DNA from: Salinisphaeraceae bacterium
GTDB lineage: Bacteria > Pseudomonadota > Gammaproteobacteria > Nevskiales > Salinisphaeraceae
DNA: 64,000 nt
Direction of reading: 5' to 3'
Assembly (NCBI GenBank): GCA_002683405.1
Contig: NYTH01000020.1
Coordinates: 1-64,000, forward strand
Shown here: positions 1 to 64,000 of the stretch, one piece after another
Numbering within the stretch: the first letter of the stretch is position 1
Layout: each line of letters begins with the position of its first letter
Position numbers and translations under genes: made by a program
The notes under the pieces: model-generated
Told to the model about the DNA's origin: nothing
The model's database searches: none
Seen by the model: the letters and a program-made list of their open reading frames with translations, nothing else

Positions 1-133
1 ATAGCTACGGCTATGACTCGTCGGCGCGCCTTGCCTGACGAAAAATGGAACTCGGTCTAATGTGCCATCAAATGTGACGCACTACGCTAGCTCTTGGCCG
101 CAAACAGGCCGCTCGCCATCACCCGTATCCGCC

Positions 134-805
134 ATGCCAGTACGACCCGGGATTCCACTTGTTGCTGCTCTGCCCCTGCTGTTTGCAGGCTGCGCCAGCC
201 TGGACTTCAGGATCGTGGGGGCCCGGGCGGATAAGGGCGGTTCGACATTCGTCATGTCGCGGCATAACCGCCTCGTCGCCCAGGCACTGACCGGCCGCGT
301 GTTCGGACAGAGCGGCGGCCTGTTCGCCAACCCGGCCTGCATCGGTTCGAACTGGTATCTGATTGTTGAACAGGTGGTGGATACCGACCACAACGCGAGC
401 GGATTTTCACGACTGGAGCAGCTGAACACCCTCAGCATCCGGGCGGATGATCATCATTTCACCGTGCAGGCCAGCGATGCCTTTACGCTGGATCGCCGAT
501 CCGACCGGGGTAACGTGGTCGCGTTCTGGCGAAGTTACGGCCTACGCAACGCGGTACAGCGGGAAATCGCCAGCTTTCGTCTTACCCATGACCAGTATCT
601 GGCGTTGAGTGGAGCTACCCGCCTGAGTCTGGTCCTTGGCGGCCGCGCAGACCAGGTGGCGATCGCGCACAGCGATATTCCACCGGCCTTCCAGCCGAAT
701 CTGCGGCATTTTTACGAAGCGGCGCAGACCGTCCCGGCCCCTGTATCACCGGACCCTGGGTTTCCCCGCGCCCTGACGGCCGGGACCCCGAAAGGACCCG
801 GCTGA
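134..805 (+). CDS. Small lipoprotein of unknown function (paralogue of the one at 46511)
   Basis: About 223 residues if started at the ATG at 134. That start puts a lipoprotein signal at the N-terminus: Met-Pro-Val-Arg, a hydrophobic stretch, then LLFAGC with the lipid-accepting Cys near residue 20. An upstream in-frame ATG at 62 would place the signal too far inside. The mature part begins DFRIV and contains NPACIGSNWYLIV, both with counterparts in the lipoprotein at 46511-47212 (DFRIV, NPALIGQGLYLIL). Proline-rich tail. It ends 12 bases before the convergent gdhA stop. Probably outer-membrane or periplasmic. I do not recognise the family and assign no function. Confidence 0.7.
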   Translation: MPVRPGIPLVAALPLLFAGCASLDFRIVGARADKGGSTFVMSRHNRLVAQALTGRVFGQSGGLFANPACIGSNWYLIVEQVVDTDHNASGFSRLEQLNTLSIRADDHHFTVQASDAFTLDRRSDRGNVVAFWRSYGLRNAVQREIASFRLTHDQYLALSGATRLSLVLGGRADQVAIAHSDIPPAFQPNLRHFYEAAQTVPAPVSPDPGFPRALTAGTPKGPG

Positions 806-817
806 CAGGGCGAAAAT

Positions 818-2173
818 TCAGACCACGCCGAAGGCCAGCATGGCGTCTGCAACCTTCTTGAAGCCCGCTATGTTGGCCCCGCGCGCATAATCGATGTACC
901 CGTCCGGCTGTTCGGCATAGCGCTGACAGCTGCTGTGGATGTCCCGCATGATCTTGCGCAGCAGTTCGTGCAATTGGTCTTCTTCCCAGGACAGGCGGGC
1001 GCTGTTCTGGCTCATCTCCAGCCCGGAAACGGCCACGCCGCCGGCGTTGGCCGCCTTGGCCGGTCCGAACAGCACCTTCGCTTCCCGAAGCACCGACACG
1101 GCGTCGTTGGTGGTGGGCATATTGGCGCCCTCGGCCAGCGCAATCAGACCATTGTTGACGAGCGTTCTCGCGTCGTCCTCGTTGACTTCGTTCTGCGTGG
1201 CGCAGGGCAACGCGACTTCGCAGGGCACCTCCCAGGGTGTCTTGTCCGCGTGAAAGCTGGCGTTCTTGAACTCTTTCACGTAGTCCTCGATGCGGCCGCG
1301 CCGGTAGCCCTTGTGCTGCTTCACCCAGTCGATCTTTTCCTGGTTCAGGCCGTCCGGATCATGAATATAGCCTCCGGAGTCCGAGAGCGTGACTACCTTG
1401 CCACCCATGGCCACCGCTTTTTCCGCAGCGTGCGTGGCCACATTGCCTGATCCCGAGACGGTGATGGTCAAACCCTCGATTTCACGCTTGATCTGTCGCA
1501 GCATGTCCTCCAGGAAATACACCGCGCCATAGCCGGTGGCCTCGGTGCGCACACGGCTGCCGCCCCACTCCAGTCCCTTGCCGGTGAGCACGCCGACGTA
1601 GCGGTTGGTGATGCGCTTGTACTGACCGAACATGTAGCCGATCTCTCTGGGCCCCACGCCGATGTCGCCAGCGGGCACGTCGGTATCCTCGCCCACGTGG
1701 CGGTAGAGTTCCGTCATGAAGGACTGGCAGAAACGCATCACTTCGCTGTCGGATTTGCCCTTCGGGTTGAAATCGGACCCGCCCTTGCCGCCGCCCAGCG
1801 ACAGGCCGGTCAGGCTGTTCTTGAAGGTCTGCTCGAATGCGAGGAACTTGAGCACGCTCTGGTTGACGGTCTTGTGAAACCGCAGGCCACCCTTGTAGGG
1901 CCCGAGCGCATTGTTGTTCTGGACACGATAGCCACGTTGCACGCGCACATTGTTGTCGTCGTCTTCCCAGCAAACGCGGAAGGAGACCACGCGGTCGGGT
2001 TCGGCGATGCGGCGCAGAATCTGGGCTTCGTGGTATTGCTCCTTGTCCTGTATGAAATCAAAGATGTCGACAGCGACTTCATAGACAGCCTGATGAAATT
2101 CGATCTCGCCCGGATTGCGGCGCTTGACCCCTTCCATGAACTGCTGGAGATTGACGTGATCGTTGACGGCCAT
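818..2173 (-). CDS. gdhA: NADP-specific glutamate dehydrogenase
   Basis: Cytoplasmic enzyme interconverting 2-oxoglutarate plus ammonium and glutamate, the high-ammonium assimilation route. The 451 residues match the usual hexameric bacterial enzyme. Visible family signatures are the glycine-rich GGGKGGSDFNPKGKSD with the substrate-binding lysine, VPAGDIGVGPREIGYM, the Rossmann motif SGSGNVATHAAEKA, and the C-terminal GGVAVSGLEMSQNS. It begins MAVNDHVNLQQFMEGVKRRNP, as in Escherichia coli-type GdhA. It is monocistronic and convergent with the lipoprotein gene. A terminator-like hairpin lies about 120 bases upstream and separates it from the next gene. Confidence 0.96.
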   Translation of the reverse strand: MAVNDHVNLQQFMEGVKRRNPGEIEFHQAVYEVAVDIFDFIQDKEQYHEAQILRRIAEPDRVVSFRVCWEDDDNNVRVQRGYRVQNNNALGPYKGGLRFHKTVNQSVLKFLAFEQTFKNSLTGLSLGGGKGGSDFNPKGKSDSEVMRFCQSFMTELYRHVGEDTDVPAGDIGVGPREIGYMFGQYKRITNRYVGVLTGKGLEWGGSRVRTEATGYGAVYFLEDMLRQIKREIEGLTITVSGSGNVATHAAEKAVAMGGKVVTLSDSGGYIHDPDGLNQEKIDWVKQHKGYRRGRIEDYVKEFKNASFHADKTPWEVPCEVALPCATQNEVNEDDARTLVNNGLIALAEGANMPTTNDAVSVLREAKVLFGPAKAANAGGVAVSGLEMSQNSARLSWEEDQLHELLRKIMRDIHSSCQRYAEQPDGYIDYARGANIAGFKKVADAMLAFGVV

Positions 2174-2292
2174 GCGGGCCCTCCCCCTGTTGCGTTTGCC
2201 GAATCGGCACTATAACCACAAACATTGAACTTGCCAGCGCATTCCCGTGCGCTGCGGGACTCGGCGGCGAGCCGTGGCTCTGCGCCAATGAA

Positions 2293-2314
2293 AGGGCCGG
2301 CAAGCGCCGGCCCT
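2293..2314 (-). terminator. Rho-independent-type hairpin
   Basis: Perfect 9-bp stem AGGGCCGGC/GCCGGCCCT with a 4-base loop. On the minus strand it is followed by a short T-rich stretch (TTTCATT). It lies about 57 bases past the stop of the acidic-repeat gene, so it probably ends that transcript and shields gdhA. Confidence 0.65.
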
Positions 2315-2370
2315 ATTCTTCGCGTTACAGCGCTTTTTCCCTGGCCCTGATGAGCCAAGGCGCGGGCCGA

Positions 2371-2871
2371 CTAGAACTCGTTTTCGACAGACTGCTCGGT
2401 GCTCATGGCTTCATCTTCGAAAGACTGTTCCGCGCTGTCGGCTTCGTCGTCCAGTGACGCCTCGGCGCTCTCGGATTCGCTGCGGAACGACTCTTCCACA
2501 CTGTCACTGTCGTCGTCGAAGGCGTTCTCGGCGCTATCGGCGGAATCATTCAGCCCGGGTTCCCGGCGGTCGGCATCCTGCATGCTCGAGTCATCGGACT
2601 CGCTGGTCTGCTGATCCAGGCCGTTGCCGTCATTGCCCAGCTGGAGGCCGGTAACCGGCGAATCCTGCACCGCAAGTCCTTCGGTGAGTTCACCGACCGG
2701 TTGCAGCGTCTGGTTGAGCAGCCCGGTGTCGGGGCTGCCGGCCTGCGTGCCCGCATTGACGCGGGCCTCGAGATTGATGCCCGGCTGCTGGGCAAGCGCC
2801 GGCACGGACACCAGACCGGCAGCGATGACGCTGGCGTAAAGGGGATTCAGGCATTGACTGAGTTTGCTCAT
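2371..2871 (-). CDS. Secreted acidic protein with C-terminal 11-residue repeats
   Basis: About 166 residues from the ATG at 2871, which has GGAG seven bases upstream. Longer starts (2964) lack this and place the signal peptide inside. The N-terminus is a clear Sec signal (MSKLSQ, hydrophobic core, VPALAQQ cleavage region), so the product is periplasmic or secreted. The last 56 or so residues form five tandem 11-residue units of the type [AS]-[DE]-S-[AVT]-E-x-[AS]-[FLV]-x-x-[DE], extremely acidic and Ser-rich. The middle part is Gly/Asn/Asp-rich and probably disordered. There are no catalytic motifs. It could bind cations or be a stress-related flexible protein; this is a guess. Confidence 0.7.
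   Translation of the reverse strand: MSKLSQCLNPLYASVIAAGLVSVPALAQQPGINLEARVNAGTQAGSPDTGLLNQTLQPVGELTEGLAVQDSPVTGLQLGNDGNGLDQQTSESDDSSMQDADRREPGLNDSADSAENAFDDDSDSVEESFRSESESAEASLDDEADSAEQSFEDEAMSTEQSVENEF
2374..2541 (-). repeat. Five tandem 33-bp coding units (11-residue acidic repeat)
   Basis: The 3' end of the acidic-protein gene encodes five in-register units: ADSAENAFDDD, SDSVEESFRSE, SESAEASLDDE, ADSAEQSFEDE and AMSTEQSVENE. Ser at position 3, Glu at 5 and a hydrophobic residue at 8 are kept while the DNA has diverged, which suggests selection on the protein. Confidence 0.7.
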
Positions 2872-2964
2872 AACGCGCTCCATGCGTTGTCGACAAAATA
2901 CACGTCCCAAAGCTAGGCATGGCGGCCGCTGCTGCCAATCCGTCCAATCCCCCATGGGCCACAC

Positions 2965-3756
2965 TCAGGCGCCTGGCGGCGGTCCACCGTGATAGGCGAG
3001 TAAACCGCCGTCCACCATGTAGCAGCTGCCCGTGCAGTAACTGGCCTCGTCGCTCGCCAGGAACAGCATCATGTTGGCCACCTCGCGAGGGCTGCCGTAG
3101 CGGCGCATCGGCGGCGCCGTGGCAAACGCCTGCATGGCCGCTGACGGATCGTCGGGACTGGCCGTTCGGTGCAGTCCGCCCATCATTTCCGTATCGGTCA
3201 GTCCCGGGTGCACCGTATTCACGCGGATATTGTCGACGGCAAGCTCGACCGCCGCGTTGCGCATGATGCCCACTACGGCATGCTTGGTCGTGGTGTAAGG
3301 ACTGGACAGGTAGTAGCCGGAGTGACCCTGGGTGGACGAAGTGATCACGATGCTCCCGCCACCCCGGCGGCGCATGGGTCCTATTGCCGTCCGAAGGCCA
3401 TGCCAGACGCCCTTGAGGTTGATCTCCACCACACGATCGAACAGCGACTCCGAGTACTGATCCACGGTCTGCATCTCGCCGAATATGCCGGCATTCAACA
3501 CCGCGATATCCAGCCCGCCGAACTGCTCAACCGCGGCCTCGACGCTGCGCTCTACCTGATCACGCTGGCTCGCATCCACCACCTGCCAGGCTGCAAAGCC
3601 GGCGCCCAGCCGGTCGGCGAGCGCCCGCAGTTCGGGCTCCAGCACATCGGTCAGCATGACCTGCGCACCCTCTTCCACGAAACGCTCCGCCGTGGCTGCG
3701 CCGATACCTCGGGCAGCCCCGGTAATCAGCGCGACCTTGCCATCCAGTCTTTTCAT
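2965..3756 (-). CDS. Short-chain dehydrogenase/reductase (classical SDR)
   Basis: About 263 residues from the ATG at 3756, which has AGGAG nine bases upstream; the in-frame ATG at 3786 lacks this. NAD(P)-dependent oxidoreductase of the classical SDR family: cofactor motif ITGAARGIGAAT near residues 11-22, NAG motif (VLNAGIF), catalytic serine in ITSSTQG, YTTTK for the Tyr-x3-Lys pair, and a C-terminal MVDGG. Substrate unknown. It lies directly downstream of the MalT-type regulator on the same strand (45 bases apart), so the regulator may control it. That link is inferred from position only. Confidence 0.88.
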   Translation of the reverse strand: MKRLDGKVALITGAARGIGAATAERFVEEGAQVMLTDVLEPELRALADRLGAGFAAWQVVDASQRDQVERSVEAAVEQFGGLDIAVLNAGIFGEMQTVDQYSESLFDRVVEINLKGVWHGLRTAIGPMRRRGGGSIVITSSTQGHSGYYLSSPYTTTKHAVVGIMRNAAVELAVDNIRVNTVHPGLTDTEMMGGLHRTASPDDPSAAMQAFATAPPMRRYGSPREVANMMLFLASDEASYCTGSCYMVDGGLLAYHGGPPPGA

Positions 3757-3801
3757 TGATCTGAACTCCTGCCGTGAACCCGGCAACGCCGGGTTGATGA
3801 A

Positions 3802-6591
3802 TCACTTGATGATGCCCAGGCGGCGCGCCTCCGCTACGGCCTGGGCACGGCGGTGCACCGCCAGCTTCGAGTAGGTGCTTTTCAGGTACCACTTCACCGT
3901 GTCGACGCTGACGTTCAGCGTTCGGGCAATCTCCTTGTTGGAACAGCCCTTCCCCAGAAGGACCACGATCTGCTTCTCGCGAGTCTTGAGCGGCTCCACC
4001 AACACGGTCAGGGGGCGGCTGGTCGCGGCGTCGGCCGCCGGCAGACCGTCACTGAAGGCGTGGGCCCCGGCCGGAACGACGCTGTTCCCGACCGCTATGA
4101 GCCGGTTCATGTGGTAAGCAACCGATTCGGGCAATGCGTTTGCGGCGCTCTGCTGCCGGAGTTTGTCGCGCAGGCGCTGCAGCACATTCACCACCGCCGG
4201 GCCTTCGTCGACAAACGAACGAACCATGCCCTGCGAAGCGCCGAGCATGAGCGCTTCGGTGAGCCGCTGCTCGGCCTGTTCCTGGCGGCGCAGCGATTCC
4301 AGGCACAGCGTGATCCGGACCAGCAGGGTCACGGTGAACAGCATCCGCCCGTTGCTGCGGGCCTGCTCAAGCAGCCGATCAAGCAGGCCGAGGGCATCTT
4401 CAGTGCGGCCCAGCGCCTGCAGCACCCGACTGCGGGCGAGCGCGCGCATCGCCCAGATCTGGGCCTGTATGCCGTCGGTGCTGGACGGTGCGGGCGGCAG
4501 TTCGGGTGAATTTCGCTCGGCGTGGAGCAGGTCGCCGTCGAGCAGATAGCGCCGCACGCGCTCGCCGTCCACCGCGACAGCGAGACGCTCCAGACCCAGC
4601 CGACGCGCCGACTCCAGGCCTTCATCGAGCAGCCGGTGAGCGGCCGGGATATCCCCCTGCAGGCCGCGTAGCCGGGCCAGCGGTATGTAGATCGCCAGCG
4701 AAAAATCCACCACCCCACCGGTTGCGCCGAGCGCCAGACTTTCTTCTAGCAGGTTTTCGGCGTGCTCCAGATCGTTGTACTCGTAATTGATTTCGCCCCA
4801 CAGGGCGGCCGCCAGCCTGGCCGCGTGCGAATGCTGACCGACACTTTCGCGCGCGTAGTTCAGCGTTTCCTGAAAGTGCTTGGCGGCCACCCGCAAATTG
4901 CCCTGATAGGCGGCGGCCATGCCGGTAAAGCAGTGCCCGTAAATACCGCTGAACGGCCCTTCGGTGCCCATGTGGTGCGGCGTGGCCCAGCGCTGCAGCG
5001 TCCGGGCACCTTCAAAATCGAAACGGTGTATCCGCACAAAGCTGAGCACGTTGGCGGCCACGGCAAGCACCCAGTGCGGATACTCGACGTCGGCGTCGAG
5101 CAAGGGCGCGACCTGGGGCTCGACCTGCTCGATCTGGTCGGCGTAGATATCCAGGCAGGCCTGCAGGACCCGGAGCTCGGCGCGCAGCGCGACAAGCTGC
5201 TGGCGATCCTCGATGCCGGCCCCCTCGGTCAGTATGGCGTGCAGCTGGTCGATCACGGGAGCGGCCTTGTCGGCACGCTGGGTGAGGCAGTAGCACCACC
5301 CCAGGGCCATCTGCAGACGGGGCCGCTGGGCAATCGCCTCCGGCGGCAGTCGATCCATCAGATTCAGCAGCGTGGCCATGCGGGAGTGCTCGATGAGCGT
5401 CATGGCGCTGGTGTCGATGAGATTGACCGCGCGCTCCAGGTCACCCGCCTGCAGGGCGTGCGATACGGCATCGGACGTGTAGCCCTGCGCTTCGAACCAC
5501 TCGCTGGCCCGCAGGTGCAGCGCGGCGCTCTCGGCCGGCCGGTCCCGATTAAGGCGCTGCAGCAGGAAACTGGCGAACATGTGGTGGTAGCGAAACCACT
5601 GGCGCTGATCATCCAGCGGCCGGATGAACAGATCTTCCCGCTCAAGCTGTTCCAGCAGGCGCTGGCTGTCGTCCCGTCCGCTGACCGCGGCGCAGAGGTC
5701 GGCATTCAGCCGGTCGAGTATGGCGGTGCACAACAGGAAGTCACGCAGGTCCGGCGCCAGATTGGACAGCACGTTCTCCGCCAGATATTCGTTGATGGAA
5801 TGGTGCCGTCCGTCAAACGCCTTGATCAGGCCCTCCGGGTCGGGACTGTTGCGCAGCGTCAGCGAGGCCAGTTGCAGGGCCGCGACCCAGCCATCGGTGG
5901 TGCGAAACAGCAGGTCCAGGCTGTCTTCGGGCAGCTGCAGATCGTTCACATCGCTGAAGAAGTGGCGGGCTTCTTCGCTGTCGAAGCGCAGATCACGCGC
6001 CCGTATCTCGATGAACTGGTCCGCCACGCGCAGCTTGCCCAGCTGCAGCGGCGGCAGGCTGCGGCTGGTGAGCAGGAAATGCAGATTGGGCGGCGCATAG
6101 TTCAGCAGGAAATGCATGGCGTCCTGGATGCTGTCCGACTCGATCAGATGCCAGTCCTCCAGCACCAGGTACAGCTGCCGCTCCAGCGCGGCGGCGGCGT
6201 TGATCAGACCGCCGAGCACGAAACGGATGGCGCTGTCTGTCTGATTCTGCAGCGCATGGGCCAGGTCGAGATCGATTTCGGGCGCGATATCCCGAAAGGC
6301 TTCGAGCAGGTAGGAAAGAAACCGCGCGACGTCGTTGTCGTCCTGATCCAGGCTCAGCCAGGCGCTGCGGTCGCCGCGCGCCGCCAACTGACGGCGCCAC
6401 TGCACGGCCAGTGTGGTCTTGCCGTAGCCCGCCGGGGCGTGCAGCAGCGCCAGGCGTCGGCTGTCCAGGCCTTCCAGACGCTCGAGCAGATGCGGCCGCA
6501 GCACCAGCCCGCGCGTGTAGGCCGGCGCCTGCAGTTTCGTGGCTATCAGGCGGGTGTCTGGACGCCGAGCACTCCGCGTACGCACTGGCAT
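3802..6591 (-). CDS. MalT-type (LAL) LuxR-family ATP-dependent transcriptional regulator
   Basis: About 929 residues from the ATG at 6591, preceded by GAGGAGGAG. Signal-sensing STAND ATPase: the N-terminal NTPase has the Walker A motif HAPAGYGKTTLA near residue 50 and a Walker B-like LYLVLEDWHL. Then comes a long helical TPR-like region, and a C-terminal LuxR helix-turn-helix (KTREKQIVVLLGKGCSNKEI ... NVSVDTVKWYLKSTYSKL). The architecture and length match MalT/AlkS-type activators that bind an inducer. No autoinducer-binding domain is present, so this is not a quorum-sensing receptor. The likely target is the SDR downstream or genes outside the window. Confidence 0.93.
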   Translation of the reverse strand: MPVRTRSARRPDTRLIATKLQAPAYTRGLVLRPHLLERLEGLDSRRLALLHAPAGYGKTTLAVQWRRQLAARGDRSAWLSLDQDDNDVARFLSYLLEAFRDIAPEIDLDLAHALQNQTDSAIRFVLGGLINAAAALERQLYLVLEDWHLIESDSIQDAMHFLLNYAPPNLHFLLTSRSLPPLQLGKLRVADQFIEIRARDLRFDSEEARHFFSDVNDLQLPEDSLDLLFRTTDGWVAALQLASLTLRNSPDPEGLIKAFDGRHHSINEYLAENVLSNLAPDLRDFLLCTAILDRLNADLCAAVSGRDDSQRLLEQLEREDLFIRPLDDQRQWFRYHHMFASFLLQRLNRDRPAESAALHLRASEWFEAQGYTSDAVSHALQAGDLERAVNLIDTSAMTLIEHSRMATLLNLMDRLPPEAIAQRPRLQMALGWCYCLTQRADKAAPVIDQLHAILTEGAGIEDRQQLVALRAELRVLQACLDIYADQIEQVEPQVAPLLDADVEYPHWVLAVAANVLSFVRIHRFDFEGARTLQRWATPHHMGTEGPFSGIYGHCFTGMAAAYQGNLRVAAKHFQETLNYARESVGQHSHAARLAAALWGEINYEYNDLEHAENLLEESLALGATGGVVDFSLAIYIPLARLRGLQGDIPAAHRLLDEGLESARRLGLERLAVAVDGERVRRYLLDGDLLHAERNSPELPPAPSSTDGIQAQIWAMRALARSRVLQALGRTEDALGLLDRLLEQARSNGRMLFTVTLLVRITLCLESLRRQEQAEQRLTEALMLGASQGMVRSFVDEGPAVVNVLQRLRDKLRQQSAANALPESVAYHMNRLIAVGNSVVPAGAHAFSDGLPAADAATSRPLTVLVEPLKTREKQIVVLLGKGCSNKEIARTLNVSVDTVKWYLKSTYSKLAVHRRAQAVAEARRLGIIK

Positions 6592-6681
6592 GTTCTCCTC
6601 CTCGCGCTTGACCGGCCTGTCTTGCGCAGGACCGTGTCGGGCCCGAAAAAGATACACGCCACGCGGCGCGCGCACTACGGG

Positions 6682-7470
6682 TCAGCCGGCAGACCCGGCC
6701 CCGAGCTGCTCTGCCAGCCGATCGCGCAGCGCGTAGTCGGTCTGATCCAGATGCATGGGCGTAATGGACACCGCCTTGTGATACACCGCGGTCAGGTCCG
6801 TGCCGTCCTGCATCTCGCCATCCCGGTAGTTCAGCTTGATCCAGTAGTAAGGCACGTCCCGCCCGTCTATTCGGCGTTCGGGTATGAAGCTGCCCGGTGG
6901 CCGGTTGCCCTGCCGGGTAATGCGCATGCCCGACACCTCGTCGGGCGGGCAGTCGGGAAAGTTGACGTTGTAAAAGCGCGCGTCCGGCCAGGGCTGGCCG
7001 AGCAGAAAATCCAGCACCGCCGGGCAGTGCCGGCGCGCCGTGTCCCAGTATTTCTCGCTGCCGAACGTGAATACCAGGCTCAGCGCCACGGACTTCATGC
7101 CCAGCGTCAGACCCTCCATGGCTGCGGCCGCGGTGCCCGAATAGCTGACGTCCTCGCCCAGATTTGCGCCCCTGTTGATCCCCGACAGCAGCACGTCGGG
7201 CGGCCGATCCTGCATCAGTTCGTGATAGGCCAGCACCACGCAGTCGGTCGGCGTGCCCCGCACCGCAAAATGCCGATCATCCACCTGCCGGACGCGCACA
7301 GGCACCGTGATCGACAGCGATCTGGCTGCGCCGGACCGCTCGTCGTCGGGCGCGACCACCCAGACGTCGTCAGTGAACTCACGCACCACTTCTTCAAGCA
7401 CCCGGATGCCGGGCGCATCGATTCCGTCGTCGTTGACCAGTAAAACCCGCTGGCCGCGCAATGACTGCAT
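6682..7470 (-). CDS. surE: 5'/3'-nucleotidase SurE
   Basis: Cytoplasmic metal-dependent nucleoside monophosphatase linked to stationary-phase survival. 262 residues. The N-terminal metal site VNDDGIDAPG carries Asp14-Asp15. SGINRGANLGEDVSYSGT supplies further family-defining residues, and NVNFPDCP and ITRQGN are also typical. The start ATG at 7470 has GGGGAAA upstream. In many Proteobacteria surE precedes pcm, nlpD or rpoS; here it is followed by the LuxR gene, so the usual context is absent. Divergent from the cluster starting at 7633. Confidence 0.95.
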   Translation of the reverse strand: MQSLRGQRVLLVNDDGIDAPGIRVLEEVVREFTDDVWVVAPDDERSGAARSLSITVPVRVRQVDDRHFAVRGTPTDCVVLAYHELMQDRPPDVLLSGINRGANLGEDVSYSGTAAAAMEGLTLGMKSVALSLVFTFGSEKYWDTARRHCPAVLDFLLGQPWPDARFYNVNFPDCPPDEVSGMRITRQGNRPPGSFIPERRIDGRDVPYYWIKLNYRDGEMQDGTDLTAVYHKAVSITPMHLDQTDYALRDRLAEQLGAGSAG

Positions 7471-7493
7471 AGCTGTTTCCCCGTCGTTCCGGC

Positions 7494-7525
7494 TTGCAAT
7501 TTATCACACAATTTTGTACTACAAT
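7494..7525 (+). promoter_or_regulatory. Candidate promoter with an overlapping operator-like palindrome
   Basis: In the surE/7633 divergent region, TTGCAA at 7494 is followed after 17 bases by TACTAC at 7517 (or after 20 bases by TACAAT at 7520). Over the -10 region sits a perfect inverted repeat TTGTA-C-TACAA (7514-7524), similar in form to GntR- or TetR-type operators. It would drive the eight-gene cluster to the right. No repressor gene is adjacent. Assigned by eye only. Confidence 0.35.
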
Positions 7526-7632
7526 CGAGAGGCAACGGGAGACGCGTTGACAAGTCGCGAAGCCCCGATGCACTTTTCGCCAAGACAATAACGGCCGGCG
7601 CTACAGCCGGTCACCAGCGAATCGGAGGAGAG

Positions 7633-8382
7633 ATGGCGAAGCTTTACGTCGATGTCGACAAATACGGTGACGAGCACGCCTCGCCCGTGGTCGAGGCCTT
7701 CCACAGCGCCATACGTGATCTCGTGCGAAAGCGTCTGGACGAGTCGGGCTGCGGCTGGAGCGAATTCGTGTTTGGCAAGAGCCATGAGCTGATCACGCAG
7801 GACGACATGGCCGCCGTGGAACAGCAACTGCTGGATGCGGGCCACAAATTCGACTGGTCCGCCGCCATATCGCCGCGGGAGCGGCCGGATGCCTACAAGG
7901 CCAGCGCGGGCACCTCAGATGAAGATCTCAAGACTTTCTGTTTCGAGCACCCCGACGCCCCGACTGCCGAAGCAGACGGCGACGGCCGCGCGCTGCGGGG
8001 CGTGGGCGACAACGTCGCGAAATACCCGCAGAACGTGACCGGGACCGCTCGCTACGTGCGGTCCTCCGACCGTGTGCTGAAGTGGCTGTCCGACGGCGTG
8101 CCCGACAACACCATCGCCGTAATCGACGATTCCGGCGGCACCCTGACCGCACCGATTCTGGAACAGTTCAAGGGCGTGATCTGCGCCGGCGGCACCGTCC
8201 GGTCGCACCTGGGCATTCTCACCCGCGAATACGGCATCCCCTGCTTCATGAACGCCAAGGTCACCGGCATTTACGAGGGCGACACCGTCGAGATGGAATG
8301 CAGTGCGGCGGCCAAGCCTGCGGAGTTCTATCAGCAGGGCAAGGAACAGACCGCCAACGTCTGGCGGCACGGTAAAGGCTAA
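7633..8382 (+). CDS. Free-standing PEP-utilising-enzyme mobile (phosphohistidine) domain protein
   Basis: 249 residues, with GGAGGAG just upstream of the ATG. The C-terminal half (about 145-230) is the swivelling phosphohistidine domain of PEP synthase, PPDK and rifampicin phosphotransferase: ITVIDD-like strand (TIAVIDDSGGTLTAP), VICAGGTVRSHLGILTRE with the candidate phospho-accepting His192, and YGIPCFMNAKV. The N-terminal half (1-140) matches nothing I recognise. It has no ATP-grasp or PEP-binding barrel, so it would need a partner, probably the PPDK-like protein at 12563. The arrangement recalls phenylphosphate synthase, whose PEP-synthase parts are also split among subunits. First gene of the cluster. 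Confidence 0.75.
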   Translation: MAKLYVDVDKYGDEHASPVVEAFHSAIRDLVRKRLDESGCGWSEFVFGKSHELITQDDMAAVEQQLLDAGHKFDWSAAISPRERPDAYKASAGTSDEDLKTFCFEHPDAPTAEADGDGRALRGVGDNVAKYPQNVTGTARYVRSSDRVLKWLSDGVPDNTIAVIDDSGGTLTAPILEQFKGVICAGGTVRSHLGILTREYGIPCFMNAKVTGIYEGDTVEMECSAAAKPAEFYQQGKEQTANVWRHGKG

Positions 8383-8383
8383 T

Positions 8384-8540
8384 AAACCACAGAGACGCAG
8401 AGCGCACAGAGAAAAGCAAGCAAATTTATAACCACAAAGCACACAAAGAGCACAAAGGTGGAAACGAAATACTTTGTGTCCTTAGTGCCTTTGTGGTTCT
8501 AAAAGCCCTTTCTCTGTGGCCTCTATGCCTTTAGTGGTTA
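8384..8540. repeat. Palindromic intergenic element, copy 1 (CACAGAG/CCACAAAG family)
   Basis: The gap between 7633 and 8567 is filled by a nested inverted repeat. Outer arms are AACCACAGAG... and ...TTTAGTGGTT. Inner arms are AACCACAAAGCACACAAAG and its approximate complement CTTTGTGTCC...CTTTGTGGTT. AT-richer than its surroundings. Similar elements lie at 11605, 12436, 33717 and 36078. Confidence 0.8.
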
Positions 8541-8566
8541 ATCTTCAATAGGTACCGGATACAACC

Positions 8567-10129
8567 ATGGCAAAACCGCAACTTTCCTACGCGCAGCTGC
8601 TGGAAACCAACAACATGCTGCAGACCAACGGCGATGAGTGCTACTGGCTCTGCGTCACCCGCACGGTGCAGGAGTCCAAGCTGTTTCCGGTGCCCAGTTA
8701 CATGCTGCTGTCCTATCTCAACTGCTTCTACCGCTACCCTGGCCTGCTGGCGAAGATTGAGGAGAAAATGAGCGCCGAGGAAATCGGCGACCGCATGCGC
8801 AATATGGGCGTGAAGATCGCCAACCCGTCCATGGGCTGGGGCCTGACCAACTTCTACCTGCTTGGCCGCGAGTGGCTCATTGCTGCCGGCCTGCTCCGGC
8901 CGCAGGACGCGGCCGACGACGTCATGTATGTCATGGACTTCTGGAAGCGCTACCAGCTGGCCTGGCACCGCAACGACGGCCACCTGTTCAACAAGGAGTT
9001 CGACCATCGCGGCCAGTTCCTGCCCGAGCGGCAGCTGCAGGTCTTTCACGCCGACCTGTACGACTGCCAGACCGGCGACGAGCTGCACGAGGCAGCCCAT
9101 CAGTTCCTGGCCGCGGCTTCCCAGTACTGCTTCCTGATCGCCTGCGAGTCACGCCTGTGTCTGCACACGCAGGGGCCGTACAAGATTGACGACCAGCGCG
9201 AGATGATCGTGCGCGATCATTTCGACCTGTCGGAATGCAGCCTGCCCTGGCTTGACGGGGTCGGCGCGGAAGTGCCGTACAACAACCTGACGGTCACGAT
9301 GGCGGTGGACGACTGCCACTTCCACATCTGCGATGACTGGGGCAGCACCGAGGCTGAACCCGAGTTCAAGGCAGACAAGCTGTCCGGCATTGGCCTGTAT
9401 ACCTCCGACATGCTGTCGGAAGGCTATATCCCGGTGGGCATGAACTCCCGCGAGGAACTGACGCAGACCTTTCACGAGCTCGCCGGCAACATCAAGGACG
9501 CTACCGCCAAGCTCTGGCAGCGGATTGCCGGGTGGTCTCGCGACCAGATGATGGATGCCGGCGCGATCACCTACTACGCCTGCATCAAGGATCTGGCGCA
9601 TGTGGCCGGCGTGTACGACGTCGATGACTGGATGAAGATCGACCATCGCGCCGATCGGTTCCGGCCGCTGTTCAACGACGAGTACGGACGCGATTGCCTG
9701 GGCGAGATGGTGGGCCTGATCTCCCTGCCCCAGCAGCAGATCAGCGACTACTCGATGATGATGCACTCCAACGCACCCAAGCGCGTGTACACGCCCATCC
9801 CCTACGACATTCTGAAAACCGGCGATTACGTGCCCAGCGTGGGGGATGTCGAGCGCGGCATTACCTATCTTCCGGAAAAGGAAGATCGTTACAACACCAC
9901 CCAGGGCACGCTCACGCTGAGTGAATTCAACCGCAAGGCGGCCGATTTCGTGCCGGAGACGCTGCAGAACGACCGCAACCTGCTGTGTGAAACCTGGGTG
10001 AAATTTCACTACGACAGTCCGCAGGCCGATGATCTGTACAAGGTGCATCAGAAGCACTCGCGCCTGCTCAAGGATCGGGGAGCGGGGCTGCGCCGCGCGG
10101 ACATCGAGAAAATCCGGAGTCAGGAGTAG
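8567..10129 (+). CDS. Conserved-looking 520-residue protein of unknown family
   Basis: 520 residues, cytoplasmic by appearance (no signal peptide or membrane segments). It begins MAKPQLSYAQLLETNN and is rich in Trp, Tyr, His and acidic residues. Possible metal-binding stretches are DDCHFHICDD (near 245) and the Cys pair CYWLC (near 26), but no standard domain signature is visible. It lies between the mobile-domain gene and the ligase, and its stop is 3 bases before the next start, so it is translationally linked to the ligase. Its size and place suggest it could be the substrate-binding subunit of a split phosphotransferase. This is inference; I do not recognise the family. Confidence 0.8.
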   Translation: MAKPQLSYAQLLETNNMLQTNGDECYWLCVTRTVQESKLFPVPSYMLLSYLNCFYRYPGLLAKIEEKMSAEEIGDRMRNMGVKIANPSMGWGLTNFYLLGREWLIAAGLLRPQDAADDVMYVMDFWKRYQLAWHRNDGHLFNKEFDHRGQFLPERQLQVFHADLYDCQTGDELHEAAHQFLAAASQYCFLIACESRLCLHTQGPYKIDDQREMIVRDHFDLSECSLPWLDGVGAEVPYNNLTVTMAVDDCHFHICDDWGSTEAEPEFKADKLSGIGLYTSDMLSEGYIPVGMNSREELTQTFHELAGNIKDATAKLWQRIAGWSRDQMMDAGAITYYACIKDLAHVAGVYDVDDWMKIDHRADRFRPLFNDEYGRDCLGEMVGLISLPQQQISDYSMMMHSNAPKRVYTPIPYDILKTGDYVPSVGDVERGITYLPEKEDRYNTTQGTLTLSEFNRKAADFVPETLQNDRNLLCETWVKFHYDSPQADDLYKVHQKHSRLLKDRGAGLRRADIEKIRSQE

Positions 10130-10132
10130 CTC

Positions 10133-11599
10133 ATGCAAATAGGCGCACTCATCCGACGCGCCGCCCTGCACTACGGCGACAAACCCTGTCTGACCGAAGG
10201 GGGCACGACCTGGAGTTTCCGCGACTTCGATGCCGCCACCGACCGGCTGGGCAACGCGCTGCTCGGCCTGGGTCTGGCGCCCGGCGACCGCGTGGGCGTG
10301 GCCATGCCCAACGGCATCGATTGTCTGGTGGCCTACTACGCCCTGGCCAAGAACGGCCTGGTCCGGGTGGGTCTGAATACCCGGGAAACGCTCAACGAGC
10401 ATCGCTACAAGCTGAAGGAATCCGGCAGCCGGGCCGTGATTCACGACGATATCGACGGCATTGACGCCGAGGTTGAAACAGGCATCGGGCGGCAGCAGTT
10501 GCGCGAGCTGATCGACACCGGCCCCCAGACCACTTGCGCCGTGGACCGCGCGCTGGACGAGCCCTATCGGCTGGGTTTTACCGGGGGCACGACCGGTCAG
10601 CCCAAGGGGGTGACGCTGACCACGCGCGGCGAACTCTGCGAGATATCGGCCTTTCTGATGGAGCTCATGCCGGACATGCGCGAGGGCGACACCTTCCTGC
10701 ACGCCGGTCCGGTCGCGCACGCGTCGGGCGCATTCTTTCTGCCCTCACTGGCGCGGGGCGCGCACGGCATCATCATGAAGAAGTTCGATGCCGAGCAGTT
10801 CGTCGATCTGGCTGAACAGTCGGAGGCGAAACTCACCTTCCTCGTGCCCACCATGCTCGCAATGATTCTGGAGGTGCCGCGGGTTGGCGAGGCCGATCTG
10901 AAATTCCGGCGCATCGCCTATGGCGCGTCACCAATCGCCGATGCGCTGCTGCGTCGCGCGGAAGACCGTTTCGGCAAGATATTCGCGCAGGTCTACGGCC
11001 AGGCCGAGTCGCCCATGGTGATCACCTATCTGGCGCCGGAGCACCACGACCGCAGCGGCTCCTGCGGTCGTCCCTTCACCATTGCCGAGGTCGCGGTGGT
11101 CGACGATGAGGACCGGTTTCTACCCGCCGGTGAGGTCGGCGAAATCGTCTGTCGCGGTCCCATGACCATGGCCCGCTACTGGAACCGCCCGGAGGCCACC
11201 GAAAAGGCCTTCCGCAACGGCTGGCTGCACACGGGCGATCTGGGGCGTATGGATGACGACGGCTTCTTCTATCTGGTGGACCGCAAGAACGACATGCTTA
11301 TTTCCGGCGGTTTCAACGTCTACCCGCGCGAGGTGGAGGACGTTCTGATGAGCTTTGAGGGCGTGGTTGAAGCGGCCGTGGTCGGCCTGCCCGATGAGAA
11401 ATGGGGCGACCGCGTACATGCCGTGGTGGCGGGCCGCGATGGTCTGGATACCGACGCGCTGATGGCCTATGCCCGGGAGAAGCTGTCCGGCTACAAGCGG
11501 CCCAAGGCCATCGAGGTCTGGGACGAAATCCCGAAATCCGGCGCCAACAAGCTCCTGCGTCGCAAGGTGCGTGACGCCATTATAGAGCGCGACGAGTAA
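10133..11599 (+). CDS. AMP-forming acyl-CoA synthetase / carboxylate ligase
   Basis: 488 residues. AGGAG lies eight bases before the ATG. Adenylate-forming (ANL) family: P-loop FTGGTTGQPKGVTLT near 145, adenylate motif YGQAESP near 285, HTGDLG with LVDRKNDMLISGGFNVYP near 365-395, and the catalytic lysine region KSGANKLLRRK near 470. The enzyme should activate a carboxylic acid to an acyl-AMP and then, most often, to acyl-CoA. The substrate cannot be read from the sequence. Slightly shorter than typical long-chain fatty-acyl-CoA ligases, closer to aryl or medium-chain members. The cluster suggests it acts on an unusual substrate or product of the neighbouring phosphotransfer and carboxyl-transfer proteins. 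Confidence 0.9.
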   Translation: MQIGALIRRAALHYGDKPCLTEGGTTWSFRDFDAATDRLGNALLGLGLAPGDRVGVAMPNGIDCLVAYYALAKNGLVRVGLNTRETLNEHRYKLKESGSRAVIHDDIDGIDAEVETGIGRQQLRELIDTGPQTTCAVDRALDEPYRLGFTGGTTGQPKGVTLTTRGELCEISAFLMELMPDMREGDTFLHAGPVAHASGAFFLPSLARGAHGIIMKKFDAEQFVDLAEQSEAKLTFLVPTMLAMILEVPRVGEADLKFRRIAYGASPIADALLRRAEDRFGKIFAQVYGQAESPMVITYLAPEHHDRSGSCGRPFTIAEVAVVDDEDRFLPAGEVGEIVCRGPMTMARYWNRPEATEKAFRNGWLHTGDLGRMDDDGFFYLVDRKNDMLISGGFNVYPREVEDVLMSFEGVVEAAVVGLPDEKWGDRVHAVVAGRDGLDTDALMAYAREKLSGYKRPKAIEVWDEIPKSGANKLLRRKVRDAIIERDE

Positions 11600-11604
11600 A
11601 GCGT

Positions 11605-11757
11605 CGCAGAGGCGCAGAGAACACAGAGAAAAAAATCATGAAAACCACAAAGGGCACAGTTAGGAAAGGTCAAACCTTTGTGTTCTTGGTGCCTTTGTGG
11701 TCAAGCATTCTTCCCGCCTTTCTCTGTGTTCTCTGTGTTCTCTGTGTCTCTGAGGCT
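11605..11757. repeat. Palindromic intergenic element, copy 2
   Basis: Fills the gap between the ligase and the 200-residue gene. Left arm CGCAGAGGCGCAGAGAACAC with AACCACAAAGGGCACAG. Right arm CTTTGTGTTCTTGGTGCC...TTTGTGG and a triplicated TTCTCTGTG. Same family as copy 1. Confidence 0.8.
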
Positions 11758-11781
11758 AATGTTTGAAGAAGTAACAACGCA

Positions 11782-12384
11782 ATGAACGAAAAGCATCTTG
11801 TACTACATGGCCTGGCCATCAAGAAACACGGCACGCCGGAGGCAGTCGCCGAACTGATGGGCCTGAATGAGGATCGGGCCAGGCAGCTCATGGACGAGGC
11901 CGTGGCCAATGGTCGGGTGAACGAGGCCGGTGGCAAATACATGCTCACGCCGATGGCGCAGATGAGCCTGAAAAGTGCCTACTCCAAGGAGTACGCCGAC
12001 CCGCGGGGCAGCGAGAATTTCCTCCAGGCCTATCAGAATTTCGAGCGCATCAACGTCGACCTCAAGCAGATCATCACCGACTGGCAGACCCTGGACGTCG
12101 GCGGCGACAAAGTGCCCAACGATCATTCCAATTCCGAATACGACGAGCAGGTCATCGATTCGCTCGGCGAGCTCCACGAGCGCGTCGAGCCCGTGCTTGA
12201 TCAGCTGGCGGGCGGCCTGTCCCGGCTGGCGATCTACAAGGACAAGCTGCTGGCTGCATTGGAGAAGGCGGAAGACGGCGATATCCAGTGGGTCAGCGAC
12301 GCGAAGATCGATTCCTACCACACGGTCTGGTTCGAGCTGCACGAAGACCTGCTGCGCATTACCGGCAACGAACGCGACGAATGA
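11782..12384 (+). CDS. Small helical protein of unknown function (phosphotransfer-cluster member)
   Basis: 200 residues, no signal peptide. The N-terminal 60 residues look like a winged-helix-type fold (LHGLAIKKHGTPEAVAELMGLNEDRARQLMDEAVANGRV ending in a YMLTP strand, given here in parts). The rest is helical and acidic, with DHSNSEYDEQVIDSL and WVSDAKIDSYHTVWFELHE. I see no catalytic signature. It lies between two palindromic elements and just before the PPDK-like gene, so it may be an accessory or regulatory subunit of that enzyme rather than a DNA-binding repressor. Function unknown. Confidence 0.75.
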   Translation: MNEKHLVLHGLAIKKHGTPEAVAELMGLNEDRARQLMDEAVANGRVNEAGGKYMLTPMAQMSLKSAYSKEYADPRGSENFLQAYQNFERINVDLKQIITDWQTLDVGGDKVPNDHSNSEYDEQVIDSLGELHERVEPVLDQLAGGLSRLAIYKDKLLAALEKAEDGDIQWVSDAKIDSYHTVWFELHEDLLRITGNERDE

Positions 12385-12435
12385 CGTTGCAGGCCACATC
12401 GAGCGAATGGAGTGGTCGAGCAAACATGAACTTGC

Positions 12436-12506
12436 AACCACAAAGACACAAGGGACACCAAGCTGAGAAGCGACGGGACTTTGTGCTCTTTGTGCCTTTC
12501 TGGTTA
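12436..12506. repeat. Palindromic intergenic element, copy 3 (short form)
   Basis: Within the 178-base gap before the PPDK-like gene. Arms AACCACAAAGACACAAGGG and ...CTTTGTGCTCTTTGTGCC...TGGTT. It is the inner hairpin alone; the outer CACAGAG arms are missing. Confidence 0.7.
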
Positions 12507-12562
12507 ATGCACCGTTTTGGCGCCTGACAACGCTGAACACAACATGATCGCTGAGCTCCGAG

Positions 12563-14311
12563 ATGCCTGAACAATGGACAATCCGCCTCGACGGCAGCGA
12601 GCTGCCCGACAAGCAGCTCATCGGCGGCAAGGCCTGGTCGCTGGCGCGCATGCGTTCGCTGGGTTTGCCCGTGCCACCCGCTTTTGTCGTGACGACCCGG
12701 GCCTGCAAGGCCTATCAGGATCAGCAGGATTTCCCGGACGGGCTGATCGACGAAATCCGCGAGGGCGTGCATTGGCTCGAGGCCCAGAGCGGCCGCTGCT
12801 TCGGCAGCGGGCCGGAGGCGCTGCTGCTTTCGATTCGGTCCGGCGCACCCATCTCCATGCCGGGGATGATGGACACCGTACTCAACCTCGGCATCAATGC
12901 CGACACGGCCAGCGCACTCGCTGAAGAAACTGGCGATAGCCGTTTCGCGACCGATACTTATCGACGCTTTCTAGAAATGTACGCGAAGATTGTACTGAAG
13001 GCGGCGCCACCCGAGCTGGACCCGGACGCGGGCCCCGACGCCTGGCTGGAAGCAGTAAACGCGGCCGCGCCGAGCCCGGTTCCGGATACGCTGGAAGAGC
13101 GTCTCATGGCGGCCATTCGCGCCGTGTTCGACTCCTGGGGCAATCGCCGCGCCCGACGCTACCGCAAGCACAACAATATTCCGGATGACCTGGGCACCGC
13201 CGTGGTCGTTCAGGCCATGGTGTTCGGCAACCTGGACGACAACAGCGGTACGGGCGTGCTCTTTTCCCGAAACCCCTTGACCGGCGAGCGTGAGCCCTAC
13301 GGCGAGTACCTCACCCGGGCACAGGGCGAGGACGTGGTGTCTGGCGAACACACGCCCGACAAGCTGGAGGCAATGCAGAGCCGTCAGCCCGAGGCGCACG
13401 CCAAGCTGCTGGAGGCCGCCCGGGTGCTGGAGGATGAGAACGGCGATGTTCAGGACATCGAGTTTACGGTCCAGAAAGGCGAGCTTTTCCTGCTGCAATC
13501 CCGCACCGCCAAACGCGCGCCGGCTGCCGCGGTGCGCATTGCCGTGGACATGCAGCGCGACGGGATCATCAGCGCCGATCAGGCGCTGGCCCGCGTGACG
13601 TCAACTCAGGCCCGGGCCCTGCTCGCGCCTCGCCTGGCCGAGGGCGCTGCGGCCGCCGCGAGCGTGCTGGCCAGTGGCCAGGGTGCCTGCCCCGGCGTGG
13701 GGACCGGCCGGATCGTGACGGACTCGGACGAGGCTGAAACCCGCGCGGAAGGCGGTGAGGCCGTGGTGCTGGCGCGCAGGTCAACCAGCCCGGAAGACGT
13801 CCACGGCATGCTGGCCGCCCGGGCCATCGCCACGGAAACCGGCGGCTCCACTTCGCACGCGGCCGTGGTTTCACGCGCGCTGGGGCGACCCTGCGTGGTC
13901 GGCTGCGGCGAAGCCTCGCTGCTGGCGCATGCGGGCGAAACCGTCACCGTGGACGGCGATGCCGGGAAGGTTTATGCCGGTGCACTCGAGGTGGTCGTTC
14001 CGGACGAGCGCGATGATCCGGCGCTGGTCGAGCTGCTGGCCTGGGCCGTGGACCGCGCCCCGATTCGCGTGATCCGACCCGATGAGGCGCAGGGCCTGGA
14101 CGCGCTCGACCTGGACAGCATCGATGGCGGCGAAGATCCGGAGCGGCTACCCGAGCTGCTGGCAGGCGCCTCGGCCGCGCGTGGCGGCGCGATTGCCAGT
14201 GATGCCGGCGTCGCGGCGGCACTGAACGCCGGGGTAAGCGCCATCGTGGCGGAGCCCACGCTCCCGGTCATGCTGGCCGCGCTGCATCAAAGCCGGGCCC
14301 GCAATGGCTAG
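12563..14311 (+). CDS. PPDK/PEP-synthase-like phosphotransferase lacking the PEP-binding domain
   Basis: 582 residues against roughly 800-900 for full pyruvate phosphate dikinase. The N-terminal ATP-grasp part is clear: GGKAWSLARMRSLGLPVPPAF near 23, RSGAPISMPGMMDTVLNLG near 93, and GTGVLFSRNPLTGER near 231. A phosphohistidine domain follows, ETGGSTSHAAVVSRALGRPC with His432. The C-terminal 115 residues are Ala-rich and are not the PEP/pyruvate TIM barrel. It should therefore autophosphorylate from ATP on His432 and pass phosphate to something other than pyruvate, as rifampicin phosphotransferase and phenylphosphate synthase do. It probably works with the mobile-domain protein (7633). The acceptor is unknown. 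Confidence 0.85.
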   Translation: MPEQWTIRLDGSELPDKQLIGGKAWSLARMRSLGLPVPPAFVVTTRACKAYQDQQDFPDGLIDEIREGVHWLEAQSGRCFGSGPEALLLSIRSGAPISMPGMMDTVLNLGINADTASALAEETGDSRFATDTYRRFLEMYAKIVLKAAPPELDPDAGPDAWLEAVNAAAPSPVPDTLEERLMAAIRAVFDSWGNRRARRYRKHNNIPDDLGTAVVVQAMVFGNLDDNSGTGVLFSRNPLTGEREPYGEYLTRAQGEDVVSGEHTPDKLEAMQSRQPEAHAKLLEAARVLEDENGDVQDIEFTVQKGELFLLQSRTAKRAPAAAVRIAVDMQRDGIISADQALARVTSTQARALLAPRLAEGAAAAASVLASGQGACPGVGTGRIVTDSDEAETRAEGGEAVVLARRSTSPEDVHGMLAARAIATETGGSTSHAAVVSRALGRPCVVGCGEASLLAHAGETVTVDGDAGKVYAGALEVVVPDERDDPALVELLAWAVDRAPIRVIRPDEAQGLDALDLDSIDGGEDPERLPELLAGASAARGGAIASDAGVAAALNAGVSAIVAEPTLPVMLAALHQSRARNG

Positions 14312-14340
14312 GCATCCAATTCCGACTTCCCTACGCACAC

Positions 14341-14898
14341 ATGGACCCGACCATGGATAAGCAATCAGACAATCCGAATCTCGCGCGAGACGTTGAAGCC
14401 CTGCTGGAACAGTTCGACCAGTCCGAGTGGGCCGAAATGGAGCTGGAAATCGACGGGCTGCACCTTTATGTATCCCGGGATGGTAACGGCCAGCCCCGCT
14501 TTGGCCGCACGGCCGCATCCGGCGGACAGGCGGCCGCGGCTACATCACCGCCACCGGCAGCGGCGCGGCCCTCGGCAAAACCGGCGGCCGCCAAGCCTGC
14601 GGCTGTATCGGCTGCCTCGGCGGCCGACGCCAGTGCCGAGATCCCCGAGGGCATGGAGGTCATTCGCGCCTCGAATGTGGGCACCTTCTATCGCTCGCCG
14701 AAACCCGGCGAGGCGCCCTATGTGGACGTGGGCGATACCGTGACGCCGGATACCGAAGTGTGCCTGATCGAGGTGATGAAACTGTTCTCGCCGCTCACGG
14801 CGGGCGTCGCGGGCACCATTGCCGAAGTACTGATCGAGGACGCCCAGATGGTCGAGTACGACCAGCCTATTTTTCTTGTCGACCCCAGCCAGGACTGA
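14341..14898 (+). CDS. Biotin carboxyl carrier protein (AccB-like)
   Basis: 185 residues. AccB-like layout: N-terminal helical and strand part (ELEIDGLHLYVSR), a Pro/Ala-rich flexible linker (about 60-100), then a C-terminal biotinyl domain with GTFYRSPKPGE and the biotinylation site EVMKLFSP, where the Lys is expected to carry biotin. The ATG at 14341 or the in-frame one at 14353 could be the start; neither has a strong ribosome-binding site. It is followed 6 bases later by the carboxyltransferase-like gene. No biotin carboxylase (AccC) is encoded in the window, so carboxylation of the biotin would need the chromosomal AccC, or the pair does only transfer or decarboxylation. Confidence 0.9.
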   Translation: MDPTMDKQSDNPNLARDVEALLEQFDQSEWAEMELEIDGLHLYVSRDGNGQPRFGRTAASGGQAAAATSPPPAAARPSAKPAAAKPAAVSAASAADASAEIPEGMEVIRASNVGTFYRSPKPGEAPYVDVGDTVTPDTEVCLIEVMKLFSPLTAGVAGTIAEVLIEDAQMVEYDQPIFLVDPSQD

Positions 14899-14904
14899 TT
14901 CGCC

Positions 14905-16359
14905 ATGGCGCATATCGAACTGCTTGACGAAACGCTGCGCGACGGCCAGCAAAGCCTCTGGGGCATGCGCATGCAGGCCGGCATGGCCCTGCCGGTCACG
15001 CCGATACTCGACCAGACGGGGTTTCGCGTCATCGACCTGACCGGCTCCTCGATGTTCGAGGTGCTTATCAAGTATTGCCGGGAAAACCCCTGGGAAGGTC
15101 TTGATCTGCTGGTCGAATCCATGCCGAACACGCCCATTCGGGGCGGCATGCGCTCCAACGCCTCGGTGACCTTCGGCGTGACGCCGGATGCGCTGATGGA
15201 CGTCTGGATGCGGCAGCTCAACGAGCACGGCTGCCGGTCATTCTGGGTATACGACGTGCTGTTCAACATTGACAAGATGCACCGGCTCGCCGGCGTGGCC
15301 AAGCAGTACGGTTCGGAAGTGGCCGGCGCGATCATGTTCACGCTGTCGCCGGTGCATACCGACGCCTACTACGCCGACAAGGCGGACAAGCTCTCGGCCT
15401 GCGACGATATCGATACGCTGCTGCTCTACGACACCGCCGGCGTGCTAGACAAGGAGCGAATGCAGACGCTGATCCCGGCCATCCGGGACAAGGCGCGAGG
15501 CAAACCCATCGAGTTCCACTCGAACAACATTCTCGGGCTGTCCGGCAAGGCCTACTGCGACGCCATCGAACTGGGCATCAATATTCTTCATACGGCCAGC
15601 CGGCCGATGGCCAACTCGTCGTCGGTACCGTCCACCGAATCGATGGTGCGAAACCTGGAAATGCTGGGCCACACGCACGACATCGACAGCTCCAAACTGG
15701 CGCCGGTGGCCGAGCACTTCGAAGCCGTGGGCAAGGCGGCTGGCTTCCCGGTCAACCAGCACAACGAATACAACGTGCTCGCCTCGCAGCATCAGATCCC
15801 CGGCGGCATGCTCGGCACCATGCGCGAGCAGCTCAAGCAGCACAATCTGTCGCATCGCATCGACGAGGTACTCGAAGAAACGGCCCGGGTTCGCAAGGAG
15901 CTGGGCTATCCGGGCATGGCGACACCCTTCTCCCAGCTCGTGGGGACGCAGGCGGTCGTGAACACAGTCACCGGCAAGCGCTACGAGACCATCCCCGACG
16001 AGGTCATCCAGTACGTGGCCGGCTATTACGGCGAGCCGGCCGGCCCCGTCGACCCGGACATAAAAGACCGGATACTCAACCATCATCGCGCCCGACACGT
16101 GCTTGCCCACCCGCCGGAGGACCCGAGCCTGTCCGATCTGCGCAAGCAGTACGGCACCCAGGATGACGACGAGTTGATCCTGCGCGCGCTGATTCCGGAA
16201 GCCGATCTGGAAAAAATGCGCGCCGCCGGCCCGGTGAAGCGAGACTTTCCGCTGCTGTCCTCGCCCGAGCTGACCCTGGCCCAGCGCCTGCTGAAAGTCG
16301 CGAAATCGCCCGCGGTTCAGATAGAGTCCGCGAAACTCAACCTGTCCCTGCGCCGATGA
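14905..16359 (+). CDS. Carboxyltransferase-like TIM-barrel protein (OadA / pyruvate carboxylase B family) with altered metal site
   Basis: 484 residues. The fold is that of the carboxyltransferase domain of oxaloacetate decarboxylase alpha or pyruvate carboxylase: LLDETLRDGQQSL (Asp8), PWEGLDLL, FNIDKMH, DTAGVL, IPGGMLGTM, and the C-terminal helical PYC_OADA-type segment. The usual metal site is Asp, a carbamylated Lys (KDMAG) and His-x-His. Here the Lys position is Tyr175 (LYDTAG) and the HxH is His205-Ser-Asn207. Biotin-dependent transfer to pyruvate in the standard way is thus doubtful. It has no biotin domain of its own; the carrier is the preceding gene. It overlaps the next gene by four bases (ATGA). 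Confidence 0.85.
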   Translation: MAHIELLDETLRDGQQSLWGMRMQAGMALPVTPILDQTGFRVIDLTGSSMFEVLIKYCRENPWEGLDLLVESMPNTPIRGGMRSNASVTFGVTPDALMDVWMRQLNEHGCRSFWVYDVLFNIDKMHRLAGVAKQYGSEVAGAIMFTLSPVHTDAYYADKADKLSACDDIDTLLLYDTAGVLDKERMQTLIPAIRDKARGKPIEFHSNNILGLSGKAYCDAIELGINILHTASRPMANSSSVPSTESMVRNLEMLGHTHDIDSSKLAPVAEHFEAVGKAAGFPVNQHNEYNVLASQHQIPGGMLGTMREQLKQHNLSHRIDEVLEETARVRKELGYPGMATPFSQLVGTQAVVNTVTGKRYETIPDEVIQYVAGYYGEPAGPVDPDIKDRILNHHRARHVLAHPPEDPSLSDLRKQYGTQDDDELILRALIPEADLEKMRAAGPVKRDFPLLSSPELTLAQRLLKVAKSPAVQIESAKLNLSLRR

Positions 16360-17162
16360 ACGATTTCACCGACCAGATCCGCGACCTGCGCGAGGAAGGC
16401 GACGCGCTCTACGAGACGTTGAAGCAATTGCCGGATGACGCCTGGGATAGCCCCACGCAATTCAAGGGCTGGACGCCCAACGACGTCATCGCCCATCTGT
16501 ACTTCACCGACGTACAGGGACTGGCCAGCCTGGAAAGCCGACAAAAATTCCAGGAGATGGTGGCGCCACTGGTCGCCGCGATGAAGCGGGACGATTTCAT
16601 CGGCGAAACGCGCCGCTGGAGCGGTGATCTGGCCGGTCCGACGCTGCGCGAGCGCTGGCATCTGCACTTCCACAAGATGTGCGACACCCTGGCCGCCAGT
16701 AACCCGGCGACGCGCATGGCCTGGTACGGCCCCGACATGGGTCTGCGCATGTTCGCCAGCTCCCGGCAGATGGAAACCTGGGCGCACGGTCAGGAGATAT
16801 ACGATCTGCTGGGTCTGCAGCGGGACAACAGCGATCGCATCCGGCATGTGTGCGTCATGGGCGTAAAGACTTTCGGCTGGACGTACATCAACCGCGGTGA
16901 GCCGGTGCCCGAACCCGCCCCGCATATCCGCCTGACCGCTCCTTCCGGGGCGGTATGGGAATGGAACGAGCCTCAGGACGATAACCGCGTGGAAGGACCG
17001 GCGGTCGGCTTCTGCCAGGTCGTCACGCAGACGCGCAACGCAGCCGAAGTGGGCATCACCACGACGGGTGATACGGCTGCGCACTGGATGCAGGTCGCGC
17101 AGTGTTTTGCCGGCCCGCCTACCACGCCTCCACCGCCCGGCCAGAGAGGTCCGGCGCGGTAG
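16356..17162 (+). CDS. TIGR03084-type metal-binding protein (DinB/maleylpyruvate isomerase-like fold)
   Basis: 268 residues, starting inside the stop of the carboxyltransferase-like gene (ATGA overlap), so translationally coupled. The pattern fits the TIGR03084 family, related to the mycothiol-dependent maleylpyruvate isomerase N-terminal fold: N-terminal helix DQIRDLREEGDALYETL, TPNDVIAHLYFTD with a metal-type His near 46, and METWAHGQEIYDLLG near 145 with the second conserved His. The C-terminal domain is beta-rich, with a Pro-rich tail. Family members have no firmly established reaction; several are predicted thiol-dependent or metal-dependent enzymes. Last gene of the cluster. Confidence 0.75.
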   Translation: MNDFTDQIRDLREEGDALYETLKQLPDDAWDSPTQFKGWTPNDVIAHLYFTDVQGLASLESRQKFQEMVAPLVAAMKRDDFIGETRRWSGDLAGPTLRERWHLHFHKMCDTLAASNPATRMAWYGPDMGLRMFASSRQMETWAHGQEIYDLLGLQRDNSDRIRHVCVMGVKTFGWTYINRGEPVPEPAPHIRLTAPSGAVWEWNEPQDDNRVEGPAVGFCQVVTQTRNAAEVGITTTGDTAAHWMQVAQCFAGPPTTPPPPGQRGPAR

Positions 17163-17195
17163 TCAACGCGCTCGCTCCGGAGTCAGCCGTCCGGC

Positions 17196-17609
17196 TTATC
17201 GGGGCATGATTTCAAGCGTGGTGAGAGTCTGGTGGCTGTCGTGCAGTTCCACCTCGAAACGGCCTGCCCGGTCAGCCATCCAGCTCAATTCGCCGGCCTG
17301 CCCCGCCTGAAGCTGGCGCGTCAGGTCATAGCCGTGAACGTGTAATTCGTCGTCCTGATCGCTGAGCACCCGTAGCGTGACGCGATCGCCCGCCCTCGCC
17401 CTCACCAGGCGACTGCCCGCCTCAAGCGCGCCGTCACGCACCTCGAAACGGTGCTCCACCTGGCCGGGACCCGCCTCGACCGCGGTGCCTGCCGGTCCGG
17501 CGGGTGGAGACGGCCAGAAAAAGGTGGCCAGCGCGGTCAGTCCTGCCGCGCCGATAATGGCCGATAACGCAAAACGAAGCTGGTCGTAACGCCGGGATTT
17601 AACCGCCAT
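17196..17609 (-). CDS. Membrane-anchored cupredoxin-like protein
   Basis: 137 residues. One N-terminal hydrophobic segment (about 12-32, FALSAIIGAAGLTALATFFW) and then a periplasmic beta-sandwich. DELHVHGYD and VELHDSHQTL supply His residues in places where cupredoxin-type copper proteins have ligands, and the family often shows HxHxYD. I see no blue-copper Cys, so type-1 electron transfer is unlikely. It may be a structural or copper-handling protein. It is convergent with the TIGR03084 gene and divergent from the beta-helix/cytochrome gene. Confidence 0.65.
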   Translation of the reverse strand: MAVKSRRYDQLRFALSAIIGAAGLTALATFFWPSPPAGPAGTAVEAGPGQVEHRFEVRDGALEAGSRLVRARAGDRVTLRVLSDQDDELHVHGYDLTRQLQAGQAGELSWMADRAGRFEVELHDSHQTLTTLEIMPR

Positions 17610-17783
17610 GAACTCGCCTGGATGAGTGAAAATTTACTATAGGCCAACGGCGCAAGCCTGACATATTCTTCGGGAAAGAAATATTTCCTCGGCATCCGGC
17701 GGAGCAGCAGGGGAAGTTCCGCCAGGGCCCAGCGGCGCTTAAGACCTCAGCGGTCCGGCTGAAAAGAACATCGGGAGAACAGC

Positions 17784-20700
17784 ATGCGCATTCATCCTCG
17801 CAAGTCGACCATTCTGGCACTGGCCTGTCTGTTCGCTTTATCCGGCTGCGGGGGCGGCGGTGGGGGTTCGTCCTCCGGCAGCATACCGGGCGGCAGCCCG
17901 GACCAGCCGGATACAGGCGGCGAGACGGGGGGCGAAACCGGCGGCGATACGACGGCGGGCCGCGTTTTCAGTATCGAGCCGGGCGAGAACGCCTCGCGCG
18001 ACGCGCTCGTGGCCGCGGTCGATGCGCGCCCCGGCGATGTCATCGAATTTGCCTGCGGCTTTTACGACATGCAGTCCACCATGCTCATCACCGCCACCGA
18101 GGACGTCACCGTCCGCGGCGGCGGACGCGACTGCACGGTGCTGTCCTTTCGCAACAACAACGCCCCGGAAGGCATTCTGGTGGACAACGTGCGGGGCATT
18201 TTCATCAGTGATCTGACCGTCGCCGACACTGACGGCAACGCCTTCGAGCTACGGTCCGTGGACCACGCCGAGCTGCGCAATGTGCGCGCTTTCTGGTCTT
18301 CCGACGGCGGGCGCGACAGCCCCGATCCGGTCACGGCCGGCAACTACCAGGACGGACGGCTGGATGTGGCCTGCACGCAGCCCGCCACGCTGGACCCGTC
18401 CGTACCGGAAAACCAGGGGCGGCCGGGCACGATATCGCCGGACTACATCGTCAGTCAGAGAGCCGGGCGCTACGGCATCTATCCGGTCAAATCGCGCAAC
18501 GTCCTGGTGGACAACGCCGAATCCATCGGCGCCTCCGATGCGGGCATTTATGTGGGCCAGACAAACACCGCCATCATCCGCAACAGCCGCGCGGCCCACA
18601 ACGTATTCGGGTTCGAAATCGAGAACGTGAAGGGCGGCGAATACGCCAACAACCTGGCCGAATGCAACACGGGCGGCTTCCTGATCTACGACCTCGACAA
18701 TCTGACGCAGTACGGTGAACGCTCGCGCATGTACGGCAATACGGCGCGCATGAACAACACCTACAACTTCACCGAAGGCGGATTCGTGGCCAACGTGCCG
18801 CCGGGTAGCGGGATGATCACGCTCGCCTATGATCGGATCGACATCTTCGACAACGTCTTCGAGGACAACAACACCGGCGGCATCATCCACGCCAGCTACG
18901 AACTGTTCCCCGAGGGCGCCGGGCGACCCAGCGACCGCAAGATCGATTTCTACACCGAGGGCGTGAAGATATTCCGCAACCGGTTCAGCAACAATGGTAA
19001 TGCCCTGCCCGCGCCCACCACGACCGATCTGCAGAACCAGGATGTGGCGCGGCTGCTGCCCACCCTCGTCGGCCTGAAGACGCAGGCGGGTTGCCTGCTC
19101 GACCCTACCCGCTGCCCCGCCGGCGTGAACTACCGCGGCGCTCATATCGTCTGGGATGGCCTGCTGGACCCTTACGATGCGGATTGCGACTATCCCACGG
19201 TCGACGGGACCGACAGCGGCGACCCGGTCCCGGCCACGGCCCGGGGCAAGCCTGACTACACCGGCGAACATGCGCAGCCGGCCTGCCGCTACAACGCCTA
19301 CAAATTCGATACCGACGCGCCGAACAATCCGCGTATCGCGCCGCGATGGTTCGCCTCCTGCATCGAGCAGAACAACGACTTTTCCAACGACAGCGTCACC
19401 TACACCAACTTCAACGGTACCAAGGGCATCGAGGCCGCGCTGATTGCACTCGACAATCCCGTCGGGCTGCTTGATCCGGCCGGGCTGCAATCGATTCTGG
19501 GAGGGCTGCCGCAGTTCGCCGCCGACCTGGACTGGTCGGCCCACGATTGCCAGACCGCCTATGGGGAGACGCTGGCGAATCTCGAGCCGGTCGTCATCCC
19601 GCCCTTCGAGCGCAGCGGCGATATCAATCCCGCGCCTTCCGAAGCCGAAGTGGCCGCTCTGTGCGAGGTGGATCACACGCCCGGAGTAGTGAACTTCCCG
19701 GCGGCGGCGGTCAACTGCCCCCGGCTGGACCAGTACAACCTGTTCGCCCAGGCCGATGACCCCACGAGCACGCCCAACGCGAACGGCAGCCTCGACAACG
19801 CCGCACAGGGCCTGCCCTTCGTGCTCAACACCAAGCTTTTCTCCGATTATTCGGTGAAATACCGGGTGCTTTTTCTGCCGCCCAATGCCGACGGCAGCGC
19901 CACGCAGCCGGGCACCTACAGCGCGCCCGGCGCGAGCGACCCCAACGCCACACTCATCTTCCCGGTGGGCAGCATCGTGGCCAAGACGTTCTCGTTTCCG
20001 AGCAGCGGCGTGGAGAACCACGTGGAAACCCGGCTGCTGATCAAGCGCGACCTGGGAAATAACCGCGTGCGCTGGGTGGGGTTGCCCTATGTCTGGGGCA
20101 CCGAGAATGGCCAGCGGGTGGCGCGCCTTCAGCCCGAAGGCGCGGAGCGCGCCGTGAGCTGGGACTACGTGGATGTGGAAACCGGCGCAACGCTCAGCGG
20201 CAGCACCGACAGCTACAGCGTGCCCAACGCCAACCAGTGCATCAGCTGTCATGCCAACCAGGACCGCGAGAGCGGCGCACCGCCCATCGGCACGAAGGTC
20301 CGTAACCTCAACCGGGCCTACCGCTCCGAATCCATGGTTCAGACGGCTCAGTCGGACCATCCGGTAGCCAACCAGAACCAGATCGCCTATCTGTGCGACA
20401 ACGGTTACCTGATGGGTTGTCCGTCGGACATCAGCGTGGACGCGAATACGGGCTACGCCACCAACCTGGAGCGCTCACCCATGTTCAAAACGCCCGGTGA
20501 CGGCGGACAGACACCCGGATCGGATGCCGATATCGAAGCCCGCGCCCGCGCCTGGCTGGAGGTCAACTGCCAGCACTGCCACAACCCGCAGGGATTTGCG
20601 GCCAATACGGGCTATTACCTGGACGTCTTCCGGGCGGTGAATACCAGCTACGGCATCTGCAAGGGGCCCACGGCCACCGGCGCGGAAGGCAGCGGCGGCC

Positions 20701-20939
20701 GGACGGTGGACATCTACCCGTCGGACGCCGTGCGGTCGATTCTGGAGTTCAGGCTCAGCGAAGCAGCGGACACGCCCGCGGCCCGGATGCCGCCGATCGC
20801 GCGAAGCGTGGTCAGCCAGGAGGGCCACGCGCTGATCGAACAGTGGATCAACGACGTGATCGTGGTCGACGAAAATCGCTACCCCGGCTCGCCAAGTTGC
20901 ACGACCGGCGGTGGATTGGGCGGGTTCCCGCTGCGCTAA
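17784..20939 (+). CDS. Fused parallel beta-helix (TIGR03805-type) and SO2930/TIGR03806-type diheme cytochrome c lipoprotein
   Basis: 1051 residues. GGGAG precedes the ATG. Lipoprotein signal with the lipid Cys in ALSGCGGGGGG near residue 20, then a Gly/Thr-rich linker. Residues about 55-560 form a right-handed beta-helix (repeated GILVDNV, GIFISDL, AELRNV, GIYPVKSRNVLVDN). Residues about 590-1040 match the cytochrome family: LNTKLFSDYSVKYR, heme sites CISCH (Cys819) and CQHCH (Cys929), and RMPPIARS near the end. The two families usually occur as neighbouring genes; here they are one polypeptide. Predicted location is the periplasm or cell surface. The role of the pair is not established. Confidence 0.85.
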   Translation: MRIHPRKSTILALACLFALSGCGGGGGGSSSGSIPGGSPDQPDTGGETGGETGGDTTAGRVFSIEPGENASRDALVAAVDARPGDVIEFACGFYDMQSTMLITATEDVTVRGGGRDCTVLSFRNNNAPEGILVDNVRGIFISDLTVADTDGNAFELRSVDHAELRNVRAFWSSDGGRDSPDPVTAGNYQDGRLDVACTQPATLDPSVPENQGRPGTISPDYIVSQRAGRYGIYPVKSRNVLVDNAESIGASDAGIYVGQTNTAIIRNSRAAHNVFGFEIENVKGGEYANNLAECNTGGFLIYDLDNLTQYGERSRMYGNTARMNNTYNFTEGGFVANVPPGSGMITLAYDRIDIFDNVFEDNNTGGIIHASYELFPEGAGRPSDRKIDFYTEGVKIFRNRFSNNGNALPAPTTTDLQNQDVARLLPTLVGLKTQAGCLLDPTRCPAGVNYRGAHIVWDGLLDPYDADCDYPTVDGTDSGDPVPATARGKPDYTGEHAQPACRYNAYKFDTDAPNNPRIAPRWFASCIEQNNDFSNDSVTYTNFNGTKGIEAALIALDNPVGLLDPAGLQSILGGLPQFAADLDWSAHDCQTAYGETLANLEPVVIPPFERSGDINPAPSEAEVAALCEVDHTPGVVNFPAAAVNCPRLDQYNLFAQADDPTSTPNANGSLDNAAQGLPFVLNTKLFSDYSVKYRVLFLPPNADGSATQPGTYSAPGASDPNATLIFPVGSIVAKTFSFPSSGVENHVETRLLIKRDLGNNRVRWVGLPYVWGTENGQRVARLQPEGAERAVSWDYVDVETGATLSGSTDSYSVPNANQCISCHANQDRESGAPPIGTKVRNLNRAYRSESMVQTAQSDHPVANQNQIAYLCDNGYLMGCPSDISVDANTGYATNLERSPMFKTPGDGGQTPGSDADIEARARAWLEVNCQHCHNPQGFAANTGYYLDVFRAVNTSYGICKGPTATGAEGSGGRTVDIYPSDAVRSILEFRLSEAADTPAARMPPIARSVVSQEGHALIEQWINDVIVVDENRYPGSPSCTTGGGLGGFPLR

Positions 20940-20949
20940 CAGGCATGTT

Positions 20950-20976
20950 GGCGCCCGGGCACGCGGCCCGGGCGCC
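20950..20976. terminator. Strong hairpin between convergent genes
   Basis: Perfect 10-bp stem GGCGCCCGGG/CCCGGGCGCC with a 7-base loop, 10 bases after the cytochrome stop and 10 before the fghA stop. There is no T-run, so it may be a Rho-assisted or bidirectional end signal. Confidence 0.5.
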
Positions 20977-20986
20977 GGCGAGTCGG

Positions 20987-21844
20987 TCAGCCGTGGCCCA
21001 GAAGCGCCCGCGCGTGATGCTTCAGGTGATCGTCGATGAAGCTGGCGATGAAGAAATAGCTGTGATCGTAGCCCTCGTGGCGGCGCAGCGTCAGATCCAC
21101 GCCGGCCGCCTGGCAGGCCTGTTCCAGCATGTCGGGCCGCAGGTGGGTCTCCAGAAAATCGTCTGCCAGGCCCTGATCCAGTAGAGGCGTTGGCATGCCG
21201 TCAAAGCGGTGGCCGGACTCGACCAATGCGGTGGCATCGTATTGCGCCCAGGCAGCCTTATCGTCGCCCAGATAGCCGCCCAGGGCCTTCTCGCCCCAGG
21301 GCACTCGACTGGGCGCACAAATGGCAGAGAACGCCGAGACGGACTGATAGACGCCGGGATTTCTGAGCGCAATGACCAGCGCACCGTGGCCGCCCATGGA
21401 ATGGCCCATGATTGACACCCGGCCGGCGTCAATCACGTCGCCGAATCCCTCGGCAATCACGCCCGGCAATTCGCGGGTCACGTAGTCGTACATGTTGTAC
21501 TTGCCCGCCCAGGGGGCCTGCGTGGCGTTCACGTAGAAACCCGCGCCGGTGCCGAAATCGTATTCGTCATCCTCTCCGGGCAGACCGTGCCCGCGCGGGC
21601 TGGTGTCCGGCGCGATGAGCGCAATACCAAGCTCCGCGGCCAGCCGCTGCGCGCCGGCTTTCTGGACGAAATTTTCGTCGGTGCAGGTCAGCCCGGAAAG
21701 ATAGTAGACCGCGGGCACCGGGCCCTGCTGCGCCTGCGGCGGCAGATAAACCGCAAAGGTCATGCTGCAGTCGCAGACCGCGGAATCGTGGGCGTAGCGG
21801 TTCTGCCATCCGCCGAATGATTTGTGGGCGTCGATCTTTTCCAT
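20987..21844 (-). CDS. fghA: S-formylglutathione hydrolase
   Basis: About 285 residues from the ATG at 21844 (MEKIDAHKSFGGWQ), which aligns with the usual N-terminus of the family; an ATG three codons earlier is also possible. Esterase-D-type alpha/beta hydrolase that splits S-formylglutathione to formate and glutathione. Seen: the nucleophile motif GHSMGGHGA, DTSPRGHG, and a C-terminal EGYDHSYFF with the catalytic His. It follows frmA in the same direction, with a hairpin between them, so the pair forms the glutathione-dependent formaldehyde oxidation pathway. Last gene of the minus-strand catabolic run. Confidence 0.95.
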   Translation of the reverse strand: MEKIDAHKSFGGWQNRYAHDSAVCDCSMTFAVYLPPQAQQGPVPAVYYLSGLTCTDENFVQKAGAQRLAAELGIALIAPDTSPRGHGLPGEDDEYDFGTGAGFYVNATQAPWAGKYNMYDYVTRELPGVIAEGFGDVIDAGRVSIMGHSMGGHGALVIALRNPGVYQSVSAFSAICAPSRVPWGEKALGGYLGDDKAAWAQYDATALVESGHRFDGMPTPLLDQGLADDFLETHLRPDMLEQACQAAGVDLTLRRHEGYDHSYFFIASFIDDHLKHHARALLGHG

Positions 21845-21880
21845 GATGTGCATGCTTGCAACTGAGCCGTAGGACGTGAG

Positions 21881-21904
21881 GCGGAGGGCCAGGCGGCCCT
21901 CCGC
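21881..21904 (-). terminator. Hairpin between frmA and fghA
   Basis: Perfect 10-bp stem GCGGAGGGCC/GGCCCTCCGC with the loop AGGC (21891-21894). No T-run follows, so partial termination or transcript stabilisation is more likely than a full stop. Confidence 0.5.
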
Positions 21905-21922
21905 TCCCGAATCTCACGCGGG

Positions 21923-23912
<1,990 letters not shown>

Positions 23913-23913
<1 letters not shown>

Positions 23914-24707
23914 TACGCGGCCTCTTTCGTGAAAACCACCTCGCAGCTGCCCACGCCGCCGATCGAGCAGGTCATGCGGTCACCCGGCTGTACCGGGATG
24001 AGCGAGGATTGCGAGCCGGACAGAATGACTTCGCCCGCCCTGAACGGCAGACCCAGCTCGCCCAGGGTGTTCGCCAGCCAGACCACGGCATTCACCGGCC
24101 CGCCCTGTACGGCCGCTCCGGCAGCCGTACTGAAGAGCTCGCCGTTGCGCTCGAGCACCATGCCCGCCAGGTTCAGATCGACCTGGCGCGGCGTGCTGCG
24201 CGTCTGGCCCAGCAGATAAACCCCGCAGGAGGCGTTGTCCGCAACCGTATCCTGAATCCTGATTTTCCAGTCCGTAATGCGCGAGTCGACGATTTCGAAA
24301 CAGGGCACGACGTAATCGGTCGCGCGGATGACGTCGGTAGCCGTAATGCCCGGGCCGGTCAGATCGTGCTTCAGCACGAAAGCCAGCTCGGCTTCGGCCT
24401 TGGGCTGGATCAGCCCGCCCAGCGGCAGCGGCTGACCCTCTTCGAACGCCATGGACGAGGTCAGCTGCCCGAAGTCCGGCTGGTCGACGCCAATCATCTG
24501 CTGCACCGCGCGGCTGGTCACGCCGATTTTCTTGCCGACTATCCGCTCCCCCGCGTCCAGACGCCGCTGGATCATGCGCTGCTGTATCTGATAGCCGTCT
24601 TCTATGCGTATATCCGGTTCCCGCTCGGTGAGTGGCGCCACCGTGGTCCGTCCCACCAGCGCCTCATAGAGTTCGTCACCGTACCGTTCATGCTGTTCCG
24701 GCGTCAC
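23913..24707 (-). CDS. dmpE: 2-oxopent-4-enoate (2-hydroxypenta-2,4-dienoate) hydratase
   Basis: About 264 residues if started at the GTG at 24707 (MTPEQHERYGDEL), which has AAGGGG eight bases before it; the ATG at 24755 would overlap the dehydrogenase gene and add a poor N-terminus. It hydrates 2-hydroxypenta-2,4-dienoate to 4-hydroxy-2-oxovalerate. Seen: VGKKIGVTSRAVQQMIGV, QPKAEAELAFVLKHDL (metal-binding Glu), and DYVVPCFEIVDSRI. It is paralogous to the next gene, with which DmpE-type enzymes form a complex, consistent with the overlap. Confidence 0.9.
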
Positions 24708-24739
24708 TGCATTCCCCTTCTTGTCTTGCGGCCTTGCCG

Positions 24740-26233
24740 TTAGAGTTTCACGCAAATGTTGCGGAGTTCGGAATAGAACTCCAGCGAATGGACCCCGCCC
24801 TCGCGGCCGATACCCGACTGCTTCGACCCGCCGAAGGGGGTGCGCAGATCCCGCAGGAACCAGCAGTTGACCCAGGTGATGCCGACCTCGATCGCCGCCG
24901 CAACCCGGTTGGCACGGCTGATGTCCTGCGACCAGATGGTGGTGGCCAGACCATAGCGCGTGTTGTTGGCCTTTTCGATCACTTCGTCTTCAGAATCGAA
25001 AGGCGCAATGTGGCAGCACGGCCCGAATATTTCGTCAGTGACGACGGCGGAATCCTCGGCCAGACCGGTCCAGAGGGTCGGCTGAACCCAGTGACCGCCC
25101 GAAATGGTATCGGGCAGATCGGGCTCGCCCCCCCCGGTCACGACGGTGGCGCCATCCTCGACCGCTTTGCGATAGTACGACAGGACTTTCTGTTTCTGCG
25201 CCGCGTTGATCAGGGGGCCCAGGGTGACACCCGGCTCGTTCGGACCTCCGCACTTGAGCGCCTCGGCCCGCTGCTTTAGGGCCTCGACGAAACGATCAAA
25301 CAAGGGCCGCTCGACGTACACCCGCTCGGTGCCCAGACAGACCTGACCGCAGTTGAGAAACACGGAGCGCACGAAGCTGTCGATTGTCTTGTCGAAATCG
25401 CAGTCGGCAAACACCACACCCGCATTCTTGCCACCCAGCTCGAACGACACGTCCCGCATGCCGCCCGCAGCCGCGCGCATGATGGCCGTGCCCGTCCGGG
25501 TTTCGCCCGTGAAGGTGATGGCGTCCACATCGTCGTGCTCGGTCAGGAACTGCCCCGCGGAGTCCGCGCCGCGGCCGTGGACCACGTTGAATACGCCCGG
25601 CGGTATGCCGACCGCGTTCATGACCTCTCCCAACAGCGTTGCCGTACCCGGCGATTCCTCCGAGGGCTTGACCACCACCGCGTTGCCGCAGGCCAGCGCG
25701 GGCCCCAGTTTCCAGGTCATCAGCAGCAAGGGGGCGTTCCAGGGGCAGATTACCCCGACTACGCCCTTGGGAACCCGAAGGGCATAGTTCATCGCGCCGG
25801 CGCCGTCCGGCGTGTCCATCCGGAACGCTTCGGCCGGCACGTTCTTGACCAGGTCGGCGAATATCTTGAAATTGGCGGCGCCGCGTGGAATGAAGGCGTG
25901 TTCCATCATGCTGCGCGGTTGACCGGTGTCGTTCATTTCGGCTTCCACGAATTCGTCGAAACGCCGGTTGATTTCGTCGGCCACGGCGTGCAGCAGCTGC
26001 GCGCGACGTTCTGACGGCATGCGTCCCCACTCGCCCTTGAGCGCCGCGCGGGCTGCGCGGACGGCCGCGTCGATTTCTTCGCGGCCGCCTTCGCAGACCC
26101 GGCCGATGAGCACGCCGTCGGACGGCCGGTACTTGTCGAAGTGCCCGTTCGAGTCGCCCTGGTACTCACCGTTGATGAAATGGCGAAACGTGGTCAAGCC
26201 GGTTTGTGTCTGCGGATTCATGTTGGCCGCCAT
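24740..26233 (-). CDS. dmpC: 2-hydroxymuconic semialdehyde dehydrogenase
   Basis: About 497 residues from the ATG at 26233 with GGAG upstream. NAD-dependent aldehyde dehydrogenase that oxidises the catechol ring-cleavage product to 4-oxalocrotonate. Features: cofactor-binding ICPWNAPLLLMTWK, TFTGET, FELGGKNAGVVF with the general-base Glu, and NCGQVCLGTE with the catalytic Cys. Its place beside dmpE and dmpH in a meta-cleavage run favours this role over a generic aldehyde dehydrogenase. No ring-fission hydrolase gene (dmpD) is present, so this enzyme should carry the whole flux. Confidence 0.9.
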   Translation of the reverse strand: MAANMNPQTQTGLTTFRHFINGEYQGDSNGHFDKYRPSDGVLIGRVCEGGREEIDAAVRAARAALKGEWGRMPSERRAQLLHAVADEINRRFDEFVEAEMNDTGQPRSMMEHAFIPRGAANFKIFADLVKNVPAEAFRMDTPDGAGAMNYALRVPKGVVGVICPWNAPLLLMTWKLGPALACGNAVVVKPSEESPGTATLLGEVMNAVGIPPGVFNVVHGRGADSAGQFLTEHDDVDAITFTGETRTGTAIMRAAAGGMRDVSFELGGKNAGVVFADCDFDKTIDSFVRSVFLNCGQVCLGTERVYVERPLFDRFVEALKQRAEALKCGGPNEPGVTLGPLINAAQKQKVLSYYRKAVEDGATVVTGGGEPDLPDTISGGHWVQPTLWTGLAEDSAVVTDEIFGPCCHIAPFDSEDEVIEKANNTRYGLATTIWSQDISRANRVAAAIEVGITWVNCWFLRDLRTPFGGSKQSGIGREGGVHSLEFYSELRNICVKL

Positions 26234-26252
26234 AGGTGATTCTCCGAATAAG

Positions 26253-26702
26253 TTATTGCCCGAACTGCCGTTTAATGGCGTCGATTCCCGCCTGGGCGCA
26301 CTGCACGTCCTGCGCCTCGCTGCCGCCGGACACGCCAATGCCGCCTACCAGGTAGCCGTTGTCATGAATCGGCAGACCGCCGTGCACCGGCGTAAACCCG
26401 TCGACGGCCTCCAGACCCCGCTGGACCCGCGGCTGCTCGCCGGCCAACGCGGCCTCCATGTCTGCCGGCGCCAGCCCCAGGCCGGCGGCCTGTCTCGATT
26501 TGAGCTGGGCCACCTGCGACGAGATATGAAAGGCGCCCGGCATACGCAGGAAGCCGACAAGATTGTCACCGCTGTCATGGATCGCCACACAGCTACGAAC
26601 CCCCAGCGCGTCGGCCTCGGCCAGTGCAGCCTCCATCGCGATTCGGGTGGCCTGGACGCTGATGATGCGGCGCGGAACGCTTGCTTCGTGGTTGCCCGTC
26701 AT
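26253..26702 (-). CDS. GlcG/HbpS-family protein
   Basis: 149 residues. Typical of the family: an N-terminal helix (ATRIAMEAALAEADALG), CVAIHDSGDNLVGFLRMPGA, FTPVHGGLPI, and YLVGGIGVSGG ... DVQCAQAGIDAI. Members bind heme or act as small accessory proteins, and they often sit in aromatic or glycolate catabolic operons without a proven enzymatic role. Four-base overlap with the upstream ferredoxin gene. It could protect the oxygenases or ferredoxin, or act on an intermediate; not determinable here. Confidence 0.85.
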   Translation of the reverse strand: MTGNHEASVPRRIISVQATRIAMEAALAEADALGVRSCVAIHDSGDNLVGFLRMPGAFHISSQVAQLKSRQAAGLGLAPADMEAALAGEQPRVQRGLEAVDGFTPVHGGLPIHDNGYLVGGIGVSGGSEAQDVQCAQAGIDAIKRQFGQ

Positions 26703-27085
26703 GAGCCCTCACCCTCCTGAATGATTTTCAGACGGGCCACGAATCGCTCGTAATCGCTTTGCCGACCCCCGCCGTCAGCCAGCCCGCCGGCCGGCTCGAT
26801 ATCTAGATCGCTGCGCGGCAGGAGCTGGCAGGCCAGCACCTCGCCCCGGGCCCGCTGCGTCGGCGTGACCCGTTCTGCGCTCATGGTGCCCGTCTCGTAT
26901 TCGCCGGCAAGCACCCGGACACGACACACGCCGCAGCCGCCGCTACGGCAGCCCACCGGCAGATCCTTTCGACCGGCTGCGCACATGGCCAGCAGTACCG
27001 GCTGACTTTCCCGGCACTCGAACTCGATACCATCGCAGCCAACGCGGATGCGATACCGACCGGCACGTGCCTCGTTAGCCGCCAT
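26699..27085 (-). CDS. dmpQ: 2Fe-2S plant-type ferredoxin (DmpQ/XylT-like)
   Basis: 128 residues. Plant-type cluster motif CRSGGCGVCRVRV with a fourth Cys in LACQLLP. Chloroplast-type ferredoxins of meta-cleavage operons (XylT, DmpQ, NahT) reduce and so reactivate the oxidised iron of catechol 2,3-dioxygenase; the operon position fits that job. Longer at both ends than XylT, with a C-terminal tail to SDYERFVARLK. It could also serve the reductase at 47343, which has no ferredoxin domain. It overlaps both neighbours by a few bases. Confidence 0.85.
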   Translation of the reverse strand: MAANEARAGRYRIRVGCDGIEFECRESQPVLLAMCAAGRKDLPVGCRSGGCGVCRVRVLAGEYETGTMSAERVTPTQRARGEVLACQLLPRSDLDIEPAGGLADGGGRQSDYERFVARLKIIQEGEGS

Positions 27086-27407
27086 TGAACACCGTACCCG
27101 CCGACTGCACGCCCACCACAGTTACCAGCCGCGCCTCCCGGTAGAAGGTGACGGCGCCGGCGACGATTCGCTCGACGTCCTCGTCGCAGCTGAACACCAC
27201 CTCACCTGCCGGCCCGTCGTCGACAACGCCGTCAAACGCGATGTGTAGTCGGCCCGCGTCCAGATAGTGGTGTCGATAGCGGAAAGCCTGCACGCGGCTG
27301 TGATCGATAATCACCGCGAGTCCCTGGCTATCAAACGCCGATGACTCATGCAGCCGCCGCATATGCTCGTGGGCTTCATACAGCGTATGGTTAAGCCCGC
27401 ACGTCAT
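27075..27407 (-). CDS. Small protein of unknown function in the meta-cleavage operon
   Basis: 110 residues, overlapping the ferredoxin gene by 11 bases and the LigB-like gene by 4, so it is translated as part of the operon. Mixed alpha/beta composition with several His residues (HEHMRRLHESS, RYRHHYLDAG) and a Val-rich C-terminus (EARLVTVVGVQSAG). No signal peptide. I do not recognise the family. The tight packing makes a real gene likely. Confidence 0.7.
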   Translation of the reverse strand: MTCGLNHTLYEAHEHMRRLHESSAFDSQGLAVIIDHSRVQAFRYRHHYLDAGRLHIAFDGVVDDGPAGEVVFSCDEDVERIVAGAVTFYREARLVTVVGVQSAGTVFNGG

Positions 27408-28195
27408 GCCGCGGCGCCGCCCAGGACGCAGGACGACATGGAGATCGAACTGAGCACGTCCCGGTTGAAGAAGGCGACCGAGTCATCCGCCTGGCGCAAC
27501 GCACAGGCGTACAGCAGCGGAAGGTAGTGTTCCGGTGTCGGCACGGCCAGTCGCGCATGCCCACCCATCTCGACGAAATTGATGATCGTCCGCTGATCAC
27601 CCGTCTCGACGGCCCGGCAGATGGCATCGTCGAAATCCTTCGCCCAGTCATAGGCCGCCGGCATCGGGCTGCTGCGATCGAACAGCGACAGATTGTGAAC
27701 AATGTTGCCGCTGCACAGGATGAGCACGTTCTCGTCGCGCAGCGGGGCCAGCTTGCGAGCCAGCGCGTCGTGCCACACCGGCGACTTGCCGAGGGTCAGA
27801 CTCAGCTGCGCCACCGGTACACGGGCGTCTGGATACATCGGATGCAGCACACCCCAGGCCCCGTGGTCCAGGCCGCGCTCGGGGTCCGCCCGGCAGTCCT
27901 CTTCTGCCAGCAGCGCCACGACTCGACGGGCCAACGTCGGCGCCCCCGGCGCCGGGTACCGCACATCGAACAGCGCCCGGGGAAATCCGGCGAAGTCATG
28001 CACGGTCTTGGGCTGTGCTGACGCCGTGACGCCAGGCCTGGCGGTTTCCCAGTGAGCCGAGATGCAGAGAATGGCGTCCGGTTCGGGCAGGCGCTCGGCC
28101 AGGCGCCGCCAGGATTGATTGAAGCGATTCTGCTCGATCGCGTTCATCGGATTACCGTGACCGACAAACACCACCGGCATCCGACCACGAGTCAC
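27404..28195 (-). CDS. Class III extradiol dioxygenase, LigB / 4,5-DOPA dioxygenase (YgiD) type
   Basis: 263 residues. LigB-type Fe(II) or zinc-site enzyme: VFVGHGNPMNAIE with the first metal His near 14, ILCISAHWETARPG, the HDFAGFP motif, LDHGAWGVLHPM, and ILCSGNIVHNLSLF. It is unrelated in fold to catechol 2,3-dioxygenase in the same operon, so two different extradiol-type enzymes are encoded. Whether it cleaves a catechol derived from a different substrate, or is an unrelated hydrolase-like member of the family, cannot be told. Four-base overlaps with both neighbours imply coupled translation. Confidence 0.85.
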   Translation of the reverse strand: MTRGRMPVVFVGHGNPMNAIEQNRFNQSWRRLAERLPEPDAILCISAHWETARPGVTASAQPKTVHDFAGFPRALFDVRYPAPGAPTLARRVVALLAEEDCRADPERGLDHGAWGVLHPMYPDARVPVAQLSLTLGKSPVWHDALARKLAPLRDENVLILCSGNIVHNLSLFDRSSPMPAAYDWAKDFDDAICRAVETGDQRTIINFVEMGGHARLAVPTPEHYLPLLYACALRQADDSVAFFNRDVLSSISMSSCVLGGAAA

Positions 28196-29385
28196 GCGCG
28201 ACCCTCCGGACTAGCGCCGATCATCGGGCCGAAACAGTGGCGCAGCTCATTCACGAACAGATCCGGCACTTCGAATGCGGCGAAATGCCCGCCCTGCTCC
28301 AGAACATTCCAGTACTGCAGATTGCGGTAGCGACGCTCCGCCCAGCGGCGCGACGGCTTCACGATCTCTACCGGAAAACGGCTGATACCCGACGGCACGT
28401 CGACCATGAAGCCGGGGACATCGTTAAGCTTCCCGCCAAGCGCCTGCAGCAACTGACGGCCACTCTCCCAGTACAGTCGCGCTGAAGATGCGCCCGCGGC
28501 CGGCAGCCAGTAGAGCATGAGGTTGTCCAGCAGCTCGTCCCGCGTCAGCAGATGCTCGGGGTTGCCGTCCCGGTGTGTCCAGGCGCGGTATTTCTCCAGA
28601 ATCCAGCCGGCCAGGCCCACCGGCGAGTCCACGAGCGCGTAGCCAATGGTCTGCGGCCGCGTAGACTGTTGCTCCAGATAGCCCGAATCCCAGGCCTGAT
28701 AGGTCTGCAGACCGGCCATGCAGGCCTGCTCCTCCTCGGTCATCGTTTCGCCTTCGGCCGGACCCAGCGGCGTCACCGGGAAATTCGTGTGAATACCCAG
28801 GCACGGCCCGGCAAATCCGCCGCCCAGCGCGGCGGTCACCGCCCCGCCCCAGTCGCCGCCTTGCGCGTAGTAGCTTGAGTAGCCCAGCCGCTGCATCAGC
28901 CTGTTCCAGGCGTCGGCAATTTTCATCACACCCCAACCCGTCTGCGTCGGTTTACCGCTGTAGCCGAAGCCTGGCAGCGTCGGGCAGACCACGTGGAACG
29001 CGGGGGCACCGGACGCGCCGTGCGCTTCCGGATCGCTGAGCGGGCCGATGACCTCGAGGAACTCGACAATCGAGCCCGGCCAGCCGTGCGTCATGATCAG
29101 CGGCACGGCGTCCTTCCGGGGGGAGCGCTGGTGAATGAAATGGATATCCACCCCGTCGATTTCGGTAAGAAACTGCGGAAACCGATTGATTCGGGCCTGG
29201 CGCGCCGGCCAGTCATAGCCGTTGGCCCAGTAGTCGCAGATGTCTTCCAGGTAGTCCCGCGGAATACCCTGCGACCAGTCGCCCACCGGCTCGGGTTCGG
29301 CCCAGCGAGTCATCGCCAGGCGGGTGCGCAGATCATCCAGCTGCGCGTCGCTGGTTTCGATACGAAAGCTGCGGATGTCGCTCAT
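28192..29385 (-). CDS. Epoxide hydrolase (juvenile-hormone/microsomal type)
   Basis: 397 residues with an N-terminal EHN domain (SFRIETSDAQLDDLRTRLA, WSQGIPRDYL) and an alpha/beta hydrolase core: oxyanion motif THGWPGS, the nucleophile Asp in GGDWGGAV, and a C-terminal GGHFAAFE with the catalytic His. Epoxide hydrolases of this type convert epoxides or arene oxides to diols. In a phenol-degradation operon it could remove epoxides made by the di-iron monooxygenase from alkenyl or aromatic co-substrates. That is inference. It overlaps the LigB-like gene by four bases. Confidence 0.9.
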   Translation of the reverse strand: MSDIRSFRIETSDAQLDDLRTRLAMTRWAEPEPVGDWSQGIPRDYLEDICDYWANGYDWPARQARINRFPQFLTEIDGVDIHFIHQRSPRKDAVPLIMTHGWPGSIVEFLEVIGPLSDPEAHGASGAPAFHVVCPTLPGFGYSGKPTQTGWGVMKIADAWNRLMQRLGYSSYYAQGGDWGGAVTAALGGGFAGPCLGIHTNFPVTPLGPAEGETMTEEEQACMAGLQTYQAWDSGYLEQQSTRPQTIGYALVDSPVGLAGWILEKYRAWTHRDGNPEHLLTRDELLDNLMLYWLPAAGASSARLYWESGRQLLQALGGKLNDVPGFMVDVPSGISRFPVEIVKPSRRWAERRYRNLQYWNVLEQGGHFAAFEVPDLFVNELRHCFGPMIGASPEGRA

Positions 29386-29418
29386 GTGTCTTGGGGGGCC
29401 TTGTGCGTGAATTGATCG

Positions 29419-29859
29419 CTATTGCGGCGTTAGCGGGGCGTTTTCAGCGGCTTGGCGGCGGGCCTGAATTTCCGCCTTGCGTTTTTCGCTCGCCATCACG
29501 CCGCCAATGCCCCAGTGCTCGGGCGGAACCGGCCAGCAGGCCCCGCGTATGCGATCCCGGCTCACGCCGAGACTGCTTTCGATAATGTCCGTAAATCCGG
29601 TCATGAGCGCTTCTATCTCGTTCTGCGGCCGGCCCTGCAGCACGATGTAGTGAAAATACGGGGCGTCCGCTGCGCCCTCGCTTGCCCGTTGTCCGTCGAC
29701 AAAGAAGGTGGCGGCACGATGCTCATTTACGAACACGCGTATGCGCTCCATCGGCGACTGAAGCACCGCGCCATAATGCAGGGCGCACCGATGCAGCATG
29801 TCGCCAATCTGCTCGTCGGAAAACCGACCTTCGACAAGATCAATACGCATGACAGGCAT
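29419..29859 (-). CDS. Tautomerase-superfamily protein (fused two-unit type)
   Basis: 146 residues. Begins Met-Pro, so the catalytic Pro would be N-terminal after Met removal. Two beta-alpha-beta units are visible (MPVMRIDLVEGRFSDEQ and YFHYIVLQGRPQNEIEA...ITDIIESS-like), the size class of cis-3-chloroacrylic acid dehalogenase and MSAD rather than the 62-residue 4-oxalocrotonate tautomerase. No separate small tautomerase gene is present, so this protein may do the DmpI step (enol to keto 4-oxalocrotonate). The Trp-rich C-terminus (CWPVPPEHWGIGG) is unusual for that role. Confidence 0.75.
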   Translation of the reverse strand: MPVMRIDLVEGRFSDEQIGDMLHRCALHYGAVLQSPMERIRVFVNEHRAATFFVDGQRASEGAADAPYFHYIVLQGRPQNEIEALMTGFTDIIESSLGVSRDRIRGACWPVPPEHWGIGGVMASEKRKAEIQARRQAAENAPLTPQ

Positions 29860-29883
29860 GATTCGGCTCCTTGCTCCAGCGCG

Positions 29884-30639
29884 TCAGGGCAGGCCCCTGC
29901 GGCGGCCGCCATCCATGAAAACGGTAGCGCCGCAAAGCGCGTCGGCTTCAGGGGCCTGCAGCGTGGATACCATCCAGGCCACTTCTTCGGGTTTGACAAA
30001 GGACCTGATCGCCGACTCGTTGCGCATGTCCTCCAGCACTTGTTCGAGCGTCTTGCCGACCTTCTTGCCGCGGTTCTCGGCCACCCGGTGCAGCCGGGCC
30101 GTGTCCGCAGGACCGGGCGCCAGCAGGTGGGCCGTAATGCCGCGCTCGCCGTAAGCCAGGTTGAGCTGGCGAACGAGACTGGGCAAGGCGGCGTTGGCGA
30201 CCCCCGGACCCATGGCGTAGGCGGTGGGCTCGAACCCGTAATGGCCACCGATGGCGATCAGCCGCGAGCCACGCGTCAGCCCGGATTCGACGCCGCGTAC
30301 CAGCCGGACCATGCCGCCGCATTTGATATTCACCGCCTCGGCGATGGCGCCGGGCTCGGCATCGACCACGCCACCGGTCACGGGCAGCCCGACGGCGTGG
30401 ACCACGGTCTGTACGAGACGCCCCTGCGCGGCCTCGGCGATACGTTCGATGGCGCTGTCGTCGCTCATGTCGGCCACGAGCGTCGCGGCCGCCGGGTGCG
30501 CGGCGCGGAGTTCGTCAAGGCCGGCCCGCGAACGGCCGATGACTACAACGTCCAGGCCGTCAGCCAGCAGGCGCTTGACGATGACGCGGCCGATGGAGCC
30601 GGCGCCCCCGACGATGAATGCGAGTTTGTTATCAGTCAT
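29884..30639 (-). CDS. SDR-fold protein with degenerate active site
   Basis: 251 residues. The N-terminal Rossmann motif IVGGAGSIGRVIVKRLL and the C-terminal FMDGG show the SDR family. However, the usual Ser...Tyr-x3-Lys is not seen: the corresponding stretch reads LIAIGGHYGFEPTAYAMGPG, with Pro in the Lys position and Gly/His where Ser is expected. It may therefore bind a cofactor without standard dehydrogenase chemistry, or use other residues. Located directly after catechol 2,3-dioxygenase. Not equivalent to a cis-dihydrodiol dehydrogenase, which would keep the triad. Confidence 0.7.
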   Translation of the reverse strand: MTDNKLAFIVGGAGSIGRVIVKRLLADGLDVVVIGRSRAGLDELRAAHPAAATLVADMSDDSAIERIAEAAQGRLVQTVVHAVGLPVTGGVVDAEPGAIAEAVNIKCGGMVRLVRGVESGLTRGSRLIAIGGHYGFEPTAYAMGPGVANAALPSLVRQLNLAYGERGITAHLLAPGPADTARLHRVAENRGKKVGKTLEQVLEDMRNESAIRSFVKPEEVAWMVSTLQAPEADALCGATVFMDGGRRRGLP

Positions 30640-30698
30640 GTATCACGGGCAGGAAGGCATGGTTCACAAAAGGCGCCCGCCGACACGAACGGAACAGA

Positions 30699-30733
30699 CC
30701 GCCGCAGGACCAGGATGCCCTGGCGTGCGGCGG
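30699..30733 (-). terminator. Imperfect hairpin after catechol 2,3-dioxygenase
   Basis: Arms CCGCCGCA and TGCGGCGG (8 bp), an internal bulge, then CCAGG/CCTGG around the loop ATGC. It lies 48 bases past the dioxygenase stop with no T-run. It probably stabilises the upstream message or lowers read-through, giving more dioxygenase than downstream products. Confidence 0.5.
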
Positions 30734-30780
30734 GCCGTGCTTTTCATTCGTTTGAACAAGCGCAAGGATTCGCGCGCGGA

Positions 30781-31710
30781 TCAGGTCAGCACTTCGAGAA
30801 AACTCTGCCTGGGCGTGAAGTCCTGGGAGAACGTGGCCGCGCCCAGCTCGTCGGTATCCCAGGTGAGCGTGGGAATATCGGGATAGTGGACATAGCCCTC
30901 CGCGAACACTTCGTTGCGGTTGCCGGACGGATCGAAGAAATAAATGGTGGCGCCGCGGGTTACGCCATGCCGGTTGGGGCCGACATCAATGGGCACGCGG
31001 TATTTGCCGAGACGGTCCGCCGCTTTCACGACATCCGCAGCGTTCTCGAGCCGGAAGGAAGCATGGTGGAACTTGTTGTCTTCGGGCTGGCGGACGAAGG
31101 CGATATCGTGCGGCTTGTTGGAGCAACTGAGGAAGACGGCCAGCTTCATCTTGGATTCCGCGTCGATCAACTGTTCCACGAAATCGAAATCGAACAGCTC
31201 GGTGAACAGCTCCAGACAGGCATCAATATCCTGGCCGCCCAGCAGAATGTGATCCAGGCCGGGCGTCTCCACACCGCGCACCACGCCATCATCCGGAATG
31301 ACGCCGGGATTGTGCGCGCCCATGGTGTTGCCGAGCTGTTCCTTCTCGGCATAGAACTGCATGGTGTGCCCGGTGGGCAGGGTAAATTGAATTCTGCGAC
31401 CACTCTTGGGGTACACGCCGGCTTCGATGTGCTCGACTTCGTAATCACGCCCCTTGAGCTTGGCTTCCAGATCGTCCAGGCCCGCGTCGGAGTACACCTT
31501 GAACGCCAGGTAATCCATGCCCGGACGGTCGGTCACCCGCAGCACGACGCTGTGGTGATCCCACTCGTCCCAGCACTTGAAGTAGAGCTTGTCGTCTTCT
31601 TCCAGAACCTCGTGCAAGCCCATGATTTCGCCGTAGTGCCGGCGCGCCTTTTCCTTGTCCATCACGCGGATGCAGACTTCGCCCGGACGCAGGATGCCTC
31701 GAATTGCCAT
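30781..31710 (-). CDS. dmpB: Catechol 2,3-dioxygenase
   Basis: 309 residues. GAGGAG precedes the ATG. Type I extradiol (vicinal oxygen chelate) enzyme that opens catechol to 2-hydroxymuconic semialdehyde using Fe(II). Predicted iron ligands are His154 (GLDHILLGG), His215 (FHHASFR) and Glu267 (NRNEVFAEGY), at positions equal to XylE 153, 214 and 265. The C-terminal signature TIYFFDPSGNRNEVF is complete. Length is that of XylE/DmpB. First meta-cleavage gene after the phenol hydroxylase block, so catechol made by DmpKLMNOP is passed straight on. Confidence 0.97.
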   Translation of the reverse strand: MAIRGILRPGEVCIRVMDKEKARRHYGEIMGLHEVLEEDDKLYFKCWDEWDHHSVVLRVTDRPGMDYLAFKVYSDAGLDDLEAKLKGRDYEVEHIEAGVYPKSGRRIQFTLPTGHTMQFYAEKEQLGNTMGAHNPGVIPDDGVVRGVETPGLDHILLGGQDIDACLELFTELFDFDFVEQLIDAESKMKLAVFLSCSNKPHDIAFVRQPEDNKFHHASFRLENAADVVKAADRLGKYRVPIDVGPNRHGVTRGATIYFFDPSGNRNEVFAEGYVHYPDIPTLTWDTDELGAATFSQDFTPRQSFLEVLT

Positions 31711-31808
31711 TGTGCTGTCTCCTCTTTTCTTGTGTTGTCGGGCCTACGGCCACAACGTTCATTAACGTTCTGCCTAAGCAGGCAGTGATCGCCAGATCGC
31801 TGCTGGCC

Positions 31809-32483
31809 TCAGGTCACCCCTTCCTCGATCCCGAACTCGGCCGCGATGCCTTCCTGGTCGATGGCCCGTCGCACGGCAGGCCGGGCCAGCGCCTTGTCAA
31901 TGACGCGGGTGAATTCCGGAAAGTCGTTGCGAACATCCATGCCCACTTTCAGGCCCCAGCGGTAATAGACCACGAGCAGGCTGTCCACGAAACTGTACTG
32001 GTCTGCCACCGCCCACTGCCTGCCGGCGAGCCGGGCGTTCATATCTTCATAACTCGCACGTACCCGGAGGCGACCGGCCTCACGCATCTTTTCCTGACAG
32101 GCCTCGTCGTCCACGAAACCGCTGGGTCGAATAATGGTGCGGGCCCCGGTCTGGTGTACGGCGCTGCCCAGCCAGCTCATCCATTCAAGGCTGCGGGCAA
32201 ACGCCTCGCCCTCCAGCGGCAGAAGCCCTTTTTCGGGAAACTGGCCGGCCAGATAAGTCAGTATGGCGAGGACTTCTGTGAGCACGCGCTCACCCTTGTC
32301 ATCCTCGATGACCAGCGCCGGAACGCGCCCGCGGGGATTCACCGCGAGATATTCGGGCCGCTTGTTTTCCTGCTGATTCACGCGAAGCATGGCGGGTTCA
32401 TATTCGCAGCCGATTTCCTCCAGCGCGATATGGACTGCCAGCGAGCAGGCGCCGGGGGAGTGATACAAACGCATTCTGGCCAT
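31809..32483 (-). CDS. Glutathione S-transferase
   Basis: About 224 residues from the ATG at 32483; starts at 32474 and 32516 are possible, and the ribosome-binding site does not decide. Beta/BphK-like GST: N-terminal thioredoxin domain with LYHSPGACSLAVHIALEE, VNPRGRVPALV with the cis-Pro, and LTEVLAIL (Glu-Val binding glutathione gamma-glutamyl), then a helical C-terminal domain. GSTs of this class accompany aromatic meta-cleavage operons; a role in detoxifying reactive or halogenated intermediates is usual but unproven here. Confidence 0.9.
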   Translation of the reverse strand: MARMRLYHSPGACSLAVHIALEEIGCEYEPAMLRVNQQENKRPEYLAVNPRGRVPALVIEDDKGERVLTEVLAILTYLAGQFPEKGLLPLEGEAFARSLEWMSWLGSAVHQTGARTIIRPSGFVDDEACQEKMREAGRLRVRASYEDMNARLAGRQWAVADQYSFVDSLLVVYYRWGLKVGMDVRNDFPEFTRVIDKALARPAVRRAIDQEGIAAEFGIEEGVT

Positions 32484-32639
32484 GACGTGACGGTTCTCGA
32501 AGATATTGGCTGCCATCAAGCTATTGCCCTGCCCGTATACCGTCAAATACCTTAGAGGCGGCATAACGATGCTGTTTCGGCATTGCAGGCAGCGCTGCCC
32601 TGCGGCAGGTTGGACCGGTTGTGGTGAGCAGCGCGGCCA

Positions 32640-33704
32640 TCAGATCTTCCGGAACAGCGGGCTCTTGATCTGGTCGGCATCTGCCGCCGAGACAAATTTT
32701 TCCAGATAGATGTCTTTCTCGAACAGTCGCCCCTGCATCAGCGCGGTGATAGTGGCGTCGATCATCCGGGGCGGGCCACACAGGTAGGCCTTGTGGCCGG
32801 TGAATCGGTCATTGAAGTGCGCCCTGGCTGCGTCGTGGACAAAACCGCGATAGCCATCCCAGTCGCTGTCTTCGGGCTCTTCGGAGAGCGCCGGGACATA
32901 GCTGAAGTTGTCGTGCTGCTCGGCCAGTTTCGTGAACGCCTCATGGTAGTAGAGCTCGGCGCGCGTACGCTGCCCGTAGACCAGCGTGATCGGCTGCTCG
33001 CACCCCTCTTCCAGCAACTCGTCGATCATGCTTTTGGGGCTGGACAGCCCGGAGCCCCCGGCGAAGAAAATCATGGGCATGTCGGCCGACTTGCGGACAA
33101 AGAAGCGGCCGTAGGGGCCGGAAATCGTGACCTCGTCACCCTCCGACAGCTCGTTGTGGATATAACCGGTGCCGTAACCGCCTGCGACAATGCGCACGTT
33201 CAATTCGACTTCGTCGCCCGTGGACGGCGGGTTTGCCAGCGAAAAGGCACGGTGCACCGTGCCGTCGCCCGCCTCGTTCGGCAACTCGATATTGATGTAC
33301 TGCCCGGCCTGGAAATGCATGGGCCGGTCCAGCTTGAGAAAAATGCCCTTGATGGTCGGGGTCAGGTCTTCGATGCGTGACACCGTGGCGGCGTAGTCCT
33401 CCACCGGTATGACTTCCTGATCGGGGTCTTCCTCGATGTCCGCTTCAATGGTGCAATCCGATTCGAGCGTGGCGCAGCAGGCCAGCGTCATGCCTTCGTC
33501 CCGTTCGTAATCGAGCAAGGCAAACGGCGAAGCGTCGTTGTGCTCCACCAGCCCGTCGGTGACGTCCACCTTGCAGGTGGCGCAGAGGCCGTGACAGCAG
33601 GCGTGCGGCAGCCAAACACCCTGTCGCAGGGCGGCGTCGAGCATGGTCTGGCCCTCGTCGACCTCGATGGTCTGGCCGATGGGTTCGATGGTGAGTTCGT
33701 ACAT
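32640..33704 (-). CDS. dmpP: Phenol hydroxylase reductase component (P5)
   Basis: 354 residues, the normal DmpP size. NADH-to-hydroxylase electron carrier: N-terminal plant-type 2Fe-2S domain with Cys36, Cys41, Cys44 and a fourth Cys at 76 or 77, then FAD domain (HRAFSLAN near 150, GPYGRFFVR) and NAD domain (FFAGGSGLSSPKSMI, AYLCGPPRMID). It would reduce the DmpN di-iron centre. Separated from dmpO by a palindromic element. Confidence 0.97.
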   Translation of the reverse strand: MYELTIEPIGQTIEVDEGQTMLDAALRQGVWLPHACCHGLCATCKVDVTDGLVEHNDASPFALLDYERDEGMTLACCATLESDCTIEADIEEDPDQEVIPVEDYAATVSRIEDLTPTIKGIFLKLDRPMHFQAGQYINIELPNEAGDGTVHRAFSLANPPSTGDEVELNVRIVAGGYGTGYIHNELSEGDEVTISGPYGRFFVRKSADMPMIFFAGGSGLSSPKSMIDELLEEGCEQPITLVYGQRTRAELYYHEAFTKLAEQHDNFSYVPALSEEPEDSDWDGYRGFVHDAARAHFNDRFTGHKAYLCGPPRMIDATITALMQGRLFEKDIYLEKFVSAADADQIKSPLFRKI

Positions 33705-33716
33705 GACTAATTAAGC

Positions 33717-33836
33717 CGCCACACAGGCGCGGAGTCCACAGAGAAAAGAGGAAGCGAAAGCCAAACCACAAAAAACACCGGGAACACAGGGAAAACTGTT
33801 CTTCATTCTCTGTAGCCCTCGGGATTTTGTGGTGGC
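33717..33836. repeat. Palindromic intergenic element, copy 4 (degenerate)
   Basis: Between dmpO and dmpP. Left arm GCCGCCACACAGGCGCGGAG with CCACAGAGAAAAG and AACCACAAAAAACACCGGG. Right arm ATTCTCTGTAGCCCTCGGG...TTTTGTGGTGGC. Same family as the copies in the 7633 cluster, but more diverged. Confidence 0.75.
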
Positions 33837-33855
33837 GAGCTTTTCTTCATACGAC

Positions 33856-34218
33856 TCAGTTATGCGTGCCGTTCAGCCCCGCCAACTCGGGTGTGCGAAA
33901 CCGGACCAGGCCCTTGTGCGGGATACCGTTCTCCTCGATGCTCTTATCGAAATCGGGCTTGAATGACTCGCCATCCATGATCCACTCGGCCTTGTCCCAA
34001 TCGATTTTCTCGAAATCGGGATGATGGCCGAAGGTGCCCGGCAGAATGCCCTGGACCACATCGCCGAACTTCATGCCCGGCTCCAGCGGCAGACACAGGG
34101 GGGTAGCAATCATCATGTGCTGGTCCCAGGTGAAGCTGACCACCTGATTGCCACCAAAGTTTTCCTGACGATCCCGGAATTCGCCGTGATAGTCATCTCT
34201 TATTGCGTTGACTGGCAT
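33856..34218 (-). CDS. dmpO: Phenol hydroxylase component P4
   Basis: 120 residues, the usual size of the small DmpO subunit of the three-subunit oxygenase (DmpL, N, O). Begins MPVNAIRDDYHGEFRDRQE and contains VVSFTWDQHMMIATP and TFGHHPDFEKIDWDKAEW, typical of the family. It has no cofactor of its own. It stabilises the (LNO)2 hydroxylase. Flanked on both sides by repeat elements. Confidence 0.95.
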   Translation of the reverse strand: MPVNAIRDDYHGEFRDRQENFGGNQVVSFTWDQHMMIATPLCLPLEPGMKFGDVVQGILPGTFGHHPDFEKIDWDKAEWIMDGESFKPDFDKSIEENGIPHKGLVRFRTPELAGLNGTHN

Positions 34219-34260
34219 CGCGTCATATCTCCTGCTCGCATATCGAGCCGCTTCTTATTC

Positions 34261-34361
34261 GTAGGCCGGAAGGAGCACGCAGTGCGGATTCCGGCGTCTT
34301 CTGTTGGCGTTGCTCTCGTAATGCCGGATTCCGCCCGCTGTGCGGGCGTCCTCCGGCCTAC
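34261..34361. repeat. Intergenic inverted repeat with GTAGGCCGGA ends
   Basis: Between dmpN and dmpO: 101 bases bounded by a perfect 10-bp inverted repeat GTAGGCCGGA/TCCGGCCTAC, with an inner CCCGC-TGT-GCGGG hairpin and GGATTCCG repeated on both sides. A REP/BIME-like element, distinct in sequence from the CACAGAG family. Confidence 0.8.
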
Positions 34362-34378
34362 GGTGGTTCTGTCTTTGC

Positions 34379-35989
34379 CTAGCCGGTCTTTCTGACCGCG
34401 TCCGAAACAGGGCCTTCGTGGATATTGGCTGGTCGGCCGGTCCATTCTTCCCACTTTTTCGCGTCGACGTGTTCGCTGAACAGGCCGCCGTCCACACCGG
34501 GCTTGATGCCCATGTAGGACAGTGCCTCGAACATCGGGTCGAAGCCTTCTGCCCTGGGGTCGGCGCCTTCGCGGAAATACTCGCCTTTCAGGATCTGATG
34601 CACCGGCAAAACCGCGTGCACGAACTTTTCGGGCTCGTCGTCAAAAATGTCCTTGCAGCCATCCGAGCAGAAGTTGTAGCGCTCGCCCTTGTATTTCGAG
34701 TGACGGAAGCAGAGTTGGGTCGGGTCTTCCGGTTCGGTGAACAGGCAGGGCCACTGACAGGTCTGGCAGAGCTGGGGCAGGCCCTCGAACTCGAACGGCT
34801 CGCCCTTGGCTTCGAGCTCGCGCCAGTATTCGTAGCGTGGGCGGTAGTACTTGTCGAACGTGTCCGGATACTTCTCGCTCATCCAGTCCATTTCTTCTTC
34901 CGACGGCAGCCATACGCCAAAGCCGCCGGCCTTGCGCAGCTGGTAGAAGGTGGACCAGAGCTGATGGCTCATGTGGCCTTTTTCGTGGATGGTCTGCTCG
35001 TAGTACTTGGGCATGCGAATGCCGTAGCGTTCGAGATCGGCGAACAGCGCGCCGCCGTTCTCCTCGAAATAGATTTCCCAGGCTTCCTTCCAGGACATCA
35101 CGCGTTTGGGCAGCATGTAATCCATCATGGCGGCCAGCACGGCGAGCATGCGGTAGCCGCGCCAGAACCACTTGTCGATCCACTTCTGCACGATGGGCAC
35201 GTTGCGTTCGTCCTGCTCCAGCAGGAACTTGATGACCTCGATACCCAGAGTCATGTGCCGGGCCTCGTCGGACTGGGCCGAGAAGCCGAAGGAGACGGTG
35301 GACATGTCGCCGTTGTAGGCCGCGCCGGACATCCAGGGCATGAACACCAGATTGGTCAGCACGTATTCGAAGGCAAAGGAAATGGCCGTGATGAACTCGA
35401 AGGGCCCGGCGGTCTGCGCATCCTCGAAGAAGGACTTCGGAATGGAGATGTACCAGGTGCGATCGAACTGCTGCGGGAAGTCCGACATGCCTTCGAAGTA
35501 TTTCTGGTAGTGACTCAGGGCGTGAATCTGGGTGGTGGCATGCCGCAGCTCATCAATGGCCTGCATCTGTGCCGCCACGCGGGGGCCGACGCCCTCGAAC
35601 TCGCGTGAGAGCATGTTGAAGCCGCGGTGCGAGGCGTATTCCAGGCCGACGATCGCGTTCAGGAAAATCTTCATGGCCTGCACGTAGCGGGCGTCCGTCA
35701 CGTTGAACTGGCCGTTGTTCTGCTGGAACGCATCGATGATGGCGTAGAGCTTGCGCTCCTTCTCGCCCTGATATTTCCAGTAGGCATCCATGGTGAGCCG
35801 GAACGGGTCTTCCCACGCTGACCAGTCGTGGATGTGAATGCCCTCGTAAGTCAGCTTGCTGTAGATGTCTTCCTTCTTCTGGTAAGACGGCTCCCAGCCC
35901 AGCCCGCGGGTCAGCATTTCGTAGTTCTGTTTGAGGCTGAGCTTCTTCGGCGGCTGCCTGCCGGCCTTGTCCTTCATGACTGCACTCAT
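34379..35989 (-). CDS. dmpN: Phenol hydroxylase large oxygenase subunit (P3, di-iron)
   Basis: 536 residues. GGAG precedes the ATG. Catalytic subunit of the soluble di-iron phenol monooxygenase (phenol to catechol). The six iron ligands fall in place: Glu117 (GLEYASHRG), Glu147 and His150 (DELRHATT), Glu208 (FEYVLT), and Glu241 and His244 (DEARHMTLG), the spacing known from the methane monooxygenase family. A C-terminal Cys region (CQTCQWPC, FCSDGCKDIF) is also typical of DmpN. Confidence 0.97.
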   Translation of the reverse strand: MSAVMKDKAGRQPPKKLSLKQNYEMLTRGLGWEPSYQKKEDIYSKLTYEGIHIHDWSAWEDPFRLTMDAYWKYQGEKERKLYAIIDAFQQNNGQFNVTDARYVQAMKIFLNAIVGLEYASHRGFNMLSREFEGVGPRVAAQMQAIDELRHATTQIHALSHYQKYFEGMSDFPQQFDRTWYISIPKSFFEDAQTAGPFEFITAISFAFEYVLTNLVFMPWMSGAAYNGDMSTVSFGFSAQSDEARHMTLGIEVIKFLLEQDERNVPIVQKWIDKWFWRGYRMLAVLAAMMDYMLPKRVMSWKEAWEIYFEENGGALFADLERYGIRMPKYYEQTIHEKGHMSHQLWSTFYQLRKAGGFGVWLPSEEEMDWMSEKYPDTFDKYYRPRYEYWRELEAKGEPFEFEGLPQLCQTCQWPCLFTEPEDPTQLCFRHSKYKGERYNFCSDGCKDIFDDEPEKFVHAVLPVHQILKGEYFREGADPRAEGFDPMFEALSYMGIKPGVDGGLFSEHVDAKKWEEWTGRPANIHEGPVSDAVRKTG

Positions 35990-36077
35990 ATCTCGCTCCT
36001 CTTCAACATTGTTCTAGCGGGCAATCAGGGCCCCGCCGATGAATACTGCTCGACCGTTCTTTCGTGTAGAAAAAAAT

Positions 36078-36217
36078 GCGCTACAGAGGCACAGAGAACA
36101 CAGAGCCAATCCTGCTGCATGACTGACATGGCCCGAATAAGGACTGCACTCCGTCATGGTTTAATGCCCTCCGCCGCATATTTCGCGATCTCCGTGCCTC
36201 TGCGCCTCTGTGGCGTC
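36078..36217. repeat. Palindromic intergenic element, copy 5
   Basis: Between dmpM and dmpN. Left arm GCGCTACAGAGGCACAGAGA with ACACAGAGCC. Right arm CTCCGTGCCTCTGCGCCTCT followed by GTGGCG. The middle 50 or so bases are unrelated. Outer-arm form of the family, without the CCACAAAG core. Confidence 0.75.
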
Positions 36218-36227
36218 ATCTTCAAAT

Positions 36228-36512
36228 CTAAAGCTTCCACTCGAGCGTGAACTCGTCTTCGGTCTCGTCCAGCGAGCCCGAAAGGGAAATCAGGTTGACC
36301 TGCAGTTCCTGCAGATCGAACGCCCGACCCGCCATTTCCTCGACCGTCTCGCGCTTCACCACCAGCTTGCCGGGTGCGGTGATCTTCACCATGCCCGGCG
36401 ATTCGTCGATCTGCGCGTGCGGGTTGTCCTGCTCGATGGCGTCGACAATGGGGATGGTGTCGCCGTTGGCCTGAAAGGCGATGAAGACGGGTTGTCTTGC
36501 CGGTTCTGCCAT
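36228..36512 (-). CDS. dmpM: Phenol hydroxylase regulatory (effector) component P2
   Basis: 94 residues, MmoB/DmpM family. Cofactor-free protein that binds the hydroxylase and is needed for turnover. Seen: RQPVFIAFQANGDTIPIVDAIEQDNPHAQIDESP, a typical first half (given here in short form: FQANGD, NPHAQI), KLVVKRETVEEMAG, and EDEFTLEWKL at the end. It lies 27 bases after dmpL. Followed by a palindromic element before dmpN. Confidence 0.95.
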   Translation of the reverse strand: MAEPARQPVFIAFQANGDTIPIVDAIEQDNPHAQIDESPGMVKITAPGKLVVKRETVEEMAGRAFDLQELQVNLISLSGSLDETEDEFTLEWKL

Positions 36513-36539
36513 GACTGTCTCGCTCCTTCCTCGTGCCTG

Positions 36540-37541
36540 CTAGGCCACGCCCAGCTTCGCGATACGCTTGTTGATATCCGCGTTGATTTCGTCCAGCACC
36601 ACCTCGGCTTCGTCGCCGCCTAGCAGTTCGACCGCCAGCGGACTGACGGCCTCTTCGAACGCGGCACGCCAGCGCGACACCCAGGTTTCGAGCAGCTGCT
36701 GATTTTCGGCGCCCTCTTTCGCGGCGGTCTTGATGACCGCGTCCACCCACCGCGCAACTTCCTTCTGCCACTCGAGCAGATAGTCGGTGAGGATGGAGAG
36801 CGACGCGCCGTAGACGCGGGTGAACTGCGCCTCGAAATGGCTGAAGAACAGCGGGTAGACATAGCTGTCGGCCACCAGGTTCTGAGCCACGAAGGCTTCA
36901 AACCAGTCCCGCGTTACGAACAGCGTTTCGACCTGCTCGCGCAAGCCCTGCCACTCGGCGTCATTCATCCAGTGACCATGCGCCTGGTCGAGCGAATCAC
37001 CGGTATTGCCGTCGGTGAAAAGGCCGATGCGACTCAAATGCTGCGCCATGCCGAGCCGGTCCATGGCCTGCATCATGGCCGGTGACGTGATGGCCGTACC
37101 GAAACCGTAGGCTCCGACCTGGCTGTTTACGGTGTTGGCACCCCATTCGTAATGACGTAGCGGCACAATACCCCACACGATCTGCGCCTTGGCCTGGTCC
37201 GGCAATGACCCCAGCAGGTCACGCTTGGTCACAAATTCGATTTGCTGATCCAGCGCGCCCTGCTGTTTCGCGCGGGTCATGGTCCAGGCCCCGTAGTAGT
37301 ACTGCCGCGGGTCCTTCAGGTCGTACCAGTCGTTCATGACGATCGTGGTGCGGCGAGCGTCGTAGAGATCGCGCTCGCCTTCCGTCTCCCACGTCGGTTT
37401 GTAATGGAAATTGACGGTGGGCTGCAGATCGTAGGTGGCTTCCTGATACCGGTTGGGCGGACGCTTGTCGCCAAAACGCTCGATCAGGTGCGTAAAGCCG
37501 GTACGTAGGGGTTTCACGCCGGATGTCTTGATATCTACCAC
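36540..37541 (-). CDS. dmpL: Phenol hydroxylase oxygenase subunit P1
   Basis: 333 residues, the beta-type subunit of the di-iron hydroxylase (family of MmoY/DmpL). Seen: NRYQEATYDLQPTVNFHYKP, YDARRTTIVMNDWYDLKDPRQ, HYEWGANTVNSQVGAYG, and LIEWQKEVARW-like helices. It has the ferritin-like fold but lacks the complete iron ligand set, as expected. Part of dmpKLMNOP. Confidence 0.97.
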   Translation of the reverse strand: MVDIKTSGVKPLRTGFTHLIERFGDKRPPNRYQEATYDLQPTVNFHYKPTWETEGERDLYDARRTTIVMNDWYDLKDPRQYYYGAWTMTRAKQQGALDQQIEFVTKRDLLGSLPDQAKAQIVWGIVPLRHYEWGANTVNSQVGAYGFGTAITSPAMMQAMDRLGMAQHLSRIGLFTDGNTGDSLDQAHGHWMNDAEWQGLREQVETLFVTRDWFEAFVAQNLVADSYVYPLFFSHFEAQFTRVYGASLSILTDYLLEWQKEVARWVDAVIKTAAKEGAENQQLLETWVSRWRAAFEEAVSPLAVELLGGDEAEVVLDEINADINKRIAKLGVA

Positions 37542-37599
37542 GTCGGTATCTCCTCTGCTGCCGGCTTGTGCCGGTCTGTAGGACGCTGCGAGCCGCCGA

Positions 37600-37869
37600 C
37601 TATTCCGTCACGCCGGGCTTGCCGAAGCGCCATTTCTGCTTGTCGTGATCGATGGCTTCGATCTGCTCGGGGGTGCAGCGAATCACGTCGTTCGCCTGGC
37701 AGAACTCGTCGAAGGCGGCTCTGGGCATGATGAGCTCGGCCGCCAGGTCGGGATCGTCGATCGAAAAATCGAACTCCACGAAGCCGTCGGCCCGTTCCTC
37801 GCGCACCAGCACATAGCAGCGATGGCCGCGGCGCGACTCCAGCTTTCGCAGGGGGATTACGTTCGACAT
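37600..37869 (-). CDS. dmpK: Phenol hydroxylase assembly component P0
   Basis: 89 residues. DmpK-type protein, needed in vivo for building the active hydroxylase but not part of the catalytic complex. Recognisable from position and from VREERADGFVEFDFSIDDP and LIMPRAAFDEFCQAN. First gene of the long minus-strand catabolic run. A sigma-54-type promoter lies about 67 bases upstream. Confidence 0.92.
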   Translation of the reverse strand: MSNVIPLRKLESRRGHRCYVLVREERADGFVEFDFSIDDPDLAAELIMPRAAFDEFCQANDVIRCTPEQIEAIDHDKQKWRFGKPGVTE

Positions 37870-37935
37870 GGCGCCTCCGTGAACTCGCTGTACTGCGGTG
37901 CCGGCTCGTTTTTACGGCCGGTCTGCACGCTCTAA

Positions 37936-37951
37936 AGCATGGGTCATGCCA
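37936..37951 (-). promoter_or_regulatory. Predicted sigma-54 (-24/-12) promoter of the phenol operon
   Basis: Minus-strand TGGCATGACCCATGCT has the invariant GG-N10-GC and matches TGGCAC-N5-TTGC at all but two positions. It lies about 67-82 bases before the dmpK start. A DmpR-type sigma-54 activator gene is nearby, as in other phenol operons. Confidence 0.75.
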
Positions 37952-38082
37952 TGAGTCAGGCGTTTCGGAGGTTATACGGCGGCAACAGCAAAGGCAGCGC
38001 TATCTTGTTGTTACCGCTACGATATTTTGGGATTGACGCTGTACGGAGGCGGTCCGTGCCCACATCAGCGCGCTATCCGAAA

Positions 38083-38098
38083 TTAATCATTTAATGAA
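38083..38098 (-). promoter_or_regulatory. Candidate upstream activator site for the DmpR-type activator
   Basis: Minus-strand TTCATTAAATGATTAA agrees at 12 of 16 positions with the XylR/DmpR-type site TTGATCAATTGATCAA as I recall it. It is centred about 165 bases from the expected transcription start, the normal distance. A further half-site TTGATTAA lies at 38120-38127. Confidence 0.5.
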
Positions 38099-38167
38099 TT
38101 TTTATTTTTATTTATTTATTTGATTAAGTATTCTGGCGGCGCTTTCTTCGACGTCGGGTTGTCGAAG

Positions 38168-38788
38168 TCAGCGATTTGCCGCGGCATAAATGGATTCGTA
38201 ATCACGATCGGCGCGGTCGAGTTCCGGGTCGAACGCGCGCAGGCCGGGATTTTTGAAGCCGGCGATTTCAAGTCGGCGAATGAGGTTCTCCTCGTCGAAC
38301 ATATAGCAGTGCTGACCGTTCATGTAGGCCGTGTAGTTGACGTAATCGATACGCGTGGTGTGGTGGAACGCGCGCTGATAGCCAAAAAATTCGTCGGGCA
38401 GGTCCTGCCCTCGAACGTAGGCTTCCAGATAAATCCGCGCGTTGGGGACACAAATGGAGAATTCACCGCCGGGCCTGAGTGCCTTCAGGCAATCGCCGAG
38501 AAAATCCTGGCCCTGCCGGAAGGTGAGATGCTCGAGAAAATGAGATGAATAAATCCTGTCAATCGAACCGGGCGGGAACGGCAGACCCTTTCGCAAGTCG
38601 GCGAACAGATCGGCTTTCAGACTCAGGTCGAGCGTGGTCCAGCCGTTGTTACCGCCGCGTTCTCCTGCGCCCACCTCCAGCCAGATCGGATGACCGCCCT
38701 TCAGCAGTCTGCCTATCTTCCGGCGCGATTTTGCCCGGGCGTAGCGCGATGCCACCGGCCAGGCGATTTTGCGTGCGGTTCTACCCAT
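38168..38788 (-). CDS. Class I SAM-dependent methyltransferase-like protein
   Basis: About 206 residues from the ATG at 38788. A longer open frame to 39463 would run antisense through the activator gene and is rejected. Motif I LEVGAGERGGNNGWTTLDLS, then IYSSHFLEHLTF, and LRPGGEFSICVPNARIYLEAY: a type-11 methyltransferase pattern as in sugar or O-antigen-associated enzymes. Substrate unknown. It lies upstream of the phenol promoter in the same direction with no clear terminator, so it may read through into dmpK. No link with aromatic catabolism is evident. Confidence 0.85.
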   Translation of the reverse strand: MGRTARKIAWPVASRYARAKSRRKIGRLLKGGHPIWLEVGAGERGGNNGWTTLDLSLKADLFADLRKGLPFPPGSIDRIYSSHFLEHLTFRQGQDFLGDCLKALRPGGEFSICVPNARIYLEAYVRGQDLPDEFFGYQRAFHHTTRIDYVNYTAYMNGQHCYMFDEENLIRRLEIAGFKNPGLRAFDPELDRADRDYESIYAAANR

Positions 38789-38938
38789 CGGTTCAGTCTC
38801 TTTATCATTCCGCGCCGGCCCGGGTCCCGGTCCCGTGGCTCGAACATGCCCCTCGAAATGGAGGCGCTGCGAGTCGGGCAGCGACTGCCTGCTCTTCCGG
38901 CCTGATCGCCCGACGTCGGGCTGCGAGCGAAAACTATC

Positions 38939-40606
38939 ATGAATGAAAAGACGGGCAACACGGATCTGACGAAACACGTGCGCTTCGAGCCGGACAAGGG
39001 GCGGATCTGGCTCGAAGACCAGCGGATGGTATTGCTGCATAGCTCGGGACTGGGTGTCATGCGCCGTGAACTCATCGAAACGCTGGGTACCCAGGCCGCG
39101 CGCGGCCTGATCACGCGGATCGGCTACAACTCGGGCGCCCGGGATGCCGAACTGGCGCGGCGCCTGCGCGGCAGCAAGACCGCCGAGGAGGCCGTCTCGG
39201 CGGGACCGGAACTCCACATGATCGAGGGCATCGTGCGGGTGGAAGCGGTGCGTGTTGAGGTCGACGAGCAGGCCGGTCATTTCTACGGCGAATACATCTG
39301 GCACGGCTCGGTGGAAGGCGAAGAGCACGTCCGGGCCTACGGTACCGGCCACGCGCCGGCCTGCTGGATGCAGGTGGGCTACGCATCGGGCTTCATCAGC
39401 GTGTTCATGGGCGCCCCGGTGTTCATGCGAGAGGTCGAATGCTGCGCCAAGGGCGATCCGCACTGTCGCATCGTCGGCAAGCCCGTAGACGAATGGGACG
39501 ATGCCGAAGCCGACCTGCAGTATCTGCGCGCCGATGCGGTGACGTCGGGCCTGTCGCGCAGCCGCCCGGGCGCGCTGCCCGACGTGGCCGAACAGACCGG
39601 TTCATCGCTCGGCGGTATCGAGGTCGTGGGCGCGTCGGCCGGCTTCAATGCGGCCTGCCACATGGTTCGCCGGGTGGCGAACACGCAGGCAACCGTCATC
39701 TTTCTGGGCGAGTCAGGGGTTGGCAAGGAGGTGCTTGCCCGGGGTCTGCACGCGGCCAGTGACCGGCGCGATCAGCCTTTCGTCGCCATCAACTGCGCAG
39801 CCATACCCGATAACCTGATCGAGGCGGAACTGTTCGGCGTGGAGAAAGGCGCTTTCACGGGCGCACAATCCGGTCGTCCTGGCCGCTTTGAACGCGCCGA
39901 CGGTGGCACCCTCTTCCTGGACGAAATCGGCATCCTTTCGTGGACTGCGCAGGGCAAGCTGCTGCGCGCGCTCCAGGCCCGCGAGATCGAGCGCGTGGGC
40001 GATACCCGCGTGCGGCAGGTGGATGTTCGCGTGGTGGCCGCCACCAATCTCGATCTGCGCGAGCAGGTTCGTCAGGGGGCCTTTCGGGAGGATCTGTATT
40101 TCCGCCTGAACGTTTTCCCGATTCGCGTACCGCCGCTACGCGAGCGAAAGGAGGACATTCCGATCTTCATGAACTTCTTTCTGAAGCGGTTCAACGAGCG
40201 TCACGGCCGCAGCGTACGCGGCTTCACCTGGGATGCCATCAACACGCTGATGACCCATGACTATCCCGGCAACATCCGGGAGCTGGAAAACATGATCGAG
40301 CGGGGCAGCATCCTGGCTGAAGACGGCGGCGCGATCGACACGGCGCAGCTGTTTGCGGGAGATTCGCCGAACGCGGCGCTCGAGGGGCCCACCGATACCC
40401 GGACACCACCGGCCCGGCATGCCGCAATCCACGAAGCCGTCAACGCGCTGCTCGACCAGGGCGAGGGCAGCTGGACGCTGCTGGAGCAACAGCTGCTGCG
40501 GCGGGCGGTGGAGCTCGAAGACGGTAATCTGTCGGCCGCCGCGCGACGGCTGGGCCTCAGCCGCCCGCAACTGGCCTATCGGCTGGAGAGAAAACCGGCC
40601 GGCTAA
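38939..40606 (+). CDS. dmpR: DmpR/XylR-type sigma-54-dependent activator
   Basis: 555 residues. N-terminal XylR-type sensor with V4R domain (about 20-205, including [23 protein letters not shown] and [13 protein letters not shown]), AAA+ core (about 225-465) with Walker A GESGVGKE near 257 and the sigma-54-contacting GAFTGA near 304, then a Fis-type HTH ([19 protein letters not shown]). The sensor should bind phenol or a similar effector directly. It is the obvious activator of the dmpK promoter 1 kb away. Convergent with the Rieske gene, overlapping it by four bases. Confidence 0.93.
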
Positions 40607-41736
40607 CATGCGGGTGCGCCGGCCCGCGCGCTCCGTCCGGCGCCGGCCAGGGCTGCTTCTTCCTCGGCCTTGGCTTCTGCCTGCAGCAGGCGATCCAGCA
40701 CCCAGAACATCTTGCCCGCTCCCGCGTCGTGAATGATGTCGATGGTCGGATGCTGCGGCTTTTCCATGACGCGCGCGTGCTGGGCCTCGAGCACGCTGGC
40801 GTCCTCCAGGAAGGCCTGCTCGACTGTTTCGCGCAGCATGTCGGACAAGCCCGGCAGGTCAGTTGTCCGACTGGCGCCCCAGGAAAAGTAGTATTCCACC
40901 GAGTGCTCATCGTTCGGGCAGATCGTCTGGCAGGTATAGGTGTCGGCCACCAGTTCGCCATCGGATTCACCCTCGGTGCGGCTGCCGGCGGTGAAGGCAC
41001 GGAAGTGCAGAATCCAGTTGCAGGGCACGGTCATGGTGATGTCGAAATGCAGGTCGAACCGGGCTTCCGGCGGAAACAGATGCTGCAGGAAGGCATTGGC
41101 CGGCACGTTGCGAATCCAGTAGCGCGTGTTGATTCCGCGCTCGAGCATGGTCGTTTCATCCTGGATAGTGGTGAACGCGCCAACCGTGGCAGGGTCGCCG
41201 GCGCCCAGCGTGTTCTGGTGCACCCAGGCCAGGTGGCTCAGGTCGGCCAGGTTCGCCACCTCGAGGCGGTAGTTGGCGTCTACGTGCATTTCGGACGTCT
41301 TGATGTTCCAGTCCGGGTCGTCATAGCCCACGGCAAAGCAGATGAGGCTTTCGTCGGCCTGCTCGGGTTCACCCATCCAGACCCAGATCCAGTTGTTCTT
41401 CTCGACCACCGGAAAGGTGCGCACGCGCGCCTTGTGGGGAATCTTCGTCTGGCCGGGAATTTCCACGCACGCGCCGTCGGGGCCGAACTTGATGCCGTGA
41501 TACATGCAGCGCAGGCAGTCGCCCTCCTTGCGCCCCAGCGACAGCGCGGCCTGACGATGGCAACAGCGATCCTCCATGCAGACCAGGCCGCCGTCGGGTT
41601 TGCGGTAGAGCACAACGCGTTCCCCGGCGATCTTGCGCGCCAGCAGCGCATTGCGTCCCTGGCTGACGTGATAATCCCAGCCGGCGCAGTACCAGGCGTT
41701 CCTGACGAACATGCGTTCGGGCATCTTCAGTGGCAT
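40603..41736 (-). CDS. Rieske non-heme iron oxygenase, VanA-like (first copy)
   Basis: 377 residues. Oxygenase component of a two-part aromatic oxygenase. Rieske ligands Cys58-x-His60 and Cys77-x2-His80 are present, and the mononuclear iron motif reads [12 protein letters not shown]. The size and start ([18 protein letters not shown]) resemble vanillate O-demethylase and related demethylases. It follows dmpG by 63 bases, so it is probably in the dmpF-dmpG operon. Likely reaction: oxidative O-demethylation or ring-side-chain hydroxylation of an aromatic acid; substrate not known. No reductase is adjacent. Confidence 0.88.
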
Positions 41737-41799
41737 CGGTCTCCTCCCGGCCGCTTGGCGGCGCTGTTGTTAATCACGGGCCCGGGCAGGCGCCCCGCA

Positions 41800-42888
41800 T
41801 CAGGCCGCCGGGTCGTCCAGCAGGCCCTGTTCCCGGGCCATGGTCAGGGCTGTGTCCTCGATCATGTCTTCCTGGCCGCCAATCATCTTGCGTCGGCCCA
41901 GCTCCACCAGAATATCGCGGGCGGACAGTCCATACCGCGCGGCGATCCGTTTGGCCGGCAGCAGGAACGTCGAGTACACCCCGGCATAGCCAAGCGTCAG
42001 CGATTCGCGGTCCACGCGGACCAGTTCGTCCATGAAGGGCGTGACCACATCCTCGGCCAGATCCATCAGCGCGAACAGTTCGCAGCCGGTGTCAATGCCC
42101 ATGCGATCGGCCACCGCCACGAACAGCTCCGTCGGTGTGTTGCCGGCCCCGGCGCCCAGACCGGCCACCGACGCGTCGATCCGGGTGGCGCCGGCCTGCA
42201 CCGCGGCAATCGAATTCGCCACGCCCATGCCGAGATTGTGGTGGCCGTGAAAGCCAATCTGGGTGTCACAGTTCAGCGCAGCCTTGAGCGCCTCGACCCG
42301 ATCAATCACGTCCTGAGGAATCATGTAGCCGGAGGAATCGGTGATGTAGATGGTCTGGGCCCCGGCGTCCTCCATGATCTTGCCCTGCGCCGCCAGCCCG
42401 TCCGGCGTATTCAGGTGAGCCATCATGAGAAAACCGGTGGTATCCAGCCCGAGCTTGCGGCAGAAATCGATGTGCTGCGGCGCAGTGTCTGCCTCGGTGC
42501 AGTGCGTGGCGACATGCACGCTGGCAATCCCGCAGTCGTGCGCCGACTCGAGCTCCCGCATGGTGCCCAGCCCGGGAATCAGCAGCACCGACACCCTCGC
42601 CTGCTTCAGCCTGGGAATAACCGCCTTGAGATAGTCTTCGTTGCTGGCCAGCGCAAAGCCGTGCTGGATGGAGTTGCCTCCCATGCCGGCGCCATGCGTG
42701 ACCTGAATCAGCGGCACGCCGGCGTCATCCAGACCGGTCGCGATTTCCACCATCTTCTCGACCGGAATCTGCTCGCGCTTGGCGTGCATGCCGTCCCGCA
42801 GACTCATGTCGTGAACAACCACCTGCCGTTCACGCAGGGCGGCATTGTGATCGGAAACAGGCAGGCGTTGGGGGTTTGCGTGGCTCAT
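41800..42888 (-). CDS. dmpG: 4-hydroxy-2-oxovalerate aldolase
   Basis: 362 residues. DRE-TIM aldolase that splits 4-hydroxy-2-oxovalerate to pyruvate and acetaldehyde. Seen: [39 protein letters not shown] (metal-binding His pair), and [16 protein letters not shown]. It overlaps dmpF by four bases, and the two form the channelling DmpFG complex. Located about 3 kb from the upstream end of the phenol operon in a separate transcript, not beside dmpE. Confidence 0.97.
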
Positions 42889-43808
42889 GAGGTGGCGGCC
42901 TCCACAGGTTCCAGGGTCAGTTCACCGGCCAGCAGGCGTCGCGCGAACATCTCGCCCGTCTGCGCCGCGGCGGCGGTCATGATGTCGAGGTTGCCGGCGT
43001 ATTCCGGCAGGTAGTCGCCCAGCCCCTTCACTTCCATGAAGACCGCGACCCGGTTGTCCTCGAACACCGGGCCGTTCACCAGGCGATAGCCGGGCACGTA
43101 TTCCTGAACCTGCTCGATCATCGCCTGAATCGAAGCGGTGATGGCCTGCCGGTCCGGGGCGTCATCGGTGAGGCAGTAGATGGTATTGCGCATGATCATC
43201 GGCGGCTCGGCGGGATTGATCCCCGCCAGCGCCTTGCCGCGCCGCGACCCGCCGACCTCGCAAATGGCCGACGAACTCGTGTAGGTGAATTCGTCCAGAT
43301 TGTGCCGCGTGCCCGGACCAACTGATTTGGAGGCCAGCGACGCAATGATTTCCGCATAGTCCACCGACTGGACCTGCGATACGGCATAGACGATCGGTAT
43401 GGTCGCCTGGCCGGCACAGGAGATCATGTTGACGTTCATCTCGCGGTTTTCGGCGTGCTGCTGCAGGTTGATCGGCGGCACGCACTTCGGGCCGATGCCC
43501 GCCGGCGTCAGATCGATCATCAGCACGCCCCGTTCATTCATCTTGCGAGAATTTTCCGGATGCACGTAGGCCGATGTCGCGTCGAACGCGATCTGCACGC
43601 CGTCGTCCTCGAGAACGTCGAGAATCGCGTCGATGCCTTCGTGGGTGGTCTTCACGCCCTGCTCTCGAGCCAGGGCGAGACCTTCGGAATCCGGGTCGAT
43701 ACCCACGACCCATTTCGGCGTCAACACCTCGCTGCGCCCGAGCTTGTAGAGCAGGTCGGTGCCGATATTGCCGGAACCGATAATCGCGCAACCAATCTTG
43801 TCCGTCAT
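42885..43808 (-). CDS. dmpF: Acetaldehyde dehydrogenase (acylating)
   Basis: 307 residues. CoA- and NAD-dependent, converts acetaldehyde from DmpG to acetyl-CoA. Rossmann motif [15 protein letters not shown], catalytic Cys in [12 protein letters not shown], and [12 protein letters not shown], all typical. Start [13 protein letters not shown]. Divergent from the LysR regulator, sharing a 260-base control region. Confidence 0.97.
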
Positions 43809-43995
43809 GACTTATTCCCGGGGCTTGTTCCGCTGTGCGCTGACCGGCGAACCGGCCCGCCATATTTCGTACGCCTCAATACTATTTGATTCCGGCGGCA
43901 AATCGCGAACGCGGTTCGGCCGACGGCGCGCTGCCGCGGATAACAGAGCAATACACACTTAGCGCACTATTTTCCGGCGGGTGCTATAGCGTCAA

Positions 43996-44032
43996 ATACC
44001 AAATAGGCGTTAGATTGATACCGTTTGAATAT
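43996..44032. promoter_or_regulatory. Candidate LysR-type operator (ATAC half-sites)
   Basis: In the dmpF/LysR divergent region, ATAC occurs at 43996 and 44018, 22 bases (two turns) apart. The second belongs to ATAC-N7-ATAT, one base from the BenM/CatM-type ATAC-N7-GTAT. Consistent with control by the adjacent regulator; by eye only. Confidence 0.4.
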
Positions 44033-44068
44033 TGATGACACCCCGCCCGCCCATGCCCGGCTGATCGC

Positions 44069-45031
44069 GTGCAACTTACACAGATTGAAATCCGGCGGCT
44101 TCGCTATTTCGTCGCGGTGGCCGAGCAGCGCAGCTTTCGCGCGGCCGCGCTCCACCTGCATATTTCCCAGCCGCCGCTGACCCGGCAGATACAGCAGCTT
44201 GAGGCCGTGCTGGAAGTCACGCTGTTCGAGCGGCTGCCGCGAGGGGTCGAACTGACCGAAGCCGGCCGCGTGTTCTACGTCGAAGCGCGCAACATCCTGG
44301 ACCTGACGCAGCAGGCCGTCGACCGGGTCCGACTGGCCGGCGAAGGCCGCCTGGGCCGTCTTGACGTGGGCACCTTCGGCTCGGCCGTGCTGAGCACCGT
44401 GCCGACCATTATGCTGGCATTCCGTCGCGGCTACCCGCGGGTCGAGATCACGCTGCACAACATGCGGCGCGACGAGCAGCTCAAGGCGCTGCGGGAGCGG
44501 CGACTGACGGTGGGTTTCAACCGCTTTTTCGAAGACGAGCCCGGCCTGACGTGGGAGGTGGTCAAGCGCGAGAAGCTGATGCTCGCCGTGCACGAGGATC
44601 ATCCGCTGGCGCGGACGGAATCGGTCTCGCTGAAGGCGCTTGCCGGCGAGCAGTTCATCGCCTTCCCGCACGCCAATCCGGGCAGCCCCGGCTTCAGCGA
44701 ACGGGCCCGCGCCATCCTCGCCGAATTCAACGTTGAGCCGGCCGGCATTCTTGAGGTGGATGACGTGACGTCGGCGGCATCCCTGGTTTCCGGTGGCTTC
44801 GGTCTGAGCCTGGTGACGGAATCGTCGGCGGTGCTGCAACTGCCCGGGGTGGTCTACCGCCGTTTCGAGGAGTCCGGCGAATTCCGGTTCGACCTTGCCA
44901 TGATCTACAGAAGCGACGACGACTCCAGCCTGCTGCGCGCATTCATCGAGGCCGTGCGGAGCATCCGCGGCGAGCATGGCTGGGTACGGGCAGGGGGCGC
45001 GGCCGATACCCGGCCCCTATCGACAAATTGA
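44069..45031 (+). CDS. LysR-family transcriptional regulator (CatM/BenM-like)
   Basis: 320 residues, GTG start at 44069. N-terminal winged HTH (RRLRYFVAVAEQRSFRAAAL with the ISQPPLTRQIQQLE recognition helix), then a substrate-binding-type effector domain (GTFGSAVLSTVPTI, SLVSGGFGLSLVTES). The N-terminus and domain resemble the muconate/benzoate-responsive BenM/CatM subgroup. Divergent from dmpF-dmpG-Rieske and upstream of the second Rieske gene, so it may control both. The effector is unknown; an aromatic acid or ring-cleavage product is likely. Confidence 0.9.
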   Translation: MQLTQIEIRRLRYFVAVAEQRSFRAAALHLHISQPPLTRQIQQLEAVLEVTLFERLPRGVELTEAGRVFYVEARNILDLTQQAVDRVRLAGEGRLGRLDVGTFGSAVLSTVPTIMLAFRRGYPRVEITLHNMRRDEQLKALRERRLTVGFNRFFEDEPGLTWEVVKREKLMLAVHEDHPLARTESVSLKALAGEQFIAFPHANPGSPGFSERARAILAEFNVEPAGILEVDDVTSAASLVSGGFGLSLVTESSAVLQLPGVVYRRFEESGEFRFDLAMIYRSDDDSSLLRAFIEAVRSIRGEHGWVRAGGAADTRPLSTN

Positions 45032-45055
45032 CGTCATGGTATTGGACGGTATATC
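45028..45055 (+). promoter_or_regulatory. Candidate sigma-70 promoter of the second Rieske gene
   Basis: TTGACG at 45028 overlaps the LysR stop; TATATC at 45050 follows after 16 bases. It is about 95 bases before the Rieske start. GGTATTGGACGGTATAT across it contains GTAT half-sites like those of LysR-type operators. Confidence 0.45.
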
Positions 45056-45151
45056 GGCCAGCGCCTAACCTGCCGAACGAAGACAATAAGCACCATGTCG
45101 CAGCGCCTGTGCGAGAGGCAGCCTGACGGCATGCGTCGGAGGAGACTGGAG

Positions 45152-46204
45152 ATGCGCTATCTGAAGAACGCCTGGTACGTCGCTGCAATCAGCCGCGAAA
45201 TCAAACAGGGTGAACTACTCAGCCGCAAGCTGTTCGACCAGAAGATGATCTTCTATCGCACGTCTGCCGGCCGGCCGGTTGCCATGATGGATCGCTGCCC
45301 CCACCGGTTCGCACCGCTCAGCATGGGCCGGGTGGAGGGCGACGAAGTCGTCTGTCACTACCACGGCCTCAAGTTCGACTGCACGGGCAGCTGCACGCAC
45401 AACCCGCACGGCGACGGGAAAATACCCAATCGCGCCGTCGTGACAACCTATCCCACCGTGGAGCGCTTCGGCCTGGTCTGGCTCTGGGCCGGGGAGCCCG
45501 AGGCCGCGGACCCCGACACGATACCGCCCTACGAGGCCATCGACGACGGCCCGGAGACTGGCGTGGGTTACGGCTATATCAAGATGGAGTGCAACTACGA
45601 ACTGATTGCCGACAACGTAATGGACCTGAGCCATGTCGATTTCATTCACGGTCCACTCATATACACGGGCGGCAATCTGGCGCCGCAAAAGCCGGCGTTC
45701 AGCGACCACGGCGACAGCGTCGTCACGGGCTGGAACTGGGTCCAGCAGCAGCCCATGGGGCTGTTCAACGACTTCCTGCCGCAGCCGGATACGCCGGCCC
45801 GTCATTTCGTGCAGGTTACCTGGCGCGCACCCTGCAACATGGTGGTCCACGTGGGCGCCACCCAGGAAGATGGTAACGGCTACGACGAGGCGCTCGAGTC
45901 ACGCGACCACCACATGATGACCCCGGAAACCGAATACTCGACGCACTATTTCATGGTTTCGCGCCGCAATTATCTGGTCGACAACGCGGAATACAACGAA
46001 GGCAAGATCAACGGCATGATGCAGGCCTTCCTGGAGGAAGATGCACCGGTCGTGGCGGCTATCCAGAAGGAAATGGGCGATCTGACAATCGACGAAATGC
46101 GGCCGGCCTATCTGGCCGGCGACCCGGGCCCCGTGCTGTGCCGCAAGAAACTGGCCCGACTGATCGACCGGGAGATCGACGAAGGGATTATGGCCACGGC
46201 CTGA
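45152..46204 (+). CDS. Rieske non-heme iron oxygenase, vanillate O-demethylase-like (second copy)
   Basis: About 350 residues from the ATG at 45152 (MRYLKNAWYVAA), which has GGAGGAG just upstream and matches the usual VanA start. Rieske ligands Cys49-x-His51 and Cys68-x2-His71. Mononuclear iron motif NVMDLSHVDFIH. YPTVERFGLVWLWAGEPE is also VanA-like. VanA demethylates vanillate to protocatechuate and formaldehyde. Here no protocatechuate pathway is seen, so the substrate may be another methoxy- or methyl-aromatic. A flavin reductase lies about 1.1 kb downstream, past the lipoprotein gene. Confidence 0.9.
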   Translation: MRYLKNAWYVAAISREIKQGELLSRKLFDQKMIFYRTSAGRPVAMMDRCPHRFAPLSMGRVEGDEVVCHYHGLKFDCTGSCTHNPHGDGKIPNRAVVTTYPTVERFGLVWLWAGEPEAADPDTIPPYEAIDDGPETGVGYGYIKMECNYELIADNVMDLSHVDFIHGPLIYTGGNLAPQKPAFSDHGDSVVTGWNWVQQQPMGLFNDFLPQPDTPARHFVQVTWRAPCNMVVHVGATQEDGNGYDEALESRDHHMMTPETEYSTHYFMVSRRNYLVDNAEYNEGKINGMMQAFLEEDAPVVAAIQKEMGDLTIDEMRPAYLAGDPGPVLCRKKLARLIDREIDEGIMATA

Positions 46205-46510
46205 GGCACTGCAGGGCGCGCCATGCCGCGGCGCCCGATTCAACCACGCGGGCTCGCGCGCATAGACCGTTCATCGGAAAATGCAGTCGAAAAACAGGCG
46301 CGCCGGGGCGGTCCTTGTGGTGGGCAGCGGCCTGGTTCGCCAGGCGCCATCCAGCGTAACCCGCTCAGAGCAGGCGCAATTTAAGCGGCGATCAGGGCTG
46401 CATCAGCCAATGTGAACTTCGCGCCTGTACCGGATGGACCATGCCGGACGACAGATTTTTTCATCTTTTCATGCAATCCTGTTCACTCTTTCCAATGGAC
46501 AGGCAGTGGT
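46205..46510. other. Non-coding stretch between the Rieske gene and the lipoprotein gene
   Basis: 306 bases without a convincing gene. GGGCGCGCCATGCCGCGGCGCCC near 46214 can form a GC-rich hairpin (arms GGGCGC/GCGCCC) soon after the Rieske stop, a possible terminator without a T-run. A T-rich patch near 46456-46470 may belong to the lipoprotein promoter. No other structure seen. Confidence 0.4.
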
Positions 46511-47212
46511 ATGCGTCTGCTCAAGCGTTTCGGGCTCGTGCTGCCCGGCGGCGTGGCCGCCGGTCTGGTTGCGGGCTGCGCCATTGTCGCGCAGCCACCC
46601 GATTTCCGGATCGTGAACGCATCGGGTGATCGCCAGAACGGGCCCGCCTTTCTATTATCGGAAAACAACCGGGTCACCCGACGGCCCGGCGAAGGCGGCG
46701 TTCATCTGCAGCGGCAGGGGGTGTATCTGAACCCGGCCCTGATTGGTCAGGGTCTCTACCTGATCCTGCTGAACGCGGCGGATGCCCATGCCGGTCGCGA
46801 CGAGCACTATGCCCTTGGCGCGGTCCACCAGGTTCACGTGGTCGCCGACGGCCAGAGCTTCACGCTCCTGCCGCGTGAACAGGACAGCGAAATGCGCGCC
46901 TATCGCGATTCCTTCATCCATCCGCACAAGGCGCGTGAGTACAAGCTCGAATCGGCTTCACTCCCGCTTTCTCCCGGTGAATTAGACCGCATGATTGCCG
47001 CGGAGTCGCTGGGTTTCTATATCAAGGGGAGTCAGCGGGACGTGGCTATTCCCGCCCTGGAGGTAAGCACTCGCTTTCGCGGCAACCTGGCGCGGTTTCG
47101 TACACAGGTCAATGACCTGATGAAAGCCCGCGGCGAGCGCTCCGACCTGATGCTCGGCAGTGCCGACGCCCGCCCAGCCCCCCGGTTCCCGGCGCGACCC
47201 ACGACCGACTAG
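46511..47212 (+). CDS. Small lipoprotein of unknown function (paralogue of the one at 134)
   Basis: About 233 residues from the ATG at 46511. This start gives a clean lipoprotein signal (MRLLKRFGLVLPG, hydrophobic core, LVAGC). It shares order and motifs with the lipoprotein at 134-805: DFRIV, a later Ser-x-x-Asn-Arg, NPALIGQGLYLIL, an Asp-Ala-His/Asp-x-Asn-Ala stretch, and VVADGQSFTL matching IRADDHHFTV. Function unknown. It lies between an oxygenase and its possible reductase but has no evident link with them. Confidence 0.72.
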   Translation: MRLLKRFGLVLPGGVAAGLVAGCAIVAQPPDFRIVNASGDRQNGPAFLLSENNRVTRRPGEGGVHLQRQGVYLNPALIGQGLYLILLNAADAHAGRDEHYALGAVHQVHVVADGQSFTLLPREQDSEMRAYRDSFIHPHKAREYKLESASLPLSPGELDRMIAAESLGFYIKGSQRDVAIPALEVSTRFRGNLARFRTQVNDLMKARGERSDLMLGSADARPAPRFPARPTTD

Positions 47213-47342
47213 CTCCTCGGCACGCCGCGACCGGCGGGCAAATGGCCACGGTCGACGCCGGCATGGCAGAATGCGGCCGGCCCGCTGCCCGGTCCGGTCC
47301 GGTCGGGCAGGCGCGCTTCACCCATTCCGAACAGATACCCGC

Positions 47343-48077
47343 ATGGATTCGATCCCGGCAACGCGGCGCACGGCCATCTTCCTGCGCCATGAAACCCTGA
47401 CGCACGATATGGGCAGCTTCGTGTTTCAGACTCGTGATCCCGCGGCGTTTGTGCCGGGCCAGTTCGCCATGCTCGACCTGCCGGATGTCGAGGGCGATCG
47501 CGCCTACTCAATGGCCAATCTGCCCAACGACGAGGGGCTCTGGGAATTCATCATCAAGGAGCAGCCGGGCGGCGACGGCAGCGTGGCGCTGTTCGATGCA
47601 TTCCCGCCCGGCACGGAACTGGCTCTGGACGGTCCGCACGGCGAGGCGGTGCTCAACCGTGAGGCCATTGATCGGCCCATCGTCTGCATCGGCGGCGGCG
47701 CCGGCATCTCGCAGCTGATTTCAATACTGCGGGGCGCACAGGCTGATCCGACGCTCAATCGAAACCCTATGACGCTGTTCTATGGGGGCCGGCGCCCCGA
47801 CGACATTTGCGCGCCCCGCCTGCTGCAGCGGGCCGGGCTGGCCGACACGGTTGCCTGCGTCACCGCCGTATCCGAGCCGACCGCAGACGATGACTGGCAG
47901 GGGCCGACGGGGCTTATCACGGACGTGCTGCACAGACATCTGGCCACATGGCCCGATCCGTCGAACTGCGAGTATTACTTCTGCGGACCCACGCCCATGA
48001 CCGACGCTGTCCAGCAGGTCTTGTGCCGCGGTTTCGCCGTGCCCGAAAGCCAGCAGCACTTCGACAGCTTCGGCTGA
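47343..48077 (+). CDS. Ferredoxin/flavodoxin reductase-type NAD(P)H oxidoreductase (FAD and NAD domains only)
   Basis: About 244 residues from the ATG at 47343; an upstream extension to 47160 has no family likeness. FAD motif RAYSMAN near 58, GPHGEA, NAD motif CIGGGAGISQLISIL near 120, and YYFCGPTPMTDAVQ near 220. Unlike VanB it has no plant-type 2Fe-2S domain at either end, so it must pass electrons to a separate ferredoxin. The nearest oxygenase is the Rieske protein at 45152. It could also serve as a partner of the 26699 ferredoxin. Confidence 0.82.
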   Translation: MDSIPATRRTAIFLRHETLTHDMGSFVFQTRDPAAFVPGQFAMLDLPDVEGDRAYSMANLPNDEGLWEFIIKEQPGGDGSVALFDAFPPGTELALDGPHGEAVLNREAIDRPIVCIGGGAGISQLISILRGAQADPTLNRNPMTLFYGGRRPDDICAPRLLQRAGLADTVACVTAVSEPTADDDWQGPTGLITDVLHRHLATWPDPSNCEYYFCGPTPMTDAVQQVLCRGFAVPESQQHFDSFG

Positions 48078-48084
48078 TCCCGAA

Positions 48085-50799
<2,715 letters not shown>

Positions 50800-50823
50800 T
50801 GAAATCTGTAATCGCGGATGGGT

Positions 50824-51864
50824 TCAGGAGACAATCGAGAAAGGCTCAAGGCCGGACAGCCGCATGGCGCGCGGACGATCGGGCAGCTCGCGTGGCGCCT
50901 TGCCGGCCACGGCGCGGGCGATGGCCGCAATATGAGCCGGGGTGGACCCGCAGCAGCCGCCGGCTATGTTGAGCAGTCCGCTTTGTGCCCATTCGCCGAT
51001 GTGCTCGGCCATTTCCTCGGGTGCCAGATCGTATTCGCCGAATTCGTTCGGCAGGCCGGCGTTGGGATAGGCGTGCGTGTAGCAGCGCGAGATGCGCGAC
51101 AGCTCGGCCACGTACTGGCGCAGCGCGTCCGGCCCCAGGGCACAGTTCAGCCCCATGGTCAGCGGCCGGCCGTGCGCCACGGCGTTATAGAACGCTTCGG
51201 TGGTCTGGCCCGACAGCGTGCGGCCTGACGCATCGGTAATGGTGCCGGAAATCATGATCGGGATGTCCTCGCCGCGCTCACGCATCAGCTTGCGCAGGGC
51301 GTAAATGCCCGCCTTGGCATTGAGCGTGTCGAAAATGGTTTCCAGCAGCAGTGCGTCCACGCCCGTATCGAGCAGCACCTCGGCGGCCTCGCCGTACGCC
51401 TGCGCCAGCTGCGCAAAGGTGACGTTGCGCTTGCCAGGGTCGTTCACGTCGGGGGATATCGACGCGGTGCGATTGGTCGGGCCGAGCACGCCGGCCACGT
51501 AGCGCGGCCGCTCCGGGGTGCTGTATTCGTCGGCCACTTCGCGGGCCAGCTCGGCGGAGGCGCGATTCATCTGCGCCGCCACCGATTCCATGCCGTAGTC
51601 GGCCTGGGCGATCGTCGTGGCCGAGAAGCTGTTCGTGGTAATCAGGTCTGCGCCGGCTTCCAGATACTGCCGGTGGATGGCCTTGATCATCTCCGGCTGG
51701 GTAATCGACAGCAGATCGTTGTTGCCTTTGAGATCACTGTCCCAGTCGGCGAACTGGCTGCCGCGATATTCGGCCTCGCTGGGGTCCTCCTGCTGAATCA
51801 TGGTGCCCATGGCGCCATCAATCACCAGAATGCGCTCCTTGAGGGCTGCGTGCAGATCGATCAT
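50824..51864 (-). CDS. metH: Methionine synthase, homocysteine-binding part of split MetH
   Basis: 346 residues, the N-terminal module of MetH. Homocysteine S-methyltransferase barrel with the zinc cysteines: [12 protein letters not shown] and [11 protein letters not shown]. Start [17 protein letters not shown]. It needs the downstream protein for the folate and cobalamin steps. The two genes are co-transcribed, in the order homocysteine module then folate/B12 module, as in one-gene MetH. Confidence 0.95.
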
Positions 51865-51904
51865 GAGAGTCCTGCCGACGTCGTCCTGAGTCAGCGCGGC
51901 AGTA

Positions 51905-51930
51905 TATCCGCTTATGCGGATAAACGGATA
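51905..51930. promoter_or_regulatory. Operator-like palindrome upstream of split metH
   Basis: Perfect inverted repeat TATCCGC-TTAT-GCGGATA (51905-51922), with a third half-site CGGATA at 51925. On the minus strand a TATACT hexamer overlaps it, as a -10 element would, about 40 bases before the metH ATG at 51864. Repression by an ArsR-type methionine regulator (SahR) is one possibility. Confidence 0.4.
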
Positions 51931-52057
51931 CGTGAAGCCGTCACGCCCCCTGCCCGACCCGCCTCAGCCGCCTGTATTCAGGCTGTTTTCTCAACGCGGG
52001 CCGGCCTTTCCCCGGCGCAGCTGCGTTGACGCCGCGCGCCCGGCCTGTCTAATCTGC

Positions 52058-52263
52058 GCCGGCTTTCAGGTGCCTCTGCCAAAGAGGTTGAACGGGAAGC
52101 CGGTGCGCCGCCCTGACGGCAAGCCCGGCACTGCCCCCGCAACGGTAAGCGATGGTGTCGCATACACAGCCACTGGGTGTTCCAGACCCGGGAAGGCGCG
52201 ACAATCGGCGCACAGGCGCCCCACGCGAGTCCGGATACCGGCCCGAAAGCACGGGGTGCCGGC
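52058..52263 (+). ncRNA. Cobalamin (B12) riboswitch
   Basis: Leader of btuB. Conserved blocks in order: AGGTGCC, GGGAAGCCGGTG, CCCGCAACGGTAAG, GCCACTGG, and the B12 box GAGTCCGGATACCGGCC at about 52227-52243. GCCGGC at both ends (52058-52063 and 52258-52263) can pair as P1. The btuB start follows 135 bases later. It should lower btuB and downstream expression when cobalamin is plentiful. Confidence 0.93.
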
Positions 52264-52398
52264 ATCGCGGTGGGCGATGGCAACGGACGTCAGACGCCTG
52301 CCATTCACCGGCCGGCGAAGGCTGCCTGTTGTTTTCCACCGTCTGCTGGCGGGTCAATAGTCGCGCGGGGCGCGCGATCGAAACTTACGGAAAACAAC

Positions 52399-54243
52399 AT
52401 GACAGTGAAAGCCTTGAAGACAGCGGTGTTCGCCGCCACCGCGCTGTGGGCCGGCCACACCAACGCCGCGCCACAATCCGTCCAGACGCTCGAGTACGTC
52501 GAAACGCCGGCCAGAAGCCAGCAGCCCGAAGACGCTGCCCTGGCCCCGACCACCGTGCTTCGACGGGACGATATCGAGCGGCTGCAGGCGCGCAGCGTGA
52601 CCGAGCTGCTCGAGCGCGCACCGGGCGTGAGCATTGCCAGGAGCGGCGGGCCCGCCAACCAGACCTCGGTGTTCCTGCGCGGCACGGATGCCGATCACGT
52701 GCTCGTGCTGGTTGACGGGGTTCGCCTGGCTTCGGCCACGGCTGGCCTTACGGCCTTCCAGGACATTCCTGTCGAACAGATCGAGCGCCTGGAAATCGTG
52801 CGCGGCCCGCGAAGCTCGCTCTACGGGGCAGACGCCCTGGGCGGCGTCATCCAGATTTTCACGCGTCGCGGCGGCGGCCCCACCCGGCCGCACTTCGCCG
52901 TGGGCGGCGGGCGGTACGACAGCTTTCACGCCCAGGCGGGCCTCCAGGGCGGCGGTGAGCGCAGCCGCTACAGCGTCAGCGCCACCCACCGGCGCGCCAA
53001 CGGCTATGACATCTGCGACAACAACGCCCTCACCGGCGGCTGCTTTACCGCCGAACCGGACGATGACGGCTTCGAGCGGCAAAGCCTGTCGGCGCAGGCC
53101 GGCCATGAATTTCGCAATGGTCTGACGCTGGCGGCGCACGCCCTGTACAGCGACGGCGACAGCGAGTTTGACGGCAGCTTCACCAACGAAACCGACACGG
53201 TTCAGCAGGTTTACGGCGCTTCGGTCGAAGCCCGGCCCCTGAGCCGCTGGCGCCTTCGGCTTGAAGCCGGTCAGAGCCGGGATGAATCGGACAACTTCAA
53301 CAACGGCTCGTTTGTCAGCCGCTTTGATACCGAGCAGGACACGGCGGGCCTGCAGAATCGCTTCAGCCTGGGCGAATCCCATGAACTGATGCTCGGGGCC
53401 GACTACCGCAACGAGGCCATCACCAGCACGACCGACTACAACGAAACAGAACGCGACAACACCGGGGTCTACGCGCAGTATCTCGGACGTCTGGGCGACC
53501 ACGAGCTGGAGCTGGCGGCCCGCCATGATGACGACGAACAGTTCGGGCAGCACAGTACCGGTAGCCTGACCTGGGGCTGGCGCCTTGCGCGCGGCTATAC
53601 GATCACCGCCAGTTACGGCACCGGTTTCAACGCACCGGCGTTCAACGATCTGTACTTTCCCGGCTTCGCCAACCCGGATCTGGATCCCGAAGAGTCCACC
53701 AGCAGCGAGATCGGCCTGCTGCACCGTCAGGGTGAAAACCGCTGGAGCCTGCGCGTCTTCGAAACCGATATTGATGACCTGATCGTGCTGGACGGCAACT
53801 TCATCGGCCAGAACATCAGCCAGGCCCGCATTCGCGGCGTCGAAGCCGAAGCCGCGACCCGCCGCGCCGGCTGGCGCCTGGGGTTGAACGGCAGCTGGCT
53901 GGATGCGGAAAATCGCGCCGACGACGCCAACCGCGGAAATGACCTGCCGCGGCGGCCCGACTACACTCTGCAGTTTGACGCCGACCGGCCTTTCGGTCGC
54001 CATTCGCTGGGCGCCAGCCTGCGCGTGGAGGGCAGCCGCTATGACGAGGTCGCCAACGCGAACAAGCTCGACGCCCGCGTGCTGATCGACCTTCGCACCG
54101 CCTGGCGTTTCAAGCCGGACTGGCAGCTTCAGGCGCGGCTGAGTAACCTGCTCGATGACGAAGGCGAAAGCGCGCGTTTCTTCAACCCACCCGGCCGAAA
54201 CCTCTACCTGACCCTAAGCTATGCTCCAGACCCGAAGCCCTGA
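52399..54243 (+). CDS. btuB: Vitamin B12 TonB-dependent outer-membrane receptor
   Basis: About 614 residues from the ATG at 52399; in-frame upstream codons lie in the riboswitch. Signal peptide to about residue 24 (HTNAA), TonB-box-like ETPAR region, plug domain (TTVLRRDDIERLQARSVTEL, VLVLVDGVRLAS, IEIVRGPRSSLYGADALGGVI with small changes), and a 22-strand barrel ending in a terminal aromatic-rich strand (NLYLTLSYAPDP). The cobalamin riboswitch supports B12 as ligand. It overlaps the next gene by 23 bases. Confidence 0.94.
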   Translation: MTVKALKTAVFAATALWAGHTNAAPQSVQTLEYVETPARSQQPEDAALAPTTVLRRDDIERLQARSVTELLERAPGVSIARSGGPANQTSVFLRGTDADHVLVLVDGVRLASATAGLTAFQDIPVEQIERLEIVRGPRSSLYGADALGGVIQIFTRRGGGPTRPHFAVGGGRYDSFHAQAGLQGGGERSRYSVSATHRRANGYDICDNNALTGGCFTAEPDDDGFERQSLSAQAGHEFRNGLTLAAHALYSDGDSEFDGSFTNETDTVQQVYGASVEARPLSRWRLRLEAGQSRDESDNFNNGSFVSRFDTEQDTAGLQNRFSLGESHELMLGADYRNEAITSTTDYNETERDNTGVYAQYLGRLGDHELELAARHDDDEQFGQHSTGSLTWGWRLARGYTITASYGTGFNAPAFNDLYFPGFANPDLDPEESTSSEIGLLHRQGENRWSLRVFETDIDDLIVLDGNFIGQNISQARIRGVEAEAATRRAGWRLGLNGSWLDAENRADDANRGNDLPRRPDYTLQFDADRPFGRHSLGASLRVEGSRYDEVANANKLDARVLIDLRTAWRFKPDWQLQARLSNLLDDEGESARFFNPPGRNLYLTLSYAPDPKP

Positions 54244-54817
54244 CACGCCCTACCGCGCACCTGCCCGCGGCGCCATCCTGGCCGCGCTGCTCGGCCTGAT
54301 GCTGGTGACCCGCAGCCCGCAACTTGGCGGCATTGACCTGCTGCATGCCGGTTCGTGGGCCCTGTTCCTCGCCGCCGGTTTCTATCTGCGGGGCGTGGCT
54401 AGCCTGACCCTGCTGCTGGCGGCCGCGTTCGCGGCCGACGCCATCGCCCTGGGCTGGGGCCAGATCGCCAGCGTCTGCTTCACGCCGGCCTACGCGCTGT
54501 TGCTGCCGGCCTACGCCAGCCTCTGGGCGGCCGGGCGCTGGTACAGCGACCGCCATCGCCTGGCCTGGGACAGCCTGCGACCACTGGCTGCGGCATTGTT
54601 CCTTGGCGCCCTGGTCTGCGAGGCGTTCTCCAGCGGCGGCTACTACTGGCTCTCGGGCGCGTTTGCATCACCCGGGATGATCGAGTTCCTCGCCCGCGAA
54701 AGCCTGTATTTCCCGGCCTATTTCGCCACGCTTTGCCTCTGGACCGGCGTGATTGCGGCCCTGCATGTGGGGCTGAGAGCCGCTCTCACCGCCGCGCCGC
54801 ACCGCGGGCGCGCCTGA
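54221..54817 (+). CDS. btuM: Predicted BtuM-type inner-membrane vitamin B12 transporter
   Basis: 198 residues, about six hydrophobic segments. BtuM is a small ECF-S-like transporter found next to btuB in B12 regulons. The conserved patch SVCFTPAYALLLPAYASLW contains Cys86, in the place of the cobalamin-contacting Cys of BtuM. Located directly after btuB (23-base overlap) under the riboswitch. Without that setting it would only be an unknown membrane protein. Confidence 0.75.
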   Translation: MLQTRSPDTPYRAPARGAILAALLGLMLVTRSPQLGGIDLLHAGSWALFLAAGFYLRGVASLTLLLAAAFAADAIALGWGQIASVCFTPAYALLLPAYASLWAAGRWYSDRHRLAWDSLRPLAAALFLGALVCEAFSSGGYYWLSGAFASPGMIEFLARESLYFPAYFATLCLWTGVIAALHVGLRAALTAAPHRGRA

Positions 54818-54830
54818 CAGCGCGTTTCGG

Positions 54831-55391
54831 GTGAACAGACCGCGCATTTACACGCGGACCGGTGACGCGGCCACCAGCCAGCTGTTCACCGTAGGCCGCG
54901 TCAGCAAGCATCACGACCGGCTGGAAGCCTACGGCACGGTTGACGAACTCAACAGCCTGATCGGTCTGGCGCTGGCCGGCGGCGTGGCGTCGCCGCTGGA
55001 TGAGCAACTGACCGGCATCCAGCAGCAGTTGTTCGTGCTGGGCTCTGAGCTGGCCGTGCCCCACCCGGAGCAGGCCGGCATGTCGATTCCCCGTATCGAA
55101 CCGCGGCATGTCCGCCAGATCGAAGACTGGATCGACGCGCTCGACGCGGCGTTGCCGCCGCTGCGCAATTTCATTCTGCCCGGCGGGGACGTGGTGGCCG
55201 CGCAGCTGCATTGCGCGCGTACCGTATGCCGGCGGGCCGAGCGCTGTATCAGCCGCCTGCACGGCGAAACACCGCTGGCCGACGCGGTGCTGGCCTACAT
55301 CAATCGCCTGGCCGATTATCTGTTCGTGGCCGCACGGCAGCAGAACGCGGCTCGCGGTGTTGCCGAATCCGTCTGGATTTCCGGTGAATAG
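54831..55391 (+). CDS. ATP:cob(I)alamin adenosyltransferase (PduO type)
   Basis: 186 residues, GTG start at 54831. Makes adenosylcobalamin from cob(I)alamin and ATP. Seen: YTRTGDAATSQLF for ATP, the EAYGTVDELNSLIG motif, and LPGGDVVAAQLHCARTVCRRAER, all PduO family (not the unrelated CobA/BtuR). It belongs to the B12 uptake unit, so imported cobalamin is adenosylated at once. No B12 biosynthesis genes are seen. Confidence 0.93.
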   Translation: MNRPRIYTRTGDAATSQLFTVGRVSKHHDRLEAYGTVDELNSLIGLALAGGVASPLDEQLTGIQQQLFVLGSELAVPHPEQAGMSIPRIEPRHVRQIEDWIDALDAALPPLRNFILPGGDVVAAQLHCARTVCRRAERCISRLHGETPLADAVLAYINRLADYLFVAARQQNAARGVAESVWISGE

Positions 55392-56313
55392 AGTCTCGAT
55401 CCACCCAAGTCCGTCCGGCGGCGCTGCGCGGCGCGCACGCGGGCTTGCCGCCCTGCTGCTGCTGAGCGGATTGATGATCAGTCACGCGGCGCCGGCACAG
55501 AACGAAAGCGAATACGCCATAGAGCCGGTCAAGGACAACGTCTACCGCTTTTCCGCCGGGCCCTACCACAGCGCCTTCATGGTGACGGACGCGGGCATAT
55601 TCGTGACCGACCCGATCAACCGGGATGCCGCCCGCTGGTTACGCGACACGCTGGCCGAGCGCTTTGACCGGCCGATCCGCTATCTGGCCTACAGCCATAA
55701 CCACGTGGATCACGTGCTCGGGGGCGAGGAGTTCGCCGACGCGGGCGCGCAGGTCATCGCACATACGCTCGCCGATGAGGACCTGCGCCTGACGCGCGCG
55801 CCCACCGCCTACGCCGACCTGACCTTCGACGACACGCTCACGGTGACGCTGGGCAACAGCCGCGTCGAATTTCGCTACTACGGCGCGAACAACGGCCGCG
55901 GCTCGGTCAGCATGCGCTTTATGCCCGCCAACGTGCTGTTTGTCGTGGACTGGATCGTGCTGGGCCGCATGCCATACAAGACCCTGCCAGGCTACGATAT
56001 TCAGGGCATGATGCGATCCACACGCGCCGTGCTGGATGAGCCGGCTTTTGATTGTTTCGTCGGGGGCCACGCCGCCATGGGCAGTCGGGATGACGTGGCC
56101 CGCTACCTCAGCTATCTCGAAGCGCTCTATGCGGCCGTTCGCGACGGCATGCTGGCGGGCCGGTCGCTCAGCGAGTTGAAAGCGGATATCCGCCTCGACG
56201 CCTTCGCCGACCTGGCGCAGTACGAGGCCTGGTTGCCGGAGAATATCGAGGGCGTGCATCACACGCTCAACGACATGTCCTACTTCGATCGGCGGCCGGA
56301 CATTTCGCGCTGA
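55384..56313 (+). CDS. Secreted metallo-beta-lactamase-fold hydrolase
   Basis: About 309 residues from the GTG at 55384, which overlaps the adenosyltransferase stop by 8 bases. Signal peptide (RARGLAALLLLSGLMI...HAAPAQ) to about residue 36, so periplasmic. Metal motif SHNHVDHVLGG with His-x-His-x-Asp-His, then VVDWI and GGHAAMGS for the later Asp and His. The usual middle His near GRGSV is Asn, so metal binding is not fully standard. Substrate unknown. Its fixed place in the B12 unit is curious. Confidence 0.82.
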   Translation: MNRVSIHPSPSGGAARRARGLAALLLLSGLMISHAAPAQNESEYAIEPVKDNVYRFSAGPYHSAFMVTDAGIFVTDPINRDAARWLRDTLAERFDRPIRYLAYSHNHVDHVLGGEEFADAGAQVIAHTLADEDLRLTRAPTAYADLTFDDTLTVTLGNSRVEFRYYGANNGRGSVSMRFMPANVLFVVDWIVLGRMPYKTLPGYDIQGMMRSTRAVLDEPAFDCFVGGHAAMGSRDDVARYLSYLEALYAAVRDGMLAGRSLSELKADIRLDAFADLAQYEAWLPENIEGVHHTLNDMSYFDRRPDISR

Positions 56314-56353
56314 CGCTGCCGGTGACCACCACCGTTCAACCCGAACAAACGTC

Positions 56354-56977
56354 ATGACAGCCCTGGACCTGCTGCTTTTCGCGCTGCTCATGCTGGCCCT
56401 GGCCGTCCTGCCCAGCAGCAGCGTGGCGCTGGTGGTGGCGCGCGCCAGTCTGGGCGGGCGCACGCACGGGCTGGCGGCCGCAGCAGGCATTGTGCTGGGC
56501 GACCTGCTGTATCTGGGCATGGCCCTGCTGGGGATGAGTTGGGTCGCCAGCCAGCTTGGCGCCGCGTTCAGCCTGGTCCGCTACCTGGCGGGCGCCTATC
56601 TGATCTGGCTGGGCTGGCAGCTCTGGCGATCGGCCGGGCAGGCTCCGCGCGGCGCGGCGCCCGCGACCGGTCGAGCGCGCTCGGTCGCGGCCAGTTTCGC
56701 CGGCGGGCTGCTGCTTACGCTCAGCGACATCAAGGCCATCCTCTTTTACGCCAGCCTGCTGCCGCAGCTGATGAATCCGGCCGGCGTAGATGCGGGCGAA
56801 GCGGTCGCGCTGGCGCTGATCACCGTTCTGGTGGTGGGCGGGGTCAAGAGCGCCTACGCACTGCTGGCCGCGCGCTGGCAGCCCGGTGCTGCCGAGAATC
56901 GCTACAGCCGCGGGGCCCGTCGCGCGGCTGGCGGGTTGCTGGCCGCGGTCGGGCTGGGAGTGATCGTCAAGACCTGA
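56354..56977 (+). CDS. LysE/RhtB-family amino-acid exporter
   Basis: 207 residues with about six hydrophobic segments. LysE family marks: N-terminal LFALLMLALAVLPSSSVALVVARAS, LAGAYLIWLGWQLWR, and FAGGLLLTLSDIKAILFY. Exports amino acids or related small molecules; the substrate is not predictable. It ends inside the convergent metZ gene (11-base overlap). Confidence 0.85.
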   Translation: MTALDLLLFALLMLALAVLPSSSVALVVARASLGGRTHGLAAAAGIVLGDLLYLGMALLGMSWVASQLGAAFSLVRYLAGAYLIWLGWQLWRSAGQAPRGAAPATGRARSVAASFAGGLLLTLSDIKAILFYASLLPQLMNPAGVDAGEAVALALITVLVVGGVKSAYALLAARWQPGAAENRYSRGARRAAGGLLAAVGLGVIVKT

Positions 56978-58169
56978 GACCCGGCTCCAGGTCGGCCTGT
57001 ATGTCCTCGAGGTTTTCCAGACCCACGGAGATACGAACCAGACCGTCGCCCACGCCCATGCGGTCGCGCTCGGCAGCGCTGATCCGCGAATGGGTCGTGG
57101 TGGCCGGATGGACGATCGTGGTGCGTGTATCACCCAGATTGGCGGTAATCGAAAGCATCCGCGTGGCGTTGATTAACCGCCAGGCGGCGGCCTGCCCACC
57201 CTTGAGCTCGAGCGACAGAATGCCGCCAAAACCGGTCTGCTGCCGCACCGCCAGCGCATGCTGCGGATGCGAGGCCAGCCCGGGGTAGAAGACCCGCGCC
57301 ACGGCGTGCTGCTGTTCGAGCCACTCGGCCAGCTGATGGGCGCGCTGCGTATGCGCCTGCATGCGCACCTCGAGCGTCTCGAGCGCCTTGTGGAAGACCC
57401 AGGCGTTGAACGGGCTCATGGCCGGCCCGCCGGTGCGCAGCACGCCGAACACCTTCTCACCGACCTGCTCGGCATCGCCGATGACCGCGCCGCCCAGGCA
57501 GCGCCCCTGCCCGTCGAGAAACTTGGTCACCGAATGAATCACGATGTCGGCGCCCAGCGCCAGCGGTTTCTGCAGCGCCGGCGTGCAAAAGCAGTTGTCC
57601 ACGACCAGCAGGCAACCCCGTTCCCGACACAGCTGCGCCAATGCGGCCAGGTCCACCAGTTCGGTCAGGGGATTGGAGGGCGTTTCGACAAACAGCATGC
57701 GCGTGGCCGGCGTGATGGCCGCGGCCCAGGCGTCAAGATCGCTCGGCGCCACATAGCGCGTCCGCACGCCGAATTTCGACAGATGATTGTCAAACAGGCT
57801 GATGGTGGACCCGAACAGGGAATGCGCGGCGACGATTTCGTCACCCGACTGCAGCAGCGCCAGGCAGGTCGACAGGATCGCCGACATGCCCGAAGCGGTC
57901 GCCACGCAGCACTCGCCCCCCTCCATGGCGGCAAGACGGTCCGAAAACGCCCGAACGGTGGGATTGGTGAAGCGCGAGTAGATGTTGCCCGGCTCATCGC
58001 CTGAAAAGCGCGCCGCGGCTTGTTCCGCCGAGTCGAACACGAAGCTCGATGTAGCGAAGATTGCAGTGCTGTGTTCACCCTCCGCCGAGCGCAGCTCGCC
58101 TGCCCGCACGCCCAGCGTGGCCGTGCCCCAGGCCGGTGTCGATTCAGGTGTCTGCGGCTTGTCGGTCAT
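56967..58169 (-). CDS. metZ: O-succinylhomoserine sulfhydrylase
   Basis: 400 residues. PLP enzyme of the Cys/Met metabolism family that makes homocysteine from O-succinylhomoserine and sulfide. PLP lysine in HSVTKFLDGQGR, the SGMSAILSTCLALL and ETPSNPL motifs, and SITANLGDTRTTIVHP near the C-terminus. The place after purF is typical for metZ in Pseudomonas-like bacteria, and supports it over cystathionine gamma-synthase. Its product feeds the split MetH nearby. Confidence 0.88.
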   Translation of the reverse strand: MTDKPQTPESTPAWGTATLGVRAGELRSAEGEHSTAIFATSSFVFDSAEQAAARFSGDEPGNIYSRFTNPTVRAFSDRLAAMEGGECCVATASGMSAILSTCLALLQSGDEIVAAHSLFGSTISLFDNHLSKFGVRTRYVAPSDLDAWAAAITPATRMLFVETPSNPLTELVDLAALAQLCRERGCLLVVDNCFCTPALQKPLALGADIVIHSVTKFLDGQGRCLGGAVIGDAEQVGEKVFGVLRTGGPAMSPFNAWVFHKALETLEVRMQAHTQRAHQLAEWLEQQHAVARVFYPGLASHPQHALAVRQQTGFGGILSLELKGGQAAAWRLINATRMLSITANLGDTRTTIVHPATTTHSRISAAERDRMGVGDGLVRISVGLENLEDIQADLEPGLRS

Positions 58170-58347
58170 GGTCCGTCACCGTGATTGATTCAAACTCGAG
58201 CTGTCCGGTTTGAACAGCCGGCACGCGACGGGCCCGGAGAATCCGTTTTAGCGGCATTTGTTGAGCGCCCGCAAGCTGGAAGCAAATCGGCGCCATCGCG
58301 AGCGCCAGACGATAGTTCCGGCGATGGAACAGGTCAAGCCGGCCCGT

Positions 58348-59859
58348 CTATTTGGCGTTATGCAGTTCCAGTACGGCGGAGTCGTCCGCGCGGCGCTTGC
58401 CCTTGGCGGCATCCGAGCGGAAAAGCTCCAGCTGCTGCAGGTAGTCGTCACTGATGTCGGCCGTGACGTACTGGCCCGTGAAGACCGAATCCTCGAAACG
58501 CTCGATGTCCGGATTACCCTTGGCCACCGCGCGACGCAGGTCGTCGATATCCTGATAGATGAGATGGTCGGCGCCGATGATCTGCGCGATCTCCTCTTCG
58601 GTTCGGCCGTGGGCGACCAGCTCCGAGGCCGCCGGCATATCGATGCCGTAGACGTTGGGGTAACGGACCGGCGGCGCAGCCGAGGCGAAGTAGACCTTGT
58701 TGGCGCCGGAATCACGCGCCATCTGGATAATCTGCTGGGAGGTCGTGCCGCGGACGATGGAGTCGTCCACCAGCAGCACGTTCTTGCCGGCGAATTCGAG
58801 GTCGATGGGGTTGAGCTTCTGCCGCACCGATTTCGCGCGCTGCTCCTGACCGGGCATGATGAAAGTGCGGCCGATGTAGCGGTTCTTGATGAACCCTTCG
58901 CGGTACTTCACGTTGAGCTGCGACGCCAGCTCCACCGCCGCCGTCCGGCTGGTGGACGGAATGGGAATGACCACGTCGATGTCGTGGTCCGGCCACTCGC
59001 GCATGATCTTGCGCGCCAGATAATCCCCCATGCGCAGCCTGGACTTGTACACGTAGACGTCGTCGATGATCGAATCCGGCCGGGCCAGATAGACCCACTC
59101 GAACAGACAGGGTGAATAAACCGGCAGGTCCGCGCACTGGCGGCGATGCACTTCGCCGTCCAGGGTGATGACCACGGCTTCACCGGGGCTGATGTCGTCC
59201 ACCAGCTGATAGCCCAGCGCGTGGAGCGCGACGCTCTCGGAGGCGATCATGTAGTCGTCGCCCTGCGCGGATTCGCGCTTGCCGAAGCAGACCGGCCGGA
59301 TGCCGTGCGGGTCGCGAAAGCCCACCAGGCCGTAGCCGGGAATCATGGCGGTCACGGCATAGGCCCCGCGACAGCGCCGATGCAGGGCCGCAATACTTTC
59401 GAACACGTCCTCGGCCGACAGCTTCAGGCGACCGCGCTGCATCAGCTCGTGCGCAAATACGTTCAGGAGAATTTCGGTATCCGAATCGGTGTTCAGGTGT
59501 CGTCTGTCGGATACGAACAGCTCCTGCTTGAGCTGATTGGCGTTGGTAAGGTTGCCGTTGTGCGACAGGCAGATGCCGTAAGGCGTATTCACGTAGAACG
59601 GCTGAGCTTCGGCCGAAGACTCGGCACCGGCCGTGGGATAGCGCACATGCCCCACCCCGGCATTGCCGGATAGCCGAACCATGTGATCGCTGTTGAATAC
59701 GTCGCGGACCAGGCCGTTGTCCTTGCGCAGGAACAATCGGCCGTCCTGTGTGGTGATGATGCCGGCTGCATCCTGACCGCGATGCTGCAGGACCGTGAGC
59801 GCGTCGTAGAGCTCCTGGTTCACCGGGCCATGGGCCACGATTCCGACGATTCCACACAT
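58348..59859 (-). CDS. purF: Amidophosphoribosyltransferase
   Basis: 503 residues. First enzyme of purine synthesis, making phosphoribosylamine from PRPP and glutamine. N-terminal nucleophile Cys in MCGIVGI (exposed when Met is removed), then PRPP-site motif [19 protein letters not shown] near 360. The gene order cvpA-purF-metZ is the usual gammaproteobacterial one. A 178-base gap to metZ shows no other feature. Confidence 0.97.
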
Positions 59860-59980
59860 AGTGATTCTTGCGAATGGGGGCAGGCACTGCCTGCCGGAAT
59901 GTGTCCCGGTCAGCCCGCCGGCCGACCTTCACGAATTCGTAGTATACCCAAGCCGGGGCGCGGACCGGACCCGCGCGAGG

Positions 59981-60538
59981 CTAAAGCTGTGGTGCGGTCG
60001 GCGCGGCGGGATCGTCCTGTCCGTCCGGCGCCAGCGGCGTCGCCTCGTTCCCGAAGCGAATCTCTTCGGCCACTTCGACGGGAAGATAGTCCCGCAGCCA
60101 GACCGCGCCATCCTGCAGATGCGGCATGAAGACCGACTCACGCCACCAGCGATCGTTCGGCAAGGCGGTCAGACCCGCCAGCAGCACGACCAGCACCAGC
60201 ACGGCCACGCCTCTGAGTACGCCGAACAGACCACCCAGCGCTCGATCGGTCCCCGCAAAGCCGGTCCCTGAAACCAGCCTGCCCATGAAGTAATTGAATA
60301 CCGCGCCGCCAATGAGCACGAGTAGAAACACGCCGCCGAATGCGGCCGCCAGGCGCACGGAACGCACCGAAATGAAGGACTCGAGCAGCGCGCCAACAGG
60401 CTCGGTGAGCCGGTAGGCCACATAGAAGGCCAGTAGCCAGGTAGCCAGGCCGATGGCTTCGCGAACAAAGCCGCGAAAGAAACCGATGATCGCCGACAGG
60501 GCGACAATGACGAGTATGGCGTAGTCGACCCAGATCAT
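59981..60538 (-). CDS. cvpA: CvpA family inner-membrane protein
   Basis: 185 residues with about four hydrophobic segments (MIWVDYAILVIVALSAIIGFFRG, given in part: DYAILVIVALS; WLLAFYVAYRL; AFGGVFLLVLIG; GVLRGVAVLVLVVLLAG). The N-terminal IGFFRGFVREAIGLATW is the CvpA signature. Needed for colicin V export in Escherichia coli; its general role lies in the cell envelope. Directly upstream of purF. Confidence 0.93.
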   Translation of the reverse strand: MIWVDYAILVIVALSAIIGFFRGFVREAIGLATWLLAFYVAYRLTEPVGALLESFISVRSVRLAAAFGGVFLLVLIGGAVFNYFMGRLVSGTGFAGTDRALGGLFGVLRGVAVLVLVVLLAGLTALPNDRWWRESVFMPHLQDGAVWLRDYLPVEVAEEIRFGNEATPLAPDGQDDPAAPTAPQL

Positions 60539-60623
60539 CTCCCACCTCAGGGCCGTGCGTGAGTGCCCAAGTCTAGCAGTTTTGCCTCAGTCGGCCGGTC
60601 GGTCAAGACGCGCACCGGCCGCA

Positions 60624-61298
60624 TTAAGGTGCCTGCATGGCGCGCGCGCCATAGCCTTGACCCTGGAGCTTCTTCTGCGCCGACTTGGCCGTCGACTCGG
60701 CCGCGTAGGGCCCGGCCTGCACCCGATAGTAGGTCTTGCCGTTCACGCGGGCCTTGACGACCTGAACGGGATAATTGGGCGCCAGTTTCTCGAGCAGGCG
60801 ATCGGCATTTTCCTGCTCACCGAAACTGCCCACCTGAACAAGCCAGTCGCCCGCCGCCGGCTGCGGCGTGGCCGGCTTGCTGGAGGCATCCGTCTCGGCC
60901 CTGGACGGCTTCGGCTCGGGACGAGGCGCCGGCGTCGGGCGAGTGTCCGGTGTGGGGGCGGGATCAGCAGTCGGCGCCAGTACTTCGCGTTCCGGCGTCC
61001 GCGGCGGCTCCGGCGCGGCCTTTTTTTGCTCGGGCGCGGGCTGAGGCCGGGCTGCACTGTCGGTCGCGGAGGGCTGCGCCTGGCGCGCCGGCTCGGCCTG
61101 GTCAGACGTCGACTCATCCGACTGGTCGTCGCCCACGGCGCGCGCCTGCCCCCCGGGCAGGATCTCGTAGACACGAACCGACTGCCCTTCCGGTACGGCG
61201 GCCGGGGTGGCCAGCGTCTTGATGATCCACACGGCCACCGCAGCCACGAGGACCAGGGCGCCCGCCCCGATCACGCGCTTTTTCGTCAATTCGTTCAT
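60624..61298 (-). CDS. SPOR-domain cell-division protein (DedD-like)
   Basis: About 224 residues from the ATG at 61298. N-terminal TM helix (RVIGAGALVLVAAVAVWIIK), a long Pro/Ala/Glu-rich linker, and a C-terminal SPOR domain (WLVQVGSFGEQENADRLLEKL, YYRVQAGPYA) that binds denuded septal peptidoglycan. The order folC-SPOR-cvpA and the four-base overlap with folC support DedD. Confidence 0.88.
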   Translation of the reverse strand: MNELTKKRVIGAGALVLVAAVAVWIIKTLATPAAVPEGQSVRVYEILPGGQARAVGDDQSDESTSDQAEPARQAQPSATDSAARPQPAPEQKKAAPEPPRTPEREVLAPTADPAPTPDTRPTPAPRPEPKPSRAETDASSKPATPQPAAGDWLVQVGSFGEQENADRLLEKLAPNYPVQVVKARVNGKTYYRVQAGPYAAESTAKSAQKKLQGQGYGARAMQAP

Positions 61299-62569
61299 GT
61301 CTTTACGCCTGTCTGAAATGCTTTCATGAGATCGGACTGCATGGCCGCGCCCACGGTGTGAAACGAGCCGCAGATCACCAGCCGATCGCCTGGCTCGCAG
61401 CGCGCTCGCACGCGGGCCAGCGCGGCGTCGACCGTCTCGCAACAGGGCCAGCGATCGGCCGTGGCCTGCCTCAGCCAGTCCGCGCTGGCGCCGCGATCAA
61501 CATCCGGCAGACCGGCCAGGGTCAGGCTGTCCACCGACGACTGCAGCAGGTCGACACATTCGCTCACCGCCTTGTCGGACAGCATGCCCACAATGGCGTG
61601 CGTGCTGCCCGATATCGGCCGTTCGCGCAGCCACTGGCTGAGCACTTTCGCCGCGGCCGGGTTGTGGCACACGTCCAGCACGACGGGTATGACCCCGTCG
61701 AGCATCTGCCTTCGGCCGGGCAGCGAGAAACCGCTCACTCGCTCGTTGATTGTGGCCGCTTCGGGGAGTCTACCGACCTGCTCGAGCGCGGCCAACACAA
61801 GCGCCAGGTTGTCCGGCAGCAAACCCGCCACCGGATCCAGACGAAGACTCCGGCCGGACATGCCATGCCAAAGCCAGCCGTCGGCATCGACGGTCAGGTC
61901 AAAGGCGGTACCAATGGCCAGCCAGGTGGCCCCGCCCGCCCGTGCGGCGGCAGGCAGCGACTCGGGCGGGTCGCGGTCGGCGCACAACAGCGGCCGGCCG
62001 CCCCGCAGGATGCCGGCTTTCTCGCGCGCGATGGTCGATCGCGTATTGCCCAGCCAGCGCATGTGATCCAGGTCGATGGACGTGATCATCGCGACATCGG
62101 CATCCACCACGTTCACGGCGTCCAGCCGACCGCCCATGCCGACTTCCAGAATCCACACGTCCAGCGCGGCCTGCCGGAACAGCCAGAGCGCCGCCAGCGT
62201 GCCGAATTCGAAATAGGTCAGCGAAGTATCGCCGCGGGCCTGCTCGACCGCCTGGAAAGCTTCGCAGAGCTGGCTATCGGTGGCCTCGTGGGCATTGAGG
62301 CGTACCCGTTCGTTGTAGCGGATCAGGTAGGGCGACGTGTACAGACCCACGTTCAAGTCATCCGACAGAAGGCGTTCGAGCGTATGGGCCGCGCTGCCCT
62401 TGCCGTTCGTGCCGCCGACGCTGAACACCAGCGGGGTCTCGTCGAGCAGGCCCAGCCGATCGGCGACAGCGCGCACGCGATCCAGGCCGAGGTCGATTTC
62501 GCGCGGATGCAGCCGCGACTGCCAGTCGAGCCAGGTTTGCAGCGGCGCGCCTGCCTCCGGAGCGCTCAT
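61295..62569 (-). CDS. folC: Bifunctional folylpolyglutamate / dihydrofolate synthase
   Basis: About 424 residues from the ATG at 62569 (MSAPEAGAPLQTWLDW); the longer open frame overlaps accD and is not family-like. Mur-ligase-type ATP-dependent enzyme adding glutamate to folates. P-loop VFSVGGTNGKGSAAH near 50, GLYTSPYLIRYNERVR, EVGMGGRLDAVN, and DVCHNPAA. In the order accD-folC-SPOR-cvpA. Confidence 0.96.
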   Translation of the reverse strand: MSAPEAGAPLQTWLDWQSRLHPREIDLGLDRVRAVADRLGLLDETPLVFSVGGTNGKGSAAHTLERLLSDDLNVGLYTSPYLIRYNERVRLNAHEATDSQLCEAFQAVEQARGDTSLTYFEFGTLAALWLFRQAALDVWILEVGMGGRLDAVNVVDADVAMITSIDLDHMRWLGNTRSTIAREKAGILRGGRPLLCADRDPPESLPAAARAGGATWLAIGTAFDLTVDADGWLWHGMSGRSLRLDPVAGLLPDNLALVLAALEQVGRLPEAATINERVSGFSLPGRRQMLDGVIPVVLDVCHNPAAAKVLSQWLRERPISGSTHAIVGMLSDKAVSECVDLLQSSVDSLTLAGLPDVDRGASADWLRQATADRWPCCETVDAALARVRARCEPGDRLVICGSFHTVGAAMQSDLMKAFQTGVKT

Positions 62570-62630
62570 GCGGCCCCGGTTTGCGCGAACGCCAGGATGC
62601 CGGCGCTCGCCGACGAATCGGCTGCTGTCT

Positions 62631-63536
62631 TCAACCGGCCGGTGAGTTTGCGGCCGATGGCCGGGAGGCGTCCGGTTCCGCGGGTTTGACGTGGCGCAGG
62701 ATGGCCAGGATGTTGTGGATACGGTCGCGCAGTTCACGACGATCGACGATCAGGTCAACCGCGCCGTGCTCCAGCAAAAATTCGCTGCGCTGGAAGCCCT
62801 CCGGCAGCTTTTCCTGCACGGTCTGTTCGATCACCCGGGGCCCGGCAAAACCGATCAGCGCGCCCGGCTCGGCCACGCAGACATCACCCAGCATCGCGAA
62901 GCTGGCCGCCACGCCCCCCGTGGTCGGATGGGTCAGTACGGGAATATAGGGCAGGCCCGCATCAGCCAGGCGCGTAAGCGCCGCGCTGGTCTTCCCCATC
63001 TGCAGCAGGCTGAGCAGACCCTCCTGCATGCGGGCACCGCCGCTGGAAACAAACGCGATCATGGGCAGGCCACGGCTGACGGCGGTGTTCACGCAGCGCA
63101 CGAAACCCTCGCCCACCACGCTGCCCATGGAGCCGCCCATGAAGCGGAAATCCATGGCGCATACCACGACCGGCATGCCCTTCAGCGTGCCCTCCACGCC
63201 CAGCACCGCCTCTTTCTCGCTCGTGGCCTTCTGCGCCTGGCTGATGCGGTCGCGGTATTTCTTGCTGTCGCGGAATTTCAGCGGGTCACGCGGTTCCAGC
63301 CCGCCCGTTATCTCGACCAGCTCCATCTCGTCGAGAAACAGCTTCATCCTTTCCCGGGGCGCGACGGGCTGGTGCGACGCGCACTTCGGGCAGACCCGCA
63401 TGCTGCGGTCGAGCTCGGCCCGATACAGCACGGCGCCGCAGTCCTTGCACTTGGTCCACAGGCCTTCGGGCACCGCCTTCTTTCCGGCGCTCTCGGTCCG
63501 GATCTGGGAGGGCATGATTTTCTCAAGCCAGCTCAT
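62631..63536 (-). CDS. accD: Acetyl-CoA carboxylase carboxyltransferase beta subunit
   Basis: 301 residues. Transfers CO2 from biotin to acetyl-CoA with AccA, the first step of fatty acid synthesis. N-terminal zinc ribbon with Cys30, Cys33, Cys49 and Cys52, then the crotonase-like carboxyltransferase ([36 protein letters not shown]). The normal neighbour of folC. Not related to the unusual cluster at 7633. Confidence 0.97.
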
Positions 63537-63637
63537 CGTGTCTTCTTCCCCTGAATCGCTGCATGGTGTCGGCGTTGCACGCCCGTCATGCTGTCATTTT
63601 CCACTGGCCGCCGCCACAACGCGCGACGGCTCGACGC

Positions 63638-64000
63638 TCAGGCCTCGACGGCGTCCATGGCCCGGCGCATGTCCCCCAGCACAGCGGCAAGCGCCTGGCA
63701 GAGCGCCTGCCGGTCCTCGCCGATGCGCGCGATTTCCTTGACCAGCACGCTGCCGACCACCACCGCATCCGCCACGCGCGAAACCGCGGCTGCGGCCTCC
63801 GGCGTGCCGATGCCGAACCCCACCCCCAACGGCAGTGGCGTGTGTTCGCGGAGCCAGGCCAGCCGGTCAGCCAGCGCGTCGACATCCAGCGTGGCCGACC
63901 CCGTGACGCCCTTGACCGACACGTAGTAGACGAAACCGCTGGCGTGCTCGCAGATGCGAGCCACGCGGGCTTGGCTGGTCGTCGGCGCCACCAGAAAGAT
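63638..64000 (-). CDS. trpA: Tryptophan synthase alpha chain (partial, window edge)
   Basis: Only the C-terminal 120 or so residues lie in the window; the gene continues past 64000 and the first codons here are internal. Recognised from [27 protein letters not shown], and [10 protein letters not shown] with [11 protein letters not shown], the phosphate-binding end of the barrel. Converts indole-3-glycerol phosphate to indole. Upstream of accD as in many Gammaproteobacteria. Confidence 0.93.

Follow-up and report, generated by a model that had tools for sequence, protein, structure and literature searches.

A conserved gene block of a Salinisphaeraceae bacterium that probably encodes a phosphorylation-dependent carboxylation route

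A block of genes in the analysed window (64,000 nucleotides of contig NYTH01000020.1 from a Salinisphaeraceae bacterium) probably encodes a route by which an organic substrate is phosphorylated, carboxylated, dephosphorylated, ligated and cleaved. A methyl ketone with an additional hydroxyl or enolisable oxygen is the likeliest substrate. An earlier note on this DNA had listed eight same-strand genes; all eight open reading frames were located on the + strand at the coordinates it gave, and Pfam and NCBIfam searches agreed with its eight domain labels. Its general proposal largely holds: in the best reading of the block, ATP serves to phosphorylate an organic substrate, which is then carboxylated and ligated to CoA. 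The exclusion of the phenylphosphate carboxylase route by the earlier note also stands, as the block has no UbiD-type gene. The eight genes are not the full set, however: a divergent SurE-type phosphatase gene (6682..7470, − strand; PF01975; NF001490, 323.5 bits against a cut-off of 233) also belongs to it, and relatives add a biotin carboxylase and a thiolase.

Four of the proteins probably constitute, judged from their sequences, a new split dikinase. The first (7633..8382, 249 residues) is a lone swivel (phosphohistidine) subunit, which possesses only a PEP-utilizers mobile domain (PF00391, E 3e-7). Its residues Arg190, Ser191 and His192, the last located in CAGGTVRSHLGILTREYGIP, are invariant in 79/79 homologues, and His192 corresponds to the catalytic swivel histidine of two-component aromatic dikinases; compared to the HpeH motif, the glycine pair lies one residue further from the histidine, with an arginine at −2. 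In most loci the swivel gene adjoins that of a 520-residue protein (8567..10129), the proposed substrate-binding or acceptor subunit, which has no Pfam or NCBIfam match. Its AlphaFold2 model (pLDDT 93.5) matched nothing in the PDB at E<=0.001 (best E 0.24), and its profile gave a single, non-significant match among PDB sequences, where the profiles of the swivel and of the 200-residue protein gave no significant one. The 200-residue protein (11782..12384) matches no family above cut-off; its model (pLDDT 96) comprises winged-helix and helical parts, with weak wHTH-like matches only. Together with co-occurrence and gene fusion, this model makes it the proposed partner of the short PPDK (12563..14311), a VadK-type truncated protein composed of PPDK_N and PEP-utilizers domains (NF004531, 706 bits against a cut-off of 456). 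The short PPDK aligns to the ATP-binding (ATP-grasp) and histidine domains of PPDK, and a domain search found the PEP/pyruvate barrel absent; His432 of its own phosphohistidine domain is kept in 48/48 sequences. The 200-residue gene adjoins PPDK in other replicons, and homologues have a short PPDK as neighbour in many actinobacterial loci as well as on an M. avium plasmid. In R. opacus B4, a single 793-residue protein, taken from a plasmid record, joins a swivel (E 4e-13), a 520-residue-like (E 3e-15; hhalign 98.6%) and a 200-residue-like segment (E 3e-13), and its gene sits beside a Tyr phosphatase gene and near a PPDK gene.

Known small-molecule kinases share the general principle. In HpeHI, CreHI, PpsAB and RPH, a swivel phosphohistidine domain shuttles between the ATP-grasp and substrate domains, as would be the case here. 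HpeH carries the swivel and a RIF-binding-like domain in one chain, whereas here the swivel has its own gene and the substrate subunit adopts another fold. The likeness to PEP-synthase-like split kinases drawn in the earlier note thus holds for the swivel and ATP-grasp, the only segments of the Hpe kinase parts that align, and fails for the 520-residue subunit, for which homology to HpeH was ruled out (hhalign probability of 0.1% against one HpeH-like kinase). Moreover, the ATP module is of the PPDK type, compared to the PEP-synthase type of Hpe. A 25-hydroxysteroid kinase, a conceivable precedent because it phosphorylates a tertiary alcohol, was also looked at; it is described as similar to phosphotransferase-family proteins (PMC8449060), and no link was found.

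The short PPDK has a parallel in VadK (Rv1127c) of M. tuberculosis, a truncated PPDK which likewise has an ATP-grasp and a catalytic histidine in the absence of a PEP domain. VadK phosphorylates itself on His422, and interactions with enzymes of the methylcitrate cycle have been reported for it (PMC13400623). It has been described as a histidine kinase with a regulatory role; no small-molecule acceptor of it is known, nor are carboxylase genes reported with it. Its operon partner Rv1126c, which improves VadK solubility, may correspond to the 200-residue protein. As has been proposed for VadK, the PPDK, swivel and partners could instead relay phosphate between proteins to control the carboxylase or the ligase, a reading that draws on the reported properties of VadK and on the winged-helix domain of the 200-residue subunit. 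We regard it as improbable: the conserved 520-residue subunit, the single-chain swivel fusion and the recurring phosphatases better suit a small-molecule kinase, and the precedents Hpe, CreHI and PpsAB all act on small molecules (PMC12167813).

The biotin carboxyl carrier protein (BCCP; 14341..14898) has the two features of AccB-type carriers, the domain (TIGR00531, 116.9 against a cut-off of 115.2) and an EVMK/EAMK biotin site, with the biotinyl Lys147 (in EVMK) kept in 48/48 sequences. It is 39-49% identical to most cluster BCCPs, compared to 35% to the AccB of its own genome. The carboxyltransferase (CT; 14905..16359) is of the OadA/5S type, sharing the barrel and the PYC_OADA domain (E 1.9e-32) with oxaloacetate decarboxylase alpha, transcarboxylase 5S and pyruvate carboxylase B. 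Those enzymes bind metal through a carbamylated lysine and an HxH motif; alignment to solved OadA/5S structures showed that Tyr175 replaces the lysine and HxN207 the HxH motif in this CT. All cluster CTs from proteobacteria and from Nocardioides have the same tyrosine and asparagine. As the canonical lysine and one histidine are missing, the chemistry of the CT may differ, which raises the question of how it works. That it is an ordinary pyruvate carboxylase B or oxaloacetate decarboxylase next to unrelated genes, as its matches to PYC_OADA and to solved OadA might suggest, is highly improbable and was rejected because both the metal ligands and the gene context differ: the CT falls under every cut-off of the OadA/PycB-type NCBIfam families and is linked to kinase genes across phyla. 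By comparison, it is 40.5% identical over 491 columns to the CT of an hpe-ordered R. leguminosarum cluster (the comparator being this protein rather than HpeB itself), which contains BCCP-BC-CT. The AMP-forming acyl-CoA ligase (10133..11599; PF00501, AMP-binding, E 6e-71; PF13193), proposed to be a beta-keto acid:CoA ligase, shows 64-77% identity to its counterparts in most full clusters, and its nearest solved relatives are FadD8 and feruloyl-CoA synthetase.

The grouping of these genes goes beyond coincidence. A scan revealed 159 loci encoding the 520-residue protein, of which 80 were kept for counting. The lone swivel gene is present in 74/80, the 200-residue gene in 65/80 and the short PPDK in 42/80; the 42 loci with a short PPDK all have the swivel and the 200-residue gene (42/42 each), together with BCCP in 38/42 and CT in 35/42. 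In a comparison of 61 related genomes, three of the four that have a 520-residue gene also have the short PPDK and the 200-residue gene, as do none of the 57 that lack it (Fisher p=1.1e-4). The block is common to four classes, the alpha-, beta- and gammaproteobacteria and the Actinobacteria. Conservation as a block, which the earlier note had put forward as a check, thus extends to most of its genes; the TIGR03084-family protein (16356..17162; 280 bits against a cut-off of 248), whose gene overlaps that of CT by 4 bp, is a passenger. With no homologue in any other of the related loci, it was ruled out as a pathway member. The kinase cartridge also occurs in some relatives that lack BCCP and AccC, and one clade retains only the swivel-acceptor cartridge, with PPDK elsewhere in most of its genomes.

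In relatives, the AccC gene sits between those of BCCP and CT, and a thiolase gene follows CT. Every relative having both BCCP and CT encodes AccC within its cluster, so the absence of AccC, which the earlier note pointed out, is peculiar to this genome. Here the window cluster has BCCP and CT without AccC, and the window has no thiolase in cis. A stand-alone 458-residue AccC and many thiolases are encoded elsewhere in the genome, where the best matches to a dedicated cluster-type AccC (46-47%) are not orthologous. Both steps are therefore either supplied in trans or lost. Loss would fit a degenerating or repurposed block, in which the activity left would be that of the kinase, ligase and phosphatase, or the CT would run as a decarboxylase. 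The missing AccC is one sign of this; others are the repeat sequence that fills three intergenic gaps of 178-184 bp within the operon and the unrelated gene after CT. Against it, all reading frames are intact, the biotinyl lysine, both histidines and the CT motifs are kept, and AccC and thiolases are available elsewhere in the genome, which makes such decay quite unlikely.

Substitutions between clusters point to the product. L089 and L095, the two clusters with neither ligase nor thiolase, each have a beta-keto-acid cleavage enzyme (BKACE) instead, that of L095 scoring 498 bits against a cut-off of 430 for the 3,5-dioxohexanoate-cleaving family. BKACE also consumes beta-keto acids, so this exchange supports a beta-keto acid as the product. 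Phosphatases swap as well: SurE (found in 31 related loci) and Tyr-phosphatase alternate between clusters, and HAD phosphatases occur in Hpe-like ones.

The proposed order of chemistry is that of the Hpe pathway of Rhodococcus rhodochrous GD02, in which a hydroxy-ketone is phosphorylated, biotin-carboxylated, dephosphorylated, CoA-ligated and cleaved, with the phosphate surviving carboxylation (PMC9618137). The hpeHICBADEF system (lignin ketone) and its homologues acvABCDEF (Sphingobium SYK-6) and xccABC (Aromatoleum EbN1) share with the proposed plan a swivel-histidine dikinase, BCCP, biotin carboxylase and CT, a phosphatase, an AMP ligase and beta-ketoacyl-CoA cleavage. The block differs in using SurE and a thiolase or BKACE, compared to the HAD phosphatase and HpeF hydrolase of Hpe, in its altered CT metal site and, in this genome, in the missing AccC. 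The statement in the earlier note that it knew of no described pathway with this gene set needs qualifying: the step logic is shared with Hpe, Acv and Xcc (PMC9618137), whereas no description of the exact gene set was found in the open-licence literature.

By this scheme, the short PPDK and the 200-residue subunit would take the ATP phosphate onto the PPDK histidine, a half-reaction known for VadK. The phosphate would then pass to the lone swivel, directly or by a histidine-to-histidine relay, and from the swivel to the substrate held by the 520-residue subunit, as fusion and co-conservation suggest. A biotin carboxylase, which in this genome must come from elsewhere, would charge BCCP, and CT would place CO2 on the carbon beside the carbonyl, yielding a beta-keto acid. 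SurE would remove the phosphate, and the ligase would form a beta-ketoacyl-CoA that a thiolase (in-cluster in relatives, elsewhere in this genome) would split with CoA. We favor this pathway because the block is co-conserved, relatives supply AccC and thiolase, BKACE replaces the last steps, phosphatases swap, the R. opacus B4 protein fuses three parts, the histidines are invariant, the short PPDK and 200-residue genes co-occur with the 520-residue gene, the CT resembles an Hpe-like CT and the Hpe biochemistry offers a precedent (PMC9618137). Counting against it are AccC and thiolase not being in cis, the CT metal site, the relatives with a kinase cartridge lacking BCCP and AccC, the absence of a functional clue in the 520-residue fold, and the fact that SurE and the SDRs are common families.

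PEP synthase phosphorylates the enol oxygen of pyruvate, and pyruvate is also an example of the enolisable methyl ketones that OadA-type CTs carboxylate. The kinase could similarly target a simple ketone at its enol oxygen, with the phosphate leaving at carboxylation and SurE being accessory. This would fit both the habit of OadA-type CTs and the finding that the short PPDK is most similar to PPDK, a maker of enol phosphate. It is nevertheless unlikely, since a departing phosphate needs no phosphatase, yet the clusters repeatedly include one, drawn from either of two unrelated families, as in Hpe, where the phosphate outlasts carboxylation (PMC9618137).

The preferred pathway would give a widespread "hypothetical" block a concrete role that can be put to the test, and would extend phosphorylation-dependent ketone carboxylation beyond a few Hpe-type clusters. 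More tentatively, and with the balance somewhat against it, the block may represent a new, modular class of small-molecule dikinases, in which a charging unit of short PPDK and 200-residue subunit serves interchangeable swivel-acceptor cartridges, the acceptor having an undescribed fold, and which feeds a CT without the usual metal site. VadK would in that case be the ATP unit of such a system, whose acceptor has gone unrecognised, and not first and foremost a regulatory kinase. No structural relative of the substrate subunit is known, and a modular dikinase of this kind suggests, as a new hypothesis, what the acceptor of VadK-type truncated PPDKs might be.

Two further genes lie on the − strand, as SurE does. 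The SDR oxidoreductase (2965..3786; PF13561) is a possible accessory, as SDRs of 25-41% identity occur near many related loci, which is weak evidence because SDRs are a common family. The MalT/LuxR-type protein (3802..6675; PRK04841, 447 bits, under its cut-off of 537) is a possible cluster regulator: its homologues (31-39% identity) lie beside three sphingomonad clusters, and a LuxR regulator adjoins the Rhodococcus cluster.

The cluster consists of eight plus-strand open reading frames, which encode a lone phosphohistidine (swivel) domain (from 7633), a 520-residue protein (8567), an AMP ligase (10133), a 200-residue protein (11782), a PPDK-like protein (12563), a biotin carrier (BCCP; 14341), an OadA/5S-type carboxyltransferase (CT; 14905) and a TIGR03084-type protein (16356). 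The search confirmed the genes where the earlier note had placed them, and Pfam and NCBIfam backed their labels. The 520-residue protein has no Pfam or NCBIfam match, and the 200-residue protein gives nothing above curated cut-off in either. The PPDK-like protein matches NF004531, a family of short PPDKs that lack the PEP/pyruvate domain, at 706 bits (cut-off 456). Its closest solved structures are PPDKs, not PEP synthases.

A GTDB genome scan for relatives of the 520-residue protein found 159 loci, of which 80 were kept, and showed conservation as a block. The swivel gene is present in 74/80 kept loci, the 200-residue gene in 65/80 and the short PPDK gene in 42/80, many loci being cut at contig edges. 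Among the 42 PPDK-bearing loci, the swivel and 200-residue genes are always present (42/42 each), together with BCCP (38/42) and CT (35/42). The commonest order is swivel, 520-residue protein, ligase, 200-residue protein, PPDK, BCCP, biotin carboxylase (AccC), CT and thiolase, with SurE close by; AccC lies between BCCP and CT, and the thiolase directly follows CT. In Rhodococcus oxybenzonivorans S2-17 and R. pyridinivorans P23, plasmids carry the same block, accompanied by a Tyr phosphatase plus an OB-fold/thiolase pair. Four of 61 genomes of the order-level neighbourhood carry the 520-residue gene; the short PPDK and 200-residue genes each occur in three of these four and in 0/57 others (Fisher p = 1.1e-4 for co-occurrence). 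In one of these four genomes (G050), the 200-residue/PPDK pair lies ~355 kb from the swivel/520-residue pair on one contig. The TIGR03084 gene, formerly counted as a member, has no homologue in any related locus.

Further analysis revealed that Rhodococcus opacus B4 encodes a single 793-residue protein fusing swivel (19-105, E 4e-13), 520-residue-like (228-548, E 3e-15; hhalign 98.6%) and 200-residue-like (603-790, E 3e-13) segments; its gene adjoins a Tyr phosphatase, with PPDK farther away. R. oxybenzonivorans has a 542-residue fusion of swivel and 520-residue-like segments. His192 in the swivel protein (79/79) and His432 in the short PPDK (48/48), the two residues presumed to carry phosphate, are invariant. 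Fusion, co-conservation and invariant histidines together indicate that the swivel, 520-residue and 200-residue proteins belong together. Moreover, the 200-residue gene adjoins short PPDK in Diaphorobacter, Streptomyces, Rhodococcus and M. avium replicons with no close 520-residue relative, and in 198 actinobacterial genomes 19/44 matches to the 200-residue protein lie <=2.5 kb from one of the PPDK-like matches listed. This suggests a two-unit kinase, in which PPDK and the 200-residue protein would form the ATP-side unit, and the swivel and 520-residue proteins the substrate-side unit. Phosphate would flow from the former toward the latter, a presumed direction.

Eighteen loci with swivel, 520-residue and 200-residue genes and without PPDK or BCCP form a single clade (support 1.0), usually with a Tyr phosphatase. 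A short PPDK is encoded elsewhere in 12/15 tested genomes of this clade, which fits sharing of PPDK in trans, and the clade's gene content supports a modular kinase; the assemblies of the three genomes without a match may be incomplete. Both cluster types occur in about ten genomes, as judged by contig accession. On a plasmid of Methylibium petroleiphilum PM1 (L113:7669-10558), genes for 520-residue-like, small swivel and 200-residue-like proteins adjoin methylmalonyl-CoA-mutase-type genes, which suggests a different use of this kinase type.

The 520-residue protein model (pLDDT 93.5, pTM 0.93) matches nothing in the PDB at E <= 0.001 (best 0.24), and that of the 200-residue protein (pLDDT 96) has a winged-helix N-terminal part with only weak structural matches. 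By analogy with RPH and HpeH, the 520-residue protein may be the substrate-binding acceptor. It is unrelated to the HpeH-like kinase tested.

In the Rhodococcus Hpe pathway, HpeHI phosphorylates acetovanillone or 4-hydroxyacetophenone, the biotin enzyme HpeCBA carboxylates the phosphorylated form only, HpeD dephosphorylates, and a CoA ester is then formed and cleaved (PMC9618137). The window cluster shares this step logic but differs in its kinase, HpeH combining a swivel with a RIF-binding-like domain and HpeI being a separate ATP-grasp protein (PMC12167813). We infer every reaction of the pathway and the roles of the 520- and 200-residue proteins. The short PPDK is of the same type as VadK (Rv1127c) of M. 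tuberculosis, a protein that phosphorylates itself at His422 and is made more soluble by its operon partner Rv1126c (PMC13400623). The M. avium plasmid pair, the one case bearing on this, suggests that Rv1126c may belong to the 200-residue family.

The window CT aligns full length to OadA and 5S, but in its metal site Tyr175 takes the place of the Lys, and Asn207 that of the second HxH histidine. Every cluster CT from proteobacteria or Nocardioides has the Tyr/Asn change; two Rhodococcus copies have Glu/Asn, and CTs of bisphenol-A degraders retain Lys and HxH. The noted lack of AccC is true of the window, the sole locus having BCCP and CT without it, but not a general trait, since all other BCCP and CT loci have AccC. 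Carboxylation in the window organism therefore needs AccC from elsewhere; its genome encodes a stand-alone 458-residue AccC and other biotin carboxylases, so that cluster function in its own host is possible, not assured. An Hpe-ordered Rhizobium leguminosarum cluster (PEP-utilizing enzyme, PEP/pyruvate-binding protein, BCCP, BC, CT, HAD hydrolase, acetoacetate-CoA ligase) has a CT 40.5% identical to that of the window. Plasmid-borne sets of Sphingomonas bisphenolicum AO1 (L108) and of Pseudomonas putida YC-AE1 (L112), which degrades bisphenol A, have a Tm-1-like ATP-binding gene, then BCCP-BC-CT-HAD phosphatase. Two loci (L121, L123) hold CT, AccB and AccC without kinase genes, beside acetoacetate decarboxylase or 3-oxoacid CoA-transferase and thiolase, and possibly encode kinase-free biotin ketone carboxylases.

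CT-bearing clusters contain ligase and thiolase, except two (L089, L095) that have neither and carry a beta-keto-acid cleavage enzyme instead; that of L095 scores 498 bits (cut-off 430) in the 3,5-dioxohexanoate-cleaving family. Different phosphatases and cleavage enzymes stand in for one another across clusters. Because both enzyme sets use beta-keto acids, the pathway product may be a beta-keto acid consumed by either, these two cases giving no statistical proof. The exchange is imperfect, since locus L050 has an SCP-type thiolase and no ligase homologue. A carboxylated methyl ketone is a beta-keto acid, and a ketone would be the substrate; DUF1329/MMPL-type transport genes adjoining four related clusters hint that it is hydrophobic.

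Elsewhere in the window, a 1051-residue protein (17784-20939) combines right-handed beta-helix and TIGR03806 'SO2930 diheme cytochrome' domains, and a single minus-strand run (20987-26338) encodes an esterase, a Zn-alcohol dehydrogenase, two FAA hydrolases and an aldehyde dehydrogenase. A further catabolic block (34379-41736) includes a multicomponent phenol/alkene hydroxylase with a YHS domain (34379-35989), a DmpR/XylR-type activator (38939-40606) and a Rieske oxygenase (40603-41736). A B12-dependent methionine synthase (48085-50799) has pterin, B12 and activation domains, with no match to a homocysteine domain. Three intergenic gaps of the cluster operon (8383-8566, 11600-11781 and 12385-12562; 178-184 bp) hold interspersed inverted repeats (ACCACAGAG.../AACCACAAAG...), and dozens of copies resembling them occur in the 3.7 Mb, 58-contig genome; a long hairpin is the predicted fold of the gap at 8383-8566 (-62.8 kcal/mol, z -6.9).
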